Shown: positions 1 to 64,000 of the stretch, in pieces
How the letters are laid out: the number at the start of each line of letters is the position of its first letter
Position numbering within the stretch: the first letter of the stretch is position 1
NCBI RefSeq assembly: GCF_014268885.2
Contig: NZ_CP077095.1
Location: 4,557,001 to 4,621,000 of the forward strand
Reading direction: 5' to 3'
Origin: Pseudomonas xantholysinigenes
Lineage (GTDB): Bacteria; Pseudomonadota; Gammaproteobacteria; Pseudomonadales; Pseudomonadaceae
DNA: 64,000 nucleotides
Program-made: the position numbers and the translations under genes
Notes under the pieces: generated by a model
Seen by the model: the letters and a program-made list of their open reading frames with translations, nothing else
Database searches by the model: none
Told to the model about the DNA's origin: nothing

Positions 1-1015
1 CGAAGGCGCACAGGTAGACATCGAGGGTACGGCTGAGCGACTCGGGCACCTTGCCCAGGGTCTCCAGCAGCAGGATCAGGCGCTCGATGCCCATGGCGAA
101 ACCAACGCCCGGGGTCGGCTTGCCGCCCATCTGCTCGACCAGGCCGTCATAGCGGCCACCGGCGCAGACGGTACCCTGGGCGCCGAGCTTGTCGGTGACC
201 CACTCGAACACGGTCTTGCTGTAGTAGTCCAGGCCACGCACCAGCTTGGTGTTGATCACGAACGGAATGCCGGCGGCATCGAGGCGAGCCTTGAGGCCCT
301 CGAAGTGCACGCGGGATTCTTCGTCCAGGTAGTCTTCCAGCTTCGGCGCGCCGACCAGCACCGCCTGGGTGTTCTGGTCCTTGCTGTCGAGGATGCGCAG
401 CGGGTTGCTCTTCAGGCGGCGCTGGCTGTCTTCGTCCAGCTGCTCGAGGCGGGCGCTGAGGTAGTCGACCAGCGCGTCGCGGTAGCGCGCGCGGGCTTCG
501 CTGGTGCCCAGGCTGTTGAGCTGCAGCTCGACCGCGTCCTGGATGCCGAGCAGGCCCCACAGGCGCCAGGTCAGCATGATCAGCTCGGCGTCGACGTCCG
601 GGCCGTCGAGGTTGAACACCTCCACGCCGATCTGGTGGAACTGGCGGTAGCGGCCCTTTTGCGGGCGCTCGTGGCGGAACATCTGGCCGATGTACCAGAG
701 CTTCTGCACCTGGCCGTTGCCGGTGATGCCGTGCTCGAGCACGGCACGCACGCAGGCGGCGGTACCTTCGGGACGCAGGGTCAGCGAATCGCCGTTGCGG
801 TCCTCGAAGGTGTACATCTCTTTTTCGACGATGTCGGTGACTTCACCGATGGAGCGCTTGAACAGCTCGGTGAACTCGACGATCGGCGTGCGGATCTGGC
901 TGTAGCCGTAGCTGTCCAGCAGGCCGGCCACGGTGCCCTCGAAGTAGCGCCACAGCGGCGACTGGTCGGGCAGGATGTCGTTCATGCCACGAATGGCTTG
1001 CAGCGATTTGCTCAC
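1..1015 (-). CDS. hisS: Histidyl-tRNA synthetase, C-terminal end outside window
   Basis: Class II aminoacyl-tRNA synthetase that charges tRNA-His in the cytoplasm. About 338 codons are visible of the roughly 430 usual for the family; the C-terminus lies beyond base 1. The reverse-strand translation begins [17 protein letters not shown] after a GTG start at 1015. Motif 2 ([12 protein letters not shown]) and the nearby [16 protein letters not shown] are readable, and the class II motif 3 region [14 protein letters not shown] lies near the window edge. It follows ispG with a 22-base gap on the same strand, so the two may be cotranscribed. The GTG start is the only one giving the standard family N-terminus. 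Confidence 0.97.
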
Positions 1016-1037
1016 GAATAGTCCTTACGAATCTGTG

Positions 1038-2147
1038 TCAGCCGCGGGCGATCAGCGCCGCGTCGGCCTCGGCCTTCTCGGCCGCTTTCTGGCGGATGAG
1101 CTTTTCCAGCTCATCGACCAGGTTGTCGTTGTTCAGCTTCTGCGACGGCTTGCCATCGATGTAGACCAGGTTCGGCGTGCCGCCGGTCAGGCCCACGTGC
1201 GACTCCTTGGCTTCGCCCGGGCCGTTGACCACGCAACCGATCACCGCCACGTCCAGCGGCACCAGCAGGTCTTCCAGGCGCCCTTCCAGCTCGTTCATGG
1301 TCTTGACCACATCGAAGTTCTGCCGCGAGCAGCTCGGGCAGGCGATGAAGTTGATGCCACGCGAACGCAGGTGCAGCGACTTGAGGATGTCGTAGCCGAC
1401 CTTCACTTCCTCGACCGGGTCGGCCGCCAGCGAAATGCGAATGGTGTCGCCGATGCCTTCGGCCAGCAGCATACCGAGGCCGACGGCGGATTTCACCGTC
1501 CCCGAGCGCAGGCCACCGGCTTCGGTGATCCCCAGGTGCAGCGGCTGGATGATCTGCTTGGCCAGCAGGCGGTAGGCTTCGACGGCCATGAACACGTCGG
1601 AGGCCTTGACGCTGACCTTGAAGTCCTGGAAGTCGAGGCGATCGAGGTGCTCGACATGGCGCAGCGCCGACTCGACCAGCGCCGCCGGCGTAGGCTCGCC
1701 GTACTTCTTCTGCAGGTCCTTTTCCAGGGAGCCGGCGTTGACGCCGATACGGATCGGGATACCGCGGTCGCGGGCGGCATCGACCACCGCGCGCACACGG
1801 TCTTCACGGCCGATGTTGCCTGGGTTGATGCGCAGGCAATCGACGCCAAGCTCAGCCACGCGCAGGGCGATCTTGTAGTCGAAGTGGATGTCGGCGACCA
1901 GCGGCACGCTGACCAGCTGTTTGATACGGCCGAATGCCTCGGCGGCGTCCATGTCCGGCACCGAGACGCGAACGATGTCCACGCCGGCATCGACCAAGCG
2001 CTGGATCTGCGCCACGGTGGCGGCCACGTCGTTGGTGTCGGTGTTGGTCATGCTCTGCACCGCGATGGGCGCATCGCCGCCCACCGGTACATTGCCGACC
2101 CAGATTTTGCGGGATTCGCGACGTTTGATCGGAGATTCGCCGTGCAT
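1038..2147 (-). CDS. ispG: 4-hydroxy-3-methylbut-2-enyl diphosphate synthase (flavodoxin-dependent)
   Basis: Penultimate step of the MEP isoprenoid pathway: reductive ring opening of methylerythritol cyclodiphosphate by a [4Fe-4S] enzyme. The protein has 369 residues, normal for the gamma-proteobacterial enzyme. The N-terminal TIM barrel opens with [15 protein letters not shown]; the C-terminal cluster-binding part shows CPSCSRQ and [13 protein letters not shown], which supply the three cysteines of the cluster. It begins only three bases after the rodZ stop, so translation is probably coupled within a rodZ-ispG-hisS unit. As an Fe-S enzyme it depends on the ISC machinery encoded a few genes upstream on the same strand. 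Confidence 0.98.
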
Positions 2148-2150
2148 GAC

Positions 2151-3176
2151 TTACTGTCCCAACTTCAGGCGAGCGGTTTCGCCACTGGTGAACGGGGCGA
2201 CATCGACCGCCTGGCCGTTGTAGCTCACCTGGGCGCCGCGGGCGAAGCCCAGGCGCACCGCGAACGGTGGCTTGCCGGTCAGTTCCAGGCTGTCGCCCTT
2301 GCGCTTGATGGCGCTGAACAGCACCTTGCCGTTGCCGTCGGTGACCTGGGTCCAGCAATCGGCGGTGAACTGGATGTGTACATTGGCGCTACCGGCAGGC
2401 GCCGGGGCGGCCTCGCTGGCCGGGGCCGGGGCCGGGGCCGCGACCACGGGCGCAACGGGCGCTACCGGGACAACGGGTGCAGCAGGTGTGCTGGCGACAG
2501 CCGGGGCCGGGGCGCTGACGACCGGCGCTACCGGGGCAACCGGCGCGCTGCCGCCAGCCGCGGCGGCGGGCGCTGGCGCGGCCTCGGCCGGGGCGGTTTC
2601 GCTGCCGGCCGGCTGCAGTGGCAGGGCCTGTTCGTCGGTTTGCTGTCCCTCGCTCACGGCCTGGTCTTCCGGCTCGTCCAGCGGGTGAATCTGGGTGGTG
2701 CCGTCGGCGCTCTCGACCTCGACGTGCTCCAGGGCAATCTTGGCCAGGTCCTTGCCTCGCTGGCTGCTCTGGTCCTGCCACCAGAAGAAGCCACCGCCGA
2801 CCACGGCCACCAGCAGCAACAGGCTGACCACCCGCAGAATATTGTGGGACAGGCGCACCGGCTCTTCGATACGGCCCAGCGCGTGCACTTCGCTGCCCTT
2901 GGCATGGGTCCCGGTGATCTGGTCGAAAGCCTCGACCAGCGGCGCCTGGTCCATGTCCATCAGCTTGGCGTAGGCGCGGATATAGCCACGGGCGAAGGTA
3001 TGCCCCGGCAGCTTGTCGAAGGCGCCGTTTTCCAGGTTGTTCAGCGAAGTTACCGTGAGGTTGAGCTTTCGAGCGACCTCGGCCTGGCTCCAGTCCCGCT
3101 TCTCGCGGGCCTGGCGCAGGACGTCACCGGGGTTCTGACCAGTCGCTGCTGCTACTTCGGTGTGCGCGGCTTTCAT
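2151..3176 (-). CDS. rodZ: RodZ-type cytoskeletal/cell-shape protein
   Basis: Bitopic inner-membrane protein linking MreB to the elongation complex. In 341 residues it shows an N-terminal helix-turn-helix domain (about residues 15-85, with REKRDWSQAEVARKLNLT), one transmembrane segment at about 112-132, a long Ala/Pro/Val-rich periplasmic linker at about 195-265, and a C-terminal beta domain (DUF4115 type) ending in TSGETARLKLGQ. The start codon overlaps the pilF stop (ATGA), which implies translational coupling. The linker is low complexity and probably varies in length between strains. The gene in this position is sometimes annotated only as a helix-turn-helix protein. Confidence 0.93.
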   Translation of the reverse strand: MKAAHTEVAAATGQNPGDVLRQAREKRDWSQAEVARKLNLTVTSLNNLENGAFDKLPGHTFARGYIRAYAKLMDMDQAPLVEAFDQITGTHAKGSEVHALGRIEEPVRLSHNILRVVSLLLLVAVVGGGFFWWQDQSSQRGKDLAKIALEHVEVESADGTTQIHPLDEPEDQAVSEGQQTDEQALPLQPAGSETAPAEAAPAPAAAAGGSAPVAPVAPVVSAPAPAVASTPAAPVVPVAPVAPVVAAPAPAPASEAAPAPAGSANVHIQFTADCWTQVTDGNGKVLFSAIKRKGDSLELTGKPPFAVRLGFARGAQVSYNGQAVDVAPFTSGETARLKLGQ

Positions 3177-3934
3177 CGTTGCTCCGACAGGTATTGCTGA
3201 TATTCCGGCGTACCGGGATAAAGTCGTTGTAATTGCTGGCCCAACCGGGCCGCGGTGCCCTGTTCGTCGAGGGCGCGGGCCAGGCGACTGCCCAGCAGCA
3301 GGCTACGGGCGTTCTGGTCGCTCAGCTGGCTGAATCGATCGTAGTAGTCCCGGGCCGGCACATAATGCCTGTTTTCGTAGGACAACTCAGCCATTTCGAG
3401 CAAAGCCTTCGGTTGCCGCTGATTGAGCCGAAGGGCCTTTTCCAGATAGTCGCGCGCTTGCCCTGCCTGCCCCAGCTTCAGGGCGGTCAGCCCCAGGTTC
3501 TCGTAGACCCGGGACCGCTCAGGATACAGGGTATCGGCGCCAGCCTGACGAAAGTTCGCCTGGGCTTCAGCGAAACGGCCCTGAGCATATAGGAAACTGC
3601 CGTAATTGTTGCGGATTCGTGTGTCATTCGGGCGGGCGGCCAGGGCCTTCTGGAAGTGCTGGTCGGCCAATGCCGGCTCGCCTTCGGCCTGGAATACCAG
3701 CGCCAGGGCGGCGTGTGCATCGGCATCGCGGCCATCGAGGGCCAGGGCCTTGCCCAACGGCGCCTTGGCCTGCTCGGTCAAACCTTGTTGCAAATACCCC
3801 AGCCCCAGTTGCACGTACGCCCTGCCCGCATCCTCGCGCCCCTGGCGGCTGGCCAGGGGATCGCCCGCGCCGCCGGACACGCAGCCGGCCAGCAGCGAAA
3901 GCGTCAGGATCGACAGCGCGGCGCGCAAGGTCAT
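3173..3934 (-). CDS. pilF: Type IV pilus biogenesis/stability lipoprotein PilF (PilW)
   Basis: Outer-membrane pilotin-type TPR lipoprotein required for correct assembly of the PilQ secretin. The chosen ATG at 3934 gives 253 residues and a clear lipoprotein signal: a hydrophobic stretch ending LLAGC with Cys18 as the acylation site. An upstream in-frame extension would bury this signal and has no family support. Several TPR repeats follow (for example YVQLGLGYLQQGLTEQAKAPL and ALALVFQAEGEPALADQHFQ). It overlaps rodZ by four bases and starts 13 bases after the rlmN stop. The order rlmN-pilF-rodZ-ispG-hisS is standard in Pseudomonas. Confidence 0.94.
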   Translation of the reverse strand: MTLRAALSILTLSLLAGCVSGGAGDPLASRQGREDAGRAYVQLGLGYLQQGLTEQAKAPLGKALALDGRDADAHAALALVFQAEGEPALADQHFQKALAARPNDTRIRNNYGSFLYAQGRFAEAQANFRQAGADTLYPERSRVYENLGLTALKLGQAGQARDYLEKALRLNQRQPKALLEMAELSYENRHYVPARDYYDRFSQLSDQNARSLLLGSRLARALDEQGTAARLGQQLQRLYPGTPEYQQYLSEQR

Positions 3935-3947
3935 GGGCAAGTGCTCG

Positions 3948-5090
3948 TCAGGTGCGCGCGGCGTTGTCTTGCGACTCGTCGGCGGCCAATTGGCGCACGG
4001 CGATGTAACGCTCGCTGCGGCGGGTACGGTCGTTGACCTGCCCGACCAACTGACCACAGGCGGCGTCGATGTCGTCACCGCGGGTGGTGCGGGTGGTGAC
4101 GTTGAAACCACCGTGGTGCAGCAGGTCCTGGAAACGCCGGATGGCGTTGTTGCTCGGGCGCTCGTAGCCCGAATGCGGGAACGGGTTGAACGGGATCAGG
4201 TTGATCTTGCACGGCACATCGCGCAGCAGTTCGATCATTTGCGCAGCGTGCTCGGGCTGGTCGTTGACGTCCTTGAGCAGGGTGTACTCGATGGTCAGCA
4301 CACGCTTGCCGCCCAGGGTGGACATGTAGCCCATGCACGATTCCAGCAGCATCTTCAGCGGGTACTTCTTGTTGATCGGCACCAGCTGGTTGCGCAGTTC
4401 GTCGTTCGGCGCGTGCAGCGACAAGGCCAGCGACACATCGATGTGCTTGGCCAGTTCGTCGATCATCGGCACCACGCCCGAGGTGGACAGGGTGACGCGG
4501 CGCTTGGAAATGCCATAACCCAGATCTTCCATCATGATCTTCATGGCGGCGATGACATTGTCGAAATTCAGCAGGGGTTCGCCCATGCCCATCATGACCA
4601 CGTTGGTAATCGCGCGGTCGATCTTGGCCGGGACAGTCCCGAAGGATTTGTTGGCAAGCCACACCTGGCCGATCACTTCGGCGGCGGTGAGGTTGCTGTT
4701 GAAGCCTTGCTTGCCGGTGGAGCAGAAGCTGCAATCCAGGGCACAGCCGGCTTGCGACGACACGCACAGGGTGCCGCGATCGTCGGTGGGGATGTAGACG
4801 GTCTCGACGCAGCTGCCGGAGGCAACGCGGACCACCCACTTGCGGGTACCGTCGGCGGAAATGTCTTCACTGACCACCTCCGGACCACGAATCTCGGCAA
4901 CGGCCTCGAGCTTTTCGCGCAAGACCTTGCCGACATTGGTCATGGCGGCGAAATCATCGACGCCATAGTGGTGAATCCATTTCATCACCTGACCGGCACG
5001 GAAGCGTTTCTCCCCGATTGAGTCGAAAAACTGTTCCATTTCCGCCAGGGTCAGCCCCAGCAGGTTGATCTTGCCAGTAGATGTCGTCAT
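3948..5090 (-). CDS. rlmN: Dual-specificity 23S rRNA/tRNA adenine-C2 methyltransferase RlmN
   Basis: Radical SAM enzyme that methylates C2 of A2503 in 23S rRNA and A37 in some tRNAs. It has 380 residues, the normal length. The radical-SAM motif CxxxCxxC is at C116, C120 and C123 (CALDCSFC). The C-terminal methyl-carrying cysteine region reads [22 protein letters not shown] and [10 protein letters not shown] are typical family segments. It lies downstream of ndk with a short gap and upstream of pilF. It is a second [4Fe-4S] enzyme placed close to the isc operon. Confidence 0.98.
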
Positions 5091-5118
5091 GGATTCACCC
5101 TCACCCGTAAGCTTTCGC

Positions 5119-5544
5119 TTAGCGAGTGGTTACCTCGGTAGCAGCGAAGAAGTAAGCGATTTCGCGAGCAGCGGCGGCTTCGGAGTCCGAACCGTGAACG
5201 GCGTTGGCGTCGATCGACTCGGCGAAGTCAGCACGGATGGTGCCTGGAGCAGCTTCTTTAGGGTTGGTGGCGCCCATCAGCTCACGGTTCAGAGCGATGG
5301 CGTTTTCGCCTTCCAGAACCTGAACGACAACCGGACCGGAAGTCATGAAGGCAACCAGGTCACCGAAGAAACCACGAGCGCTGTGCTCGGCGTAGAAGCC
5401 TTCGGCTTCGGCTTTGGACAGTTGCTTGATTTTCGAGGCAACGATTTTCAGGCCGGCTTCTTCGAAGCGAGTGGTGATCTTGCCGATGACGTTTTTGGCG
5501 ACGGCGTCAGGCTTGATGATCGAGAAAGTACGTTGAACAGCCAT
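5119..5544 (-). CDS. ndk: Nucleoside diphosphate kinase
   Basis: Transfers the gamma phosphate of ATP to nucleoside diphosphates through a phosphohistidine. The 141-residue protein is full length. It starts [17 protein letters not shown], and the active-site histidine lies in NAVHGSDS near residue 117. A GGAG ribosome-binding site precedes the ATG. A hairpin terminator separates it from iscX upstream, so it is probably transcribed from its own promoter rather than as part of the isc operon. Confidence 0.98.
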
Positions 5545-5570
5545 GGAAAACTCCAGAATATTGAGTGTTG

Positions 5571-5604
5571 CGAAAAATTAAACCCGCGAATTATACGCGG
5601 GTTC
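5571..5604 (-). terminator. Rho-independent terminator after iscX
   Basis: Read on the minus strand there is a hairpin with 8-bp arms AACCCGCG/CGCGGGTT around a 7-base AT-rich loop, followed by TTAATTTTT. It lies about 30 bases beyond the iscX stop and before the ndk start, so it should end the isc operon transcript. Confidence 0.8.
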
Positions 5605-5633
5605 CAGGGGATTGCCTAACCTGCAGCGTGCGC

Positions 5634-5834
5634 TCAGTCGGCTTCTTCGATCCAGGCCGCCTGGATGGCCTCCAGCACTTTCTCACCGCCGCGTGACGGA
5701 TCGTCGCTGAACTCTGGCAGGGCCAGCACCCAGCGGTGCAGATCGACGAAATTCACGTAACGAGGATCGACCTCAGGCTTGCTTTCCGCAAGCTGGATGG
5801 CGATCTCAAGTACATCAATCCATTTCAGGCTCAT
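5634..5834 (-). CDS. iscX: Fe-S cluster assembly protein IscX
   Basis: Small acidic protein (66 residues) that binds IscS and is thought to tune iron delivery and cysteine desulfurase activity. The sequence starts SLKWIDVLEIAIQLAE and contains the family segment DPRYVNFVDLHRWV; it ends with an acidic tail. It is the last gene of the isc operon, 10 bases after fdx, and is followed by a terminator. Confidence 0.96.
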   Translation of the reverse strand: MSLKWIDVLEIAIQLAESKPEVDPRYVNFVDLHRWVLALPEFSDDPSRGGEKVLEAIQAAWIEEAD

Positions 5835-5844
5835 GGGGCAAACC

Positions 5845-6186
5845 TCAGTGCGGCGCTTCGGCGGCGTGGTTGAGCGAGTACTTGGGGATCTCGATGGTCA
5901 GGTCTTCGTCGCCGACGATCACCTGGCAGGCCAGGCGCGACTGCGCTTCCAGGCCCCACGCCTTGTCCAGCATGTCTTCCTCGAGCTCATCGGCCTCTTC
6001 GAGCGAATCGAAGCCCTCACGCACGATGCAGTGGCAGGTAGTGCAGGCGCACACGCCACCACAGGCGCTTTCCATTTCGATGTGATGCTCGTGGGCCAGC
6101 TCCAGGATATTGGTGCCCGGTTCCACTTCAACCACCAGCCCATCCGGGCAGAACTTCTCGTGCGGCAGGAAAATCACCTGGGGCAT
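5845..6186 (-). CDS. fdx: ISC-system [2Fe-2S] ferredoxin
   Basis: Adrenodoxin-type ferredoxin that supplies electrons during cluster assembly on IscU. It has 113 residues. The cluster ligands are C42, C48 and C51 (in CGGVCACTTC) and a fourth cysteine in RLACQVIVG near residue 87; C46 is an additional non-ligand cysteine typical of this group. It starts three bases after the hscA stop, inside the isc operon. Confidence 0.98.
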   Translation of the reverse strand: MPQVIFLPHEKFCPDGLVVEVEPGTNILELAHEHHIEMESACGGVCACTTCHCIVREGFDSLEEADELEEDMLDKAWGLEAQSRLACQVIVGDEDLTIEIPKYSLNHAAEAPH

Positions 6187-6189
6187 CGG

Positions 6190-8052
6190 TTACTCCTCGA
6201 TCTCATTCAGGTTGCGCCCGGCCAGTGCGGCTTTGACCGTCGAATCAAGGCGACGGGCGGCAAATGCATCGGTCACCTGCGACAGGCGCTTGGTCTGTTG
6301 TTCGATGGCGGCGCCATCGGTGCCGGTGAGCAAATCACGCAATTCTTGCATCTGGAACGCGATAGCCTCGCGCTCGTCACTGCTGAGCAGGCGCTCGCCA
6401 TCGGCGTCCAGGGCGCCCTGCACGGCTTCGAGCAGGCGCTCGGCGTCGACCTGGTGCTCGCGCAGCTGGCGGGCGTGCTTGTCGGAGCCTGCGTGCTCGA
6501 AGGAGTCCTTGAGCATGCGCGCGATCTCGCCGTCGGTCAGGCCGTAGGACGGCTTGACCTGGATGCTCGACTCCACGCCCGACCCCAGTTCGCGGGCCGC
6601 GACGCTGAGCAGGCCATCGGCGTCGACCTGGAAGGTCACGCGGATCTTCGCAGCGCCCGCCACCATGGCCGGGATGCCGCGCAGCTCGAAGCGCGCCAGC
6701 GAACGGCAATCGCTGATCAGCTCGCGCTCGCCTTGCAGCACGTGGATCATCATGGCCGACTGGCCATCTTTATACGTGGTGAATTCCTGGGCACGGGCCA
6801 CCGGAATCGTGGTGTTGCGCGGGATCACCTTCTCCATCAGCCCGCCCATGGTCTCGAGACCGAGCGACAGCGGGATGACGTCGAGCAGCAGCAGCTCGCC
6901 ACCCTCGCGGCGATTGCCGGCCAGGGTGTCGGCCTGGATGGCGGCGCCGATGGCAACTACCTGGTCCGGGTCGATCGAGGTCAGCGGGGTGCGGCCAAAC
7001 AGCGTGCCGACGGCTTCACGCACACGCGGCACGCGGGTCGAACCACCGACCATCACCACCGCGCCGACGTCCTCCAGCTCGATGCCGCTGTCGCGCACGG
7101 CGCGGCGGCAAGCTTTGAGGCTGCGGGCGATCATGGGTTCGATCATGGCTTCGAAAGCGCTACGGGTCAGTTCGCCCTGCCAGGCGCCATGCTGGACGCT
7201 GACCGCGTCACGGTCGGTCAAGGCTTCCTTGGCGGCGCAAGCGGTCTGCAGCAGCAGGCGCTGGGTGGCGGGGTCGAGGTCGGCGGACAAACCGGCCTGC
7301 TCGATGATCCAGCCAGCGATCGCGTGGTCGAAGTCATCCCCACCCAGGGCCGTGTCGCCGCCGGTGGCCAGCACTTCGAAGACACCTGCGGTCAGGCGCA
7401 GGATGGAAATATCGAAGGTGCCGCCGCCCAGGTCGAAAATCGCCACCACGCCTTCGGCATCCTGGTCCAGGCCATAGGCTACGGCCGCCGCGGTCGGTTC
7501 GTTGAGCAACCGCAGGACATTGAGGCCGGCCAGCTTGGCGGCATCCTTGGTGGCCTGGCGTTGAGCGTCGTCGAAATAAGCAGGCACGGTGATCACCGCA
7601 CCGACCAGCTCGCCACCGAGGGTTTGCTCGGCACGCTGACGCAGCACCTTGAGAATGTCGGCCGACACCTCCACCGGGCTCTTCGGCCCCTGGACAGTGT
7701 CGATGAACGGCATGTGCGACTCGCCACCGACAAACCGGTACGGCAGCTGCTCGCCCAGTTGCTTGACGTCCGCCAGGCCACGCCCCATCAGGCGCTTGAC
7801 CGAGAGAATGCTGTTGAGCGGGTCGCTGGGCGCGGCCTCGCGCGCAGCCAGGCCGACTTCGATGGCGCCGTCGAGATAGCGCACGGCGGACGGCAGTATG
7901 ACGTTGCCCTGGGCATCGGGCAGCGGTTCGCTGCGCCCGCTGCGCACGGCGGCGACGAGAGAATTGGTGGTGCCCAGGTCGATGCCCACCGCCAGGCGGC
8001 GCTGGTGCGGCTGGGGGCTCTGACCGGGTTCGGCGATCTGCAGTAGGGCCAT
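6190..8052 (-). CDS. hscA: Fe-S assembly Hsp70 chaperone HscA
   Basis: Specialised DnaK-type ATPase that, with HscB, acts on the LPPVK motif of IscU to drive cluster transfer. The 620-residue protein shows the Hsp70 phosphate-binding signature [12 protein letters not shown] near residue 26, the second signature [11 protein letters not shown], and [16 protein letters not shown], followed by the substrate-binding domain and a helical lid. It sits 43 bases after hscB and three bases before fdx. Length and domain content are normal. Confidence 0.98.
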
Positions 8053-8095
8053 GCTTATCTGAGTACCTTAGGCGTCATCACGGGCGACGCCGGGG

Positions 8096-8617
8096 TTAAT
8101 CGTCGAGGCGCTCTTCGAGTTGGCGCACTTCTTGGGCGAGCTTGTCGAGGAACTGCATGCGGCGCATCAGGCGCTCGGCCTGGTCGCGCTCGGCAGCCAC
8201 GTCCCAGCAGGCGGCGAAATCCTCGTTGAGCGTGTCCTGGGCGGCCTTGAGGCGCTTCTTGAACACGGCGACACCGTCGAGATCGGCTTCGTCCTGCAGC
8301 TCTTCGAGCTCTTCGCGCCACTGCATCTGCTGCAGCAGGAAGTCCGGGTCATGCACCGTGACTTCCTGGGGCACTTCGTGGCCACCGATGGCCAACAGGT
8401 AGCGAGCCCGGCGCGGGGCGCTGCGTAAGGTCTGGTAGGCGTCGTTGAGGGCCGCCGACTTTTCCAGGGCGACGCGTTGCTCGCGCTCGGAAGCATCGGC
8501 GAAGCGGTCCGGATGGACCTCGCGGGCCAGCTCGCGATAACGCGCGGCCAACTGGTCGAGGTCCAGGCGGAAACCCGGCTGCAGGTCAAACAAGGCGAAA
8601 TGACAAAGAGTACCCAC
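8096..8617 (-). CDS. hscB: J-domain co-chaperone HscB
   Basis: J-domain protein that recruits IscU to HscA and stimulates its ATPase. I place the start at the GTG at 8617 (173 residues, beginning [15 protein letters not shown]): it matches the family N-terminus and has TGAGG just upstream. A longer in-frame reading from 8656 would run into iscA. The J-domain HPD motif is in [15 protein letters not shown]. The C-terminal three-helix bundle ends [18 protein letters not shown]. Confidence 0.95.
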
Positions 8618-8625
8618 AGCCAGCC

Positions 8626-8949
8626 TCAGACGTTGAAGCTTTCGCCGCAGCCACACTCACCGCGCACGTTGGGGTTGTTGAACTTGAAGCCTTCGTTCAA
8701 CCCTTCCTTGACGAAGTCCAGCTCGGTGCCATCGAGGTACACCAGGCTTTTCGGGTCGATGATGACCTTCACGCCATGGTTCTCGAACACCTGGTCCTCT
8801 GCGGCCAGCTCGTCGACGAACTCCAGGACGTAGGCCAGGCCCGAGCAGCCGGTGGTGCGCACGCCCAGGCGAATGCCCTCACCCTTGCCGCGCCCGTCGA
8901 GGGAGCGGCGAATGTGGTTGGCGGCGGCTTCTGTCATGCTGATAGCCAT
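8626..8949 (-). CDS. iscA: A-type Fe-S carrier IscA
   Basis: A-type carrier that holds and delivers Fe-S clusters to apoproteins. The 107-residue protein has the three family cysteines: one in [10 protein letters not shown] at about residue 35 and two in the C-terminal GECGCGESF. It lies between iscU and hscB with short gaps, as in the standard operon. Confidence 0.98.
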
Positions 8950-8977
8950 CGGAACTCCTTACCTTGCGTCAGTCGAC

Positions 8978-9364
8978 TCAGATCAAGCCTTTCTTCTGCT
9001 TGTAATCGCGAACAGCGGCCTTGATGGCATCTTCGGCGAGTACCGAGCAGTGGATCTTGACCGGCGGCAACGCCAGCTCTTCAGCCAGCTGGGTGTTCTT
9101 GATGGTCTCGGCTTCGTCCAGGGTCTTGCCCTTCATCCACTCGGTGGCCAGGGAGCTGGAAGCGATGGCCGAACCGCAGCCGTAGGTCTTGAACTTGGCG
9201 TCTTCGATGATGCCTTGCTCGTTGACCTTGATCTGCAGACGCATCACGTCGCCACACGCCGGAGCGCCGACCATGCCGGTCCCGACATCCGGGTCCTCGG
9301 CATTCATCTTGCCGACGTTGCGTGGGTTTTCGTAGTGGTCGATGACCTTTTCACTGTATGCCAT
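8978..9364 (-). CDS. iscU: Fe-S scaffold protein IscU
   Basis: Scaffold on which IscS-derived sulfur and iron are assembled into [2Fe-2S] clusters. It has 128 residues. The conserved cysteines are in GAPACGDVM, FKTYGCGSAIASSS and KIHCSVLAEDA; the HscA recognition motif LPPVK directly precedes the last cysteine. It is third in the operon, 46 bases after iscS. Confidence 0.98.
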   Translation of the reverse strand: MAYSEKVIDHYENPRNVGKMNAEDPDVGTGMVGAPACGDVMRLQIKVNEQGIIEDAKFKTYGCGSAIASSSLATEWMKGKTLDEAETIKNTQLAEELALPPVKIHCSVLAEDAIKAAVRDYKQKKGLI

Positions 9365-9410
9365 GGTGCAATTCCTTCCTCATCAGGGAGCCGCTCTTGC
9401 CGGCGACTGC

Positions 9411-10625
9411 TTAGTGGGCGGCCCACTCGATCTTGGAGATGTCGACGCCGTCTTTGTACATGTCCCACAGCGGCGACAATTCACGCAGCTTGTTGACCGC
9501 CTTGCAGACTTCCTGCGCGGCGTAGTCGACTTCTTCTTCGGTGGTGAAGCGGCCGAAGGAGAAGCGGATCGAGCTGTGCGCCAGTTCGTCGTTGCGGCCC
9601 AGGGCGCGCAGGACGTAGGACGGCTCGAGCGAAGCGGAGGTACAGGCCGAACCCGACGACACGGCGATGTCTTTCAGCGACATCAGCAGCGACTCGCCTT
9701 CGACGTAGTTGAAGCTCAGGTTCAGGTTGTGCGGTACGCGCTGGGTCTGGCTGCCGTTGACGTACAGCTCTTCGAGGTCCGAGACCTGCTTGAAGAAGCG
9801 GTCGCTCAGGGCCTTGATACGCACGTTCTCGGCGGCCATTTCCTGCTTGGCGATGGCGAAGGCCTCGCCCATGCCGACGATCTGGTGGGTCGGCAGGGTG
9901 CCCGAACGCATGCCGCGCTCATGGCCACCGCCGTGGATGATGGCTTCCAGGCGCACCCGCGGCTTGCGGCTGACGTACAGCGCGCCGATACCTTTGGGGC
10001 CGTAGACCTTGTGCGCCGAGAACGACATCAGGTCGACCTTGAGCTTCTGCACATCGATCTCGACCTTGCCGGCCGACTGGGCGGCGTCGACATGGAACAG
10101 CACGCCGCGCGAACGGGTCAGTTCACCGATTGCGGCGATGTCGTTGATCGAGCCGACTTCGTTGTTCACGTGCATCAGCGAGACCAGGATGGTGTCGTCA
10201 CGCAGGACGGCCTCGACCATGGCCGGGGTGACGATGCCGTCTTCGCCCGGTTCCAGATAGGTCACTTCGAAACCTTCACGCTCGAGCTGGCGAGCGGTAT
10301 CCAGGACCGCCTTGTGCTCGATCTTGGAGGTGATGATGTGCTTGCCCTTGGTCTGATAGAAGTGCGCCACGCCTTTCAGGGCGAGGTTGTCGGACTCGGT
10401 GGCACCGCTGGTCCAGACGATCTCGCGTGGGTCGGCGTTGATCAGCTCGGCCACCTGGCGGCGACCGTTCTCCACCGCTTCCTCGGCCTTCCAGCCGAAC
10501 ACGTGGGAACGCGAGGCCGGGTTACCGAAGTTCCCGTCGACCAGCAGGCACTCGGCCATTTTCTGGGCAACGCGCGGGTCGACCGGGGTGGTCGCGGAGT
10601 AATCGAGGTAGATCGGCAACTTCAT
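9411..10625 (-). CDS. iscS: Cysteine desulfurase IscS
   Basis: PLP enzyme converting cysteine to alanine and delivering persulfide sulfur to IscU and to tRNA thiolation enzymes. It has 404 residues. The PLP lysine is in [12 protein letters not shown], and the catalytic cysteine loop reads [21 protein letters not shown]. The start ATG is 42 bases after iscR. It may also serve the SelD/SelU selenium pathway further along the window, because IscS can act as a selenium donor; that link is inference. Confidence 0.98.
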
Positions 10626-10667
10626 TGAGTATCTCCTATCAGGCGGTGGCGTCGCTCATCGCTGCTA

Positions 10668-11159
10668 TCAGTCGACGGCGGACGTCTCAATCTTGTCCAG
10701 CTGGGCGGTACGGCCTGCGACGCGACGCAGGTCCTGGCGCTGGGCGACTTCCTGCACCTCGCGGCGCATGACGAGGTCGGCCAGGCTGATGCCACTGAGG
10801 AATTCATGGATCTGCTGGCTGAGATCGCACCACAGGTGGTGGGTCAGGCAGGTATCACCGGCATGGCAGTCCCCCAGGCCCTGGCAACGGGTGGCATCGA
10901 CCGATTCGTTGACCGCATCGATGACCTGGGCCACCTGGATGGTTTCCATGCCTCGCGACAGCTGGTAGCCGCCGCCCGGGCCGCGAACGCTGGAAACCAG
11001 GCTGCTGCGGCGCAGCTTGGCGAACAGCTGCTCCAGATAAGAGAGGGAAATGCCCTGGCGCTCGGAAATATCGGCCAGAGACACCGGCCCATGCTGCGCG
11101 TGCAACGCCAGGTCAAGCATGGCAGTCACGGCGTATCGGCCTTTGGTAGTCAGTCGCAT
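10668..11159 (-). CDS. iscR: Fe-S sensing transcriptional regulator IscR
   Basis: Rrf2-family regulator that binds a [2Fe-2S] cluster and represses the isc operon when clusters are plentiful. In 163 residues it has an N-terminal winged helix ([20 protein letters not shown]) and the three cluster cysteines in [13 protein letters not shown] (about C92, C98 and C104), with a nearby histidine as the probable fourth ligand. It is the first gene of the operon, directly behind a recognisable promoter. Confidence 0.98.
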
Positions 11160-11196
11160 GGCGTATGGGTACCACGGGAGTTACAGGATGTGTGCG

Positions 11197-11225
11197 AGTA
11201 TGCGATTCCCGAGCATTTAAGTCAA
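11197..11225 (-). promoter_or_regulatory. Sigma-70-type promoter of iscR operon
   Basis: On the minus strand TTGACT (11220-11225) and CATACT (11197-11202) are separated by exactly 17 bases, about 40 bases before the iscR start. This is a good housekeeping promoter and the only clear one in the gap. Confidence 0.75.
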
Positions 11226-11227
11226 CT

Positions 11228-11254
11228 ATTAGACCTAGTGCTTTAGTCGGGTAT
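11228..11254 (-). promoter_or_regulatory. Probable IscR binding site (type 1-like)
   Basis: Immediately upstream of the -35 box the minus strand reads ATACCCGACTAAAG then CACTAGG. The left half matches the enterobacterial type 1 IscR consensus (ATASYYGACT) very well and the right half only partly. The position next to the promoter fits autorepression. The consensus comes from E. coli work; use in this organism is inference. Confidence 0.55.
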
Positions 11255-11284
11255 GCATGCGGGAGGCGGGCGCGAGTGTAGCAG

Positions 11285-11312
11285 ACAAGGGGCGCGAGCA
11301 CACGCCCCTTGT
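11285..11312 (-). terminator. Hairpin after cysE
   Basis: A 10-bp stem ACAAGGGGCG/CGCCCCTTGT with an 8-base loop lies 16 bases beyond the cysE stop. There is no strong T-run on the minus strand, so termination may be weak or the hairpin may only protect the 3' end. Confidence 0.45.
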
Positions 11313-11327
11313 GTCGGGCCGGCGTAA

Positions 11328-12116
11328 TCAATGCGACTGAGTGTCGCCCTGCTTCGCCTCGGCACAGGCTTCGGCGAAGTCATCGGCGGGCAACGCCGGC
11401 AGCTCCTTGGCGCAGTAGTCACTGCCCATCCGGGTCAACGCGCCACACATGCCCTCCAGGCGCTCGTCGACGGCCTGCAAGTGATCGAGCATCTGGCCGA
11501 TGGCGCGGGCCACCGGGTCAGGCATGTCGCCACTGACACCGTAGGCGTCGAAGCCGATCTTCTCGGCCATGGCCTTGCGCTTGGCCTCGACCGCGTCATC
11601 CTCGCTCTTGACGATGATCCGCCCGGGAATGCCCACCGCGGTGGCGCCGGCCGGCACGGCCTTGGTGACCACGGCGTTGGAACCGATCTTGGCCCCTGCC
11701 CCCACAGTGAACGGCCCCAGCACCTTGGCGCCGGCACCGACCACCACGCCGTTTTCCAGGGTCGGATGGCGCTTGCCTTTGTTCCAACTGGTGCCGCCCA
11801 GGGTCACGCCCTGATACAGGGTCACGTCGTCGCCGATCTCGGCGGTCTCGCCGATGACGATACCCATGCCGTGGTCGATGAAGAAGCGCCGGCCAATGGT
11901 CGCGCCCGGATGGATCTCGATGCCGGTCAGCCAGCGACCGAAGTTCGACACCAGCCGCGCCAGCCACTTGAGATCACGCTTCCACAGCGCATTACCGAGG
12001 CGGTGCAGCCAGATCGCGTGCATGCCGGGGTAGCAGGTCAGCACCTCGAAGGCGTTGCGCGCCGCTGGGTCGCGATGGAAAACGCTCTGGATATCTTCAC
12101 GCAGACGCTCGAACAT
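11328..12116 (-). CDS. cysE: Serine O-acetyltransferase
   Basis: Makes O-acetylserine, the carbon skeleton for cysteine, from serine and acetyl-CoA. The 262-residue protein has the N-terminal helical domain and a C-terminal left-handed beta-helix of hexapeptide repeats ([22 protein letters not shown] onward, with [13 protein letters not shown] loop [12 protein letters not shown]). It lies between trmJ and iscR on the same strand. The placement beside the cysteine desulfurase operon ties cysteine supply to sulfur mobilisation. Confidence 0.96.
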
Positions 12117-12119
12117 CTT

Positions 12120-12887
12120 TCAGTCCTTCCGTTTATGCGGCTCGCCCCGTGCGACTTTCTGGGTCTCGGTGAGGATGCCGCGCAAAATGCTCATTTCCGA
12201 ACGATTGACCGCGCTGCGCCCGTAGAGCCGGCGCAGGCGCGGCATCAAGTGCTTGGGCTTTTCCGGGTCGAGGAAGCCGATGTCCACCAGGGTCTTTTCC
12301 AGGTGTTCGTAGAACAGCTCCATTTCGTCCATGGTTGCCGGCTCGTTGCTGCGCAACGAGTTGGCATCGAACTTCTCGACTTTCGACGGCGCGCCTTCTG
12401 CCGCCAGCCAGGCCATGCGCACCTCGTAGGAGAGCACCTGGACCGCCGCGGCAAGGTTCAGCGAGCTGAAGTCGGGGTTCGAGGGAATGTGCACGTGGAA
12501 GTGACATCGCTGCAGTTCTTCGTTGGTCAGGCCGGCGTGCTCGCGCCCGAACACCAGGGCGATCTCCTCGCCGCCACGGGCGTGCTCCACGGCCTTGGCC
12601 CCGCACTCGCGCGGGTCGATCAGTGGCCAGGGGATGCTGCGCTCGCGGGCGCTGGTGCCCATTACCAAGCTGCAACCGACCAGCGCGTCTTCGAGGCTGT
12701 CGACCACCTGGGCATTGGCCAGGATGTCGTCGGCGCCCGAGGCGCGCGCGGTGGCATCGCCAGACGGAAACTCTTTCGGCTGTACCAGCACCAGGCGCGA
12801 CAGGCCCATGTTTTTCATGGCACGCGCAGCGCCGCCGATATTGCCGGGGTGGCTGGTATTGACCAGAACAACACGAATATTCTGCAA
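12120..12887 (-). CDS. trmJ: tRNA (cytidine/uridine-2'-O-)-methyltransferase TrmJ
   Basis: SPOUT-class enzyme that 2'-O-methylates position 32 of several tRNAs. No ATG fits. I chose TTG at 12887 (255 residues, starting LQNIRVVLVNTSHPGNIGG) because the P. aeruginosa homologue starts at this point; another TTG at 12926 would add 13 residues. The knotted C-terminal part of the SPOUT domain includes LVFGREHAGLTNEEL and SLNLAAAVQVLSYEVR. The C-terminus ends ETQKVARGEPHKRKD. It is divergent from suhB and precedes cysE by three bases. Confidence 0.9.
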   Translation of the reverse strand: MQNIRVVLVNTSHPGNIGGAARAMKNMGLSRLVLVQPKEFPSGDATARASGADDILANAQVVDSLEDALVGCSLVMGTSARERSIPWPLIDPRECGAKAVEHARGGEEIALVFGREHAGLTNEELQRCHFHVHIPSNPDFSSLNLAAAVQVLSYEVRMAWLAAEGAPSKVEKFDANSLRSNEPATMDEMELFYEHLEKTLVDIGFLDPEKPKHLMPRLRRLYGRSAVNRSEMSILRGILTETQKVARGEPHKRKD

Positions 12888-13042
12888 CAAGGTGTTGAGC
12901 TCACGGAGTAAGGGATAAAGGGGCAAACGATCTTACAGAAGCGACGGACGTAACGCCACGAAAGCGCATCTGACCCTTCTGCCGTCGTGGATTTCTGATA
13001 GACTATGCGGCTTTCCTCTTTAACATCCCAGGTGAAACGCCC

Positions 13043-13861
13043 ATGCAGCCTATGCTGAATATCGCCCTGCGCGCCGCTCGCAGCGCCAGTGAACTGATTT
13101 TCCGCTCCATCGAACGCCTGGATAGCATCAAAGTCGACGAAAAGCAGGCCAAGGACTACGTCTCCGAGGTCGATCGCGCCGCCGAGAAGGTCATCGTCGA
13201 GGCCCTGCGCAAGGCCTATCCGAACCACTCCATCCAGGGTGAAGAGACCGGCCTGCACGCCGGTTCCGGTGAAGAAGGCAAGGACTACCTGTGGATCATC
13301 GACCCGCTCGATGGCACCACCAACTTCCTGCGTGGCGTTCCTCACTTTGCGGTCAGCATCGCCTGCAAATATCGCGGTCGCCTCGAGCACGCGGTGATCG
13401 TCGATCCGGTTCGCCAGGAAGAATTCACCGCCAGCCGTGGCCGTGGCGCCCAGGTCAATGGCCGCCGTATCCGCGTCAGTTCGCGTACCAGCCTCGACGG
13501 CGCCCTGCTGGGCACCGGCTTCCCGTTCCGCGACAGCCAGATGGCCGACCTGGACAACTACCTCGGCATGTTCCGCGCCCTGACCGGCCAGACCGCCGGC
13601 ATCCGCCGTGCCGGCTCCGCCAGCCTGGACCTGGCCTACGTCGCCGCCGGCCGATTCGACGCCTTCTGGGAGTCGGGCCTGTCGGAGTGGGACATGGCTG
13701 CGGGCGTGCTGCTGATCCAGGAAGCAGGCGGCCTGGTGAGCGACTTCAACGGCGGCCACGACCACCTCGAGAAGGGCCACATCGTTGCCGGCAACATCAA
13801 GTGCTTCAAGGCCGTGCTGACTGCCATCCAGCCGCACCTGCCGGAGCACATGAAGCGCTAA
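13043..13861 (+). CDS. suhB: Inositol-1-monophosphatase family protein SuhB
   Basis: Metal-dependent phosphatase of the inositol monophosphatase family. In gamma-proteobacteria SuhB also acts in rRNA antitermination complexes and affects virulence gene expression. The 272-residue protein has the metal-binding motif WIIDPLDGTTNFLRG and the second motif SGLSEWDMAAGVLLIQEAGG. It is divergent from trmJ, with the promoter in the roughly 155-base gap, and is followed by a strong terminator. Confidence 0.96.
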   Translation: MQPMLNIALRAARSASELIFRSIERLDSIKVDEKQAKDYVSEVDRAAEKVIVEALRKAYPNHSIQGEETGLHAGSGEEGKDYLWIIDPLDGTTNFLRGVPHFAVSIACKYRGRLEHAVIVDPVRQEEFTASRGRGAQVNGRRIRVSSRTSLDGALLGTGFPFRDSQMADLDNYLGMFRALTGQTAGIRRAGSASLDLAYVAAGRFDAFWESGLSEWDMAAGVLLIQEAGGLVSDFNGGHDHLEKGHIVAGNIKCFKAVLTAIQPHLPEHMKR

Positions 13862-13878
13862 GCGCCGATTGCGAACAC

Positions 13879-13908
13879 AAAAAAAGCACCTCCCGAGGTG
13901 CTTTTTTT
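13879..13908 (+). terminator. Bidirectional rho-independent terminator after suhB
   Basis: Seven A's, an 8-bp stem AGCACCTC/GAGGTGCT and seven T's form a symmetrical hairpin 17 bases past the suhB stop. The symmetry means it can act on both strands. Confidence 0.92.
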
Positions 13909-13939
13909 GTGCCTGCAATCCAGCCAGGAATGCGATCCC

Positions 13940-14056
13940 CTGTAGGAGCGACCTTGTGTCGCGAAAGGGCTGCAAAGCAGCCCCAGGGGTTTCAGGTAGA
14001 GCGAAGATCCTGGGGGCGCTTCGCACCCCTTTCGCGACACAAGGCCGCTCCTACAG
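13940..14056. repeat. REP-type inverted pair (GTAGGAGCG class)
   Basis: Two copies of an about 40-base element in opposite orientation: CTGTAGGAGCGACCTTGTG... and its reverse complement ...CACAAGGCCGCTCCTACAG. Each is followed internally by TCGCGAAAGGG. It lies between convergent suhB and the glycine-zipper gene, the usual location of REP doublets in P. putida-group genomes. Confidence 0.85.
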
Positions 14057-14076
14057 AAAAGCAGCCTGCAAAAGGC

Positions 14077-14625
14077 TCACTGCCCCGGCTGATTCTGGCT
14101 CAGTACCAGCTTGCCATTCTTGTCCAACGGAATGGTCGAACCCGGATCCCGGTCCATCTTCACCTTGCCCACCTGGTCACCGATGGAATAGGTCACGTTG
14201 TACCCCACTACCTTCTCGCTCAGGTCATTGACCGTGTTGCAGCGCGTCTGGGTGGTGGTGTAGGTGTCACGCTCCTGCATGTACTCCTGGGCCTTGTTGC
14301 CCGCATAACCACCACCGACCGCACCGGCCACCGTGGCGATCTTCTTGCCGGTACCGCCGCCGATCTGGTTGCCCAGCAGGCCGCCAGCGAGGGCACCAAC
14401 CACGGTGCCGGCGATCTGGTGCTGGTCCTTGACCGGCGCCTGGCGCGTCACGGCCACGTCCTTGCACACCTGGCGCGGCGTCTTGATGGTTTCCTTGATC
14501 GGCTGCACGTCAGTGACCTGGGCGTATTCAGGCCCCTTGTTGACCAAGCTGTAGGTCGCCACAGCACCTCCGGCGGTTACACCGACAGCACCCAGTACCG
14601 CACCCACCAGCATTGATTTGTTCAC
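14077..14625 (-). CDS. Glycine-zipper (17 kDa surface antigen-like) envelope protein
   Basis: Predicted envelope protein of 182 residues. The N-terminus is a hydrophobic helix (MLVGAVLGAVGVTAGGAV) without a lipobox cysteine. Residues about 72-118 form a glycine zipper (GTVVGALAGGLLGNQIGGGTG, then KIATVAGAVGGGYAG), as in the Rickettsia 17-kDa antigen family. A C-terminal beta-rich part has the typical YNVTYSIGDQVGKVKMDRDPG ending. The precise function is not known; related proteins sit in the outer membrane or periplasm. It is a single gene between two terminators. Confidence 0.85.
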   Translation of the reverse strand: MNKSMLVGAVLGAVGVTAGGAVATYSLVNKGPEYAQVTDVQPIKETIKTPRQVCKDVAVTRQAPVKDQHQIAGTVVGALAGGLLGNQIGGGTGKKIATVAGAVGGGYAGNKAQEYMQERDTYTTTQTRCNTVNDLSEKVVGYNVTYSIGDQVGKVKMDRDPGSTIPLDKNGKLVLSQNQPGQ

Positions 14626-14682
14626 GCGAACCTCCTAGTCATACCCGCGGGGTCTTGGCCCGCCTTCTCCCTGCCTTGGAGC

Positions 14683-14719
14683 AAAAAAAAAGGCGCGAGT
14701 TCAACACTCGCGCCTTTCT
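14683..14719 (-). terminator. Terminator after secF
   Basis: 12-bp stem AAAGGCGCGAGT/ACTCGCGCCTTT with a 5-base loop; on the minus strand it runs into a run of T's (A's at 14683-14690). It lies about 30 bases past the secF stop and should end the yajC-secD-secF transcript. Confidence 0.9.
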
Positions 14720-14746
14720 TTGCGCCGGGCGGCGCAGGACGAAGCC

Positions 14747-15655
14747 TTACGGACGCTCGTCCACGCCCTCGTTCTTCACCGGCGGGATCAGGTCTTCGCT
14801 GTTCAGGTTCAGCCAGATCAGCACCACGTTGGCGATGTAGATCGACGAGTAGGTACCCGCCATGACGCCGATGAACAGCGCCAGGGAGAAGCCGAACAGG
14901 TTGTCGCCGCCGAAGAACAGCAACGCGGCGATCGCCAGCAGGGTCGATACCGAAGTGGCGACCGTACGCAGCAGGGTCTGGGTGGTCGAGATGTTGATGT
15001 TCTCGATCAGCGAGGCCTTGCGCATCACGCGGAAGTTCTCGCGCACCCGGTCGAACACGACGATGGTGTCGTTGAGCGAGTAACCAATGATCGCCAGTAC
15101 CGCCGCGAGTACGGTGAGGTCGAAGGTGATCTGGAAGAACGACAGGATGCCCAGGGTCACCACCACGTCGTGGATCAGCGAGATGATCGCGCCCACGGCG
15201 AACTTCCACTGGAAGCGGAAGGCCAGGTAGATGAGGATGCCGCCCAGGGCCAGGAGCATGCCGAGGCCGCCCTGGTCGCGCAGCTCTTCACCCACCTGCG
15301 GGCCGACGAACTCGACGCGCTTGACCGTAGCTGGGTTGTCGCCGCCGATCTTTTGCAGCGCTGCGGCGACCTTGTTGCCCAGCTGCGCGTCATCACCCGG
15401 CATGCGCACCAGCAGGTCGGTGGTGGCGCCAAAGCTTTGCACCACGGCATCGTGGAAGCCGGAGCCGACCAGCTCGGTACGCACCTTTTCCAGGTCCGCC
15501 GGGCGCTCGTAGGTGAGCTCGATCAGCGTGCCGCCGGTGAAGTCCAGACCGAAGTTCAGGCCCTTGTGCCACCAGCTGAACAGCGCCAGCACGGTCAGCA
15601 GCACGGTGATGGCGAACGCGACATTGCGCACGCCCATGAAGTTGATGGTTTTCAT
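14747..15655 (-). CDS. secF: Protein translocase accessory subunit SecF
   Basis: Inner-membrane RND-like protein that, with SecD and YajC, uses proton motive force to complete Sec export. I chose the ATG at 15655 (302 residues, starting KTINFMGVRNVAFAITVLL) because GAGGGAG lies just before it; the longer in-frame reading enters secD. Family segments include LNFGLDFTGGTLIELTYERPAD and six transmembrane helices with GYSLNDTIVVFDRVREN. It starts 10 bases after the secD stop. Confidence 0.96.
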   Translation of the reverse strand: MKTINFMGVRNVAFAITVLLTVLALFSWWHKGLNFGLDFTGGTLIELTYERPADLEKVRTELVGSGFHDAVVQSFGATTDLLVRMPGDDAQLGNKVAAALQKIGGDNPATVKRVEFVGPQVGEELRDQGGLGMLLALGGILIYLAFRFQWKFAVGAIISLIHDVVVTLGILSFFQITFDLTVLAAVLAIIGYSLNDTIVVFDRVRENFRVMRKASLIENINISTTQTLLRTVATSVSTLLAIAALLFFGGDNLFGFSLALFIGVMAGTYSSIYIANVVLIWLNLNSEDLIPPVKNEGVDERP

Positions 15656-15665
15656 CGCAGCTCCC

Positions 15666-17528
15666 TCAAACCCACAGCTTCTTGATGTCACGCCCGCCGC
15701 AGGTCAGGTTGACCAGTGCGCGGGTCACCATGACGGCGGTGAACATCGAGGTGAAAATCCCGAGGGACATGGTGACCGCGAAGCCCTTGACCGGGCCGGT
15801 ACCCATGGCGAACAGGATACCGCCGACCAGCAGGGTGGTCAGGTTGGCGTCGACGATCGCCGAGTAGGCACGGTTGAAGCCTTCGTGGATGGCGCGCTGC
15901 ACCGACATGCCGGCGGCGATCTCTTCGCGGATACGCGAGAAGATCAGCACGTTGGCGTCCACCGCCATGCCCATGGTCAACACGATACCGGCGATACCCG
16001 GCAGGGTCAGGGTAGCGCCCAGCAGCGACATCAGCGCCAGCAGCAGGACCATGTTGCCCGCCAGGGCGATGGTCGCCAGCACACCGAAGGCGCGATAGAT
16101 GGCGATGATGAACAGCGAGACGAACAGCATGCCCCACAGGGACGCATCGATACCCTTGGTGATGTTGTCGGCACCCAGGCTTGGGCCGATGGTACGTTCT
16201 TCGGCGAAGTACATCGGCGCGGCCAGGCCACCAGCACGCAGCAGCAGGGCCAGTTCGGACGACTCACCCTGGCCGTTCAGGCCGGTGATGCGGAACTGGC
16301 TGCCCAGCGGCGACTGGATGGTCGCCAGGCTGATGATCTTCTTCTCTTCCTGGAAGGTCTGCACCGCGACTTCTTTCTCGACACCGTCGACGGTCTGCTT
16401 CTGGTAGCGGGTGACCGGCTTCTGCTCGATGAAGATCACCGCCATGCTGCGCCCGACGTTGCTGCGGGTGGCGCGGCTCATCAGCTCGCCGCCGTGGCCG
16501 TCGAGGCGAATGTTCACCTGCGGGCGACCGTGCTCGTCGAAGCTGGCCTGGGCGTCGGTCACCTGGTCACCAGTGATGATCAGGCCGCGCTCGACCGCGG
16601 CGGAGCGGCCGCCTTCGCGGAACTCGAACACCTCGGTGGTGGCCTTGGAGGCACCCGGCTCGGCGCCGAAGCGGAACTCCAGGTTGGCGGTCTTGCCGAG
16701 GATACGCTTGGCCTCGGCGGTGTCCTGCACGCCCGGCAGCTCGACCACGATGCGGTTGGCGCCCTGGCGCTGGACCAGCGGCTCGGCCACGCCCAGCTCG
16801 TTCACACGGTTGCGAACGGTGGTCAGGTTCTGCTTGATGGAGTATTCGCGGATTTCGGCGACCTTGGCCTGGGTCAGGGCCAGGCGCAGCACAGCAAGTT
16901 CGCTGCGCTCGGTGGTGGTCAGGTCGAAATCATTGAAATTCTTGCGGATCAGGCTGCGGGCCTGCTCGCGGGTCGCATCGTCGGCGAAGCCCAGCATGAT
17001 GCCGCCGTCCTGCTGGGGCAGGCTGCGGTAGCGGACGCGCTCTTTGCGCAGCAAGGTCTTGACCTCGCCTTCGTAGACTTTCATGCGCGCGGTCATGGCC
17101 TTGTCCATGTCCACTTCCAGCAGGAAGTGCACGCCACCGGACAGGTCCAGGCCGAGCTTCATCGGGCTGGCACCCAGGTTGCGCAGCCACTGCGGGGTGG
17201 TCTGGGCCAGGTTCAGGGCCACGACATAGTCGTCGCCGAGGGCCTTGCGCGCCACATCCTTGGCTGGCAGCTGGTCTTCCTGGTTGGTCAGGCGCACCAG
17301 GGCACTGCCCTTCTCGCCCAGGCTGCCGCCCTTGACGGTGATGCCGGCATCGCCCAGCGCCTTGGTGACGCGGTCGAGGTCGGCCTGGCTGACATGCAGG
17401 GCGGAACTGGCGCCGCTGATCTGCACCGCCGGATCATCCGGGTAGAGGTTGGGTGCGGAATAAATGAAGCCGACCGCCAGTACCACCACGATCAGCAGGT
17501 ATTTCCACAGAGGGTATTTGTTCAGCAT
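15666..17528 (-). CDS. secD: Protein translocase accessory subunit SecD
   Basis: Partner of SecF with a large periplasmic domain. The protein has 620 residues from the ATG at 17528; a GTG directly before it would add one residue. The N-terminus LNKYPLWKYLLIVVVLAVG is the first membrane helix. LGLDLSGGVHFLLEVDMDKA opens the periplasmic region, and the C-terminal six-helix part contains the GMAVDANVLIFSRIREE loop. It forms an operon with yajC upstream and secF downstream. Confidence 0.97.
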   Translation of the reverse strand: MLNKYPLWKYLLIVVVLAVGFIYSAPNLYPDDPAVQISGASSALHVSQADLDRVTKALGDAGITVKGGSLGEKGSALVRLTNQEDQLPAKDVARKALGDDYVVALNLAQTTPQWLRNLGASPMKLGLDLSGGVHFLLEVDMDKAMTARMKVYEGEVKTLLRKERVRYRSLPQQDGGIMLGFADDATREQARSLIRKNFNDFDLTTTERSELAVLRLALTQAKVAEIREYSIKQNLTTVRNRVNELGVAEPLVQRQGANRIVVELPGVQDTAEAKRILGKTANLEFRFGAEPGASKATTEVFEFREGGRSAAVERGLIITGDQVTDAQASFDEHGRPQVNIRLDGHGGELMSRATRSNVGRSMAVIFIEQKPVTRYQKQTVDGVEKEVAVQTFQEEKKIISLATIQSPLGSQFRITGLNGQGESSELALLLRAGGLAAPMYFAEERTIGPSLGADNITKGIDASLWGMLFVSLFIIAIYRAFGVLATIALAGNMVLLLALMSLLGATLTLPGIAGIVLTMGMAVDANVLIFSRIREEIAAGMSVQRAIHEGFNRAYSAIVDANLTTLLVGGILFAMGTGPVKGFAVTMSLGIFTSMFTAVMVTRALVNLTCGGRDIKKLWV

Positions 17529-17592
17529 CACGCCGCCCGTTCAAGACGCGGGGCGCTTTGCGCGCCCCGACTGGAAAAATGAAACCGGTAAC

Positions 17593-17928
17593 TCAGATAG
17601 CCTTGAGCGTACCTTTTGGCAGGGTCGCGGCAACGGCGCCCTTCTGGAACTTCAGTTCGACATTGTCGGACACTTCCAGCACCACGAAGTCATCGGCGAC
17701 CTTGACGATCTTGCCGGCGATGCCGCCGTTGGTAACCACTTCGTCACCTTTTTGCAGGTTGCTCAGCAGGTTTTTCTGCTCTTTGGCACGCTTGGCCTGC
17801 GGGCGCCAGATCATCAGGTAGAAGATGACCAGGAAACCGACCAGGAAAATCCACTCGAAGCCGGTACCGGCTGGGCCGGCGGCTGGGGCTGCTGCGTCCG
17901 CGTAAGCGGCGGGGATCAAGAAGCTCAT
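17593..17928 (-). CDS. yajC: Preprotein translocase subunit YajC
   Basis: Small single-pass membrane protein (111 residues) of the SecDF-YajC holotranslocon. A hydrophobic segment at about residues 24-42 (FEWIFLVGFLVIFYLMIW) is followed by RPQAKRAKEQKNLLSNLQKGDEV and a beta-rich cytoplasmic part. The order tgt-yajC-secD-secF is standard. It starts 43 bases after the tgt stop with no terminator between them. Confidence 0.96.
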   Translation of the reverse strand: MSFLIPAAYADAAAPAAGPAGTGFEWIFLVGFLVIFYLMIWRPQAKRAKEQKNLLSNLQKGDEVVTNGGIAGKIVKVADDFVVLEVSDNVELKFQKGAVAATLPKGTLKAI

Positions 17929-17971
17929 TGGGCACTCCTAATGCTAATTTTCTAATAATGGATGCGAACAG

Positions 17972-20151
<2,180 letters not shown>

Positions 20152-20218
20152 GATGATGTTCGGTTCGACAGGGCCGGGAAGTTTAGCCCAATGCATGAAA
20201 ATTGACCATGAAAGCCGA

Positions 20219-20247
20219 TTGACCGACTTGGGCGACCTCTCTATACT
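20219..20247 (+). promoter_or_regulatory. Promoter of tRNA-Leu
   Basis: TTGACC (20219-20224) and TATACT (20242-20247) with a 17-base spacer, about 12 bases before the mature tRNA. This is a near-consensus sigma-70 promoter. Confidence 0.8.
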
Positions 20248-20259
20248 GCGGCGCCACAA

Positions 20260-20344
20260 GCCCTGATGGCGGAATTGGTAGACGCGGCGGATTCAAAATC
20301 CGTTTTCGAAAGGAGTGGGAGTTCGAGTCTCCCTCGGGGCACCA
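20260..20344 (+). tRNA. tRNA-Leu (anticodon CAA)
   Basis: 85 bases including an encoded CCA end. The acceptor stem GCCCTGA pairs with TCGGGGC (one G-U pair). The D-loop contains GAATTGGTAGAC. The anticodon arm is GCGGA-TTCAAAA-TCCGT, giving CAA at positions 34-36. A long variable arm typical of class II tRNAs precedes GAGTTCGAGTCTC in the T-arm. Discriminator A. I saw no att-site duplication nearby. Confidence 0.97.
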
Positions 20345-20351
20345 AGATCCA

Positions 20352-20382
20352 GAAAAAACCGACCTTATGGTCGGTTTTTTTG
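20352..20382 (+). terminator. Terminator of tRNA-Leu
   Basis: AAAAAACCGACC, a short TTAT loop and GGTCGGTTTTTTT form a strong intrinsic terminator 10 bases after the CCA end. Confidence 0.93.
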
Positions 20383-20497
20383 TGCCTGGGATTTGCTACC
20401 AAATCTACCGCGATGGGGTGTTGCCCAACCCAGCTCAATGGAGCTCAAATAGAGCCCATACAGCTCACCGCACAATGTTTGCGAAGGTAGTCAGCCA

Positions 20498-20980
20498 ATG
20501 AAATTGCACAACCGCCCCGTCGCGAGTGCCGATATTCCTGCCCTTTGCTGCTTTCCACACGGCCCAGACGAACTGTTCTACATGTTCCCCAAGGCCACCT
20601 ACCCCCTAACCCCCGCACAACTGAACGACGCCATCGCCCAGCGCAGCGGCTCGACGGTGGTCGAGGCCGATGGCGTGCTCGTAGGCTTCGCCAACTTCTA
20701 CAAAGCCGAACACGGCGGCATCTGCGCGCTCGGCAACGTGGTGGTGGCACCGGCGGCACGGGGCAAGGGCGTGGCGCGTTACCTGGTGCAAAGCATGATC
20801 GCCTTGGCCCGTGACCAGTTCGCCGCGCGAGAGGTGTGGGTGTCTTGCTTCAATCACAACACCGCAGGGTTGCTGCTTTATCCACAGCTGGGCTTTGTGC
20901 CGTTCGCGATCGAAGAGCGGCGAGCACCGGATGGCAGCCGGGTGGCACTGGTGCAAATGAAGCAAAGTTGGAACGAATAA
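20498..20980 (+). CDS. GNAT-family N-acetyltransferase
   Basis: 160-residue single-domain GNAT protein. The acetyl-CoA-binding motif A is NVVVAPAARGKGVARYLV at about residues 80-97. The C-terminal half shows SCFNHNTAGLLLYPQLGFVPF, the usual motif B with conserved Asn and Tyr. The substrate cannot be told from the sequence. It stands alone between the tRNA-Leu terminator and a REP cluster. Confidence 0.85.
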   Translation: MKLHNRPVASADIPALCCFPHGPDELFYMFPKATYPLTPAQLNDAIAQRSGSTVVEADGVLVGFANFYKAEHGGICALGNVVVAPAARGKGVARYLVQSMIALARDQFAAREVWVSCFNHNTAGLLLYPQLGFVPFAIEERRAPDGSRVALVQMKQSWNE

Positions 20981-20982
20981 CC

Positions 20983-21163
20983 CTGTGGGAGCAACTGTCT
21001 TGCTCAACTGCTAAAGCTAGCGCGGTCGCTGTGGGAGCGGCTTCAGCCGCGAACACCGGCACAGCCGGTGCCAGACACTGCGTCGCTTGCTTCGCGGGCG
21101 AGCCCGCTCCCACAGAGATCGCGCCAGATTGCGCAATATCAGCCAGACAGTTGCTCCCACAGA
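20983..21163. repeat. Composite REP element with linker
   Basis: The outer arms CTGTGGGAGCAACTGTCT and their reverse complement enclose an inner REP pair (GTGGGAGCGGCTTCAGCCGCG... and ...GCGGGCGAGCCCGCTCCCAC). Between the left outer arm and the inner pair lies TTGCTCAACTGCTAAAGC (21000-21017), a linker that recurs inverted at 31.9, 32.1 and 63.4 kb. It lies just after the GNAT stop and before the minus-strand permease stop. Confidence 0.85.
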
Positions 21164-21197
21164 GACTGCGTCACGCCCACAGCAGCCCCAAGCCCCA

Positions 21198-21965
21198 TCA
21201 AGCCCTCACATACCGCTGGCGCAGCACGTCGCTGAAGGCATCCACCACCAACACCAACACCAACATGGCGATGATCACCGTGCTGGCCTGGGCCTCCTGG
21301 AACAGGCTCAGGGTGGTGTAGAGCATCTGCCCCAAGCCACCCGCACCTACAAAACCGAGCACGCTGGCCATGCGGATGTTGTTCTCCCAGCGGTACAGGC
21401 TGTAGGCCAGCAGCTGCGGCCACAGGTTGGGCAAGGTGCCGAAACAGAACGCCGCCACCTGGCTGCCGCCCTGCAGGCGAATCGCCGCCGCCGGCTCCGG
21501 CGGGGCGTTTTCCAAGGCCTCGGCGAACAGGCGACCGAGCACCCCGGCGGTATGCAGCGCCAAGGCCAGCGTGCCGGCGTTGGGCCCAAGCCCGGCAGCG
21601 AGCACGGTCAATGCCGCCCACACCAGCTCGGGAATCGCCCGCAGCGCATTGAGCAACAAGCGCGCCGCCCCTTGCAGCGGCCAACCGAATCGGCCGGCCG
21701 CCGGCAGTGCCAGCAACATGCCCAGCAGCATCGCCAGCAAGGTGCCAAGCCCGGACATCGCCAGGGTCTCCAGCGCGCCCCGGCCCACCGCGCGCAGGTG
21801 CTCGAGTGATAGGTCCGGTTGCAGGAAGCGCCCCGCGTACTCGGCCATCTGCCCCAGCCCGCCATCGCCGACCACGGCATGCAGGTCCAGCTCCAGGTAG
21901 GCGAACGAGGCCACCACCGCCACGACGATGCCCAGCAGCACCAGCAAGTTGATTGCCCGGTTCAT
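21198..21965 (-). CDS. PhnE-like ABC transporter permease (second), putative selenium oxyanion uptake
   Basis: Integral membrane protein of 255 residues with about six helices, of the phosphonate-type (PhnE) permease family. The loop that contacts the ATPase is readable in AIRLQGGSQVAAFCFGTLPNLW, and VLGFVGAGGLGQMLYTTLSLF is the typical C-terminal family signature. It starts four bases inside the end of the first permease gene, so the two are translated together. The transporter stands back-to-back with selD-selU, which suggests selenate or selenite rather than phosphonate as substrate; that is inference from context. Confidence 0.85.
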   Translation of the reverse strand: MNRAINLLVLLGIVVAVVASFAYLELDLHAVVGDGGLGQMAEYAGRFLQPDLSLEHLRAVGRGALETLAMSGLGTLLAMLLGMLLALPAAGRFGWPLQGAARLLLNALRAIPELVWAALTVLAAGLGPNAGTLALALHTAGVLGRLFAEALENAPPEPAAAIRLQGGSQVAAFCFGTLPNLWPQLLAYSLYRWENNIRMASVLGFVGAGGLGQMLYTTLSLFQEAQASTVIIAMLVLVLVVDAFSDVLRQRYVRA

Positions 21966-22789
21966 GCCAGCCTCCCACGCAGGAAGCGGCTGAGCAGATC
22001 AGCCAGCACCACCAGCAGCAGGAACGCCAGCAGCATGCTCGCCACCTGGTCGCCGGCGAACATGCGCATCGACAGGTCGATCTGTTGCCCCAGGCCACCG
22101 GCACCGACGAAGCCCATCACCACCGAGGCGCGCACCGCGCATTCCCAGCGGTAGACGGTGTACGACACCACCTCGGCCGCGGCATTGGGCAGGATGCCGT
22201 AGCAGAAGGCCGCCAAGCGGCCGCTGCCGGCCTGCAGCAAGGCATGGGCCGGGCGTTGGTCGACTGACTCGAAGATTTCCGCATAGACCTTGCCGAGCAT
22301 GCCGCTGTAGGTGATGGCGATGGCCAGCACCCCTGCAGTCGGGCCCAGGCCCACGGCACGGACGAACAGCAACGCCCAGACAATCTCCGGCACGCTACGC
22401 AAGAACACCAGCAAGCCGCGCACCGGCAAGCGCACGGCGCGCGACCAGAACCCCGGGCGCCCGCCGCGCGAGGCGGCGCGCAGCGACAGGGCGCGGCTGG
22501 CCAGCAGGCTGGCCGGCACCGCCAGCAGCAGTGCCAGGGCCATGCCGGCAGTGGCCACGGCCAAGGTCTGCAAGGTGGCCTGCCACAGCAGGCCAAGGAA
22601 GTCGTGATCGTGAGCCGGCGGCCAGAAACCACTGACGAAACCGGCCATCTGCTGACGGTTATCCGCCTGCAACAACACACCGGGGTTCAGTTCGCTCAAT
22701 TGCAAGCCGGGCCACAGCAACGCCAGGCACAGCAAGGTCAACAACAGGCGAGGTAACGCTGCTGGGTCGCGGGCATCGGCACTCAGCAT
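21962..22789 (-). CDS. PhnE-like ABC transporter permease (first), putative selenium oxyanion uptake
   Basis: 275-residue membrane protein paralogous to its neighbour. The shared C-terminal signature reads SVVMGFVGAGGLGQQIDLSMRMF. An N-terminal helix (LLLTLLCLALLWPGLQL) precedes a periplasmic loop and five further helices. The two permeases likely form a heterodimer. The gene overlaps the ATPase gene by seven bases. No phn C-P lyase genes lie nearby, so phosphonate catabolism is not indicated. Confidence 0.85.
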   Translation of the reverse strand: MLSADARDPAALPRLLLTLLCLALLWPGLQLSELNPGVLLQADNRQQMAGFVSGFWPPAHDHDFLGLLWQATLQTLAVATAGMALALLLAVPASLLASRALSLRAASRGGRPGFWSRAVRLPVRGLLVFLRSVPEIVWALLFVRAVGLGPTAGVLAIAITYSGMLGKVYAEIFESVDQRPAHALLQAGSGRLAAFCYGILPNAAAEVVSYTVYRWECAVRASVVMGFVGAGGLGQQIDLSMRMFAGDQVASMLLAFLLLVVLADLLSRFLRGRLA

Positions 22790-23577
22790 CGCGGGATCTG
22801 CACCGTCAGGGTCGCGCCGGCGCTGACCGGCGCAGCCAACTGTTCATTGGCGTACAGCGCATCCAGCAAGCTTTCGCTCACCGCGTCAGCCGGGCAATCG
22901 AAGACCACCTGCCCTTCGCGGATACCAATAATGCGGGGGAAGTGCGCCAACGCCAGCTCCACCGCGTGCAGGCTGGCGACCAGGGTCACGCCGTGGGCCT
23001 GGGCATGGCGGTTGAGCAGTGCCAGGCTGTGCTCGGCCAGCACCGGGTCCATCGCCGAGACCGGCTCGTCGGCCAGCAGCACCTGCGGGCGCTGGTACAG
23101 CGCCCGGGCGATGCCGACTCGCTGCAACTGGCCGCCGGACAACTGCCCGCACTGGACGAACAGCTTGTCCGCCAGCCCCAGTTCGGCAAGGGCCTGGCGC
23201 GCGCCCGGCACATCACTTGGGTGCAGCAGGTTGAGCAACCCGCGCAGGGTGCCCCATTGCCCCAGGCGCCCGGCCAGCACCGCCGTCACCACCCGCTGAC
23301 GCGGCGGCAAGGGCGGCGCCTGGTGCACCAGTGCCACCCGTGCCCGCAAGCGTTGCCGCGCAGATGCCGACAACGCCCAGGGCTGGGCGTCGAGCAGCGT
23401 CAGTTGCCCGGCGCTGGGTTGCACGGCGGTGGCCATCAGGTGCAGCAGGCTCGACTTGCCCGCCCCGGACGGGCCGATGATTGCCACCCGCTCACCCTGG
23501 TCGATCCGCAGGTCAACGGTGTTCAGGGCCTGGACCTGGCCGTGGCGCAGGCTGGCCCCTTGCAGACGAATAGTCAC
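22783..23577 (-). CDS. PhnC-like ABC transporter ATPase, putative selenium oxyanion uptake
   Basis: 264-residue ATP-binding subunit. Walker A is GPSGAGKSS at residues 35-43, the ABC signature LSGGQLQRVGIARAL, and Walker B VLLADEP. It starts with GTG that overlaps the stop of the binding-protein gene (GTGA), a sign of tight translational coupling. Full length for the PhnC family. Substrate assignment rests on the neighbouring binding protein and selD-selU. Confidence 0.9.
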   Translation of the reverse strand: MTIRLQGASLRHGQVQALNTVDLRIDQGERVAIIGPSGAGKSSLLHLMATAVQPSAGQLTLLDAQPWALSASARQRLRARVALVHQAPPLPPRQRVVTAVLAGRLGQWGTLRGLLNLLHPSDVPGARQALAELGLADKLFVQCGQLSGGQLQRVGIARALYQRPQVLLADEPVSAMDPVLAEHSLALLNRHAQAHGVTLVASLHAVELALAHFPRIIGIREGQVVFDCPADAVSESLLDALYANEQLAAPVSAGATLTVQIPRC

Positions 23578-24428
23578 TTGAGCAGGCCGGCCTCACGCGC
23601 GGCTTGCTCGGTGCCCTGGTAGTTCTCGGGCTGGGTCTCGATGAAGCGGCTGGCGGCCTGCAGGTCGAGGATCGCCTTGTCGGCAGGCTTGGCCGGGTCC
23701 AGGGCGAGGAACGCCTGCTTGATCTTGTCTTTGAGCGCCGGGTCCATATTGCCGCGCACGGTCCAGTTGTAGTCGTAGTAGGTCGGCGTGGTGGCGAACA
23801 CCTTGACCTTGCTGGTATCGACCTTGCCGGCATCGACCAGCTTCTGCCACACGCTGGCGTTGAGCACGCCGGCATCGACCTTGCCTGCCTGCACCCAGGC
23901 CACGGTGGCATCGTGGGCGCCGGAATAGGCGACGCGGCTGAAGTAGCTCTCGGGCTTGATGTTGTCTTGCTTCAACATGAAGTAGCGCGGCATCAGGCTG
24001 CCGGAGGTGGACGAGATCGAGCCGAAGGCGAAGGTCTTGCCCTTGAGGTCGGCCAGGCTCTTCACGTCCGGGTTGGCGGTGATGAACTTGGAGGTGAACT
24101 GGGCGTCCTGCTCACGCTGCACCAGCGGCGTCGCGGTCGGGTCTTTCAGGTGCACCTGGACGAAGGTGAAACCGCCGAGCCAGGCCATGTCCAGACGGTT
24201 GCTGGCCAGCGACTCGACCACTGCCGGATAGTCGGCCACCGGCACGAACTGCACCTTCATGCCCAACTGCTGCTCGAGGTATTCACCCAACGGCTTGAAC
24301 TTGCGCAGCAGCTCGGTCGGCGCTTCGTCGGGAATGGCGCTGACGCGCAGTACCTCGGCAGCCTGGGCGAAAACGGCGCAGCAGGACAGCGCGAGGCCGG
24401 CAGCAAGTGCCAGGGGGCGTTTGAACAT
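23574..24428 (-). CDS. PhnD-like periplasmic binding protein, putative selenate-type ABC transporter
   Basis: Periplasmic solute-binding protein of 284 residues. The ATG at 24428 follows a GGAGAA ribosome-binding site and gives a clear signal peptide (FKRPLALAAGLALSCCAVF, cleavage after AQA). VLRVSAIPDEAPTELLRKF and LDMAWLGGFTFVQVHL are typical of the PhnD-like subfamily described next to selenium genes as putative selenate binders. It heads the transporter operon and is divergent from selD across a 123-base gap. The ligand is not proven. Confidence 0.85.
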   Translation of the reverse strand: MFKRPLALAAGLALSCCAVFAQAAEVLRVSAIPDEAPTELLRKFKPLGEYLEQQLGMKVQFVPVADYPAVVESLASNRLDMAWLGGFTFVQVHLKDPTATPLVQREQDAQFTSKFITANPDVKSLADLKGKTFAFGSISSTSGSLMPRYFMLKQDNIKPESYFSRVAYSGAHDATVAWVQAGKVDAGVLNASVWQKLVDAGKVDTSKVKVFATTPTYYDYNWTVRGNMDPALKDKIKQAFLALDPAKPADKAILDLQAASRFIETQPENYQGTEQAAREAGLLK

Positions 24429-24551
24429 GGGGGTTCTCCGGTTCAATAGCGGGGAAGGTGCGGCAAGACGCCGACGGAGTGGAATTATAAGAGGCGCAGG
24501 CGCAAAGGTCAGCTTTGCTACAATCGCCCATCACGAAAATCCGAGGTGCGT

Positions 24552-25586
24552 ATGAGCGAGCCGATTCGTCTGACCCAGTACAGCCACGGCGCTGGCTGTG
24601 GCTGCAAGATTTCCCCCAAGGTGCTGGATGTGATCCTCGCCGAGAGCGGCACCCAGGCCCTGGACCCGAAACTCTGGGTCGGCAACGCCTCGCGCGACGA
24701 CGCCGCGGTCTATGCCCTGGACGACGAACGCGGCGTGGTCTCGACCACCGACTTCTTCATGCCCATCGTCGATGACCCGTACGACTTCGGCCGCATCGCC
24801 GCCACCAACGCCATCAGCGACATCTACGCCATGGGCGGCGATCCGCTGATGGCCATCGCCATCCTCGGCTGGCCCGTCAACCTGCTGCCGCCGGAAGTGG
24901 CCCGCGAAGTGATCCGTGGTGGCCGCGCGGTGTGCGCCGAAGCCGGCATTCCGCTGGCCGGCGGCCACTCCATCGACGCCCCCGAGCCGATCTTCGGCCT
25001 GGCCGTCACCGGCGTGGTCAGCAAGCGCCACCTCAAGCGCAACGACACCGCCCGTGTCGGCTGCAAGCTGTACCTGACCAAGCCGCTGGGCATCGGCATT
25101 CTCACCACCGCCGAGAAGAAGGCCAAGCTGCGCGAGCAGGACCAGGGCCTGGCCCGTGACTGGATGTGCACCCTCAACACCCCGGGCAGCCGCTTCGGCA
25201 AGCTCGATGGCGTGCTGGCGATGACCGACGTCACCGGTTTCGGCCTGCTCGGCCACCTGGTCGAAGTCGCCGAAGGCAGCGGCCTGACCGCGCGCTTGCA
25301 GTTCGACGCCGTGCCACGCCTGTCCAGCGTCGACTACTACCTGGCCGAGGGCTGCATTCCCGGCGGGACCCTGCGCAACTACGAAAGCTATGGGCACAAG
25401 ATCGGGGCCCTGAGCGACGACCAGAAGCACCTGCTGTGCGACCCGCAGACCAGCGGTGGCCTGCTGGTGGCGGTCAGCCCCGAAGGTGAGGCCGAGTTCC
25501 TCGCCGTGGCCCGGGAACTGGGCCTGGACCTGGCGCCCATCGGCGCGCTGGTCGAGCGACAGAGCCACGCGGTCGAGGTGATCTGA
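24552..25586 (+). CDS. selD: Selenide, water dikinase
   Basis: Makes selenophosphate from selenide and ATP. 344 residues from the ATG at 24552 (GAGGTG upstream; a GTG two codons earlier is less likely). The catalytic loop GAGCGCK has cysteine at residue 16 in place of selenocysteine and the conserved Lys at 19. Further ATP/metal segments are [21 protein letters not shown] and [13 protein letters not shown]. The stop overlaps the selU start (TGATG). Selenophosphate is used here by SelU; no selA/selB/selC is visible in the window. Confidence 0.97.
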
Positions 25587-26698
25587 TGCGCCCCGACTGC
25601 ACCGAGCTGAAACAGCTGTTCCTCGACGATGTGCCGCTTATGGACATGCGCGCCCCAATCGAGTTTGCCAAAGGCGCCTTCCCCGGCGTGGTCAACCTGC
25701 CGCTGATGACCGACCAGGAGCGGCAGAAGGTCGGTACCTGCTACAAGCAGCAGGGCCAGGCCGCCGCCATCGCCCTGGGCCACCAACTGGTCAACGGCGT
25801 GCTCAAGCAGCAACGCCTGGACGCCTGGGCGGCCTTCGCCCAGGCCCACCCCGAAGGCTACCTGTACTGCTTCCGTGGCGGCCTGCGTTCGCAGATCGTC
25901 CAGGGCTGGCTCAAGGAAGCCGGCATCCAGTACCCGAAAGTCGTCGGCGGCTACAAGGCCATGCGTACCCTGCTACTGGAAACCACCCAGCAAGCCGTCG
26001 AGCAGTGCGACTTCGTGCTGGTGGGTGGGCTCACCGGCACCGGCAAGACCGACGTGCTGCACCAGCTGGACAACGTGCTCGACCTCGAAGGCCATGCCAA
26101 CCACCGTGGCTCCAGCTTCGGCAAACGTGCCACGGCGCAGCCGGCGCAGATCGACTTCGAGAACACCCTGGCCATCGATGTGCTGAAAAAGCGCGACCGT
26201 GGGATAGAGCAGTTCGTGCTCGAGGACGAAGGACGCATCGTCGGCAGTTGCTCGGTGCCGCTGGAGCTGTACCAGGGCATGCAGCAGTACCCGCTGGTAT
26301 GGCTGGAAGACAGCTTCGCCAACCGCGTGGAACGCATCCTGCGCGACTACGTGATCAACCTGTGCGCCGAATTCGTAGCGGTAAATGGCGAGGAAGATGG
26401 CCGTCGGCTGTTCGCCGAGCGCATGCGCCAGAGCATGGCCAATATCCACAAGCGCCTCGGCGGCGAGCGCTTCCAGCGCCTGTCCGAGCTGCTGGGGCAA
26501 GCCCTGGACGAGCAACTGCGCAGTGGCGATGTAAGCCTGCACCGGAGCTGGATCGAAGGCTTGCTCAAGGAGTACTACGACCCGATGTACGCCTACCAGC
26601 GCGAAGCCAAGTCGAGCCGTATCGAGTTTGCCGGCGATGGCGTGGAGGTGCGCGAGTACCTCAAGGCCCGGGCCAAACGCCAACAGCGCAGCGCATGA
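25586..26698 (+). CDS. selU: tRNA 2-selenouridine synthase
   Basis: Also called MnmH/YbbB. Replaces sulfur by selenium in 2-thiouridine-34 of certain tRNAs, via a geranylated intermediate. 370 residues: an N-terminal rhodanese domain with the catalytic cysteine at residue 95 ([11 protein letters not shown]), then a P-loop domain with [10 protein letters not shown] at about 147-156. Translationally coupled to selD. Together with the divergent transporter it forms a compact import-activate-use selenium module. Confidence 0.97.
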
Positions 26699-26701
26699 CG
26701 G

Positions 26702-27088
26702 TCACTGCCCCGGGCTGAGAATTCGCTCCAGCTCGGCGGCGCGGTCCTTGCTCATGTCCATTTCGCACATCGCCCCTTCGATACGGTAGATGCTGCCGTT
26801 GCTCAGCTTGCCGTGGAACGCGCAGTTGCCGTCGCGGTACTTCATCCAGGTGCGTTGCACCTCGCGCAGGTCTTTCTGCTGCTGGGCGTCGAGCTTGGCC
26901 ATCAACTGCTTGTACACCCGGTTGAGACGGTCATCCTGCAACTTGGTCTCGGCCTGGATGCAGGCGCCCATGGCCAAGGTACTGGAGGCCTTGTCCATGC
27001 ACTGGGTGTAGGTGGACGAATAGTCGTCGGCCTGGGCGCAGGCCATCGCCAGCAAGGCACCGGCGCCGAGCAGATAGTGCTTGAACAT
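26702..27088 (-). CDS. LprI-like (DUF1311) secreted protein
   Basis: 128-residue exported protein. ATG 27088 is preceded at good distance by AAAGGA; an ATG six bases upstream is too close to that site. Signal peptide FKHYLLGAGALLAMACAQA. The family pattern of two cysteines followed by DxxLNxxY is seen in CMDKASSTLAMGACIQAE and DDRLNRVYKQLMAKL; two more cysteines (GNCAFH and GAMCEMD) probably pair. Some family members inhibit lysozyme, but function here is unproven. Convergent with selU, three bases apart. Confidence 0.8.
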   Translation of the reverse strand: MFKHYLLGAGALLAMACAQADDYSSTYTQCMDKASSTLAMGACIQAETKLQDDRLNRVYKQLMAKLDAQQQKDLREVQRTWMKYRDGNCAFHGKLSNGSIYRIEGAMCEMDMSKDRAAELERILSPGQ

Positions 27089-27121
27089 GGGCATTCCTTT
27101 ATTGGGTGATCGCGGCACAGC

Positions 27122-28042
27122 CTAGCACCTTGCCGCGCTTTCATTCACGCACAAGGCGGCGATCTGCGCGCGCAACCAGCGGTGCCCAGCGTCGCCATCG
27201 CGGCGTGGGTGCCAGGCCTGGGCGAAGGCAAAAGGCGCAATGGCCAAGGGCGGCGAAAACTGGCGCAAGGCTGGGTCCAGGCGCGCGCCGGCCAGGCTGC
27301 GGCGGGCGACGGTGAGGATCAGGTCGGTGCCGACGATCACGCCCTGGGCCACGCCCCAATGGGGCAGGGTCAAGGCGATACGGCGACGCTCGCCCAAGGC
27401 GCCAAGGGCCAGGTCGATCTCATTGTCGATACCCGCCCGCACCGCCACCAGCACGTGGGGCCGGGCCAACCACTGGGGCAAGTCCAGCCCGCCGCGCGCC
27501 GGCAGGCTGGCACGGTCGGCCAGGCAGACGAAAGACTCCTCGAACAGCACCTGCTGGGCCATTTCTCCCGGTAACTCCGGGAACACGCCCAGCGCCAGGT
27601 CCGCTTCGCCATCGATCAGCTGCCCGAGCATCGCCTCGCGGCTGCCCTGCGCCACCACCACATCGATGCCCGGCGCCTCGCGGCGCAGCAGGCGCATCAG
27701 CGCCGGCAGCACCACCCGCGCACCGTAGTCGGACATCGCCAGGCGAAAGGTACGCCGGGCTTTGCCTGGCTCGAAGCCAGGGCTGCCGAGCAGGCCATCG
27801 AGTTGCTGCAACGCCTGTTGCAATGGTTCGCGCAGGGCCTCGGCGCGGGCACTGAGTTGCAACCGACCGCCCCGACGCAGCAACAGCGGGTCGGCAAAGA
27901 TTTCGCGCAACTGTGCCAGGGCGTGGCTGACGGCCGGTTGGCTGCGGTGCAGGCGCACGGCGGCGCGGGAGACATGTTGCTCGCTGAGCAGCGCGTGCAA
28001 GGTGAGCAACAGGTTGAGGTCGATACGGCGCAAGTCATCCAT
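27122..28042 (-). CDS. LysR-family transcriptional regulator
   Basis: 306-residue regulator. The N-terminal winged helix (LRRIDLNLLLTLHALLSEQHVSRAA, HRSQPAVSHALAQLRE) is typical, followed by an effector-binding domain (about residues 90-300). The start is 92 bases from the divergent membrane-protein gene at 28135, the usual arrangement for a LysR regulator and its target. Effector unknown. Confidence 0.92.
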   Translation of the reverse strand: MDDLRRIDLNLLLTLHALLSEQHVSRAAVRLHRSQPAVSHALAQLREIFADPLLLRRGGRLQLSARAEALREPLQQALQQLDGLLGSPGFEPGKARRTFRLAMSDYGARVVLPALMRLLRREAPGIDVVVAQGSREAMLGQLIDGEADLALGVFPELPGEMAQQVLFEESFVCLADRASLPARGGLDLPQWLARPHVLVAVRAGIDNEIDLALGALGERRRIALTLPHWGVAQGVIVGTDLILTVARRSLAGARLDPALRQFSPPLAIAPFAFAQAWHPRRDGDAGHRWLRAQIAALCVNESAARC

Positions 28043-28134
28043 GGGGCGAATAAAGCCTGTGCGAAGTTCGAATTTCCATCATTGAAATGCATAACCGAGA
28101 CTGAAGCCAGTGTTCAGACCAGGAGTACATCGCC

Positions 28135-28602
28135 ATGCCCGCCAACCTCTTCGCCACCCTGCCCTTGCTCATTGCCGTGCTGGCTGGCGCCGCCGTGCCC
28201 TTCCAGGCCGGCAGCAATGCGGCGCTGGGTCGCCTGCTGGGGCATCCATTGTGGGCGGCGGGGGTGTCGCTGCTGGTCAGCCTGTTGATGCTGGTACCGG
28301 CGTTGTTGCTGATGCGCGCACCGTTGCCCCAGGTGCAGGCGTTGGCGCAGGCGCCGTGGTGGGCCTGGAGCGGCGGGATTGCCGGGGTGCTGTACATCAC
28401 CGCCGCGCTGGTCCTCACGCCGCGCCTGGGCGCGGCGGGGTTCATCGTCTGCGTGGTGGCCGGGCAGGTGTTGTCGTCGTTGCTGATCGACCAGTTCGGC
28501 TTGATGGGGCTGCCGGAACGGCCGGTGAACCTGGCGCGCCTGCTCGGGGTGGGGATGATCGTGGCAGGGATGGCCGTGGTGCAGTGGGGGACGGCGCGCT
28601 AG
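28135..28602 (+). CDS. YdcZ/DUF606-family membrane protein (DMT superfamily)
   Basis: 155-residue membrane protein with about five hydrophobic helices (LLIAVLAGAAVPFQAGSNAAL is the family opening). Half-size members of the drug/metabolite transporter superfamily usually function as dimers or as part of a pair. A good ribosome-binding site AGGAG precedes the ATG. It is probably controlled by the divergent LysR regulator; the substrate is unknown. Confidence 0.85.
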   Translation: MPANLFATLPLLIAVLAGAAVPFQAGSNAALGRLLGHPLWAAGVSLLVSLLMLVPALLLMRAPLPQVQALAQAPWWAWSGGIAGVLYITAALVLTPRLGAAGFIVCVVAGQVLSSLLIDQFGLMGLPERPVNLARLLGVGMIVAGMAVVQWGTAR

Positions 28603-28612
28603 CCTTGTACGA

Positions 28613-29152
28613 TCACAATGTGTGGGGCTGCTCCGGCGGCACGATCACCTTGTGCGGCTCGAAGCGCAGCGAGGGCATTTGTGTCGCGGCATACAGCGTC
28701 ACGCCCAGGGCCGCGATCAGGGCCACGTCGAGCCAGCGCCAGCCCGGCATGTCATCGGCCGAGCGCGCCTTCCAGCACCACCAGGCCTGCCCCGCGCAGA
28801 ACACCAGCATCGCCAGCAACCACAGGTAAAACCCTGCGCCAAACCCGGTGAGATCCTGGAAGCCGTAGCTTTGGTTGTCGGGCAAACGCTCGATGGTGAA
28901 GCTGCTGGCCGCCAGGTACAGGGCCGCCAGGCCGAAGCCAAGGGCCAGCCGGCGAAAGCGCCGATGGGCCAGGATCGCCAGCGCCAGCAGGGGATTGGCG
29001 AACCATTGGTACAGGCCGAAGGCAATCCCCCAAGGCCCGTAGAGCAACATCTGCAACGCCGGCATGTGCCGCCCGGCGCCAGTCAGCGCGCCATCGAAGG
29101 CCAGGCTCAGCAGGTACAGCGCCAGGCTGCAGGTCAAATAGAAGGCAGGCAA
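28613..29152 (-). CDS. Conserved hypothetical membrane protein
   Basis: 179 residues with about five hydrophobic segments, for example FYLTCSLALYLLSLAF, LLALAILA, LALGFGLAALYLAASSF, GFYLWLLAMLVFCAG and VALIAALGVTLYAA. It starts with TTG preceded by GGAG at good spacing. I do not recognise the family. Convergent with the YdcZ-type gene, 10 bases apart. Confidence 0.7.
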   Translation of the reverse strand: MPAFYLTCSLALYLLSLAFDGALTGAGRHMPALQMLLYGPWGIAFGLYQWFANPLLALAILAHRRFRRLALGFGLAALYLAASSFTIERLPDNQSYGFQDLTGFGAGFYLWLLAMLVFCAGQAWWCWKARSADDMPGWRWLDVALIAALGVTLYAATQMPSLRFEPHKVIVPPEQPHTL

Positions 29153-29204
29153 CCGCGAACTCCGTCAGTCCAATATCGAACGCCGACCATAGCGCACCCG
29201 GGCG

Positions 29205-29768
29205 TCAGGCGACAGGCGGCTCTAGTAGCAGGCCGTAAAGCCCCGAGTCAGACAACTCGCCGGCCACGCACCAGCGTGCGCGCAAGGTGCCTTCGAGGAC
29301 AAAGCCCTGGCGTTCGAGGGTGCGTGCCGACCCCTGATTGCGCGGGTCGATTTCCGCCTCCAGGCGGCGCAGGTGCAGGGTGTGGGCAAGGTAGTCGATA
29401 AAGCAGGTCAGGGCTTCGTCCATGTAGCCACGGCCCTGGGCCGACTTGGCCAGGCAGTAGCCGATCTCGCCACGGCGCGAGCCCTCTTCGAGGTTGAACA
29501 GTTGGACCATGCCGATCAGCTCGCCATTGTCGCGGCGGTACATGCCCAGCTTGAGCAACTGGCCGGCGGCATAGGCTTCGCGGTCGGCGGCCAGGGCGCT
29601 TTCGGCTTCGGCCAGGGTCTGCCAGGGGGCGTGGTACCAGTAACGCATCACCTCGGGGTCGGCCATGATGGTCAGCCACTGCTGCGCATCGCCGTGGCGC
29701 ATGGGGCGCAGTTGCAGGCGTGGGCTATCGAGGCACAGGTCGCTGGGGAAACTGCGGGGGTCGGGCAC
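29205..29768 (-). CDS. RimJ/RimL-type GNAT acetyltransferase
   Basis: 187 residues. Opens SPRLQLRPMRHGDAQQW, the usual start of ribosomal-protein-acetyltransferase-like GNATs. The acetyl-CoA loop is GYCLAKSAQGRGYMDEAL, and motif B reads DPRNQGSARTLERQGFVLEG. The GTG start at 29768 has CAGGAG seven bases upstream. Substrate unknown; it may acetylate small molecules rather than ribosomal proteins. It is the last core-like gene before the AT-richer accessory patch. Confidence 0.85.
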   Translation of the reverse strand: MPDPRSFPSDLCLDSPRLQLRPMRHGDAQQWLTIMADPEVMRYWYHAPWQTLAEAESALAADREAYAAGQLLKLGMYRRDNGELIGMVQLFNLEEGSRRGEIGYCLAKSAQGRGYMDEALTCFIDYLAHTLHLRRLEAEIDPRNQGSARTLERQGFVLEGTLRARWCVAGELSDSGLYGLLLEPPVA

Positions 29769-30186
29769 GCCGGGACTCCTGTCCGGTGGTGGGGAGGATG
29801 ACAGTTTAGCGTCAGTGGGTACCCGGACGCACGCGTGCGAGATAGGCCGAAAGGAATGGTGGATAAAGACAGTTATCTACTCATACCCCCGATAGCGCCT
29901 GCCTCGGTGGCTCCAGGAAAATCTGTAACCCAAGCATCGGAAACATTGAGTAGCCCCCCCCCCGCGAAGCAGATTTCATTACTTGGAGTACATGAGCATT
30001 CCGAGCCCTGCTTCAACGCAGTATGGGCGGGTGCAGATACATTTCGTACAGAGCCTAGCACTTCTGCCAGGTGTCAGACATAAGGGACTCTGTTACATGT
30101 ATTGATGCGTGGGTACAGTACAGACTACCCACACCGGTGTGACGTATTCAATCATTGAATTGCATTAACCTATGAGGGGAACTGCC
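29769..30186. other. Gap at accessory-region boundary with C9 tract and palindromes
   Basis: 418 bases without a convincing gene. It holds a run of nine C's (29955-29963), the 10-bp palindrome ACACCGGTGT (30131-30140) and the 15-base palindrome ATTCAATCATTGAAT (30146-30160) just upstream of the next gene. A plus-strand reading frame begins MVDKDSYLLIPPIAPASV at about 29856 behind an AAAGGA, runs through the C-tract and ends at 30083; it could be a decayed start of a gene like the one downstream. Base composition changes to AT-richer here. Confidence 0.5.
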
Positions 30187-31170
30187 ATGTCTACTGAGGA
30201 AGCCAACCTCCAATTCCTGGAAAAACCGGAGATAGAAGAAGCGCTCAGCGGGGAGTTAGACTGGCACGCTCTAAATGGCAAAAATTTCAATGTCATCATT
30301 AAAAACCTCCCCTCCGACGCCGTCGACAAAGAACTGAAACTGACATGGCTGGGCACCACCTCTGACGAAGAAGAGCTAGACCCCGAACACAAAAAGCATC
30401 TCGTACAATGGCCTGACATCTTCAACGGTCTCAAGATCGAACTGGAAAATGATCTCGCAAAAGCTGTAGTGGGCGGGAGCGCGGTAATTGACTATGAAAT
30501 CGCACCTAACCTCAAGTCCTATCCACTGGACATCACTGTGATCGATGGCACACCCGAACCAGAACTCAACGCCCCTGAAGTCATAGAAGCCATTGGCTCA
30601 GTTTTGAGTCCGGACCGAGTGAAAGAAGACGGGGCGACCGTAATGATCAAGACAGTAGCACCTATCGTGGAGGGTGATGAAATCCTGCTGACCGTCGTCG
30701 CAACCGATGGTACTGGAGCGCCTATTGAACTTAAACCAATGGCTGAAGCGGGAGCACAACATACAGCATTCAGCATTGCCAAGGGCCTGGTCGAAGCGAT
30801 CGTCGGAGGCTCGCTAACACTCCGCTATACAATAAAAGGAGAAACCTCACCGACTTTGGAATTAAGCGTTGACTACGGAATCATTCCTCCAAAACTTGAA
30901 GGTGAACTACATCCACCGCAAGGCGCTCCCGTCAAGATAATCGTGCCCAAATACACGGGTATGAAGGGAGACAAGATAGCGATATCTATTGATCTGCCAC
31001 ACTTGAGCTATCGTTCATCGCAAAAAGAAGCCAGCAAGCTGGAAGATCAGGCATTTGAGATACCCTTTGGTGTTTTCATAGCCCCCCTGAGCACGACTGC
31101 AATCGTTCATTACCATGTCTGCCGCCAGATAGATGAGAACAATAAAAGACGTGGACCTCACACCCACTGA
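30187..31170 (+). CDS. Tandem beta-sandwich (Ig-like) repeat protein, truncated by frameshift
   Basis: 327 residues as it stands. The ATG at 30187 follows GAGGGGAA at ideal spacing. I see tandem units of about 105 residues: unit 1 (KPEIEEALSGELDW ... AVVGGSAVIDYEIA), unit 2 (APEVIEAIGSVLSPDRV ... AIVGGSLTLRYTIKG) and unit 3 (IPPKLEGELHPPQ, then VPKYTGMKGDKIAIS), which stops short of its last strand. Such repeats occur in large Pseudomonas proteins of unknown role. No signal peptide. Codons are AT-richer than in all neighbours, which suggests transfer. The missing end continues in another frame at 31146-31487. Confidence 0.65.
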   Translation: MSTEEANLQFLEKPEIEEALSGELDWHALNGKNFNVIIKNLPSDAVDKELKLTWLGTTSDEEELDPEHKKHLVQWPDIFNGLKIELENDLAKAVVGGSAVIDYEIAPNLKSYPLDITVIDGTPEPELNAPEVIEAIGSVLSPDRVKEDGATVMIKTVAPIVEGDEILLTVVATDGTGAPIELKPMAEAGAQHTAFSIAKGLVEAIVGGSLTLRYTIKGETSPTLELSVDYGIIPPKLEGELHPPQGAPVKIIVPKYTGMKGDKIAISIDLPHLSYRSSQKEASKLEDQAFEIPFGVFIAPLSTTAIVHYHVCRQIDENNKRRGPHTH

Positions 31171-31487
31171 ATATACAGATAATTGGTCACCGCACAAATT
31201 TAGCACCGCCAGCCTACCTGTCATTCGCAGACACCGCCCCCAGATATAATTTGTCTTACCATGGCATTAGCGTAGGCAGTAAGGTTCAGGTCTACTGGCA
31301 TGCAGAGGGTAGCGCGCCAAGACAAACAGAGCTTACGATAACCCCTGATGGAAAATATTACTATGTATCCATCCCCAAGAACTGGCTGACGGCAGATAAA
31401 GGTAGAACCGTCTGCAGTAGCTACTCCATTCTTCAGAATAAAGATACTTCAAGACAGTACTCGCCCGGCGTGATTTTCCAAGCATAA
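31146..31487 (+). pseudogene. C-terminal fragment of the Ig-like repeat protein in shifted frame
   Basis: In the reading frame one base back from the upstream gene, an open stretch begins right where the upstream repeat 3 is interrupted: SHPLNIQIIGHRTNLAPP completes unit 3, and YNLSYHGISVGSKVQVYWHAEG onward forms a fourth unit ending SPGVIFQA and a stop. The frame change fits loss of one base between 31146 and 31168. No separate ribosome-binding site is obvious, so this is best seen as the detached 3' end of the same gene. Confidence 0.65.
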
Positions 31488-31860
31488 AATCAGGGGGCGC
31501 TTGATAATGGTTTCTAGAGCAACCACCAGCATCCTTCTCACAGACAAGGGTGGCAGCCGTACGCGAGGTGAGAAGACCGTGTCCTGACACCACGGCCAGA
31601 CCGAAGTCTGCGCGCGCACGGCTGCCATAATAGGCAACCTGAATCTGGACATGGACGGGCTTCTCACACCCGGTCGCCAAATGTGACGACCCAGTGACGG
31701 TACCCCTGATGTATTTCCCGGCCAATTCAGAGCCTTCCGGCTAGCGCGCAGGATAGGGCCGGAGCACTGGCTGGCTGAAGAATTTAGTTTCAAATTCGGA
31801 AATATCTTACGGGGTTTGGGGCGAGTTTTTGATCGCGTTATGGCGACCAGGTGCTTGGCG
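31488..31860. other. Gene-free decayed stretch
   Basis: About 370 bases between the broken repeat gene and the REP cluster. Minus-strand reading frames (one starting MAGKYIRGTVTGSSHL, ending inside the preceding gene) are open but match no family I know and have no ribosome-binding site. I regard it as degenerate intergenic DNA. Confidence 0.4.
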
Positions 31861-31890
31861 ATGGTCTTGCAGCGCCTACAAGATCGAGCG

Positions 31891-32112
31891 CCGCTCCCGC
31901 AACGACCCCGCTAGCTTTAGCAGTTGAGCAAGACAGCCGCTCCCACAGCGACCGCGCCAACCTTGGGGCATGCACCATACCTGTGGGAGCGGGTTTACCC
32001 GCGAAGCAAGCGAAGCGGTGCCTGGCACCGGCTGTGCCGGTGTTCGCGGGCAAGCCCGCTCCCACAGGGTTCGCGCTAGCTTTAGCAGTTGAGCAAGACA
32101 GTTGCTCCGACA
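31891..32112. repeat. Composite REP element, two linker copies
   Basis: Contains the REP pair GTGGGAGCGGGTTTACCCGC.../...GCGGGCAAGCCCGCTCCCAC flanked on both sides by the linker GCTTTAGCAGTTGAGCAA (about 31914-31931 and 32079-32096), each followed by a GCTCC-containing outer arm. Same architecture as the elements at 20983 and 63244. Confidence 0.85.
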
Positions 32113-32267
32113 TTTGTTTCGGGCCAATTATTCCTGTGAATGAGGCGGCGCCCGCCTTGGTGCATGCCTCAAGTCGTGCGCAGCGGCAGTGGTGCCCATG
32201 CTGAAATTTCGTCGGACCAACAAGGCGGCCCAGGTCATGGCACAGGATTGACTGGCCCGAAACAGAT

Positions 32268-32546
32268 GTAGGAGCGGCCTTGCGTCGCGATGCGCCGCGC
32301 GGGCGGCGCTCGATCTGATAAGCGCTACAAGATTTGCGGCGAACACCTGGTGGCCCTGATGCGGTCTCGCCCCCAAAGACCAAGAAAAGGCCGGGCTTGA
32401 GAATGCCAGGGGCGCTTTGCGCCCCTTTCCGGCCGATCCGACGCCTCGGCAAGGCCGCTCCTACAGATACAGCACAACCCTCAAGGGCATTGCTGTATCT
32501 GTAGGAGCGGCCTTGTGCCGCGAAAGGGCTGCAACGCAGCCCCGGC
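32268..32546. repeat. REP cluster (GTAGGAGCGGCC class) 3' of the adhesin gene
   Basis: Several GTAGGAGCGGCCTTG elements in both orientations. The central pair has perfect 24-bp arms at 32451-32474 and 32491-32514 (GGCCGCTCCTACAGATACAG and complement) around a 16-base loop. It ends nine bases beyond the adhesin stop and could form a very stable hairpin in the adhesin mRNA. Confidence 0.85.
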
Positions 32547-32554
32547 GATCTACC

Positions 32555-35500
32555 TCAGAACCCCATGCTGAAGCTCACCACTACCCCATGGTCGCGGTTC
32601 TCATTGGACAGCTGCCCAGAGTAGCCAACCCCAAGCTTGCCGCTCGCGCCCACCGACAGGTCGACCCCGGCCTCGACCACCGCCGCGTCCTTGGCAATCG
32701 GCACGCCCTCGGTGCTGAACCCGGCGCCACCGTCGATGAAGCGCAGGTCGGCATCGGGCTTGTCATCACCGAAGGCATGGCGCCAGCCCAGCGACACGCG
32801 CGGGGTGATCTGGCTGCCGTTGTCGAGGGTGATGCGCTTGCCGGCGCGCACGCCAAGGGTGGAGAAGGTCACATCCTGCTTGACCTTGCCCTGCAGGCGC
32901 CCTGCCCCACCCTTCTCATGGGCGGTGTCGCTGTCGTAGTTGACATAGGCCAACCCAGCGAATGGCTCCAGGGCGATACCGCCGGCGTCGATGGCATAGC
33001 CCACCTCGCCGAACACCTGGGCGCTGCGCGCCTTGTACTTGGCTTTCAGGCGGTCGCTGTAGCTGCCCACTTCGACATCGCGCTTGCTGTCGATGTCATG
33101 CCAGCTGTAGGCCACGCCCAGGCGAGCGGCGAAGGCATCCAGCTGGTAACCGAGGTAGGTGGTCAGGTGGTAGCTGTCCACCGTGGCGTCGGAACGGCGA
33201 CGGTGCGCGTCGATGCTCGAGCGGGTGTAGCCAGCGGCGGCGCCGACTTTCCACTGGTCATCCAGGGCGCGGTCGGCGCCGAGCATGAAGCCGGACAGGT
33301 CGCGGTCGACACTGGCATGGCTGCTGCTGCCGTCGTAGGTACCCCAGCCGCCGATGGCGCGGATCCAGCCCACCGCCTGGCCTTGGCAGCCTTCGCTGGT
33401 GAGTTGCTGGTTGGCGGTCGGCGCCAGGGTCCGACGTGGGTCGTCCTGATTGCTGCAGTCAGCCTGGCGCAGACGGTCGTTGACCGCGTCGCGGACATAG
33501 CGCGAATCCTCGATCAGCACGGTCGCGGTACTGGCGTGGATCTCGCCGGACAAGCTGTCGAACGCGGCCTGGGCGCCCTGACGGTCAAGCGGCAGCAGGT
33601 TGTTGACCAGCGTCGTCGGTGCCCCGGCACTGCTCAGGGCATTGGCCACGCCGCGCTGGTTGCCGGTGGCGGCGACATCGGCGAACGAATTGCCGTTGCG
33701 GCTGACCGACAGGGTCACCTGGTTGGCGCCGTAGCCCAGCGAACTGTTGAGGAACGCCGAGTTGGCCAGGTTGGTGGTGGCGAAGGTGCCGTTCACCCCG
33801 CCTGCGGCATTGACCACGGTGTACTGGCCGTTGCCACTGGCGAGGTTGGCCACTTGCAGGCTGCCGCCCAGGTTGGCGGTACCGCCGACGTTCAGGTAGT
33901 TCACCGGCGAGGCGCCGAGGTCGACCACCAGGGTCCCGCTGGAACCATTGGTGAAGTTGCCCGACACGTTCAGGTTGCCGGCAGGCCCCGGCAGCACGGT
34001 ACCGTTGTTGGTCAAGCTGGCGACGGTGCCGTTGCCGGTCAACGCGGCGCCATTGGCGACCGTTACCTGGGCACCGAGGTTACTGCCGGGGTGGGCCGCA
34101 TCGCCGACCTGGAGCACGCCCTGGTTGACGTTGAAGGCGCCGCTGAACGGCTGGTTGCCGGTCAGCAACAGGCTGCCGCCACCTTGCTTGGTGGTGGTGC
34201 CGGTGCCGCTGAGGGTGCCGTTGAAGGTGCCGTTGCTGCCTTGGGCGAAGACCAGGCTGGCGTTGTTGGCGATGTTGCCCTGCAGGCTGGTGGTGTTGCC
34301 GACCAGAGTACCGCCGCTGACGGTGGTGCCACCGCTGTAGGTATTGGCACCGGCGAGCACCAGGGTACCGGCATCGAGTTTCTCGATACCACCGTTGCCC
34401 ACCAGCGGCGCGCTGACCGTGGCGCTGGCGCCGGCATTGACCCGCACCGACGCCAGGCTGCCATCGGTGGCGTTGACCGGGGTCAGGCTGCCATCGGCAG
34501 CGGCGACCAGCTGGTAACCGTTGCTGAGGAACTGCAGCCCTTCGAAGGCCTGGTTGCCGGCCACCGTGACGGTGCCTGGCGCGCCGCCAAACACGGCGTA
34601 CTCGCCGCTCCAACCTTCGGCCGTGGTGCCGGTGGCGTTGGTCCAGTTGCTGCCCGGGCCCCAAGTGCCGCTGCCGCCGGCGATGGTGCCGTCCGGGGTG
34701 GTCTTGCTGCCGTTCCAGAACTGCAAGGTCTCACCGTAGTTCTGCACCACCAGGTTGATCTGGTTGGCGATGGCGGTCTGCAGGCTGAGGTCGCCCAGCA
34801 CCACGCTGCCTGGAATGGCGCCGAACACCAAGCCGTTGTCGGTCAGCGTGCCGCCGTAGTTGAACAGCTGGTAAACCCCGGTGCCGAAGCCGCCGGCATC
34901 GGTGATGTTCAGCGTGCCGTCGAGCACCAGGTTGCCGTTGACCTTGACCACGGTGGTAGAGGCCGCCGGAGCACCGAGGGTGAAGTCCAGGGCGCTGCCC
35001 GAGGCCAGGTCGAGGCTGCCGACGGTGAGTGGCGTGGCGCTCTGCCCGGCGGCCAGGGTAGCGCCATTGGCGATCTGCACCGCGCCGCCGTAGGTGCCGC
35101 TGCCGCCCAGGCGGGCACCGGTGGCGACCTGCACGCTGGCGCTGTCGAGGCGGCCGTTGACCAGCAGGCTGCCGGCGTTGACGCTGGTGGCGCCGGTCAG
35201 GCTGTTGACGCCGGTCAGCAGCAACTCGCCAGTGCCGTTCTTGGCCAGGGTACCGCTGCCGGACAGGTTGCCTGCGTAGGTGCCGTTGCTGTTCTGCTCG
35301 AAGCTCAGCGCTGCGTTGTTGACGATCGCTCCCTGCAGGCTGCCGGTGTTGCCCACCACGCTGCCGGCGTTGATCTGGGTGCCGCCGCTGTAGCTGTTGG
35401 TACCGCCGAGGGTCAGCAGGCCGGCACCGTTCTTGACTAGGCCACCGGCGCCGCTGATGGCGCCGTTGAGGGTCAGGGCGTTGCTGCCGGCGATGGCCAG

Positions 35501-38500
35501 GGCGCCGTTGAGCACGGCGTTGTTGGCCAGGGTCACCGCGGTGTTGCTGTCCAGGGTGGTGCCGGCGGCGGCGGTCAGGGTGCCGCTGCCCAGGGCGCTG
35601 TTGTTGCCGACCACCAGGGTGCCGCCGTTGAGGGCGGTGCCACCGCTGTAGCCGTTGGCGGCGTTGAGCACCAGGGTGCCGGCATCCTGCTTGGCCACGC
35701 TGCCGGTGCCGTTGAGAGCAACGTTGAGGGTGGCGGTGACGTTGGGGTCGACCCGCAGGTTGGTGGTGCCATTGCCGAGCAGTTCACCCGCGGCGCCAGC
35801 GTTGAGCACATAGCCATCGGTGACGAACTGCAGGCCGGTGATGGTATGGCTGCCGTCCACGGTGACGGTGCCAGCGGCGCCCTGGAACACCGCGAAGGTG
35901 TCGTTCCAGGTGCTGTTGAGCACACCGTTGGCGTCGGTCCAGTTGGTGTTGGTGGCATTCCAGGTGCCGCTGCCGCCGTCGATCAGGCCGTTGGCGACGC
36001 TTTGGCTGCCATCCCAGAACAGCACGTTGCTGGCCCCGCCGACCACCAGGTTGACCTGGTTGGCAATGGCGGTCTGCACGGTCAGGTCGCTGGCCGGCAC
36101 CGGCGTGGTGCCGATGGTCATGCCATTGTTGACCAGGCTGCCGCCGTAGCTGATCAGGTTGTACACCCCGGCGCCGAAGCCGCCGATGTCGGTGACATTG
36201 AGGGTGCCGCCGAGGGTCAGGTTGTTGGCCACGTTCACCAGCGGGCCACCACCACTGCCCGGCGCGCCGAGCGAGGCGTTGAAGTTGGCGCCGTTGTCCA
36301 GCGTCAGGTTGCCGGCGCTGAGGGTGCTGCCAGAGATGACATTGAGGTTGCCGCCGCTGGCCACCGCTACCGTGCCGCCCAGGCTGCCGGCGCCGGCCAG
36401 GTTGGCGCCGCTGGCGACGTTGACCGTGTTGCTGGCCAGGCTGCCATCGACCTGCAGGCTGCCGGCCTGCACGTTGGTGATGCCGCTGTGGCTGTTGCTG
36501 GCGCTGAGCGCCAGCACGCCGCTGCCGAGCTTGTTGAGGGTGCCGCTGCCACCGATGTTGCCGGCAAAGTTGCCGCCTTCGACGTTGAGGCTGTTGCCGG
36601 CGGCGATGTCGATCGCGCCGTTGCCGCCGATGTCGCCGAGGGTGGTGTTGCCGTCGAGGTTGAGGGTGGCGCCGCTGCTCACGTTCAGCTCGCTCTGGCT
36701 ACCCAGGGCGGTGGTGCCGATGGTGCTGAGGCTGCCGGACAGCAGGTTGAGGATACCGCTGAAGGTGTTGTTGCCCGACAGCGTCAGGTCGGCCAGGCCG
36801 CTCTTGTTCAGGGTGCCGCCGCCGCTGAGCACGCCGGCCAGGTGCAGGTCGTTGCTGCCCAGCACATTGAGCACGCCACTGACGTTCACCGGATTGGCCA
36901 GGGTAACCACGCCGCTGGTGTCGAGGTTGGCATTGCCGGTGACATCCAGGCCACCACTGCCAAGGGCAGCGTTGTTGCCGAGCATCAGCGTGCCGGCCTG
37001 CAGCTCGGTGCCACCGCTGTAGGTGTTGACGCCGTTGAGGGTCAGGCTGGCAGCGCCGGCCTTGATCAAGCGACCGGCACCGGCCAGGACGCCGTTGAGG
37101 GTCAGCGGGTTGCTGCCCAGCACGTTGAAGGCGCCGGCCAGGTTGACGTTGTTGGCCAGGGTCACGGCCTGGCTGCTGTCGAGGCTGGTCCCGGCAGCTG
37201 CGTTGAGCACGCCGGTGCCGAGCGCGGTGTTGGAACCCAGCACCAGGGTGCCGCCGTTGAGCGCGGTATTGCCGGCGAAGCTGTTGTTGCCGGACAGCGC
37301 CAGGCGCGCTGCGCCGGCCTTGACCAGGCCTCCGGCGCCACCGATGGCGCCACTCAGGGCCAGGTCATTGCTGCCGGCGATGTTCAGCGGGCCGGCCAGC
37401 GTGATGGCATTGCCCAGGGCGACAGCCTTGTTGGCGTCCAGCGTGGTGCCGGCAGCAGTGTCGAGCGCGCCGCTGCCCAGGGCGCTGTCGCTGCCCAGTA
37501 CGATCGTGCCGCCGCTCAGGGTGGTGCCACCGCTGTAGCTGTTGCTGCCGTTGAGCACCAAGGTGCCGCTGTCGAGCTTGTTGAGCTTGCCGCTGCCGGT
37601 CAGGCCGACATCGAGGGTGGCGGTCACACCGGGGTCGACTCGCACGCTGGTATCGCCGCCACTGCCATTGACCAGGTCGAGCACGCCGCCGGTGCCGGCC
37701 AGCAGGCGATAGCCGTCGCTGACGAACTGCATGCCGTTGAGGGTCTGGCTGCCGTCGACGGTGACATCGCCCGCGGTGCCCTGGAACACCGCGAAGGTGC
37801 TGCCCCAGGTGCCGTTGGTCACGCCGTTGAGGTCGGTCCAGTTGGTGTTGCCGGCATTCCACACGCCGCTGCCGCCATCGACCTGGCCGTTGGGCACGGT
37901 CTGGCTGCCATCCCAGAACTGGATGTTCAGGCCCGCGGCACTGACCAGCAGGTTGACCTGGTTGGCCAGGGCGGTCTGCAGGCTCACGTCGCCCAGGCCC
38001 ACGCCCAGCGGCAGGCTGCCGAAGTCCAGGCCGTTGTCGGTGAGCGTGCCGGCGTAGTCGAAGATCCGGTACACGCCGTTGCCGAAGCCGCCGATATTGC
38101 TGACGTTGAGGGTACCGTCGAGGGTCAGGTTGCCGCCGACGTTGAACACTGCGGTGGTGCCGGTGGACGGTGCGCCGAGGCCGACATCGACGATCGAGCC
38201 GCTGTTGAGCAGCAGGCTGCCGAGGCCCAGGGTGCTGCCGCTCTGCCCGGCCAGGTGGCCACCATTGTCGATGATCACCGAGGCGTTGGCATTGCCGCTG
38301 CCGGTCAGGGTGGCGCCGCTGGCCACTGTCAGCAGGTTGCTGCCCAGCGTGCCGTCGACCTTCAAGGTGCCAGCGTTGACCAGGGTGTTGTCGGCCAGGT
38401 TGCTGGTGCCGGTGAGGGTCAGGGTGCCGCTGCCGACCTTGGTCAGGCCGCCCAGGCCGTTGAGGCCACCGGCGAAGGTGCCGTCAAGGTTGTTGCTGCC

Positions 38501-41500
38501 CAGGCTCAGGGTACTGCCGATGCCGATATCGACCTGGCCGCTGCCGGTCAGGCTGCCGAGGCTGGCATTGCCGTTGAGGTTGAGCTGGCCGCTGGCGCCG
38601 ACGTTGAGGGTGTCGACGTTGGCCAGTACACCGCTGCCCAGGGTGGTCAGGGAGCCGGCCTGGATATCGACGTTGCCGGTGAAGGTCTTGACGCCAACCA
38701 GGGTCAGGTCGTCGACGCCGGTCTTGACCAGGTTGCCGGTACCGCCGAGGTCGCCGCTGAGGATCAGCGCGTTGGCGGCTTCGACGGTCAGGTTGGCGCC
38801 GTTGCTCAGGGCAATGGTGTTGCCCAGGGCCATCGGCGCGGAGTTGGCCAAGGTGGCATCGGCGGTGACCGACAGGGTGCCGGTGCCCAGCGCGCCGCTG
38901 TTGCCCACGGTCAGGCGCCCGGCGTTGAGCTGGGTGCCGCCCTGGTAGCCGTTGTTGCCGTTGAGGGTCAGGTTGCCACTGCCGTTCTTGGTCAGGCCGG
39001 CGGTGCCATTGAGCACGCCATTGAGGGTCAGGTCGTTGACGCCATCGACGCTGAGACCAGCGTTGAGGGTGACGTTGTTGGCCAGGGTGACATTGCTGCC
39101 TGCGCTCAAGGTCGAGGCCCCGGCGACGGTCAGGGCGCCCTGCCCCAGTGCGTTGTCGTTGCCGACCACGAGCTGGCCAGCGCCGAGGGTAGTGCCGCCG
39201 AGATAGTTGTTGGCGCCGTTGAGGGTCAGCGTGGCGGCACCCGATTTGTTCAGGCCGCCGACGCCGTCGAGCACGCCATTGAGGGTGAGGTTGGCGCTGC
39301 CCGGCACGTTGAGCGTACCGCCCAGGTGCACGGCGTTGCCCAGGGTGACGCCCGCGCCGCTGGCATCGAGGCTGGTGTTGGCGCCGGTGCTCAGAGCGCC
39401 GGTGCCCAGGGCGGTATTGCTGCCCACCACCAGGGTGCCGCCGTTGAGGCTGGTGCCGCCGCTGTAGGTGTTGTTGCCGTTGAGGGTCAGGCTGGCGGCG
39501 CCGTTCTTGACCAGGCCGTTGTTGCCGGACACCACGCCGTCGAGGGTCAGCGCCTGGCTGCCGTCGAGAGTCAGGTTGCCACCGGCAAGGTTGATGGCAT
39601 TGCTCAGCGCCAGCGCCAGGCTGGTATCGAGGCTGGCGGCGCCAGTGACGGTCAGCGCACCGCCGCCCAGGGCCCCGGCATTGCCCAGCAGCAAGCTGCC
39701 GGTCTGCAGCGAGGTACCGCCTGCGTAGGTGTTGTTGCCGTTGAGCACAAGTTGCCCGGTGCCCAGTTTGTTCAGCGCACCGGCGCCGCTGATCACACCG
39801 TCGAGGGTCAGTGCCTGGGTATTGTTCAGCGCCAGCGTGGCGTTCGTGCCAAGGCCGATGGCATTGGCCAACTGCAGTACGCCAAGGGTCGCCAAGGTGC
39901 TGTTACCGGTCACCGACAGGTTGCCGCTGCCCAGGGCGGTGTTGTTGCCCAGGGTCAGGGTGCCGGCGCCAAGGGCGGTGGTGCCCTGGTAGGTGTTGGC
40001 GGCGCCCAGGGTCAGGTTGCCGCTGCCGGTCTTGGTCAGGCCGCCGCTGCCGCTGATCACACCGTTGAGGGCCAGGTCGTTGTTGCCGGGCAGGCTCAGG
40101 GTGTCGTTCAGCGTCACCTGGTTGGCCAGGGTCAGGGGGCCGCTGGTGGCCAGGTTGCTGGCGCCGCCGACGGTCAGGGTACCGGTACCCAGCGCCTGGT
40201 TGTTGCCCAGGGTCAGGGTGCCGGCATTGAGAGTCACGCCGCCGGTCAGGGTGTTGGCACCGCTGAGCGTAAGATTGCTGGCACCGTTCTTGGTCAGGCT
40301 GCCGGCCCCGGTGACCAGCCCGCCCAGGCCCAGGTCGTTGCTGCCGGCGATGATGAGGTTGCCGCCCAGGTTGACGGTGTTGCCGATGCTCAGCGCGGTG
40401 TTGCTGTCCAGCGTGGTGCCGGCCGCCGCGTTGAGCTGGCCGAGACCGAGGGCGTTGGCGCTGCCGAGCACCAGGGTGCCGGCATTGAGGTTGGTGTTGC
40501 CCAGATTCCCATTGATGCCGTTCAGGGTCAGGGTGCCACTGCCGGTCTTGGTCAGGCCGCCGACACCGTTGACGTTGCCGCCCAGGGTCAGGTTCTGTGC
40601 CCCGGCGATGGTCAGGTTGCCGGCCAGGTTGAGCTGGTTGGCCAGGGTGACGTTGGCGTTGCTGCTCAGGGTGGTGCCACCTACGGCATTGAGCGCACCG
40701 CTGCCCAGCGCCGTGTTGCTGCCCACCACCAGGGTGCCGCCGTTGAGGCTGGTGGCGCCCTGCTGACTGTTGCTGCCGTTGAGGGTGAGCGTGCCGGTGC
40801 CGCCCTTGACCAGGCCAGCGGTGCCGCTGAGCGCGCCGTTGAGGGTAAGGTCATTGCTGCCCGGCAGGCTCAGGTTGGCGTTCAGGGCGATGGTGTTGCC
40901 CAGGGTCAGGTTGGCCGTGGTGTCCAGGCTGGCGGCGCCCGTCACGGCCAGGCCACCGCTGCCCAGGGCGGCGGCGTTGCCCAGGGTCAGGGTGCCGGCG
41001 CCCAGGGTGGTGCCGCCACTGTAGGTGTTGGCGTTGCCCAGGGTCAGGTTGGCGCCGCCGTTCTTGACCAGGCTGCCAGTGCCAGAGACCACGCCCGACA
41101 GGCCCAGGTCGGCGGAGCCAGCAACGCTCAGGGCCCCGGCCAAGGTGAAGGCGTTGCCGAGGGTGACCGCGGTGTTGCTGTCCAGCGTGGTGCCGTTGGC
41201 AGTGCTGACCGCGCCGCTGCCGAAGGCGGTGTTGTTGCCGACCACCACCGTGCCGCCGTTGAACAGGGTGCCACCGGTGTAGCTGTTGGCGCCATTGAGC
41301 ACCAGGGTGCCGCTGTCGAGCTTGGCCAGCTGGCCGCTGCCCGAGAGGCCGACGTTGAGGGTCGCGGTGACGCCCGGGTCGACCCGCACGGCGAAGGCGC
41401 CGTTGCTGCCGTTGACCAGGTTCAGGCCGCCGCTGCCGATCAGGCGATAGCCGTTGCTGACGAACTGCAGGCCGGTGGCGGCCTGGGTGCCGACCACGGT

Positions 41501-44500
41501 GACATCGCCCGCTGTGCCCTGGAACACCGCGAAGTCGCTGGCCCAGCTGCCGTTGAGCACGCCGTTGACGTCCGTCCAGTTGGTGTTGGTCGAGTCCCAG
41601 GTGCCGGTGCCGCCGTCGATCACGCCGTTGGGCACGCTCTGCGCGCCGTCCCAGAACTGCACGGTGCCGGTGGCGCCACCGACCAGCAGGTTGATCTGAC
41701 TGCCGATGGAGGTCTGCACCTGCAGGTCGCCAGGCAGCATGGTACCTGGCACGTTGCCGACCAGCACGCCGTTGTCGACCAGCGCGCCGGTGTAGTCGAA
41801 CAACCGGTAGATACCGGTGCCGAAGCCGCCGATATCGGTGACGTTGAGGGTGCCGTCGAGGGTCAGGTTGCCGTTGACGTTGACCAGCGCGGTGCCGCCG
41901 GTGGCAGGCGAGCCCAGGCCGAAATCGAGGATCGAGCCGCTGTGCAGGGTCAGTGCCCCGGTGTTGAGGGTCGCGCCACTGTTGGCCAGCAAATGCGCGC
42001 CGTTGGCGATATCGACCGCGCCGAGCAGGCTGCCGGTGCCGCCCAGGCTGGCGCCACTGTTGACCTGCACGCCGGCACTGGCCAGGGTGCCGGTGACGTT
42101 GAGCAGGCCGCCATTGACCGTGGTGTTGCCCGCGAGCACGTTGACCCCGGACAGCTCGAGGCTGCCACTGCCTTGCTTGATCAGGCCGCCGCTGCCGGCC
42201 AGCACGCCGCTGAACACACCGTTGAGGTTGTTGCTGCCGACGCTCAGGTTGCTGCCGCCGGCCACGTTCACCGTGCCGGCGCCGGTCAGGCCGCCGATGC
42301 TGGCACTGGCGCCAAGATTGAGGCTGGCGCCGGCGCCGACATTGACCCCGGAGGTATTGCCCAGGGCCGTGCCACTAACGGTGGTCAGGCTGCCGCCGAT
42401 CAGGTCGACAGCGCCGGTGAAGCTGTTGTTGCCGCTGAGTGTCAGGTCGGCCAGGCCATTCTTGATCAAGCCGCCGTTGCCGCTGATCACACCAGCGAGG
42501 GTCAGGTTGTTGCTGCCGCCGAGGGTCAGGTCGGCGCCCAGGTTGACGTTGTTGCCCAGGCTCAGCGCGGTGCTGTTGTCCAGGCTGCCGGGGCCGGCCA
42601 CGTTCAAGGTGCCGGTGCCCAGCGCGGCGCCGTTGCCGACCACCAGCCCACCGGCATTGAGGGTGGTGCCGCCGCTGTAGGTGTTGACACCGTTGAGGGT
42701 CAGGGTGGTGCCGCCGTTCTTGATCAGCTGGCCCGTGCCGCTGACCACGCCACCGAGGGTCATGGCATTGCTGCCGGCCAGGGTGAGGTCGGCGTTCAAG
42801 GCGATGTTGTTGCCCAGGTTGACGGCGGCGCTGCTGTCCAGGCTCGCGGCACCACCGACGGTCAGGGCACCGCTGCCGATGGCACTGGCGTTGCCCAGCA
42901 CCAGGCCACCGGCATTGAGCACGGTGCCGCCAGAATAGGTGTTCAGGCCGCTGAGGGTGACCGTGGCGCTGCCATTCTTGATCAGCCGGCCAGTGCCGTC
43001 GATCAGGCCGCCAAGGGTCAGGTCGTTGCTGCCGCCCAGGGTCAGGTCGGCGCCCAGGGTGATGGCATTGCCGACGCTCAGCGCGGCACTGGTGTCGAGG
43101 CTGCCGGCCCCGGCCACGGTGAGCTTGCCGGTACCCAGCGCGGCACCGTTGCCCAGCACCAGGCCGCCAGCGTTGAGGATGGTGCCGCCCACATAGACGT
43201 TGGGGCCGGACAGGGTCAGGGTCGCGTTGCCGTTCTTGATCAGGCTGCCGATGCCACTGACCAGCCCGCCGAGCCCAAGATCAGCGGTACCGCCGATGGT
43301 CAGCGCGCCGGCGAGGTTGACCGCGTTGCCCAGGTTGACCGCCGTGCTGGCATCGAGGCTGGTGCCGGCGGCGGCGTTCAGGGCGCCGCTGCCCAGTGCG
43401 GTGTTGCTGCCGACGACGATGCCGCCAGCATTGAGCGCGGTGTTGCCCAGGTAAGTGTTGGCACCGCTCAGGGTCAGGGTGGTGTTGCCGTTCTTGACCA
43501 GGCCGCCGACACCGGCGATGACGCCGCCGAGGGTCAGGTTGTTGCTGCCAGGCAGGCTCAGGTTGCCGCTCAGGTTGATCGCATTGCCGATGTTCAGGCC
43601 CGTGACACTGGTGTCCAGCGACGTGTTGGCGCTGGCATTGAGCGCGCCGGTGCCCAGCGCAGTGTTGCTGCCCAGCACCAGCGTACCGGCGTTGAGCGTG
43701 GTGTCGCCGCTCTGGGTGTTGTTGCCACTGAGGGTCAGGCTACCGGCGCCGTTCTTGATCAGGCCACCGGCACCGCTGACCGTGCCGGCCAGGTTGAGGT
43801 TGTTGGCACCGGCCAGCGTCAGGTTGTCGCCGAGGTTGACGGCGTTGTTCAAGGTCATCGCCGTGGCGTTGGACAAAGTCGACGCGCCACCGACATTCAA
43901 TGCACCGCTGCCCAGCGCGGCGGCGCTGGCCAGGGTCAAGGTACCGGCGTTGAGGTTGAGCCCGCCGCTGAAGGTGTTGGCCCCCGACAGGGTCAAGTTG
44001 CTGCTGCCATTCTTGGTCAATGCGCCGGCGCCGCTGATTACGCCGCTGAGGGTAGTGGTGTTGCTGCCTGGCAAGGTCAGGGTGGCGCCAGCGGCGAGGT
44101 TGATGGCGTTGCCCAGGTTGAGCGAGGCGCTGGCGTCGAGGCTGGCGTTGCCACCCACGCTCAGGGCGCCGCTGCCGATGGCGTTGTTGTTGCCCAGGGT
44201 CAGCAGGCCGGCATTGAGGGTGGTGCCGCCGCTGTAGGTGTTGTTGCCGTTGAGGGTCAGGCCGGCGTTGCCATTTTTGACCAGGGCGCCGCTGCCGCTG
44301 ATCAGGCCGCCAAGGGTGGTGGCGTTGCTGCCCAGCACGGTCAGGGTGTTGCCGCCCAGGTTGATGCCGTTGGTGACGGCGACCGCGGTGCTGGCATCGA
44401 GGTTGGCATTGCCACCCAGGGTCAGGGCGCCGAGGCCGAGCGCGGTGTTGCTGCCCAGGGTCAGGGTGCCGGCATTGAGCTGGGTGCCGTTGGTGTAGAG

Positions 44501-47500
44501 GTTGTTGCCACTCAGGGTCAGGTTGGCGTTGCCATTCTTGACCAGCGAGCCAATGCCGCTGACCACCCCGTTCAGGGCCAGGTCGGCGCTGCCGTCGAGG
44601 GTCAGTGGGCCGGCAATGGTCACATCGTTGGTCAGGCTGACGGCGGTGCTGGCGTCCAGGTGGGTGCCCGCCAGGGTATTTAGGGTGCCGGTGCCCAGCG
44701 CGGTGTTGCTGCCGACCACGATAGTGCCGGCGTTCAGACGGGTGATACCGCTGTTGCTGTTGTTGCCGGTGAGGGTCAGGGTGGTGGCGCCGTTCTTGGT
44801 GATGCCGCCGTTGCCGGCGATGGCGCCGCTGAGGGTCAGGTCGTTGCTGCCGGGCAGGATGAAGTTGCCGGCCAGGTTCAGGGCATTGGCAAGGTTCAGG
44901 CCGGCGGCGCTGGTGTCCAGGGTCGTGTTGTTGGCGGCGTTCAGCGCGCCGCTGCCCAGCGCGGTATTGCTGCCGACCACCAGGGTGCCGGCGTTGAGCG
45001 CGGTGGCGCCGCTGTGGGTGTTGTTGCCGGTCAGGGTCAGGGTGGCGCTGCCGTTCTTGACCAGGCCGCCGGTGCCGCTGAGCGTACCGGCCAGGGTCAG
45101 GTTGCTGGTAGTGGGCAGTGTCAGGTCAGCCGCGAGGTTGACCGCGTTGTTCAAGGTCATCGCCGCCGAGTTGGCCAGGGTCGCGGCACCGCCAACATTG
45201 AGCGCGCCGCTACCAAGGGCGGCGGCGCTGGCCAGGGTCAAGGTGCCGGCGTTGAGGTTCAGACCGCCGCTGAAGGTATTGGCGCCACTGAGGGTCAGGT
45301 TGGTGCTGCCATTCTTGGTCAGCGCGCCGGTACCGCTGATCACCCCGCTCAGGTTGGTGGTGTTGCTGCCTGCCAGGGTCAGGGTGTTGCCGGCCAGGTT
45401 GATGGCATTGCCCAGGTTGAGGGTGCCGCTAGAGTCAAGGCTGGCATTGCCGCCCAAGGTCAGGCCGCCGGTGCCCAGGGCGTTGCTGTTGCCCAGGGTC
45501 AGCAGGCCGGCATTGAGGGTGGTGCCGCCACTGAAAGTGTTGTTGCCGTTGAGGGTCAGGCCGGCGCTGCCGCTCTTGACCAGCGCACCGGTGCCACTGA
45601 TTTGCCCGGTCAGGGTGGTGGCGTTGCTACCCAGCACGGTCAGGGTGTTGCCGCCCAGGCTGATGGTGTTGGTTGCGGCGACGGCGGTGCTGGTGTCGAG
45701 GTTGGCGTTGCCACCCAGGGCCAGGCCGCCGATCCCCAGCGCGGTATTGCTGCCCAGTACCAGGGTGCCGGCGTTGAGCTGGGTGCCGTTGCTGAAGATG
45801 TTGTTGCCGCTCAAGGTCAGGCTGGCGTTGCCGTTCTTGACCAGCGAACCAAGGCCGCTGAGCTGGCCGCTCAGGCCCAGGTTGGCGGTGCCATCGATAG
45901 TCAGCGGCCCGGCGATGATCACATCGTTGGCCAGGCTGACCGCGGTGCTGGCATCCAGGTGGGTGCCGGCAGCCGTGTTGAGGATGCCCGTGCCCAGCGC
46001 GGTGTTGCTGCCGACTACCAGGGTGCCGCCGTTGAGGAAGGTCGAACCGCTGTTGCTGTTGGCACCGCTCAAGGTCAGCGTGGTGTTGCCACTCTTGGTG
46101 ATACCGCCGGTGCCGGCGATGGCACCACTCAAGGTCAGGTCGTTGCTGCCCGGCAGGTTGAGGTTGCCGCCCAGGTTCACGGCATTGGCGATGTTCAGGC
46201 CAGCGACGCTGGTGTCGAGGGTGGTGTTGGCGGCGGCGCTCAGCGCGCCGGTGCCCAGGGCGGTGTTGCTGCCCAGCACCAGTGTGCCGGCATTCAGCAG
46301 CGTGGCGCCGCTGTGGGTGTTGTTGCCGCCGAGCGTCAGGCTGGCGCTGCCGTTCTTGGTCAGGCCGCCGGTACCGCTGAGGTTGCCGGCCAGGTTGAGG
46401 TTGTTGGCCCCGCTCAGGGTCAGGGTAGCGCCCAGGTTGACGCCATTGGTCAGGGTCATCGCCACGCTGTTGGCCAGCGTCGCGGCGCCGCCCACGCTGA
46501 GCGCGCCCGTGCCCAGGGCCGCGGCACTGGCCAGGGTCAGGGTCCCGGCGTTGAGCGTCAGCCCACCGCTGAAGGTATTGCTGCCGCCCAGGGTGAGGTT
46601 GCTGCTGCCGTTCTTGATCAACGCACCGGTACCGCTGATCACACCGCCCAGGGTGGTGGCGCTGGTGCCCGGCAGGGTCAAGGTGTTGCCGCCCAGGTCG
46701 ATGGCGTTGCCCAGGTTCACCGCCACGCCGGCATCGAGGCTGGCATTGCCGCCCAGGCTCAGTGCGCCGGTGCCCAGGGCATTGTTGTTGCCCACGGTCA
46801 GCACGCCACCGTTGAGGGTGGTGCCGCCGCTGAAGGTGTTGCTGCCATTGAGGGTCAGCCCGGCGCTGCCGTTCTTGACCAGTGCCCCGGTGCCGCTGAT
46901 CACGCCACCGAGGGTGGTGGCGCTGGTGCCCAGCAGGTTGAGGGTGTTGGCCCCCAGGTTGATCGCATTGGCCAGGCTGACCGCGGTACTGGCATCGAGA
47001 CTGGCATTGGCGCCCAGGGTCAGCGCGCCGGTCCCCAGGGCATTGCTGTGGCCAACGCTGAGCGCGCCGCCGTTGAGGGTGGTGCCGCCACTGAAGGTGC
47101 TGTTGCCATTGAGGGTGAGCGCGCCGGCGCCGTTCTTGATCAGCGCGCCGGTGCCGCTGATCACGCCTCCCAGCGTGGTGGCATTGTTGCCCGGCAGGGT
47201 CAGGGTGTTGCCGGCCAGGTTGATGGCGTTGCCCAGGCTCAGCGCGGCGCTGGCATCGAGGGTGCTGTTGCCCCCCAGGGTCAGCGCGCCGGTGCCCAGC
47301 GCGGCGCTGTTGCCGAGGGTGAGCTTGCCGCCGGCCAGGCTGGTGCCACCGCTGTAGGTGTTGACGCCATTGAGGGTGAGGTCGGCGCTGCCGTTCTTGG
47401 CCAGTGCCCCGGTGCCGCTGATCACACCGTTCAAGATGGCGGCGTTGGTGCCCGCCAGCGTGAGGGTATTGGCGCCCAGGTTGACGGCGTTGCTCAAGGT

Positions 47501-49132
47501 CAATGCCGCAGTGCTGTCCAGGCTGCCGTTGCCGGTCAGGGTCAGGGCGCCCGCGCCGAGCGCGCTGTCATTGCCCAGGGTGAGCGTGCCGCCGGCCAGG
47601 GAGGTGCCGCCGGAGTAGGTGTTAATACCGTTGAGGGTCAGGTTGCCGCTGCCGCTCTTGACCAGCGATCCGGTACCGCTGATCAGGCCACCAAGGGCCA
47701 GGGCATTGCTGCCGGGCAGGGTCAAGGCCGCATTCAGGGTGATGCCGTTGTTCAGCACCAATGGCCCGCTGCCTTGCAGGCTACCGGCGCCGCTGACGGT
47801 CAAGCCGCCACTGCCGAGCGCCGCCGCGCTGGTCAGGTTGAGGCCACCGGCCGTCAGGTTGGTGCCGCCGCTGTAGGTGTTGCTGCCGCCGAGGGTGAGC
47901 AGCCCGGTACCGGTCTTGGTCAGGCCACCGACACCCGAGACCACGCCGTTGAGGGCCATGTCGGTGGCCCCACCAACGCTCAGCCCGGCGTTGAGGATCA
48001 AGGCATTGGCCAGGCTCACCCCACCGACGGTTCCCGCCAGCCCGCCGCCGTTGACAGTGATGGCACCGGCGCCGAAGGCATTGGAGTTGTCGAAGTTGAC
48101 CTGGCCACCGTTGAGGGTGGTCAGGGTGGTGCCGTTGAGCACCTGGCCAATCAGCGACCAAGTACCGCTGTCGACGATCAGGCGATTGAAGTTGATGTAG
48201 TTGTTGGCGTTGATCGTGCCGCTGCCACTGGTACCGCTACCGCCGCCGATGGTGTTCTGCAGGGCCAGGGTGTTGGTGCCACCGGCACCGCCGTCGATCT
48301 TGCCCGCCGCCGCATAGGCGAGGTTGGGGTTGCTGGTGACCAGCAGGGCCACGCCGATACCGAGCCCGGCACTGACGCTGGAACCGGTAATGGCGTTGAA
48401 ACGGTTGCTGCTGTTGGCCCCCATCGACAGGCTGCCGGTGATGCTGCCGGCGTTAGTGAAGGTGTTGCCCGCCGTGGACGCCTCGAAGGCTGCCCGACCA
48501 AGGATGGTGCCGGTGTTGGTGAAGTCCACCTTGCTGCCGCCGGTGACGGCGATCACCGGGGTATCCTCGCTGACCAGGGTCAGGCTGGCCAGCGCCGAAG
48601 AGCCGATGCTGCCGGCGTTGCTGATGGTGGTAGTGCCGCTGCTGCCATTGCGGGCGTCCAGCGCCATGCCGGTCAGGTTCAGCAGGTTGGCGCCGAGCAA
48701 GGCGCCGGTACCCTTGATCACGCCCGTGGCATTGTTGTTGATGGTGAGCGTGCTGCCGGTACCGGTATTGCCGATCAGCACGGCGGAAGACTGGATGCTC
48801 AACAGCCCGAGCAAGGTCGGGTCGATGGTGCCGGAGTTGTTCAGGGTGTTGTTGTTGCCAGCCAGCGACAGCGAGGTGCCGCCCACGCCCAGCAAGGTGC
48901 CTAGGGAAGCGCCCGGGTTGACGTTCACGGTCAGGCCGCTGCCGCCATTGGTATAGCTCGGCGCCAAGGGGTTGGCCGCGCCGTTGCAGGTGATTATCGA
49001 CCCGGCCGCGCTGCACACGGCAAGCGCCTGCTCACTGGTCAGACCTAGGGCCATGCCCCCCACCGCCAGACTGACGGCCAGGGACAATTGGGAGAAACGG
49101 GCAGGCAAGCGTGCGGCGACAATTCTGTCCAC
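32555..49132 (-). CDS. Giant type V autotransporter adhesin with PATR-like repeats
   Basis: One uninterrupted frame of 5525 codons. The GTG start at 49132 has AAGGAG six bases upstream. A Sec signal peptide (residues 1-38, cleaved after QALA) is followed by a short loop with C40 and C49. A glycine/asparagine-rich N-terminal beta-helix region precedes about 36 copies of an ~86-residue repeat of the form GGTLxLGxNxALGxGxLxx...VISGTGxLxKNGxxxLTLxGxNTYSGGT, resembling passenger-associated transport repeats. Four copies of another module (FWDG ... NWTD ... FAVFQGTAGxVTV) interrupt the array. The last ~270 residues are an autotransporter beta-barrel (VGWIRAIGGWGTYDG to a terminal Phe in FSMGF). The only other cysteines I noticed lie just before the barrel (QADC, EGC). 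Likely surface adhesin for biofilm or host contact; ligand unknown. No separate transporter gene is needed or present. Confidence 0.92.
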   Translation of the reverse strand: MDRIVAARLPARFSQLSLAVSLAVGGMALGLTSEQALAVCSAAGSIITCNGAANPLAPSYTNGGSGLTVNVNPGASLGTLLGVGGTSLSLAGNNNTLNNSGTIDPTLLGLLSIQSSAVLIGNTGTGSTLTINNNATGVIKGTGALLGANLLNLTGMALDARNGSSGTTTISNAGSIGSSALASLTLVSEDTPVIAVTGGSKVDFTNTGTILGRAAFEASTAGNTFTNAGSITGSLSMGANSSNRFNAITGSSVSAGLGIGVALLVTSNPNLAYAAAGKIDGGAGGTNTLALQNTIGGGSGTSGSGTINANNYINFNRLIVDSGTWSLIGQVLNGTTLTTLNGGQVNFDNSNAFGAGAITVNGGGLAGTVGGVSLANALILNAGLSVGGATDMALNGVVSGVGGLTKTGTGLLTLGGSNTYSGGTNLTAGGLNLTSAAALGSGGLTVSGAGSLQGSGPLVLNNGITLNAALTLPGSNALALGGLISGTGSLVKSGSGNLTLNGINTYSGGTSLAGGTLTLGNDSALGAGALTLTGNGSLDSTAALTLSNAVNLGANTLTLAGTNAAILNGVISGTGALAKNGSADLTLNGVNTYSGGTSLAGGKLTLGNSAALGTGALTLGGNSTLDASAALSLGNAINLAGNTLTLPGNNATTLGGVISGTGALIKNGAGALTLNGNSTFSGGTTLNGGALSVGHSNALGTGALTLGANASLDASTAVSLANAINLGANTLNLLGTSATTLGGVISGTGALVKNGSAGLTLNGSNTFSGGTTLNGGVLTVGNNNALGTGALSLGGNASLDAGVAVNLGNAIDLGGNTLTLPGTSATTLGGVISGTGALIKNGSSNLTLGGSNTFSGGLTLNAGTLTLASAAALGTGALSVGGAATLANSVAMTLTNGVNLGATLTLSGANNLNLAGNLSGTGGLTKNGSASLTLGGNNTHSGATLLNAGTLVLGSNTALGTGALSAAANTTLDTSVAGLNIANAVNLGGNLNLPGSNDLTLSGAIAGTGGITKSGNTTLTLSGANSNSGSTFLNGGTLVVGSNTALGTGILNTAAGTHLDASTAVSLANDVIIAGPLTIDGTANLGLSGQLSGLGSLVKNGNASLTLSGNNIFSNGTQLNAGTLVLGSNTALGIGGLALGGNANLDTSTAVAATNTISLGGNTLTVLGSNATTLTGQISGTGALVKSGSAGLTLNGNNTFSGGTTLNAGLLTLGNSNALGTGGLTLGGNASLDSSGTLNLGNAINLAGNTLTLAGSNTTNLSGVISGTGALTKNGSTNLTLSGANTFSGGLNLNAGTLTLASAAALGSGALNVGGAATLANSAAMTLNNAVNLAADLTLPTTSNLTLAGTLSGTGGLVKNGSATLTLTGNNTHSGATALNAGTLVVGSNTALGSGALNAANNTTLDTSAAGLNLANALNLAGNFILPGSNDLTLSGAIAGNGGITKNGATTLTLTGNNSNSGITRLNAGTIVVGSNTALGTGTLNTLAGTHLDASTAVSLTNDVTIAGPLTLDGSADLALNGVVSGIGSLVKNGNANLTLSGNNLYTNGTQLNAGTLTLGSNTALGLGALTLGGNANLDASTAVAVTNGINLGGNTLTVLGSNATTLGGLISGSGALVKNGNAGLTLNGNNTYSGGTTLNAGLLTLGNNNAIGSGALSVGGNASLDASASLNLGNAINLAAGATLTLPGSNTTTLSGVISGAGALTKNGSSNLTLSGANTFSGGLNLNAGTLTLASAAALGSGALNVGGASTLSNATAMTLNNAVNLGDNLTLAGANNLNLAGTVSGAGGLIKNGAGSLTLSGNNTQSGDTTLNAGTLVLGSNTALGTGALNASANTSLDTSVTGLNIGNAINLSGNLSLPGSNNLTLGGVIAGVGGLVKNGNTTLTLSGANTYLGNTALNAGGIVVGSNTALGSGALNAAAGTSLDASTAVNLGNAVNLAGALTIGGTADLGLGGLVSGIGSLIKNGNATLTLSGPNVYVGGTILNAGGLVLGNGAALGTGKLTVAGAGSLDTSAALSVGNAITLGADLTLGGSNDLTLGGLIDGTGRLIKNGSATVTLSGLNTYSGGTVLNAGGLVLGNASAIGSGALTVGGAASLDSSAAVNLGNNIALNADLTLAGSNAMTLGGVVSGTGQLIKNGGTTLTLNGVNTYSGGTTLNAGGLVVGNGAALGTGTLNVAGPGSLDNSTALSLGNNVNLGADLTLGGSNNLTLAGVISGNGGLIKNGLADLTLSGNNSFTGAVDLIGGSLTTVSGTALGNTSGVNVGAGASLNLGASASIGGLTGAGTVNVAGGSNLSVGSNNLNGVFSGVLAGSGGLIKQGSGSLELSGVNVLAGNTTVNGGLLNVTGTLASAGVQVNSGASLGGTGSLLGAVDIANGAHLLANSGATLNTGALTLHSGSILDFGLGSPATGGTALVNVNGNLTLDGTLNVTDIGGFGTGIYRLFDYTGALVDNGVLVGNVPGTMLPGDLQVQTSIGSQINLLVGGATGTVQFWDGAQSVPNGVIDGGTGTWDSTNTNWTDVNGVLNGSWASDFAVFQGTAGDVTVVGTQAATGLQFVSNGYRLIGSGGLNLVNGSNGAFAVRVDPGVTATLNVGLSGSGQLAKLDSGTLVLNGANSYTGGTLFNGGTVVVGNNTAFGSGAVSTANGTTLDSNTAVTLGNAFTLAGALSVAGSADLGLSGVVSGTGSLVKNGGANLTLGNANTYSGGTTLGAGTLTLGNAAALGSGGLAVTGAASLDTTANLTLGNTIALNANLSLPGSNDLTLNGALSGTAGLVKGGTGTLTLNGSNSQQGATSLNGGTLVVGSNTALGSGALNAVGGTTLSSNANVTLANQLNLAGNLTIAGAQNLTLGGNVNGVGGLTKTGSGTLTLNGINGNLGNTNLNAGTLVLGSANALGLGQLNAAAGTTLDSNTALSIGNTVNLGGNLIIAGSNDLGLGGLVTGAGSLTKNGASNLTLSGANTLTGGVTLNAGTLTLGNNQALGTGTLTVGGASNLATSGPLTLANQVTLNDTLSLPGNNDLALNGVISGSGGLTKTGSGNLTLGAANTYQGTTALGAGTLTLGNNTALGSGNLSVTGNSTLATLGVLQLANAIGLGTNATLALNNTQALTLDGVISGAGALNKLGTGQLVLNGNNTYAGGTSLQTGSLLLGNAGALGGGALTVTGAASLDTSLALALSNAINLAGGNLTLDGSQALTLDGVVSGNNGLVKNGAASLTLNGNNTYSGGTSLNGGTLVVGSNTALGTGALSTGANTSLDASGAGVTLGNAVHLGGTLNVPGSANLTLNGVLDGVGGLNKSGAATLTLNGANNYLGGTTLGAGQLVVGNDNALGQGALTVAGASTLSAGSNVTLANNVTLNAGLSVDGVNDLTLNGVLNGTAGLTKNGSGNLTLNGNNGYQGGTQLNAGRLTVGNSGALGTGTLSVTADATLANSAPMALGNTIALSNGANLTVEAANALILSGDLGGTGNLVKTGVDDLTLVGVKTFTGNVDIQAGSLTTLGSGVLANVDTLNVGASGQLNLNGNASLGSLTGSGQVDIGIGSTLSLGSNNLDGTFAGGLNGLGGLTKVGSGTLTLTGTSNLADNTLVNAGTLKVDGTLGSNLLTVASGATLTGSGNANASVIIDNGGHLAGQSGSTLGLGSLLLNSGSIVDVGLGAPSTGTTAVFNVGGNLTLDGTLNVSNIGGFGNGVYRIFDYAGTLTDNGLDFGSLPLGVGLGDVSLQTALANQVNLLVSAAGLNIQFWDGSQTVPNGQVDGGSGVWNAGNTNWTDLNGVTNGTWGSTFAVFQGTAGDVTVDGSQTLNGMQFVSDGYRLLAGTGGVLDLVNGSGGDTSVRVDPGVTATLDVGLTGSGKLNKLDSGTLVLNGSNSYSGGTTLSGGTIVLGSDSALGSGALDTAAGTTLDANKAVALGNAITLAGPLNIAGSNDLALSGAIGGAGGLVKAGAARLALSGNNSFAGNTALNGGTLVLGSNTALGTGVLNAAAGTSLDSSQAVTLANNVNLAGAFNVLGSNPLTLNGVLAGAGRLIKAGAASLTLNGVNTYSGGTELQAGTLMLGNNAALGSGGLDVTGNANLDTSGVVTLANPVNVSGVLNVLGSNDLHLAGVLSGGGTLNKSGLADLTLSGNNTFSGILNLLSGSLSTIGTTALGSQSELNVSSGATLNLDGNTTLGDIGGNGAIDIAAGNSLNVEGGNFAGNIGGSGTLNKLGSGVLALSASNSHSGITNVQAGSLQVDGSLASNTVNVASGANLAGAGSLGGTVAVASGGNLNVISGSTLSAGNLTLDNGANFNASLGAPGSGGGPLVNVANNLTLGGTLNVTDIGGFGAGVYNLISYGGSLVNNGMTIGTTPVPASDLTVQTAIANQVNLVVGGASNVLFWDGSQSVANGLIDGGSGTWNATNTNWTDANGVLNSTWNDTFAVFQGAAGTVTVDGSHTITGLQFVTDGYVLNAGAAGELLGNGTTNLRVDPNVTATLNVALNGTGSVAKQDAGTLVLNAANGYSGGTALNGGTLVVGNNSALGSGTLTAAAGTTLDSNTAVTLANNAVLNGALAIAGSNALTLNGAISGAGGLVKNGAGLLTLGGTNSYSGGTQINAGSVVGNTGSLQGAIVNNAALSFEQNSNGTYAGNLSGSGTLAKNGTGELLLTGVNSLTGATSVNAGSLLVNGRLDSASVQVATGARLGGSGTYGGAVQIANGATLAAGQSATPLTVGSLDLASGSALDFTLGAPAASTTVVKVNGNLVLDGTLNITDAGGFGTGVYQLFNYGGTLTDNGLVFGAIPGSVVLGDLSLQTAIANQINLVVQNYGETLQFWNGSKTTPDGTIAGGSGTWGPGSNWTNATGTTAEGWSGEYAVFGGAPGTVTVAGNQAFEGLQFLSNGYQLVAAADGSLTPVNATDGSLASVRVNAGASATVSAPLVGNGGIEKLDAGTLVLAGANTYSGGTTVSGGTLVGNTTSLQGNIANNASLVFAQGSNGTFNGTLSGTGTTTKQGGGSLLLTGNQPFSGAFNVNQGVLQVGDAAHPGSNLGAQVTVANGAALTGNGTVASLTNNGTVLPGPAGNLNVSGNFTNGSSGTLVVDLGASPVNYLNVGGTANLGGSLQVANLASGNGQYTVVNAAGGVNGTFATTNLANSAFLNSSLGYGANQVTLSVSRNGNSFADVAATGNQRGVANALSSAGAPTTLVNNLLPLDRQGAQAAFDSLSGEIHASTATVLIEDSRYVRDAVNDRLRQADCSNQDDPRRTLAPTANQQLTSEGCQGQAVGWIRAIGGWGTYDGSSSHASVDRDLSGFMLGADRALDDQWKVGAAAGYTRSSIDAHRRRSDATVDSYHLTTYLGYQLDAFAARLGVAYSWHDIDSKRDVEVGSYSDRLKAKYKARSAQVFGEVGYAIDAGGIALEPFAGLAYVNYDSDTAHEKGGAGRLQGKVKQDVTFSTLGVRAGKRITLDNGSQITPRVSLGWRHAFGDDKPDADLRFIDGGAGFSTEGVPIAKDAAVVEAGVDLSVGASGKLGVGYSGQLSNENRDHGVVVSFSMGF
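32558..33375 (-). other. Autotransporter beta-barrel domain of the giant adhesin
   Basis: C-terminal ~270 residues: alternating amphipathic strands such as GFMLGADRALDDQWKVGAAA, YHLTTYLGYQLDAFAARLG and VFGEVGYAIDAGGIALEPFA, ending with an aromatic residue as outer-membrane barrels do. It is preceded by a helical stretch (IEDSRYVRDAVNDRLRQADC) that would thread the barrel pore. Confidence 0.88.
35400..47900 (-). repeat. In-frame 255-264 bp tandem repeat array of the adhesin passenger
   Basis: The same motif recurs every 255-264 bases. On the plus strand each unit is recognisable by a CCGCTGTAGGTGTTG-like block followed by GTTGAGGGTCAG. I count about 36 units, interrupted by three copies of the FWDG/NWTD module near 41.4-42.4, 37.6-38.7 and 35.7-36.8 kb; a fourth follows at about 34.4-35.2 kb. 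The array should recombine readily and be hard to assemble from short reads. Confidence 0.85.
43170..46540 (-). repeat. Higher-order ~1.3-kb repeat inside the adhesin array
   Basis: Five successive units recur as a block: a TLTLASAAALG unit, TLVLGSNTALG, TLVVGSNTALG or TIVVGSNTALG, TLVLGSNTALG or TLTLGSNTALG, and a LLTLGN unit. Equivalent points lie at 46540, 45241 and 43939, i.e. 1299 and 1302 bases apart (five times ~86.7 codons). A third, partial copy covers its first three units. Confidence 0.75.
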
Positions 49133-49429
49133 GGAGAGCTCCTTCGTGGATCAGGCGATTCGGTCCCTGAATGCGTGAACAGCGCTTGTTGCAGTGAATC
49201 TGAGCACGCGAACGGCGAAACACCTGACCATGGCTACAAATTTTCCTTTGCAGAAATGTGTAGCCGCTCGCAGCCGCGTGGCAGGGCGTTGGCGCCGGTC
49301 AAATGGTGTTAATACTTTGTCGAGGCGGCACGTGTTTCGCGGGTTTCAGCCCGGCACAGGTTGGATCCAACCGACGAACGGTCATGGCGAATGGCCAGAA
49401 CCTGACAAGTTGCCGAGGGCTGAAGCCCC
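49133..49429. promoter_or_regulatory. Upstream region of the adhesin gene
   Basis: About 300 bases between the adhesin start and the end of the next minus-strand gene. It is visibly AT-richer near 49233-49255 and contains the perfect 14-bp palindrome GGTTGGATCCAACC (49359-49372), a candidate operator. I could not pick a promoter with confidence. Confidence 0.4.
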
Positions 49430-49813
49430 TCAGGCAACCTCAGCGCCCTCCTCTGGCCAATGTGGCTCGTTGGCCCCAGGCGGGGTCAATGGCGGCAAGC
49501 CATAGGCGGCCCGGGCATCGTCACAGCTGGGGTTGTGCACGCCGTTTTCCCACGAGGCCTCGAACTCGCGGCAGGGGCTGGAGCGATTCTCGTAGATGGA
49601 GCACGCCACTTGCGTGCCGATCTCGCCGCCGAGGCTCACGCAACGGCAAGGCTTGGCGTCGGTGCCGATCATCGCGACCCGGGTCGGGTTGATCTGTACC
49701 ACCAGATCGTCGGGCACCACGCCGCCGGCGGACTGGCATTCACCCCAGAAGAAAGACACACGAAAGTAGCCGCAGCAGGCGCCGCAGGTCAGGCAAGGAT
49801 TCTGTTCGGACAT
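49430..49813 (-). CDS. YkgJ-family cysteine cluster protein
   Basis: 127 residues with the zinc/iron-chelating cysteine pattern of this family: CLTCGACCGYF at the N-terminus, CRCVSLGGEIGTQVACSIYENRSSPCREF in the middle and a further cysteine in PSCDDARAAYG. Function unknown; the family is proposed to bind metal. The C-terminus (PLTPPGANEPHWPEEGAEVA) is low complexity. Monocistronic between the adhesin upstream region and alaC. A second family member lies at 62469. Confidence 0.85.
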   Translation of the reverse strand: MSEQNPCLTCGACCGYFRVSFFWGECQSAGGVVPDDLVVQINPTRVAMIGTDAKPCRCVSLGGEIGTQVACSIYENRSSPCREFEASWENGVHNPSCDDARAAYGLPPLTPPGANEPHWPEEGAEVA

Positions 49814-49942
49814 GATGGCCAGGAAGGGAGGTTGTTGTTATCCGGGCGAGCGCCCGCGGCGCTATTTGTAATCCAGGCGCGATCGGCTGAGAAGAGGGGC
49901 GATGAAAAAAAGACGGCCGCTGGTCGCGGCCTCAAGCTGTTA

Positions 49943-50072
49943 GCGGCAAGCGGCAAGCGGCAAGCGGCAAGCGGCAAGAAAAAGCTTTGCGTCTTCCCTG
50001 CCCCGCTCATATGGGAGGCCGCAAGACGACTGTATTGCACAGGTCAGCTTGCGGCTTGCGGCTTGCAGCTTA
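49943..50072. repeat. Heptamer (GCGGCAA) array with inverted partner
   Basis: Five tandem copies of GCGGCAA (49943-49977) and, about 70 bases on, the near-inverted GCTTGCGGCTTGCGGCTTGC (50048-50067). The second part overlaps the last codons of alaC. The two arms could pair into a long imperfect stem in the alaC transcript, serving as a terminator-like structure. Confidence 0.65.
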
Positions 50073-51278
50073 CTTGCTGGTCAACCCATCGGCCCGGAAC
50101 ATCTGGCGAATGCCGCGAATGGCCTGGCGGATGCGGTCCTGGTTCTCGATCAGGGCGAAGCGCACGTGGTCATCGCCATAGTCACCAAAGCCAATCCCCG
50201 GCGACACACAGACCTTGGCCTCGGCCAGCAGCTTCTTGGAAAACTCCAGCGACCCCAGGTGCGCATACTGCTCGGGGATCTTGGCCCAGACGTACATCGA
50301 CGCCTTGGGGTTCTCGACCATCCAGCCCAGTTCGTGCAGGCCCTTGACCAGCAGGTTGCGGCGCTGGCGGTACTGCTCGGCGATATCGCGCACGCACTGC
50401 TGGTCGCCTTCCAGCGCGGCAATCGCCGCCACCTGCAGCGGGGTGAAGGTGCCGTAGTCGTGGTAGCTCTTGATCCGCGCCAGGGCGCTGACCAGCTCGG
50501 GGTTGCCGACCATGAAACCGATCCGCCAGCCGGCCATGTTGTAGCTCTTGGACAGGGTGAAGAACTCCACCGCGATGTCCTTGGCGCCGGGCACCTGCAT
50601 GATCGACGGCGCCTTCCAGCCGTCATAGACGATGTCGGCATAGGCCAGGTCGTGCACCACCAGCACATCGTACTGCTTGGCCAGAGCCACCACGCGCTCG
50701 AAGAAGTCCAGTTCGACGCACTGTGCGGTGGGGTTGGACGGGAAGCCGAGGATCATCATCTTCGGCTTGGGGATCGACTCGCGGATCGCCCGTTCCAGCT
50801 CGTTGAAGAAATCCACGCCCGGCACCAGCGGCACGGAACGCACCTGGGCACCGGCGATCACCGCGCCGTAGATGTGGATCGGGTAGCTGGGGTTGGGCAC
50901 CAGCACCGTGTCGCCGTGATCGAGGGTGCCAAGCATCAGGTGCGCCAGGCCCTCTTTCGAGCCGATGGTGACGATGGCTTCGCTTTCCGGGTCGATGTCG
51001 ACCTCGTAGCGTTCCTGGTACCAGTTGGAAATGGCCCGGCGCAGGCGCGGAATGCCGCGGGAGGTGGAGTAGCCATGAGTATCGTCGCGCTGGGCGACCT
51101 GCACCAGTTTATCGACGATGTGCGGCGGCGTGGCGCCGTCGGGGTTGCCCATACTCAAGTCGATGATGTCCTCGCCACGGCGGCGAGCGGCCATCTTGAG
51201 TTCGGCGGTGATGTTGAAGACGTAGGGGGGAAGACGATCGATGCGCGCGAAACGGCGCGGCGAACCTGGGTTGGCCAT
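50070..51278 (-). CDS. alaC: Alanine transaminase AlaC (class I aminotransferase)
   Basis: PLP enzyme making alanine from pyruvate and glutamate. 402 residues. The PLP lysine is K244 in [32 protein letters not shown] and the conserved [12 protein letters not shown] contribute the ring-stacking and Asp/Tyr contacts. The N-terminus [20 protein letters not shown] is typical of the AlaC group. Monocistronic between the YkgJ gene and the REP doublet beyond its start. Confidence 0.93.
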
Positions 51279-51446
51279 GGTTTCCTCTGAAGACGTAAGC
51301 GCCCGGAACCGTCCGAGCGACGTTGGCCGATGTGGCGGCCTGAATCAGAAGATAGTGCCGAAACACCATTAATGCAAAAGATAATTTCCTGTTTTTATAG
51401 ATTTTTTAGATGTTTTTTTTGAAAATTTTAGATCCATGTTTGCAAC

Positions 51447-51546
51447 ACCGGCCTCTTCGCGGGCAAGCCCGCTCCCACAGGTACAGTGCACGCCTCAAAG
51501 GCTGCGAGAATCCTGTGGAAGCGGGCTTGCCCGCGAAGAGGCCGGT
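51447..51546. repeat. REP doublet (TTCGCGGGCAAGCCCGC class)
   Basis: Perfect 27-bp inverted arms beginning ACCGGCCTCTTCGCGGGCAA and its reverse complement, about 46 bases apart, between the cyo terminator and the alaC promoter region. Confidence 0.88.
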
Positions 51547-51560
51547 ACTGGAAAACAGGC

Positions 51561-51590
51561 ATAAAAAACCCCGGCACATGGCCGGGGTTC
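51561..51590 (-). terminator. Terminator of the cyo operon
   Basis: Read on the minus strand: AACCCCGGC with a short loop and GCCGGGGTT, followed by TTTTTAT. It lies about 20 bases beyond the cyoE stop. Confidence 0.92.
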
Positions 51591-51611
51591 TTGGTGTAGC
51601 AGCCCGCTGTA

Positions 51612-52499
51612 TCAGCGCGCGTAGGTCATCAGCACATCGGCCGCGGTCTGGCTGTCCACGCCCATCATCACGCTCAAGGCAGTGACGGTGAGGATGGAAA
51701 AACCGAATACCTTGCGCGCCCACTTGCTGTCATCCTCGGCCTTGTAGCCACCCCAGGCCATGTACAGCCAGTACAGGCCCATGGCAGCCGCCACGGCGAG
51801 GTAACCCAGACCGGCATAGCCGCCCAGGGTCAGCATCAGGGTCGCCAGCACGAAGGCCAGCACGTACAGGACGATCTGCTTCTTCGCCGCGAGGATACCG
51901 CGCGCCACCGGCAATACCGGAATGTTGGCGGCGCTGTAGTCCTTGAAGCGGAAGATGGCGATGGCGAAGCTGTGCGGCATCTGCCACAGGCTGAACATCA
52001 CCAGCAGGGTCACCGCGGCCAGGTCGAAGCTGTTGCTCACGGCGCAGTAGCCGATCACCGGAGGCATGGCACCGGACAGGCTGCCAACCAAGGTGCCGTG
52101 CACCGATTTACGCTTGAGCCACAGGCTGTAGAAGCCGACGTAGACCACGAAGCCGACCAGGGCGCAGAACGCCGCGAGCGGATTGGCTTGCACATACAGC
52201 AGGCTGAAACCCGCCACCCCGAGCAGGGTGGCGTAGATCAGCGCGAGGGGCAGCGACATGCCACCCTGCACCATGACGCGGTTCTTGGTGCGCTCCATCT
52301 TGTGGTCGATGTCACGGTCGATGCAGTTGTTGAACACGCAACCGGACGCCACCACCAGGGAAGTACCTACCACCACCGCCAGGAACAGGGCGAAGTCCAC
52401 ATGGCCCTTCGCGGCAAGGAAGAAACCGCCTGCCACGGAAAGCACGTTACCGAAAATGATCCCCGGTTTGGTGATTTGGATAAAGTGCTTCACGGACAT
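51612..52499 (-). CDS. cyoE: Protoheme IX farnesyltransferase (heme O synthase)
   Basis: UbiA-type prenyltransferase that farnesylates heme B to heme O for cytochrome bo3. 295 residues, about nine membrane helices. The polyprenyl-diphosphate/Mg site is [18 protein letters not shown] near residue 70, and the second Asp-rich region lies around [15 protein letters not shown]. Last gene of cyoABCDE, 11 bases after cyoD, followed by a terminator. Confidence 0.97.
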
Positions 52500-52510
52500 G
52501 CAGTCTTACC

Positions 52511-52843
52511 TCACTTGGCCAACATTTCGAAGTGGATGCTGAACATGATCCACAGCGACAGGCCGACCAGCAGTGCAATTACCAGAACGGTGAACAGGAA
52601 CGTCGACACATTGGAACGCTGCTCTTTCGAGCGGTCCATGTGCAGGAAGTACACAAGGTGCACAACCACCTGGATGACGGCCATGGCCACCACGATCAGG
52701 ACGGTCAGGTTCTTCGGCAGGCTCGGGAACATCACCAGGCCGAACGGAATCGCGGTCAGGATGATCGAGAGCACGAAGCCGATCATGTACGACTTCACGC
52801 TACCGTGGTTACCCTCGTGATGAGTGTCGTGTGCGCTAGCCAT
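52511..52843 (-). CDS. cyoD: Cytochrome o ubiquinol oxidase subunit IV
   Basis: 110-residue three-helix subunit of the bo3 oxidase, needed for assembly of the catalytic subunit. Begins with a histidine-rich segment (ASAHDTHHEGNHG) and contains the three membrane helices (SYMIGFVLSIILTAIPFG and following). Its start overlaps the cyoC stop by one base. Confidence 0.96.
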   Translation of the reverse strand: MASAHDTHHEGNHGSVKSYMIGFVLSIILTAIPFGLVMFPSLPKNLTVLIVVAMAVIQVVVHLVYFLHMDRSKEQRSNVSTFLFTVLVIALLVGLSLWIMFSIHFEMLAK

Positions 52844-53466
52844 TACAGAACTCCCAGCAGGTAGACGACGGTGAACACGCAGATCCAGACCACGTCCAGG
52901 AAGTGCCAGAACAGGCTCAGGCAGCTCATGCGGGTCTTGGCGGTCGGCGTGATGCCGTGCTTGTTGATCTGGTACATCATGATTGCCATCCAGATCAGGC
53001 CGGCAGTCACGTGCAGGCCGTGGGTACCGACCAGCGCGAAGAACGCCGACAGGAAACCACTGCGCTGCGGGCCGTAGCCCTCGGCGATCAGGTGATGGAA
53101 TTCATAGATTTCCATCGCGATGAAGCCGGCACCGAACAGGAAGGTCACGGCCAACCAGCCCAGCACGCCTGCCTTGTTGCCGGCGAACATCTTCAGCATG
53201 GCGAAGCCGAAGGTGATCGAGGACAGCAGCAGGAACGCGGTTTCGACCAGCACGAAGTCGAGCTGGAAGATGTCGTGACCCGACGGGCCGCCGGCGAAAC
53301 CGCCGGACAGCACCGCGTAGGTGGCGAAGAGCGACGCAAACAGGATGCAGTCGGTCATCAGGTAGAGCCAGAAACCGAGGACGGTCATCTGGCCCGAGTC
53401 GTGGTGGTGGTCATCATGCCCATGGTCGTGACCATGAGCAGCACCGTGCATTACTTGACTGGACAT
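52843..53466 (-). CDS. cyoC: Cytochrome o ubiquinol oxidase subunit III
   Basis: 207-residue five-helix subunit III. The N-terminus is histidine-rich ([16 protein letters not shown]), then [23 protein letters not shown], the usual first helix, and [18 protein letters not shown], the last. It is linked to cyoB by a three-base gap. Confidence 0.97.
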
Positions 53467-53469
53467 TGA

Positions 53470-55491
53470 TTACACCCGTTCAAACGATTCGACACGTGCG
53501 CCGCCGGCAGGCAGTACACCAGCCTGGGCCAGCGCTTTCATGCGCTCGCCTTCGATGCGCGCCACTTCTTCGGCCGGAACCATGTAGCCCTGGTCGTCAC
53601 GCGCGGCGTGGCGAACGAAGACAGCGATGGTCGCAACCAGGCTCGCACCCACCAGCCACCAGATGTGCCAGATGAAGGCGAAGCCGAACACGGTCAGCAG
53701 CAGACCCATGAACAGACCGGTGGAGGTGTTGCTCGGCATGTGGATCGCTTCGTACTTGGCAGGCGCCTTGTAGGCGGCACCGGCTTGCTTGGCTTCGTGC
53801 CAGGCGTCCAGGCCGACATGCTCAGGCATGTGAGCGAAGTTGTAGAACGGAGGTGGCGACGAAGTCGACCATTCCAGGGTACGGCCGCCCCATGGGTCGC
53901 CGGTGACGTCCATGTTGTCCTTGCGATCGCGAACCGAGACGTAGATCTGGATCAGCTGGCAGGCGATACCGAACAGGATCAGCACGGCGCCGACCACGGC
54001 CACGTACAGGTAGGGTTCCCACAGCGGGTTGTCGGAGTGGTTCAGACGACGGGTCATGCCCATGAAGCCCAGGGCGTACAGCGGCATGAACGCTACGTAG
54101 AAGCCGGAGATCCAGAACCAGAAGGCAGCCTTGCCCCACTTCTCGTTCAGGGTGAAACCGAAGGCTTTCGGGAACCAGAAGGCGAAGCCAGCGATGTAGC
54201 CGAATACCGCGCCACCGATGATCACGTTGTGGAAGTGGGCGATCACGAACAGGCTGTTGTGCAGAACGAAGTCGGCACCCGGAACAGCCAGCAGAACGCC
54301 GGTCATGCCACCGATCGAGAAGGTGACCATGAAGCCCAGGGTCCACATGATCGGCGCGGTGAAGCGCAGACGGCCCTGGTAGATGGTGAACAGCCAGTTG
54401 AACAGCTTCACACCGGTCGGAATGGAGATCAGCATCGTCGCCAGGCCGAAGAAGGTGTTGACGCTGGCGCCGGCACCCATGGTGAAGAAGTGGTGCAGCC
54501 AGACCGCGAAGCCGAGGATGGCGATCGCGCCCGAGGCGTAGATCATCGAGTGGTGACCGAACAGGCGCTTGCCCGCGAAGGTCGAGGTAACTTCCGAGAA
54601 CACGCCGAAGGCCGGCAGGATCAGGATGTAGACCTCAGGGTGACCCCATGCCCAGAACAGGTTGACGTACATCATCGGGTTCCCACCAAGCTCGTTGGTG
54701 AAGATGTGGAAGTCCAGATAACGGTCAACAGTCAGCAGGGCGAGTGCGGCGGTCAGGATCGGGAAGGAAGCGACGATCAGCACGTTGGCCCAGGTGCAGG
54801 TCCAGGTGAAGATCGGCATGTCCATCAGCTTCATGCCAGGTGCGCGCATCTTCATCACGGTGACGAGGAAGTTCACGCCGGTCAATGTCGTACCCAAGCC
54901 TGAGAGCTGTAGCGCCCAGATGTAGTAGTCGACACCCACACCAGGGCTGTACTGAATGCCCGCGAGCGGCGGATAGGCAACCCAGCCGGTCTTGGCGAAT
55001 TCACCAACGCCCAGCGAGATGTTGACCAGCAGCACGCCTGCCAGCAGCAGGTAGAAGCTCAGGGAGTTCAGGAACGGGAAGGCAACGTCACGCGCACCGA
55101 TCTGCAGCGGAACCGCGAGGTTCATCAGGCCGGTGAAGAACGGCATCGCCATGAAGATGATCATGATCACACCGTGGGCGGTGAAGATCTGGTCATAGTG
55201 TTCAGGCGGCAGGTAGCCTTCGGAGCCACCGGTGGCGGCGGCCAGCTGGGTACGCATCATGATGGCGTCGGCGAAGCCGCGCAGCAGCATGACCATAGCG
55301 ACGATGATGTACATCACGCCGATTTTCTTGTGGTCGACCGTGGTCAGCCACTCGGTCCACAAGTAGGTCCACTTGCGGAAATAGGTGATGGCACCAACGA
55401 CGGCGATACCACCGAGCGCGATCATGGCAAGCGTCACCATGACTATCGGCTCGTGATAGGGTATCGCCTCCAGGCTTAATTTACCGAACAT
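53470..55491 (-). CDS. cyoB: Cytochrome o ubiquinol oxidase subunit I
   Basis: Catalytic heme-copper subunit: oxidises ubiquinol, reduces O2 and pumps protons. 673 residues with about 15 membrane helices. The binuclear-centre motif [17 protein letters not shown] with the CuB histidine and tyrosine, and the HFHNVIIGG segment that ligates the hemes, are intact. [16 protein letters not shown] loop [14 protein letters not shown] is normal. The gene is three bases from cyoA and cyoC. Confidence 0.98.
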
Positions 55492-55494
55492 CTC

Positions 55495-56439
55495 TTACTC
55501 CTCTGCACCGGCAGCTGGTTGCATACTCGATTCCACACCCTTGGTCGTGGCCAGGTCTTTGCTGCCTGCTTCTTCGTGGCTCGGACGACCACGGTTCATG
55601 CCTTCGTACTTGTCGACGATCAGCTGGAACTGCTCAGGCGAAGCCTCGCTGTACAGCGCGACCGGGTTGTTTTCGCTTGGTTTGGCCAAGGCGTCGTATT
55701 CGGCCTTGTCCAGCTTCTTCGGCGAGGCCTTCACTTCAGCGACCCATGCATCGAAGTCGGCTTGCGAAGTGGCGGTTGCCTTGAATTTCATACCGGTGAA
55801 GCCGGCACCGCTGTAGTTGGCGGAGATACCGTCGAACTCACCGTTCTCGTTGGCGATCAGGTGCAGTTTGGTGGTCATGCCAGCCATTGCGTAGATCTGG
55901 CCACCCAGGCCCGGGATGAAGAAGGAGTTCATCACGGCGTCGGAGGTGACACGGAAGTTGACCGGGGTGTTGGCCGGGAAGACGATCTTGTTGACCGTGG
56001 CGATGCCCTGTTCCGGGTAGATGAACAGCCATTTCCAGTCCAGCGCGACCACATCGATCTGCACCGGCTTCACATCGGAATCCAGTGGACGATACGGGTC
56101 CAGCTTGTGGGTGGAGTGGTAGGTGAAGTAGCCCAGGGCGATGATGATCAGGATCGGGATGATCCACACCGCGGCTTCGATCTTGGTCGAGTGCGACCAG
56201 TCGGGGGTGTAGGTGGCAGCCTTGTTGGAAGCACGGTACTTCCAGGCGAACGCCAGGGTCATGATGATCACGGGCACGACCACCAGCAGCATCAGACCGG
56301 TGGCGATCAGGATCAGGTTCTTCTGCTCAATGCCCACCTGGCCCTTCGGATCGAGCAGGGTCCAGTTGCACCCACTGAGTAAAAGCATGCCTAAAAAGGG
56401 CAATATGCCAAACAGTCTGGGGTAACGCTTTTTACTCAT
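55495..56439 (-). CDS. cyoA: Cytochrome o ubiquinol oxidase subunit II
   Basis: Lipoprotein subunit II of the bo3 oxidase. 314 residues. The lipobox ends at C24 (LLLSGC), followed by two membrane helices and a periplasmic cupredoxin-like domain that, as in quinol oxidases, lacks the CuA ligand cysteines. The C-terminal tail ([14 protein letters not shown]) is low complexity. First gene of the operon, preceded by a 561-base gap. Confidence 0.97.
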
Positions 56440-57000
56440 CTCACGACCTCTAGATCAGCTTGCTTCAATGCAATTTGTGTTTTGGTAGCCAACACTTCGT
56501 CCTGCCAAGTGCGGCAATTGGCGCCCGTACTCGCCCCTGCCTGGGATCCGACTGCAGGATCTTGGCGTCAAGCGGGTTAGCGGTGCTTATGGTTTCGTAG
56601 GCAACAGGCCTGTACTTCAGACCAAGTCCATTTGGTGCGGGAAAACGCGGAGGGGTGTCCGCCCGGTATCGCCGTTGGGCGAAACTTGTCGAAGTCAGCA
56701 AATGGGAAAGCGCTGCGGCTCCCATCAATCCTGCGACTCGCAAGCAGTGCCGAACGGAAATTGGGGGCGATTGTAGATAGGTCAATAGACCTTGACTATG
56801 ACTTATTGAGCAACAGTCTTTTACAGGATGCGTAACAATACTGCTCAAAAAATCAACTTCGCGACAGTTTGTCGCACCCCGCTTGATAGCCCTGAACCCC
56901 TTGTAGCGCAAGGGCCGAAGCCTGACCTGGATCAACCGGCGCGAGCGTTTTGCGGCTTATCTCGCCGCGCAATAGACCCAGGTCAATTCGGGACTTTGGT
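56440..57000. promoter_or_regulatory. Upstream region of the cyo operon
   Basis: 561 bases between cyoA and dsbB. It includes the inverted repeat GTCAA-N6-TTGAC (about 56781-56796) and an AT-richer stretch around 56770-56860 where the cyo promoter is most likely. A minus-strand frame (56465-56935) is open but contains no recognisable protein, so I treat this as a long leader. I did not find a clear ANR box (TTGAT-N4-ATCAA). Confidence 0.4.
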
Positions 57001-57507
57001 CTAAGCGCGACGGCGGTTCCGGTAGATCCCCAGCGGCACCAGCAGCGCGGTCAGCACGAAGGCCACCAGGGCCCATTGGGCGAGGGACAGGCCGAGAATC
57101 GGCGGATACGGAGTGGCGCAGAAGCCATCGACCTGGAACGCCAGCGGCCACAGCTTGGCCAGCGGCAGGTCATCGACGATGGGCTGCAGGGTATCGATAC
57201 CGCAGCTGACCATCGGGTTGGCGAGTATATACACATGGTTGCCGGCTGCAACGATGCCGCCAATGGCGCTGAGTACCACCAGTGCCTCGAAGAAGGTCAG
57301 GCTGCGCCGCCCCGGCATGGCCGCGGCAATGAAGGCGAACACGGCGATGAACAGCAAGGCGTAGCGCTGCAGGATGCACAGCGGGCATGGCGCCTCGCCC
57401 AACACCACCTGCATGTACAGGGCGCCACCGATCAGCGCCAGGCAGATCACGCCGAGGAGCACCAGAAAGCGCCGTTCCCGATTCAGGCGCGATGAGAGTT
57501 CGTTCAT
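57001..57507 (-). CDS. dsbB: Disulfide bond formation protein DsbB
   Basis: Four-helix inner-membrane protein that re-oxidises DsbA and passes electrons to ubiquinone. 168 residues. The two redox pairs are present: C41/C44 (APCPLCILQRYA) and C102/C130 (MVSCGIDTL and DGFCATPYPP). It sits upstream of the cyo operon on the same strand; since the quinol it makes is the substrate of the bo3 oxidase, the placement is functionally sensible, though joint transcription is unproven. Confidence 0.95.
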   Translation of the reverse strand: MNELSSRLNRERRFLVLLGVICLALIGGALYMQVVLGEAPCPLCILQRYALLFIAVFAFIAAAMPGRRSLTFFEALVVLSAIGGIVAAGNHVYILANPMVSCGIDTLQPIVDDLPLAKLWPLAFQVDGFCATPYPPILGLSLAQWALVAFVLTALLVPLGIYRNRRRA

Positions 57508-57751
57508 TGCCGATTCCTTCGATGAAGTGTGGCAGCGTGGGCTGCCCGGGGGGCGCCAAGTCTACACGCTGGAGATGACCTTTGAATGCATCGAGGAAGG
57601 ACGTGTGCGCTATCCACTGCTGACCTAGGACCGAGCGGGTCGGTTTCGGTTCAACGGCCGCGCGTGAAAAACACGGCAACCCGAGCGCCGGACAGGGGCA
57701 GGCCCCTCGACACTCGGGAGTGAAGGATACAGTGATTAAAGGAGGATTAAA

Positions 57752-57779
57752 GATGAACGCCGGTGTAGGTGCGTTCATC
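57752..57779 (-). terminator. Hairpin, possible hmp terminator
   Basis: Perfect 9-bp arms GATGAACGC/GCGTTCATC around a 10-base loop. On the minus strand it is followed by the pyrimidine-rich TTTAATCCTCCTTT, so it could end hmp transcription about 270 bases after the stop. On the plus strand the left arm covers an ATG directly behind AAAGGAGG. Confidence 0.4.
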
Positions 57780-57929
57780 TCTTTCTATATAGAGAAGGGT
57801 GGTAGGCCCAATGGCTGGCAAGCCAGCCCCCGCACGGGGAATGCAACCGCCCGCTTCGTTCTCGATTACCCACGGTTGGGAGCATCCGGTACGAGAGCTG
57901 GCTTGCGAGCAATTGGGATGTCGGAGTCC

Positions 57930-58027
57930 GGGGGCGCTTTGCGCCCCGTTCGCGGCACAAGGCCGCTCCTACAGGAGTGCGCAATCCCTGAGCGGCCTTG
58001 CGTCGCGAAAGGGCTGCGCAGCAGCCC
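57930..58027. repeat. REP pair (GTAGGAGCGGCC class)
   Basis: GGGGGCGCTTTGCGCCCC, then CACAAGGCCGCTCCTACAGG and a second, inverted copy GAGCGGCCTTGCGTCGCGAA ending GCAGCAGCCCC, just beyond the hmp stop. Confidence 0.8.
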
Positions 58028-58049
58028 CGACAATTTCCAGCCGAACCGG

Positions 58050-59228
58050 TTACTCCAGCGCCGCCGCCGGCCCGAAGAACTCGTAGCGAGCTTGCCCTTC
58101 CGGCACCCCCAACCCCTTGAGCTGGCGCTTGATCGCGGCCATGAAGCCCTTCGGCCCAAGGAAGTAGGCATCGATGTCACGCTCACGCGGCAGCCACTCG
58201 GCCAGCAGCGCCTGGTCCAGCAGGCCCACGGCGTCGGCGGCCTGGCTGCCATCTTCCTCGGCGTAGCAATAGAAGCGCTTGAGCTGCGGGTGACGCGCCG
58301 CCAGGCCGTCGATCCAGTCGCGGAACGCATGCACCGCGCCATTGCGCGCACAGTGGATGAAGTGCACCGGACGCTCGGTCTTGAGCGCGGCCTCGAGCAT
58401 CGCCAGGGTCGGGGTGATACCCACGCCGCCACTGATCAGCACCAACGGCTTGGCGCTGGCGGCCAGGGTGAAGTCACCGGACGGCGGGAACAGTTGCAGG
58501 GTGTCGCCCACCATCAACCCGTCGTGCAGGTAGTTCGAGACCTTGCCACCCGCCTCGCGCTTGACGCTGATGCGGTACTGTTCGCCGTCGCACAGGGCCG
58601 ACAGCGAGTAGTTGCGGCGCTGTTCCTGCCCATCGATGTCCAGCTTGAGGCCAATGTACTGGCCCGGCTCGGCCTTGAGCACCGGCTTGCCATCGACCGG
58701 GGCGAAGTAGAACGAGACGATCTCGCTGCTTTCCTGCTCGCGGCGCACCAGGCGGAATTCGCGGGCACCGCGCCAGCCGCCGACGGCCTCTTCCTTCTGC
58801 TGGTACAGGTTCTCCTCGGCGCCGATGAGGATGTCGGCCAGCTGGCCATAGGCAGCGGCCCAGGCCGCGATCACTTCAGCAGTGGCGATCTCCTTGCCCA
58901 ACACTTCCTCGATGGCGCGCAGCAGGCAGCTGCCGACGATCGGGTAGTGCTCGGGGAGAATCTGCAAGGCCACGTGCTTGTTGATGATCTGCCCGACCAG
59001 GCCGCCCAGCTGCTCGAGCTGGTCGATGTGGCGGGCGTACATCAGCACGCCATTGGCCAGGGCGCGGGGTTGGTCACCGCTGGCCTGGTGAGCCTGGTTG
59101 AACAGCGGGCGTACTTCGGGGAACTCGCTGAGCATCATCTTGTAGAAGTGGGTGGTCAGGGCCTCGCCGCCGCTTTCCAGCAGGGGCACGGTGGCTTTGA
59201 TGATTGCACGTTGTTCGGCATTGAGCAT
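58050..59228 (-). CDS. hmp: Flavohemoglobin (nitric oxide dioxygenase)
   Basis: Also named fhp in pseudomonads. Converts NO and O2 to nitrate using NAD(P)H. 392 residues: N-terminal globin with Tyr29 and the proximal His85 (IINKHVALQI), an FAD domain (about 155-255, RRNYSLSALCDGEQYRISVKRE), and an NAD domain (LVLISGGVGITPTLAMLEAAL). Divergent from norR across 154 bases containing a sigma-54 -24 element and a large palindrome, as expected for NO-induced expression. Confidence 0.97.
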   Translation of the reverse strand: MLNAEQRAIIKATVPLLESGGEALTTHFYKMMLSEFPEVRPLFNQAHQASGDQPRALANGVLMYARHIDQLEQLGGLVGQIINKHVALQILPEHYPIVGSCLLRAIEEVLGKEIATAEVIAAWAAAYGQLADILIGAEENLYQQKEEAVGGWRGAREFRLVRREQESSEIVSFYFAPVDGKPVLKAEPGQYIGLKLDIDGQEQRRNYSLSALCDGEQYRISVKREAGGKVSNYLHDGLMVGDTLQLFPPSGDFTLAASAKPLVLISGGVGITPTLAMLEAALKTERPVHFIHCARNGAVHAFRDWIDGLAARHPQLKRFYCYAEEDGSQAADAVGLLDQALLAEWLPRERDIDAYFLGPKGFMAAIKRQLKGLGVPEGQARYEFFGPAAALE

Positions 59229-59274
59229 TACGACAACTCCTGAGCCTATGGCTTCGAATGGTTGCGTAGGCTAT

Positions 59275-59291
59275 TTCAGCAATCGTGCCAA
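59275..59291 (-). promoter_or_regulatory. Sigma-54-like promoter element of hmp
   Basis: On the minus strand TTGGCACG is a perfect -24 box; the expected -12 GC is replaced by GA (CTGAA), so the match is partial. It lies about 56 bases before the hmp start and next to the palindrome. It fits a promoter needing the NorR-type activator. Confidence 0.5.
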
Positions 59292-59299
59292 CTTTGATC

Positions 59300-59336
59300 G
59301 TCAATGAAACCGGGGGTTTTCATTGACCGGTGTCAA
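59300..59336. promoter_or_regulatory. Palindromic operator between hmp and norR
   Basis: GTCAATGAAA, eight bases, TTTCATTGAC (59300-59327): perfect 10-bp arms. The right arm overlaps a second inverted repeat TTGAC-CGGT-GTCAA (59323-59336). GTCA/TGAC half-sites are what NorR-type activators bind, so this is the probable activator-binding site for hmp. Confidence 0.65.
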
Positions 59337-59382
59337 AAGGACACACCCAGGCGTATAGTCATTACGACCAACAGGAGTCCAT

Positions 59383-60933
59383 ATGACTGCAAAACCCCTG
59401 CTCACCGCCCTCCTCCCCCTGGTGAGCGACCTGTCCCGCGACCTCCCCGACCAGGAACGCTACCGCCGACTGCTCCAGGCCATGCGCGGCCTGCTGCCGT
59501 GCGATGCCGCGGCGTTGCTGCGCCTGGACGGTGAATGGCTGGTACCGCTGGCAGTGGACGGCCTGTCGACGGATACCCTCGGCCGGCGCTTCCGGGTCAG
59601 CGAGCACCCACGTTTCCAGGCCCTGCTCAGCCGTCCCGAGCCCACCCGCTTCCCCAGCGACAGCCCGCTGCCCGACCCCTACGACGGGCTGGTCGACGCC
59701 GCCCATGTGGACCTTGAGGTCCACGACTGCATGGGTTGCCCGCTGATGGTCGATGAACGGCCCTGGGGCCTGCTGACCCTCGACGCCCTCACCGCCGGCC
59801 AATTCCAGAGCCTTGAGCTCGAGGCCCTGCAAGCCTTCGCCAGCCTCGCCGCTGCCACGGTCACCGTGGCCGAGCGCATCGAGCACCTGGCCCTGCGCGC
59901 CGAGGACGAGCACCAGCGCGCCGAGGTGTATCGCCAGGCCAGCGGCCAGGACAAGGAACTGATTGGCCAGAGCAAGGCGCACAAGCGCCTGGTTGAAGAA
60001 ATCCGCCTGGTCGGCGGCAGCGACCTGACCGTGTTGATCACCGGCGAGACCGGCGTGGGCAAGGAGTTGGTGGCCCAGGCCCTGCACCGCGCCAGCAGCC
60101 GGGCTGACAAACCACTGATCAGCCTCAACTGCGCCGCCCTGCCCGACACCCTGGTCGAGAGCGAACTGTTCGGCCACGTGCGTGGCGCCTTTACCGGCGC
60201 CCACGGCGAGCGCCGGGGCAAGTTCGAACTGGCCAATGGCGGCACACTGTTCCTGGATGAGGTTGGCGAATTGCCGCTGGCGGTACAGGCCAAGCTGCTG
60301 CGGGTCTTGCAGAGCGGGCAGTTGCAGCGCCTGGGCTCGGACCGTGACCACCAGGTGGATGTGCGCCTGATCGCGGCGACCAACCGCGACCTCGCCGAAG
60401 AGGTGCGCAGCGGCCACTTCCGCGCCGACTTCTATCACCGCCTGAGCGTATACCCGCTGCAAGTACCGCCGCTGCGCGAGCGCGGCCGCGATGTGTTGCT
60501 GCTGGCCGGGTATTTCCTCGAACAGAACCGCTCACGCCTGGGCCTTGGCAGCCTGCGCCTGTCGAGCGAGGCCCAGGCCGCGCTGTTGGCGTACGACTGG
60601 CCGGGCAACGTGCGCGAGCTGGAACACCTGATCGGTCGCTCGGCGCTCAAGGCCCTGGGGCAACACGGACAGCGGCCGAAGATCCTCACCCTGGAGGCGG
60701 CCGATCTCGACCTGCGCAACGTGGCGCCAACCCCGCAGGTAGAAACCGAGGTGCCGTCGCTCGACGTGCCATTGCCCGAGGGCGGGTTGCGCGAGGCGGT
60801 GGATGACTATCAGCGGCAGATCGTCGAGGCCTGCCTGAATCGCCACGGCGACAACTGGGCTGCCGCGGCGCGGGAGCTGGGGCTGGACCGGGCCAACCTG
60901 AGCCGGTTGGCCAAGCGATTGGGACTGCGCTAG
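59383..60933 (+). CDS. norR: Nitric oxide-responsive sigma-54 activator NorR
   Basis: Also called FhpR. 516 residues: N-terminal GAF domain (about 20-165) with residues fitting the NorR iron ligand set (R71, R77, D98, D101, D134 by spacing), AAA+ domain with Walker A GETGVGKE (221-228), the sigma-54 contact loop GAFTGA (268-273), Walker B TLFLDE (288-293), and a C-terminal Fis-type helix-turn-helix (NWAAAARELGLDRANLSRLAK). Divergent from hmp, its likely target. Followed by a REP doublet. Confidence 0.95.
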   Translation: MTAKPLLTALLPLVSDLSRDLPDQERYRRLLQAMRGLLPCDAAALLRLDGEWLVPLAVDGLSTDTLGRRFRVSEHPRFQALLSRPEPTRFPSDSPLPDPYDGLVDAAHVDLEVHDCMGCPLMVDERPWGLLTLDALTAGQFQSLELEALQAFASLAAATVTVAERIEHLALRAEDEHQRAEVYRQASGQDKELIGQSKAHKRLVEEIRLVGGSDLTVLITGETGVGKELVAQALHRASSRADKPLISLNCAALPDTLVESELFGHVRGAFTGAHGERRGKFELANGGTLFLDEVGELPLAVQAKLLRVLQSGQLQRLGSDRDHQVDVRLIAATNRDLAEEVRSGHFRADFYHRLSVYPLQVPPLRERGRDVLLLAGYFLEQNRSRLGLGSLRLSSEAQAALLAYDWPGNVRELEHLIGRSALKALGQHGQRPKILTLEAADLDLRNVAPTPQVETEVPSLDVPLPEGGLREAVDDYQRQIVEACLNRHGDNWAAAARELGLDRANLSRLAKRLGLR

Positions 60934-60953
60934 CTTCAGGCCATGCGCAGTCC

Positions 60954-61064
60954 CTGTAGGAGCGGCCTTGTGTCGCGAAAGGGCTGCGCAGCGGCCCCTA
61001 TATCGATGAAACGCTGAAACTGCCGGGGCCGCTTCGCGGCCCTTTCGCGACACAAGGCCGCTCC
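60954..61064. repeat. REP doublet (GTAGGAGCGGCC class)
   Basis: CTGTAGGAGCGGCCTTGTGT, then TCGCGAAAGGGCTGCGCAGC, a short spacer and the inverted copy GCCCTTTCGCGACACAAGGC ending CGCTCC. Between norR and cheV. Confidence 0.87.
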
Positions 61065-61169
61065 AGTTACAGCTTCGCGATGCACCGCAAATAGCAAACT
61101 AAGCTAAAGCCTGACGCCAAAAAGCCGATAACCCGGCATCCTCCCCCTCATTTATAGCGAAGGTTGCCC

Positions 61170-62069
61170 ATGGCCACGCAAAAAGCCCGCGCGGACTCCT
61201 TGTCCCTGCTGCTGTTCACCCTGCGCAGCGGCAAGCTGATGGCAATCAACCTGCTCAAGGTCAGCGAGATCATTCCCTGCCCGCCGCTGACCAAGCTGCC
61301 GGAGGCCCACCCGCACGTCAAAGGCGTGGCCACCCTGCGCGGCAACTCGCTGTCGGTGATCGACCTGTCCCGCGCCATCGGCGAAATGCCCCTGGCCGAC
61401 CCCGACGGCGGCTGCCTGATCGTCACCGAGATCAGCCGCTCGCGCCAGGGCCTGCATGTACAGGCGGTGAGTCGTATCGTTCATTGCCTGAGCACCGACA
61501 TCAAGCCGCCGCCCTACGGCTCGGGCAACCGCTCGTTCATCACCGGCGTGACCCGGGTCGACAACACCCTGGTGCAGGTGCTGGACATCGAGAAGGTCAT
61601 CCACGGCATCGCCCCGCCGCCGCACGAGCCGCACCCGGGCGAAGTCAGCGAGGAAGATGCCAGCCTGTTGGCCGCCGCCAACATCCTGGTGGTGGACGAC
61701 AGCCAAGTGGCCCTGCAGCAGTCGGTGCACACCCTGCGCAACCTCGGCATCGACTGCCATACCGCGCGCAGCGCCAAGGATGCGATCAACGTGCTGCTGG
61801 AGCTGCAAGGCACCGACAGGGAGATCAACATCATCGTCTCCGACATCGAGATGTCCGAGATGGATGGCTTCGCCTTCACCCGAACCCTGCGCGAAACGCC
61901 CGATTTCCAGCATCTGTACATTCTCCTGCACACCTCGCTGGACAGTGCGATGAGCGGCGACAAAGCCAAGGCGGCCGGAGCCAATGCAATCCTCACCAAG
62001 TTCTCTTCGCCCGAGCTGACCAACTGCCTGGTAACGGCGGCGCGAGCAGTGGTGTTCGAAGAGCGCTGA
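61170..62069 (+). CDS. cheV: Chemotaxis coupling protein CheV (CheW-receiver fusion)
   Basis: 299 residues from ATG 61170, with GAAGG upstream; a TTG two codons earlier is possible. An N-terminal CheW-like domain (about residues 10-150, LMAINLLKVSEIIPCPPLTKL) is followed by a receiver domain (about 168-299) with acidic residues DD176-177, phosphoacceptor D225 (VSDIEMSEMDG) and conserved Lys in ILTKFSSPELT. Couples chemoreceptors to CheA and adapts the response through phosphorylation. A chemoreceptor gene lies at the end of the window. Confidence 0.95.
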   Translation: MATQKARADSLSLLLFTLRSGKLMAINLLKVSEIIPCPPLTKLPEAHPHVKGVATLRGNSLSVIDLSRAIGEMPLADPDGGCLIVTEISRSRQGLHVQAVSRIVHCLSTDIKPPPYGSGNRSFITGVTRVDNTLVQVLDIEKVIHGIAPPPHEPHPGEVSEEDASLLAAANILVVDDSQVALQQSVHTLRNLGIDCHTARSAKDAINVLLELQGTDREINIIVSDIEMSEMDGFAFTRTLRETPDFQHLYILLHTSLDSAMSGDKAKAAGANAILTKFSSPELTNCLVTAARAVVFEER

Positions 62070-62157
62070 CATATCCAGTCAGGATTTTCCTGGCTTGATG
62101 CAGGAAAATGTTCGGGCATAATTCGCGCCCTTCGGATGTTCATTGCCGGTATCGCGT

Positions 62158-62472
62158 ATGAAATATCTCAGCTCCGTCCTGATCACCTGCGCCCTGCTCA
62201 CCAGCACCGCAGCCCATGCCTCCAGTAGCCAGGCCTGGAACGACCAGCGCCAGCAGATGCTCAAGGCCTGCCTCGCCGCCAGCCAGTTCAAGGACGCCCA
62301 CGCCCTGGGCAAGCCCGCCGAGTTCGACGACCAGGTCGGCTACAGCGCGCTGCTGATCGAAGGTGTCTACCCACAGAAGCACATGAACAACCGCAGCGGT
62401 ACCGAGCTGTGCCTGTACAGCCGCCAGCAACAGCATGCGGTCGTCACCGAGTGGAACCCAGGCAAGCCGTGA
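62158..62472 (+). CDS. Small secreted hypothetical protein
   Basis: 104 residues. A signal peptide (KYLSSVLITCALLTSTAAHA) is followed by an about 84-residue mature part with two cysteines (MLKACLAASQF and TELCLYS), probably a disulfide. Family not recognised. The ribosome-binding site is weak. Its TGA overlaps the GTG start of the next gene, so the two are translationally coupled. Confidence 0.75.
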   Translation: MKYLSSVLITCALLTSTAAHASSSQAWNDQRQQMLKACLAASQFKDAHALGKPAEFDDQVGYSALLIEGVYPQKHMNNRSGTELCLYSRQQQHAVVTEWNPGKP

Positions 62473-63203
62473 GCGACAGCATTCGTTTCGCTTGCACCGG
62501 ATGCGGTAGATGCTGCACCGGCCACCACGTACCACTGACCCTGGCCGAAGCCCGGCAATGGGCGCTGTCCGGTGGCCAGGTGATCGTGTTGATCGAAGGC
62601 TTCATCGCCGATGGCCCGGGCATTCCAGCCGACCAACGCGAGCATGTGCTGCGCCGCTCATACCCGGTGTCCTGTGGCGCCGGGCAGTTGCACGTATCGG
62701 TGACCTTCGCCGCGTTCAACCCGGGGCGCTGCCGCAACCTCGACGCCGATGACCTGTGCAGCATCTACGACAACCGGCCACTCGTCTGCCGGATCTACCC
62801 GGCGGAGATCAACCCGCACCTGCCGCTGCGACCGGAAAACAAAGACTGCCCGCCAGAAGCCTGGGAACAAGGGCCAGAGCTGATCCATGGCAAGCTGCTG
62901 GTGGATGAGGGCCTGCGCGCCTTGATCGAGGCCTCGCGCCAGGCGGACCGTGAGGATATCGCGGCCAAGGTGGCGATCTGCGAGGCGCTGGGGATCACCA
63001 CCAGTGCGTTGAAGGGCAACGGCTTCACCGCCTGGTTGCCGGACATGGCGGCGTTTTCGGCGGTGCTGGAACAGGTGCCAACTGCGGTTGATGCCCCTTG
63101 GTCAGTGCATGTGCAAGACGCCGAGCTGACAGCCCAATTGCACCAGCATGGACTGCAACTCACCGCTGATACTCCGCTTTATTACGCCTTCATCGGGTTC
63201 TAG
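62469..63203 (+). CDS. YkgJ-family cysteine cluster protein
   Basis: 244 residues from GTG 62469, four bases overlapping the upstream stop. The N-terminal motif FACTGCGRCCTGHHVPLT, then SVTFAAFNPGRCRNLDADDLCSIYDNRPLVCRIYP, is the family's metal-chelating cysteine set, probably binding zinc or iron. The C-terminal ~120 residues are specific to this longer type and of unknown role. Second such protein in the window; it is longer than and not adjacent to the one at 49430. Confidence 0.85.
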   Translation: MSDSIRFACTGCGRCCTGHHVPLTLAEARQWALSGGQVIVLIEGFIADGPGIPADQREHVLRRSYPVSCGAGQLHVSVTFAAFNPGRCRNLDADDLCSIYDNRPLVCRIYPAEINPHLPLRPENKDCPPEAWEQGPELIHGKLLVDEGLRALIEASRQADREDIAAKVAICEALGITTSALKGNGFTAWLPDMAAFSAVLEQVPTAVDAPWSVHVQDAELTAQLHQHGLQLTADTPLYYAFIGF

Positions 63204-63243
63204 TTCATCGCGCTCGCCCGGGCACCTCGGGGCATGTACTGCA

Positions 63244-63483
63244 CCTGTGGGAGCGGGCTTGTCGGACCGCCGCACCGCCGCGAAGCAAGCGACGCGGTGC
63301 CTGGCACCGGCTACGCCGGTGTTCGCGGGTAAACCCGCTCCCACAGGGATCGCGCTAGCTTTAGCAGTTGAGCAAAACAGTTGCTCCCACAGCGACCGCG
63401 CCGGCTTCAGGGCATGCACCACACCTGTGGGAGCGGGTTTACCCGCGAAGCAGGCGCTGCGGTACATGGCACCGCTCCCACAG
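63244..63483. repeat. Composite REP element with linker
   Basis: Two inverted REP pairs of the GTGGGAGCGGG type, joined by the linker GCTTTAGCAGTTGAGCAA (about 63358-63375) and the arm AACAGTTGCTCCCACAG. Same structure as at 20983 and 31891. Between the convergent YkgJ and chemoreceptor genes. Confidence 0.86.
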
Positions 63484-63499
63484 GAATCCAAGCAAAACG

Positions 63500-64000
63500 T
63501 CACTGACAACGGCGCCAGAACTCATCCGCCAACCGCCGCAGGTCCGTGGCCAGGTCGGCCACGTCACTGGCGCTGCCGTGGCTGCGCTGGCCCATGCTCA
63601 CCGTCGCCTCGCTGGCCTGGCGAATGCTGGTGATGTTGCGGTTGATGTTCTCGCTGACCTGGCTCTGCTGCTCCACCGCCGCGGCGATCTGCAAGCTCAT
63701 CTCGTTGATCTGGTTGACCCGCACGCTGATGCTGTCCAGCGCGTCGCTGGCCAACTGCGCCTGCTCGACGCTGTGCCCGGCATGGGCGCTGCTCTGCTGC
63801 ATCACCTGCACCGCGGCACGGGCGCCGTCCTGCAGCGCGGCGATCATGCGCTGGATATCGTGGGTCGACTGCGCGGTGCGCTGGGCCAGGCCGCGCACTT
63901 CGTCGGCCACCACCGCGAAACCACGGCCCTGGTCACCAGCCCGCGCCGCCTCGATGGCGGCGTTGAGCGCCAGCAGGTTGGTCTGCTCGGCAATGCCGCG
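63500..64000 (-). CDS. Methyl-accepting chemotaxis protein, N-terminal part outside window
   Basis: The last 167 codons of a chemoreceptor. The signalling hairpin tip that contacts CheA/CheW is at the window edge ([36 protein letters not shown]). The following coiled coil contains the usual heptads with methylation-type Gln/Glu/Ala sites ([17 protein letters not shown]) and a short end ([13 protein letters not shown]) without the NWETF-type pentapeptide. Ligand-binding domain and start are not visible. Confidence 0.93.

Follow-up and report, generated by a model that had tools for sequence, protein, structure and literature searches.

What does an uninterrupted reading frame of 16.6 kb in a Pseudomonas chromosome encode, and which parts of its product have changed among related species? 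The window, by which we mean the whole stretch of 64,000 nucleotides that was analysed (positions 4,557,001 to 4,621,000 of contig NZ_CP077095.1 from Pseudomonas xantholysinigenes), contains one such frame. A preliminary description had read it as a single-gene autotransporter with a patterned passenger, very large for its class, carried in an accessory block and possibly the main surface adhesin of the strain. Our preferred reading, to which we give a probability of roughly 0.78, is that the product is a type Va autotransporter of the PATR kind whose passenger would form a long β-helix rod with a tip cap, and whose job is most likely adhesion or biofilm building; we infer its surface exposure, filament length, folding order and adhesion. 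The gene and the features upstream of it are as follows.

32555..49132, minus strand: autotransporter gene, a single open frame of 5525 aa with a GTG start
49297..49319, minus strand: conserved upstream block CAAAGTATTAACACCATTTGACC, kept in most of 17 aligned upstream regions and weakest in G339 and G405
49430..49813, minus strand: gene upstream of the autotransporter gene on the same strand, which we take to be ykgJ-like

The autotransporter gene is real and intact. The source genome is one closed contig of 5.6 Mb, 100% complete, in which the frame runs unbroken as had been described. A GGAG Shine-Dalgarno sequence lies six bases before the GTG start, and both recur in all 17 aligned loci, the window included. 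Consensus scans for promoters and terminators near both ends of the gene gave no match. A gene this long and repetitive could be an assembly artefact or a decaying pseudogene, and some relatives do look broken or cut (G190 and G009, as well as G186 with an internal stop). That explanation is extremely improbable here: the contig is closed, and assembly collapse is unlikely because the repeats of the first array have diverged in DNA, with mean identities of 66 to 76% at lags of 1 to 10 units and 86% for the best pair (units 2 to 22 are 41 to 84% alike at the protein level). Moreover, the gene aligns with that of G366 over 5524 codons with 8 gap columns and is otherwise of equal length. The dN/dS ratio between the two is 0.29 overall (5523 codons) and below 1 in every segment (0.12 to 0.53, with 0.12 in the barrel). 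Within the span of the gene there is also an antisense open frame of 2945 codons (35846-44683, plus strand), and in G366 the antisense frame is open for 5598 codons from stop to stop. These long frames fit the near-absence of TTA, CTA and TCA from the autotransporter codons (0, 4 and 0, respectively, among 5526).

Along the protein, the parts are arranged in the following order.

49019..49132, minus strand: signal-peptide-like N-terminus, aa 1-38, read by eye as a hydrophobic stretch followed by EQALA
48176..49018, minus strand: N-terminal cap (passenger tip), aa 39-319, with Cys40 and Cys49
42179..48175, minus strand: array 1, aa 320-2318, 23 units of 86-88 aa (the last of 95 aa) with a five-unit superperiod of ~434 aa
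41324..42178, minus strand: module 1, aa 2319-2603, with four Trp
38441..41323, minus strand: array 2, aa 2604-3564
37580..38440, minus strand: module 2, aa 3565-3851
36533..37579, minus strand: array 3, aa 3852-4200
35693..36532, minus strand: module 3, aa 4201-4480
35243..35692, minus strand: array 4, aa 4481-4630
34382..35242, minus strand: module 4, aa 4631-4917
33758..34381, minus strand: membrane-proximal β-helix, aa 4918-5125
32618..33367, minus strand: β-barrel translocator PF03797, aa 5256-5505

This plan bears out most of the preliminary description. PATR (PF12951) matches 45 stretches of the passenger with an E value of 3e-191, and PF03797 matches the C-terminal barrel at full length with an E value of 1.2e-66; the protein ends in an aromatic residue (...FSMGF). 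The earlier count of about 36 repeats of about 86 residues was a fair one, given 45 K-anchors along the protein with 35 spacings of 84 to 88 aa and 41 units counted by a repeat HMM. The four inserted modules of about 285 aa were each recovered as a full match, and a further partial match lies at aa 4982-5147. Only four cysteines occur in the 5525 residues, and they do sit near the two ends (positions 40, 49, 5226 and 5249), in columns that do not vary among the 27 N-terminal and 29 C-terminal rows aligned. The array-1 units are unusual in composition: after the first unit, each has one Lys at a fixed place (two units have a second Lys), none contains Glu, there are two Arg in total, and Asp numbers 0 to 4 per unit. 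Tryptophan is distributed differently, with 16 of the 17 Trp before aa 5126 located in the modules.

Structure models covered the cap with the first units (aa 38-578) and the last 1045 aa. The first of these is a β-helix with a mean pLDDT of 89.9, in which each 86-aa unit has some nine to twelve short strands; four rungs per unit would be expected from this. The nearest solved structures to it are UpaB, then HMW1, a GH110 enzyme, IcsA and other β-helices. In the second model, the β-helix is confident, module 4 is weak around model residues 270-335, and the barrel has a low pLDDT; helices at model residues 670-741, candidates for an α-helical linker in the pore, are partly under a pLDDT of 50. 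The model of the C-terminal part matches Ssp, pertactin, AaaA, EstA, NalP and EspP, with Ssp on the β-helix side. Despite the low pLDDT, the barrel region aligns with AaaA, EstA, NalP, AIDA-I and EspP, so that the lack of a barrel, named beforehand as a refuting outcome, is not what structure prediction shows. When sequences are compared, the barrel has a single solved match at E <= 0.01, EstA. A β-helical passenger is thus seen in the modelled parts at aa 38-578 and 4481-5125, and the PATR, PF03797 and structural matches together support the earlier reading of one gene that encodes a type Va autotransporter, complete with patterned passenger and barrel.

The class of the protein is type Va, PATR kind (PF12951/TIGR02601), and it is probably a YapH-like adhesin. 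It is a new, intact member of an already known kind of autotransporter. The closest likeness is to two Xanthomonas relatives, P0064 and P0065, which are listed under names other than YapH: the N-terminal caps are 49% identical, and both have 86-aa repeats and modules. They differ in being 3676 and 3400 aa long, in having two modules, and in carrying the extended signal region ESPR (PF13018), which is stated for Xanthomonas arboricola YapH in PMC12448352. In the window protein PF13018 is absent, since a Pfam scan of aa 1-600 returns PATR alone at E <= 0.01. One Pseudomonas relative, P0023, itself carries the source name YapH. The Salmonella protein ShdA is a more distant comparison; its NCBIfam model NF011847 (2050 positions) aligns with parts of the passenger, at scores well short of the model's cut-off of 2249 bits. 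PMC9704523 describes ShdA as varying in PATR repeat number, from 4 to 6, whereas the array plan of the window protein is not known there. UpaB of Escherichia coli is 13% identical, with a solved passenger of 433 residues. Periscope proteins have near-identical tandem repeats, whereas the array units here are only 41 to 84% alike as protein, with a best pair of 86% as DNA. LapA-type RTX adhesins are set apart by the LapA retention module, which is not found in the window gene and has two matches elsewhere in the genome.

Protease-type autotransporters share parts with the window protein as well, the barrel and linker in the case of EprS and the membrane-proximal β-helix in the case of Ssp. It could therefore be asked whether this is a grown EprS-like protease. 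The barrel and linker do score 372 bits with the EprS model NF051851, and the module starts match a portion of the EprS passenger. This score is far under the EprS cut-off of 1700, and it involves the C-terminal part only. EprS and Ssp, moreover, carry a serine protease domain, whereas Pfam scans jointly spanning the whole window protein give PATR and the barrel only and no peptidase domain. The protease reading is therefore very improbable and already largely refuted.

The preliminary description called the protein very large, and against the 1000 to 2000 aa usual for the class this stands, but the size is normal within its family. Among 1030 candidates scored, in a search confined to proteins no shorter than about 3000 aa, at least 49 proteins of 3052 to 5793 aa have a related barrel, those from Pseudomonas by name ranging from 3095 to 5793 aa. 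One relative has a frame of 5889 aa, and BigE, the largest autotransporter in PMC3419190, has 10,429 aa. The length of 5525 aa is therefore not a record, being about half that of BigE. BigE is, by its description in the same source, likewise a type Va giant that has grown through the replication of repeats, with 69-aa repeats and an eight-fold segment of ~300 aa of its own. Relatives of the N-terminal cap occur in Pandoraea, Xanthomonas and Achromobacter, and the family is common in Pseudomonas, where the cap is present in 92 of 398 genomes (one genome per species, our own included). We found no study of this Pseudomonas family among the open-licence papers searched.

On our preferred reading, the chain would be exported by Sec, the C-terminal barrel would insert in the outer membrane, and the passenger would be threaded out and would fold from the membrane-proximal PATR part into one long β-helix. 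The rise of a β-helix is 0.48 nm per rung. At about 21.5 aa per rung, the passenger would have about 235 rungs and a length of roughly 110 nm. The conserved N-terminal cap would end at the far tip, on a stiff stalk made of the repeat arrays, which the four Trp-bearing modules would decorate at fixed points. By analogy with Xanthomonas YapH, adhesion or biofilm building would be its most likely function. In Xanthomonas fuscans, YapH has a role in initial adhesion and biofilm structure according to PMC3826837 (see also PMC12448352); PMC3826837 also cites a YapH mutant as more aggressive, so the role is not simply pro-virulence. An autotransporter of Pseudomonas entomophila has a passenger similar to a Yersinia hemolysin and, according to a review, no known function (PMC6023292). 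Adhesion by the window protein is thus likely by analogy. The earlier suggestion that it is the main surface adhesin of the strain is not supported, for two LapA-type proteins (with open frames of 5224 and 3155 aa) are encoded in the same genome and could carry the adhesive role or be as important.

A passenger secreted in the same way might instead be chiefly a shield, a spacer or an anti-adhesive layer that binds nothing specifically. The array-1 units, which lack Glu, have two Arg between them and mostly contain a single Lys and 0 to 4 Asp each, would suit such a role, and a long rod-like stalk can, through its length, block other adhesins, as PMC9704523 relates for SasG. However, the invariant residues of the cap and the three Trp retained in every module suggest specific surfaces, and we regard the shield or spacer as unlikely. 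Three Trp are kept in all 286 full modules, which were found with a model built from the window's own four modules, and a fourth is kept in 225. In the rows that supplied these modules, they hold 1087 of 1213 passenger Trp, counted from residue 31 to 300 before the end. Only the first ~30 to 109 residues of a module match PATR, TIGR02601 or EprS (by Pfam on modules 1 and 4, and by NCBIfam on all four), and a PDB profile search with the modules matched Ssp over residues 1-88 only. The Trp-bearing part matches no named family in the Pfam and NCBIfam libraries searched; a DUF7110 match to module 4 (E 0.28) was under its cut-off and was rejected. No ligand-binding fold was recognised in the cap or module beyond the β-helix. 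Being invariant and without a named family in those libraries, the Trp-bearing part is a defined target for binding studies.

What is new here, besides the invariant module Trp, is a nearly fixed architecture in which the length of array 1 often shifts by five units. From the 92 genomes with a cap match, 88 stretches were fetched, the short or contig-cut matches mostly not among them, and 87 rows entered the unit census, the window included. L032 (G009, with an apparently broken frame) and L035 (G029, with two copies) were left out, and G150b, with a span of 5.3, was set to 5 units by hand. In L035 and in G223, a short second paralogue adjoins the giant gene (open frames of 1794 and 1779 aa). 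In 51 of the 87 rows, about 12, 5 and 2.7 units lie around three modules. A further 15 rows, from what we call the P. putida-type clade because NCBI places P. mosselii in its P. putida group, have x, 11, 4 and 1.7 to 1.8 units and four modules, where x is 13, 14, 18 or 23. Elsewhere than in this clade, array 1 has 12 or 7, or 11 or 6, units.

Unit-by-unit alignment showed a single contiguous five-unit difference at units 18 to 22 between G125 and G000 and between G123 and G366. Contiguous five-unit differences were also found for G391 against G025, G283 against G394 and G380, G120 against G217, G211 against G032, and G246 against G150, and contiguous ten-unit differences for G147 and G391 against G366. 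Other sizes occur too: G339 and G150, G147 and G024, and G217 and G032 differ by one unit, and G024 and G279 differ by nine, G024 having a single-unit copy that is 99% identical. One-unit differences also occur in arrays 2 to 4. For G382 against G032 and G147 against G123, the alignment gave no single contiguous five-unit gap, and in the 7-unit rows the place of the gap shifts with the alignment partner.

Trees were built from 36, 77 and 102 rows. The two larger ones leave out nine or ten rows, among them G190, whose C-termini are broken, odd or short, and the 102-row tree took in 24 of the at least 49 large barrel proteins as held-out rows. On the 102-row barrel tree we inferred 19 steps: five units six times, one unit four times, six and nine units twice each, and two, three, seven, eight and ten units once each. 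These counts are one reconstruction among others that may be as short, on a tree without bootstrap whose rooting and deep steps are uncertain. One of the six five-unit steps lies wholly among held-out rows (P0013, P0011, P0016 and P0022). As a strict rule the five-unit step was rejected, being broken by the held-out P0015 (about 3 units) and P0026 (about 4) and by 6 and 7, and 11 and 12, differing by one. Five-unit steps are thus the commonest (6 of 19) with clear exceptions, in a pattern found post hoc that is suggestive.

Two explanations of this pattern were weighed. We somewhat favor the one in which five-unit steps are a habit of recombination only, a five-unit tandem duplication being followed by growth and shrinkage through exchange between copies. 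Indeed, the mean identity in G000 is 69% between units at lag 5, compared with 53 to 60% at lags 1 to 4 and 6 to 9, and therefore part of array 1 grew by five-unit duplications. The lag-5 excess is also present in G366, G123, G125 and G025 (in G025, lag-5 pairs reach 93% in DNA) and is weak in G150, G339 and G352; in G032 (68%) and G380 (70%), no other DNA pair exceeds a single lag-5 pair. However, a mean lag-5 excess is missing from the longer member of each 12/7 or 11/6 contrast, and within units 18 to 22, which the G123 group lacks, units 20 to 22 are not close copies of the units five before them. The other explanation, which is unlikely, is a structural quantum of length: five 86-aa repeats (20 rungs, about 10 nm) would make one turn or half-turn of the rod, and selection would tolerate whole five-unit changes of array 1 (13, 18, 23; 7, 12; 6, 11; 14, 19) more readily than most others because the five-unit changes would keep the orientation of the tip, with the modules as fixed binding stations. 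If the five-repeat step were structural, it would give a rule for the length evolution of rod-like adhesins and a ready set of natural length variants. What merits follow-up is how array 1 changes length block by block, together with the module and its invariant Trp, and not size as such.

Of the 18 relatives that share the window gene's side of the barrel tree, all but L072 and L073 have the ykgJ-like gene upstream, and each of these 16 has the alaC gene beyond it; names such as P. synxantha are the basis for calling the other side P. fluorescens-type. Downstream, the order of a gene that we take to be GNAT-like, a 179-aa gene, a LysR gene and a selU-like gene is found in 10 of 11 close named relatives (L037-L047, which include P. 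mosselii, P. soli, P. peradeniyensis, P. entomophila, P. sichuanensis and P. parasichuanensis), and a selU-like gene is close by in 3 of 7 further loci (L030-L036). The names alaC and selU are those of the preliminary description; the first gene matches Pfam Aminotran_1_2, and the second has a rhodanese match that is sub-threshold only. In G015, the ykgJ and LysR genes are 1.2 kb apart and the autotransporter gene is absent. The earlier view of an accessory gene between conserved neighbors therefore holds, given the empty slot in G015 and a cap in only 92 of 398 genomes; yet the gene is long settled in its slot within the P. putida-type clade.

The pocket between the autotransporter and GNAT-like genes varies from about 0.2 to 4.7 kb. 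In the window it contains a 332-aa open reading frame (30172-31170, plus strand) of about 50% G+C, which has no Pfam match at E <= 0.01 and only weak partial matches elsewhere. It also contains a C4 antisense RNA (RF01695; 31546-31632, minus strand), which was found in the same pocket in 6 of 7 relatives searched, L037 being the exception. Our own genome has at least 12 matches to this RNA, with 150 of 2059 candidates scored, and 14 control genomes have none. Of the 11 C4 antisense RNA stretches viewed, several have low-GC genes no more than about 2 kb away, and this RNA is a possible marker of cargo hotspots.
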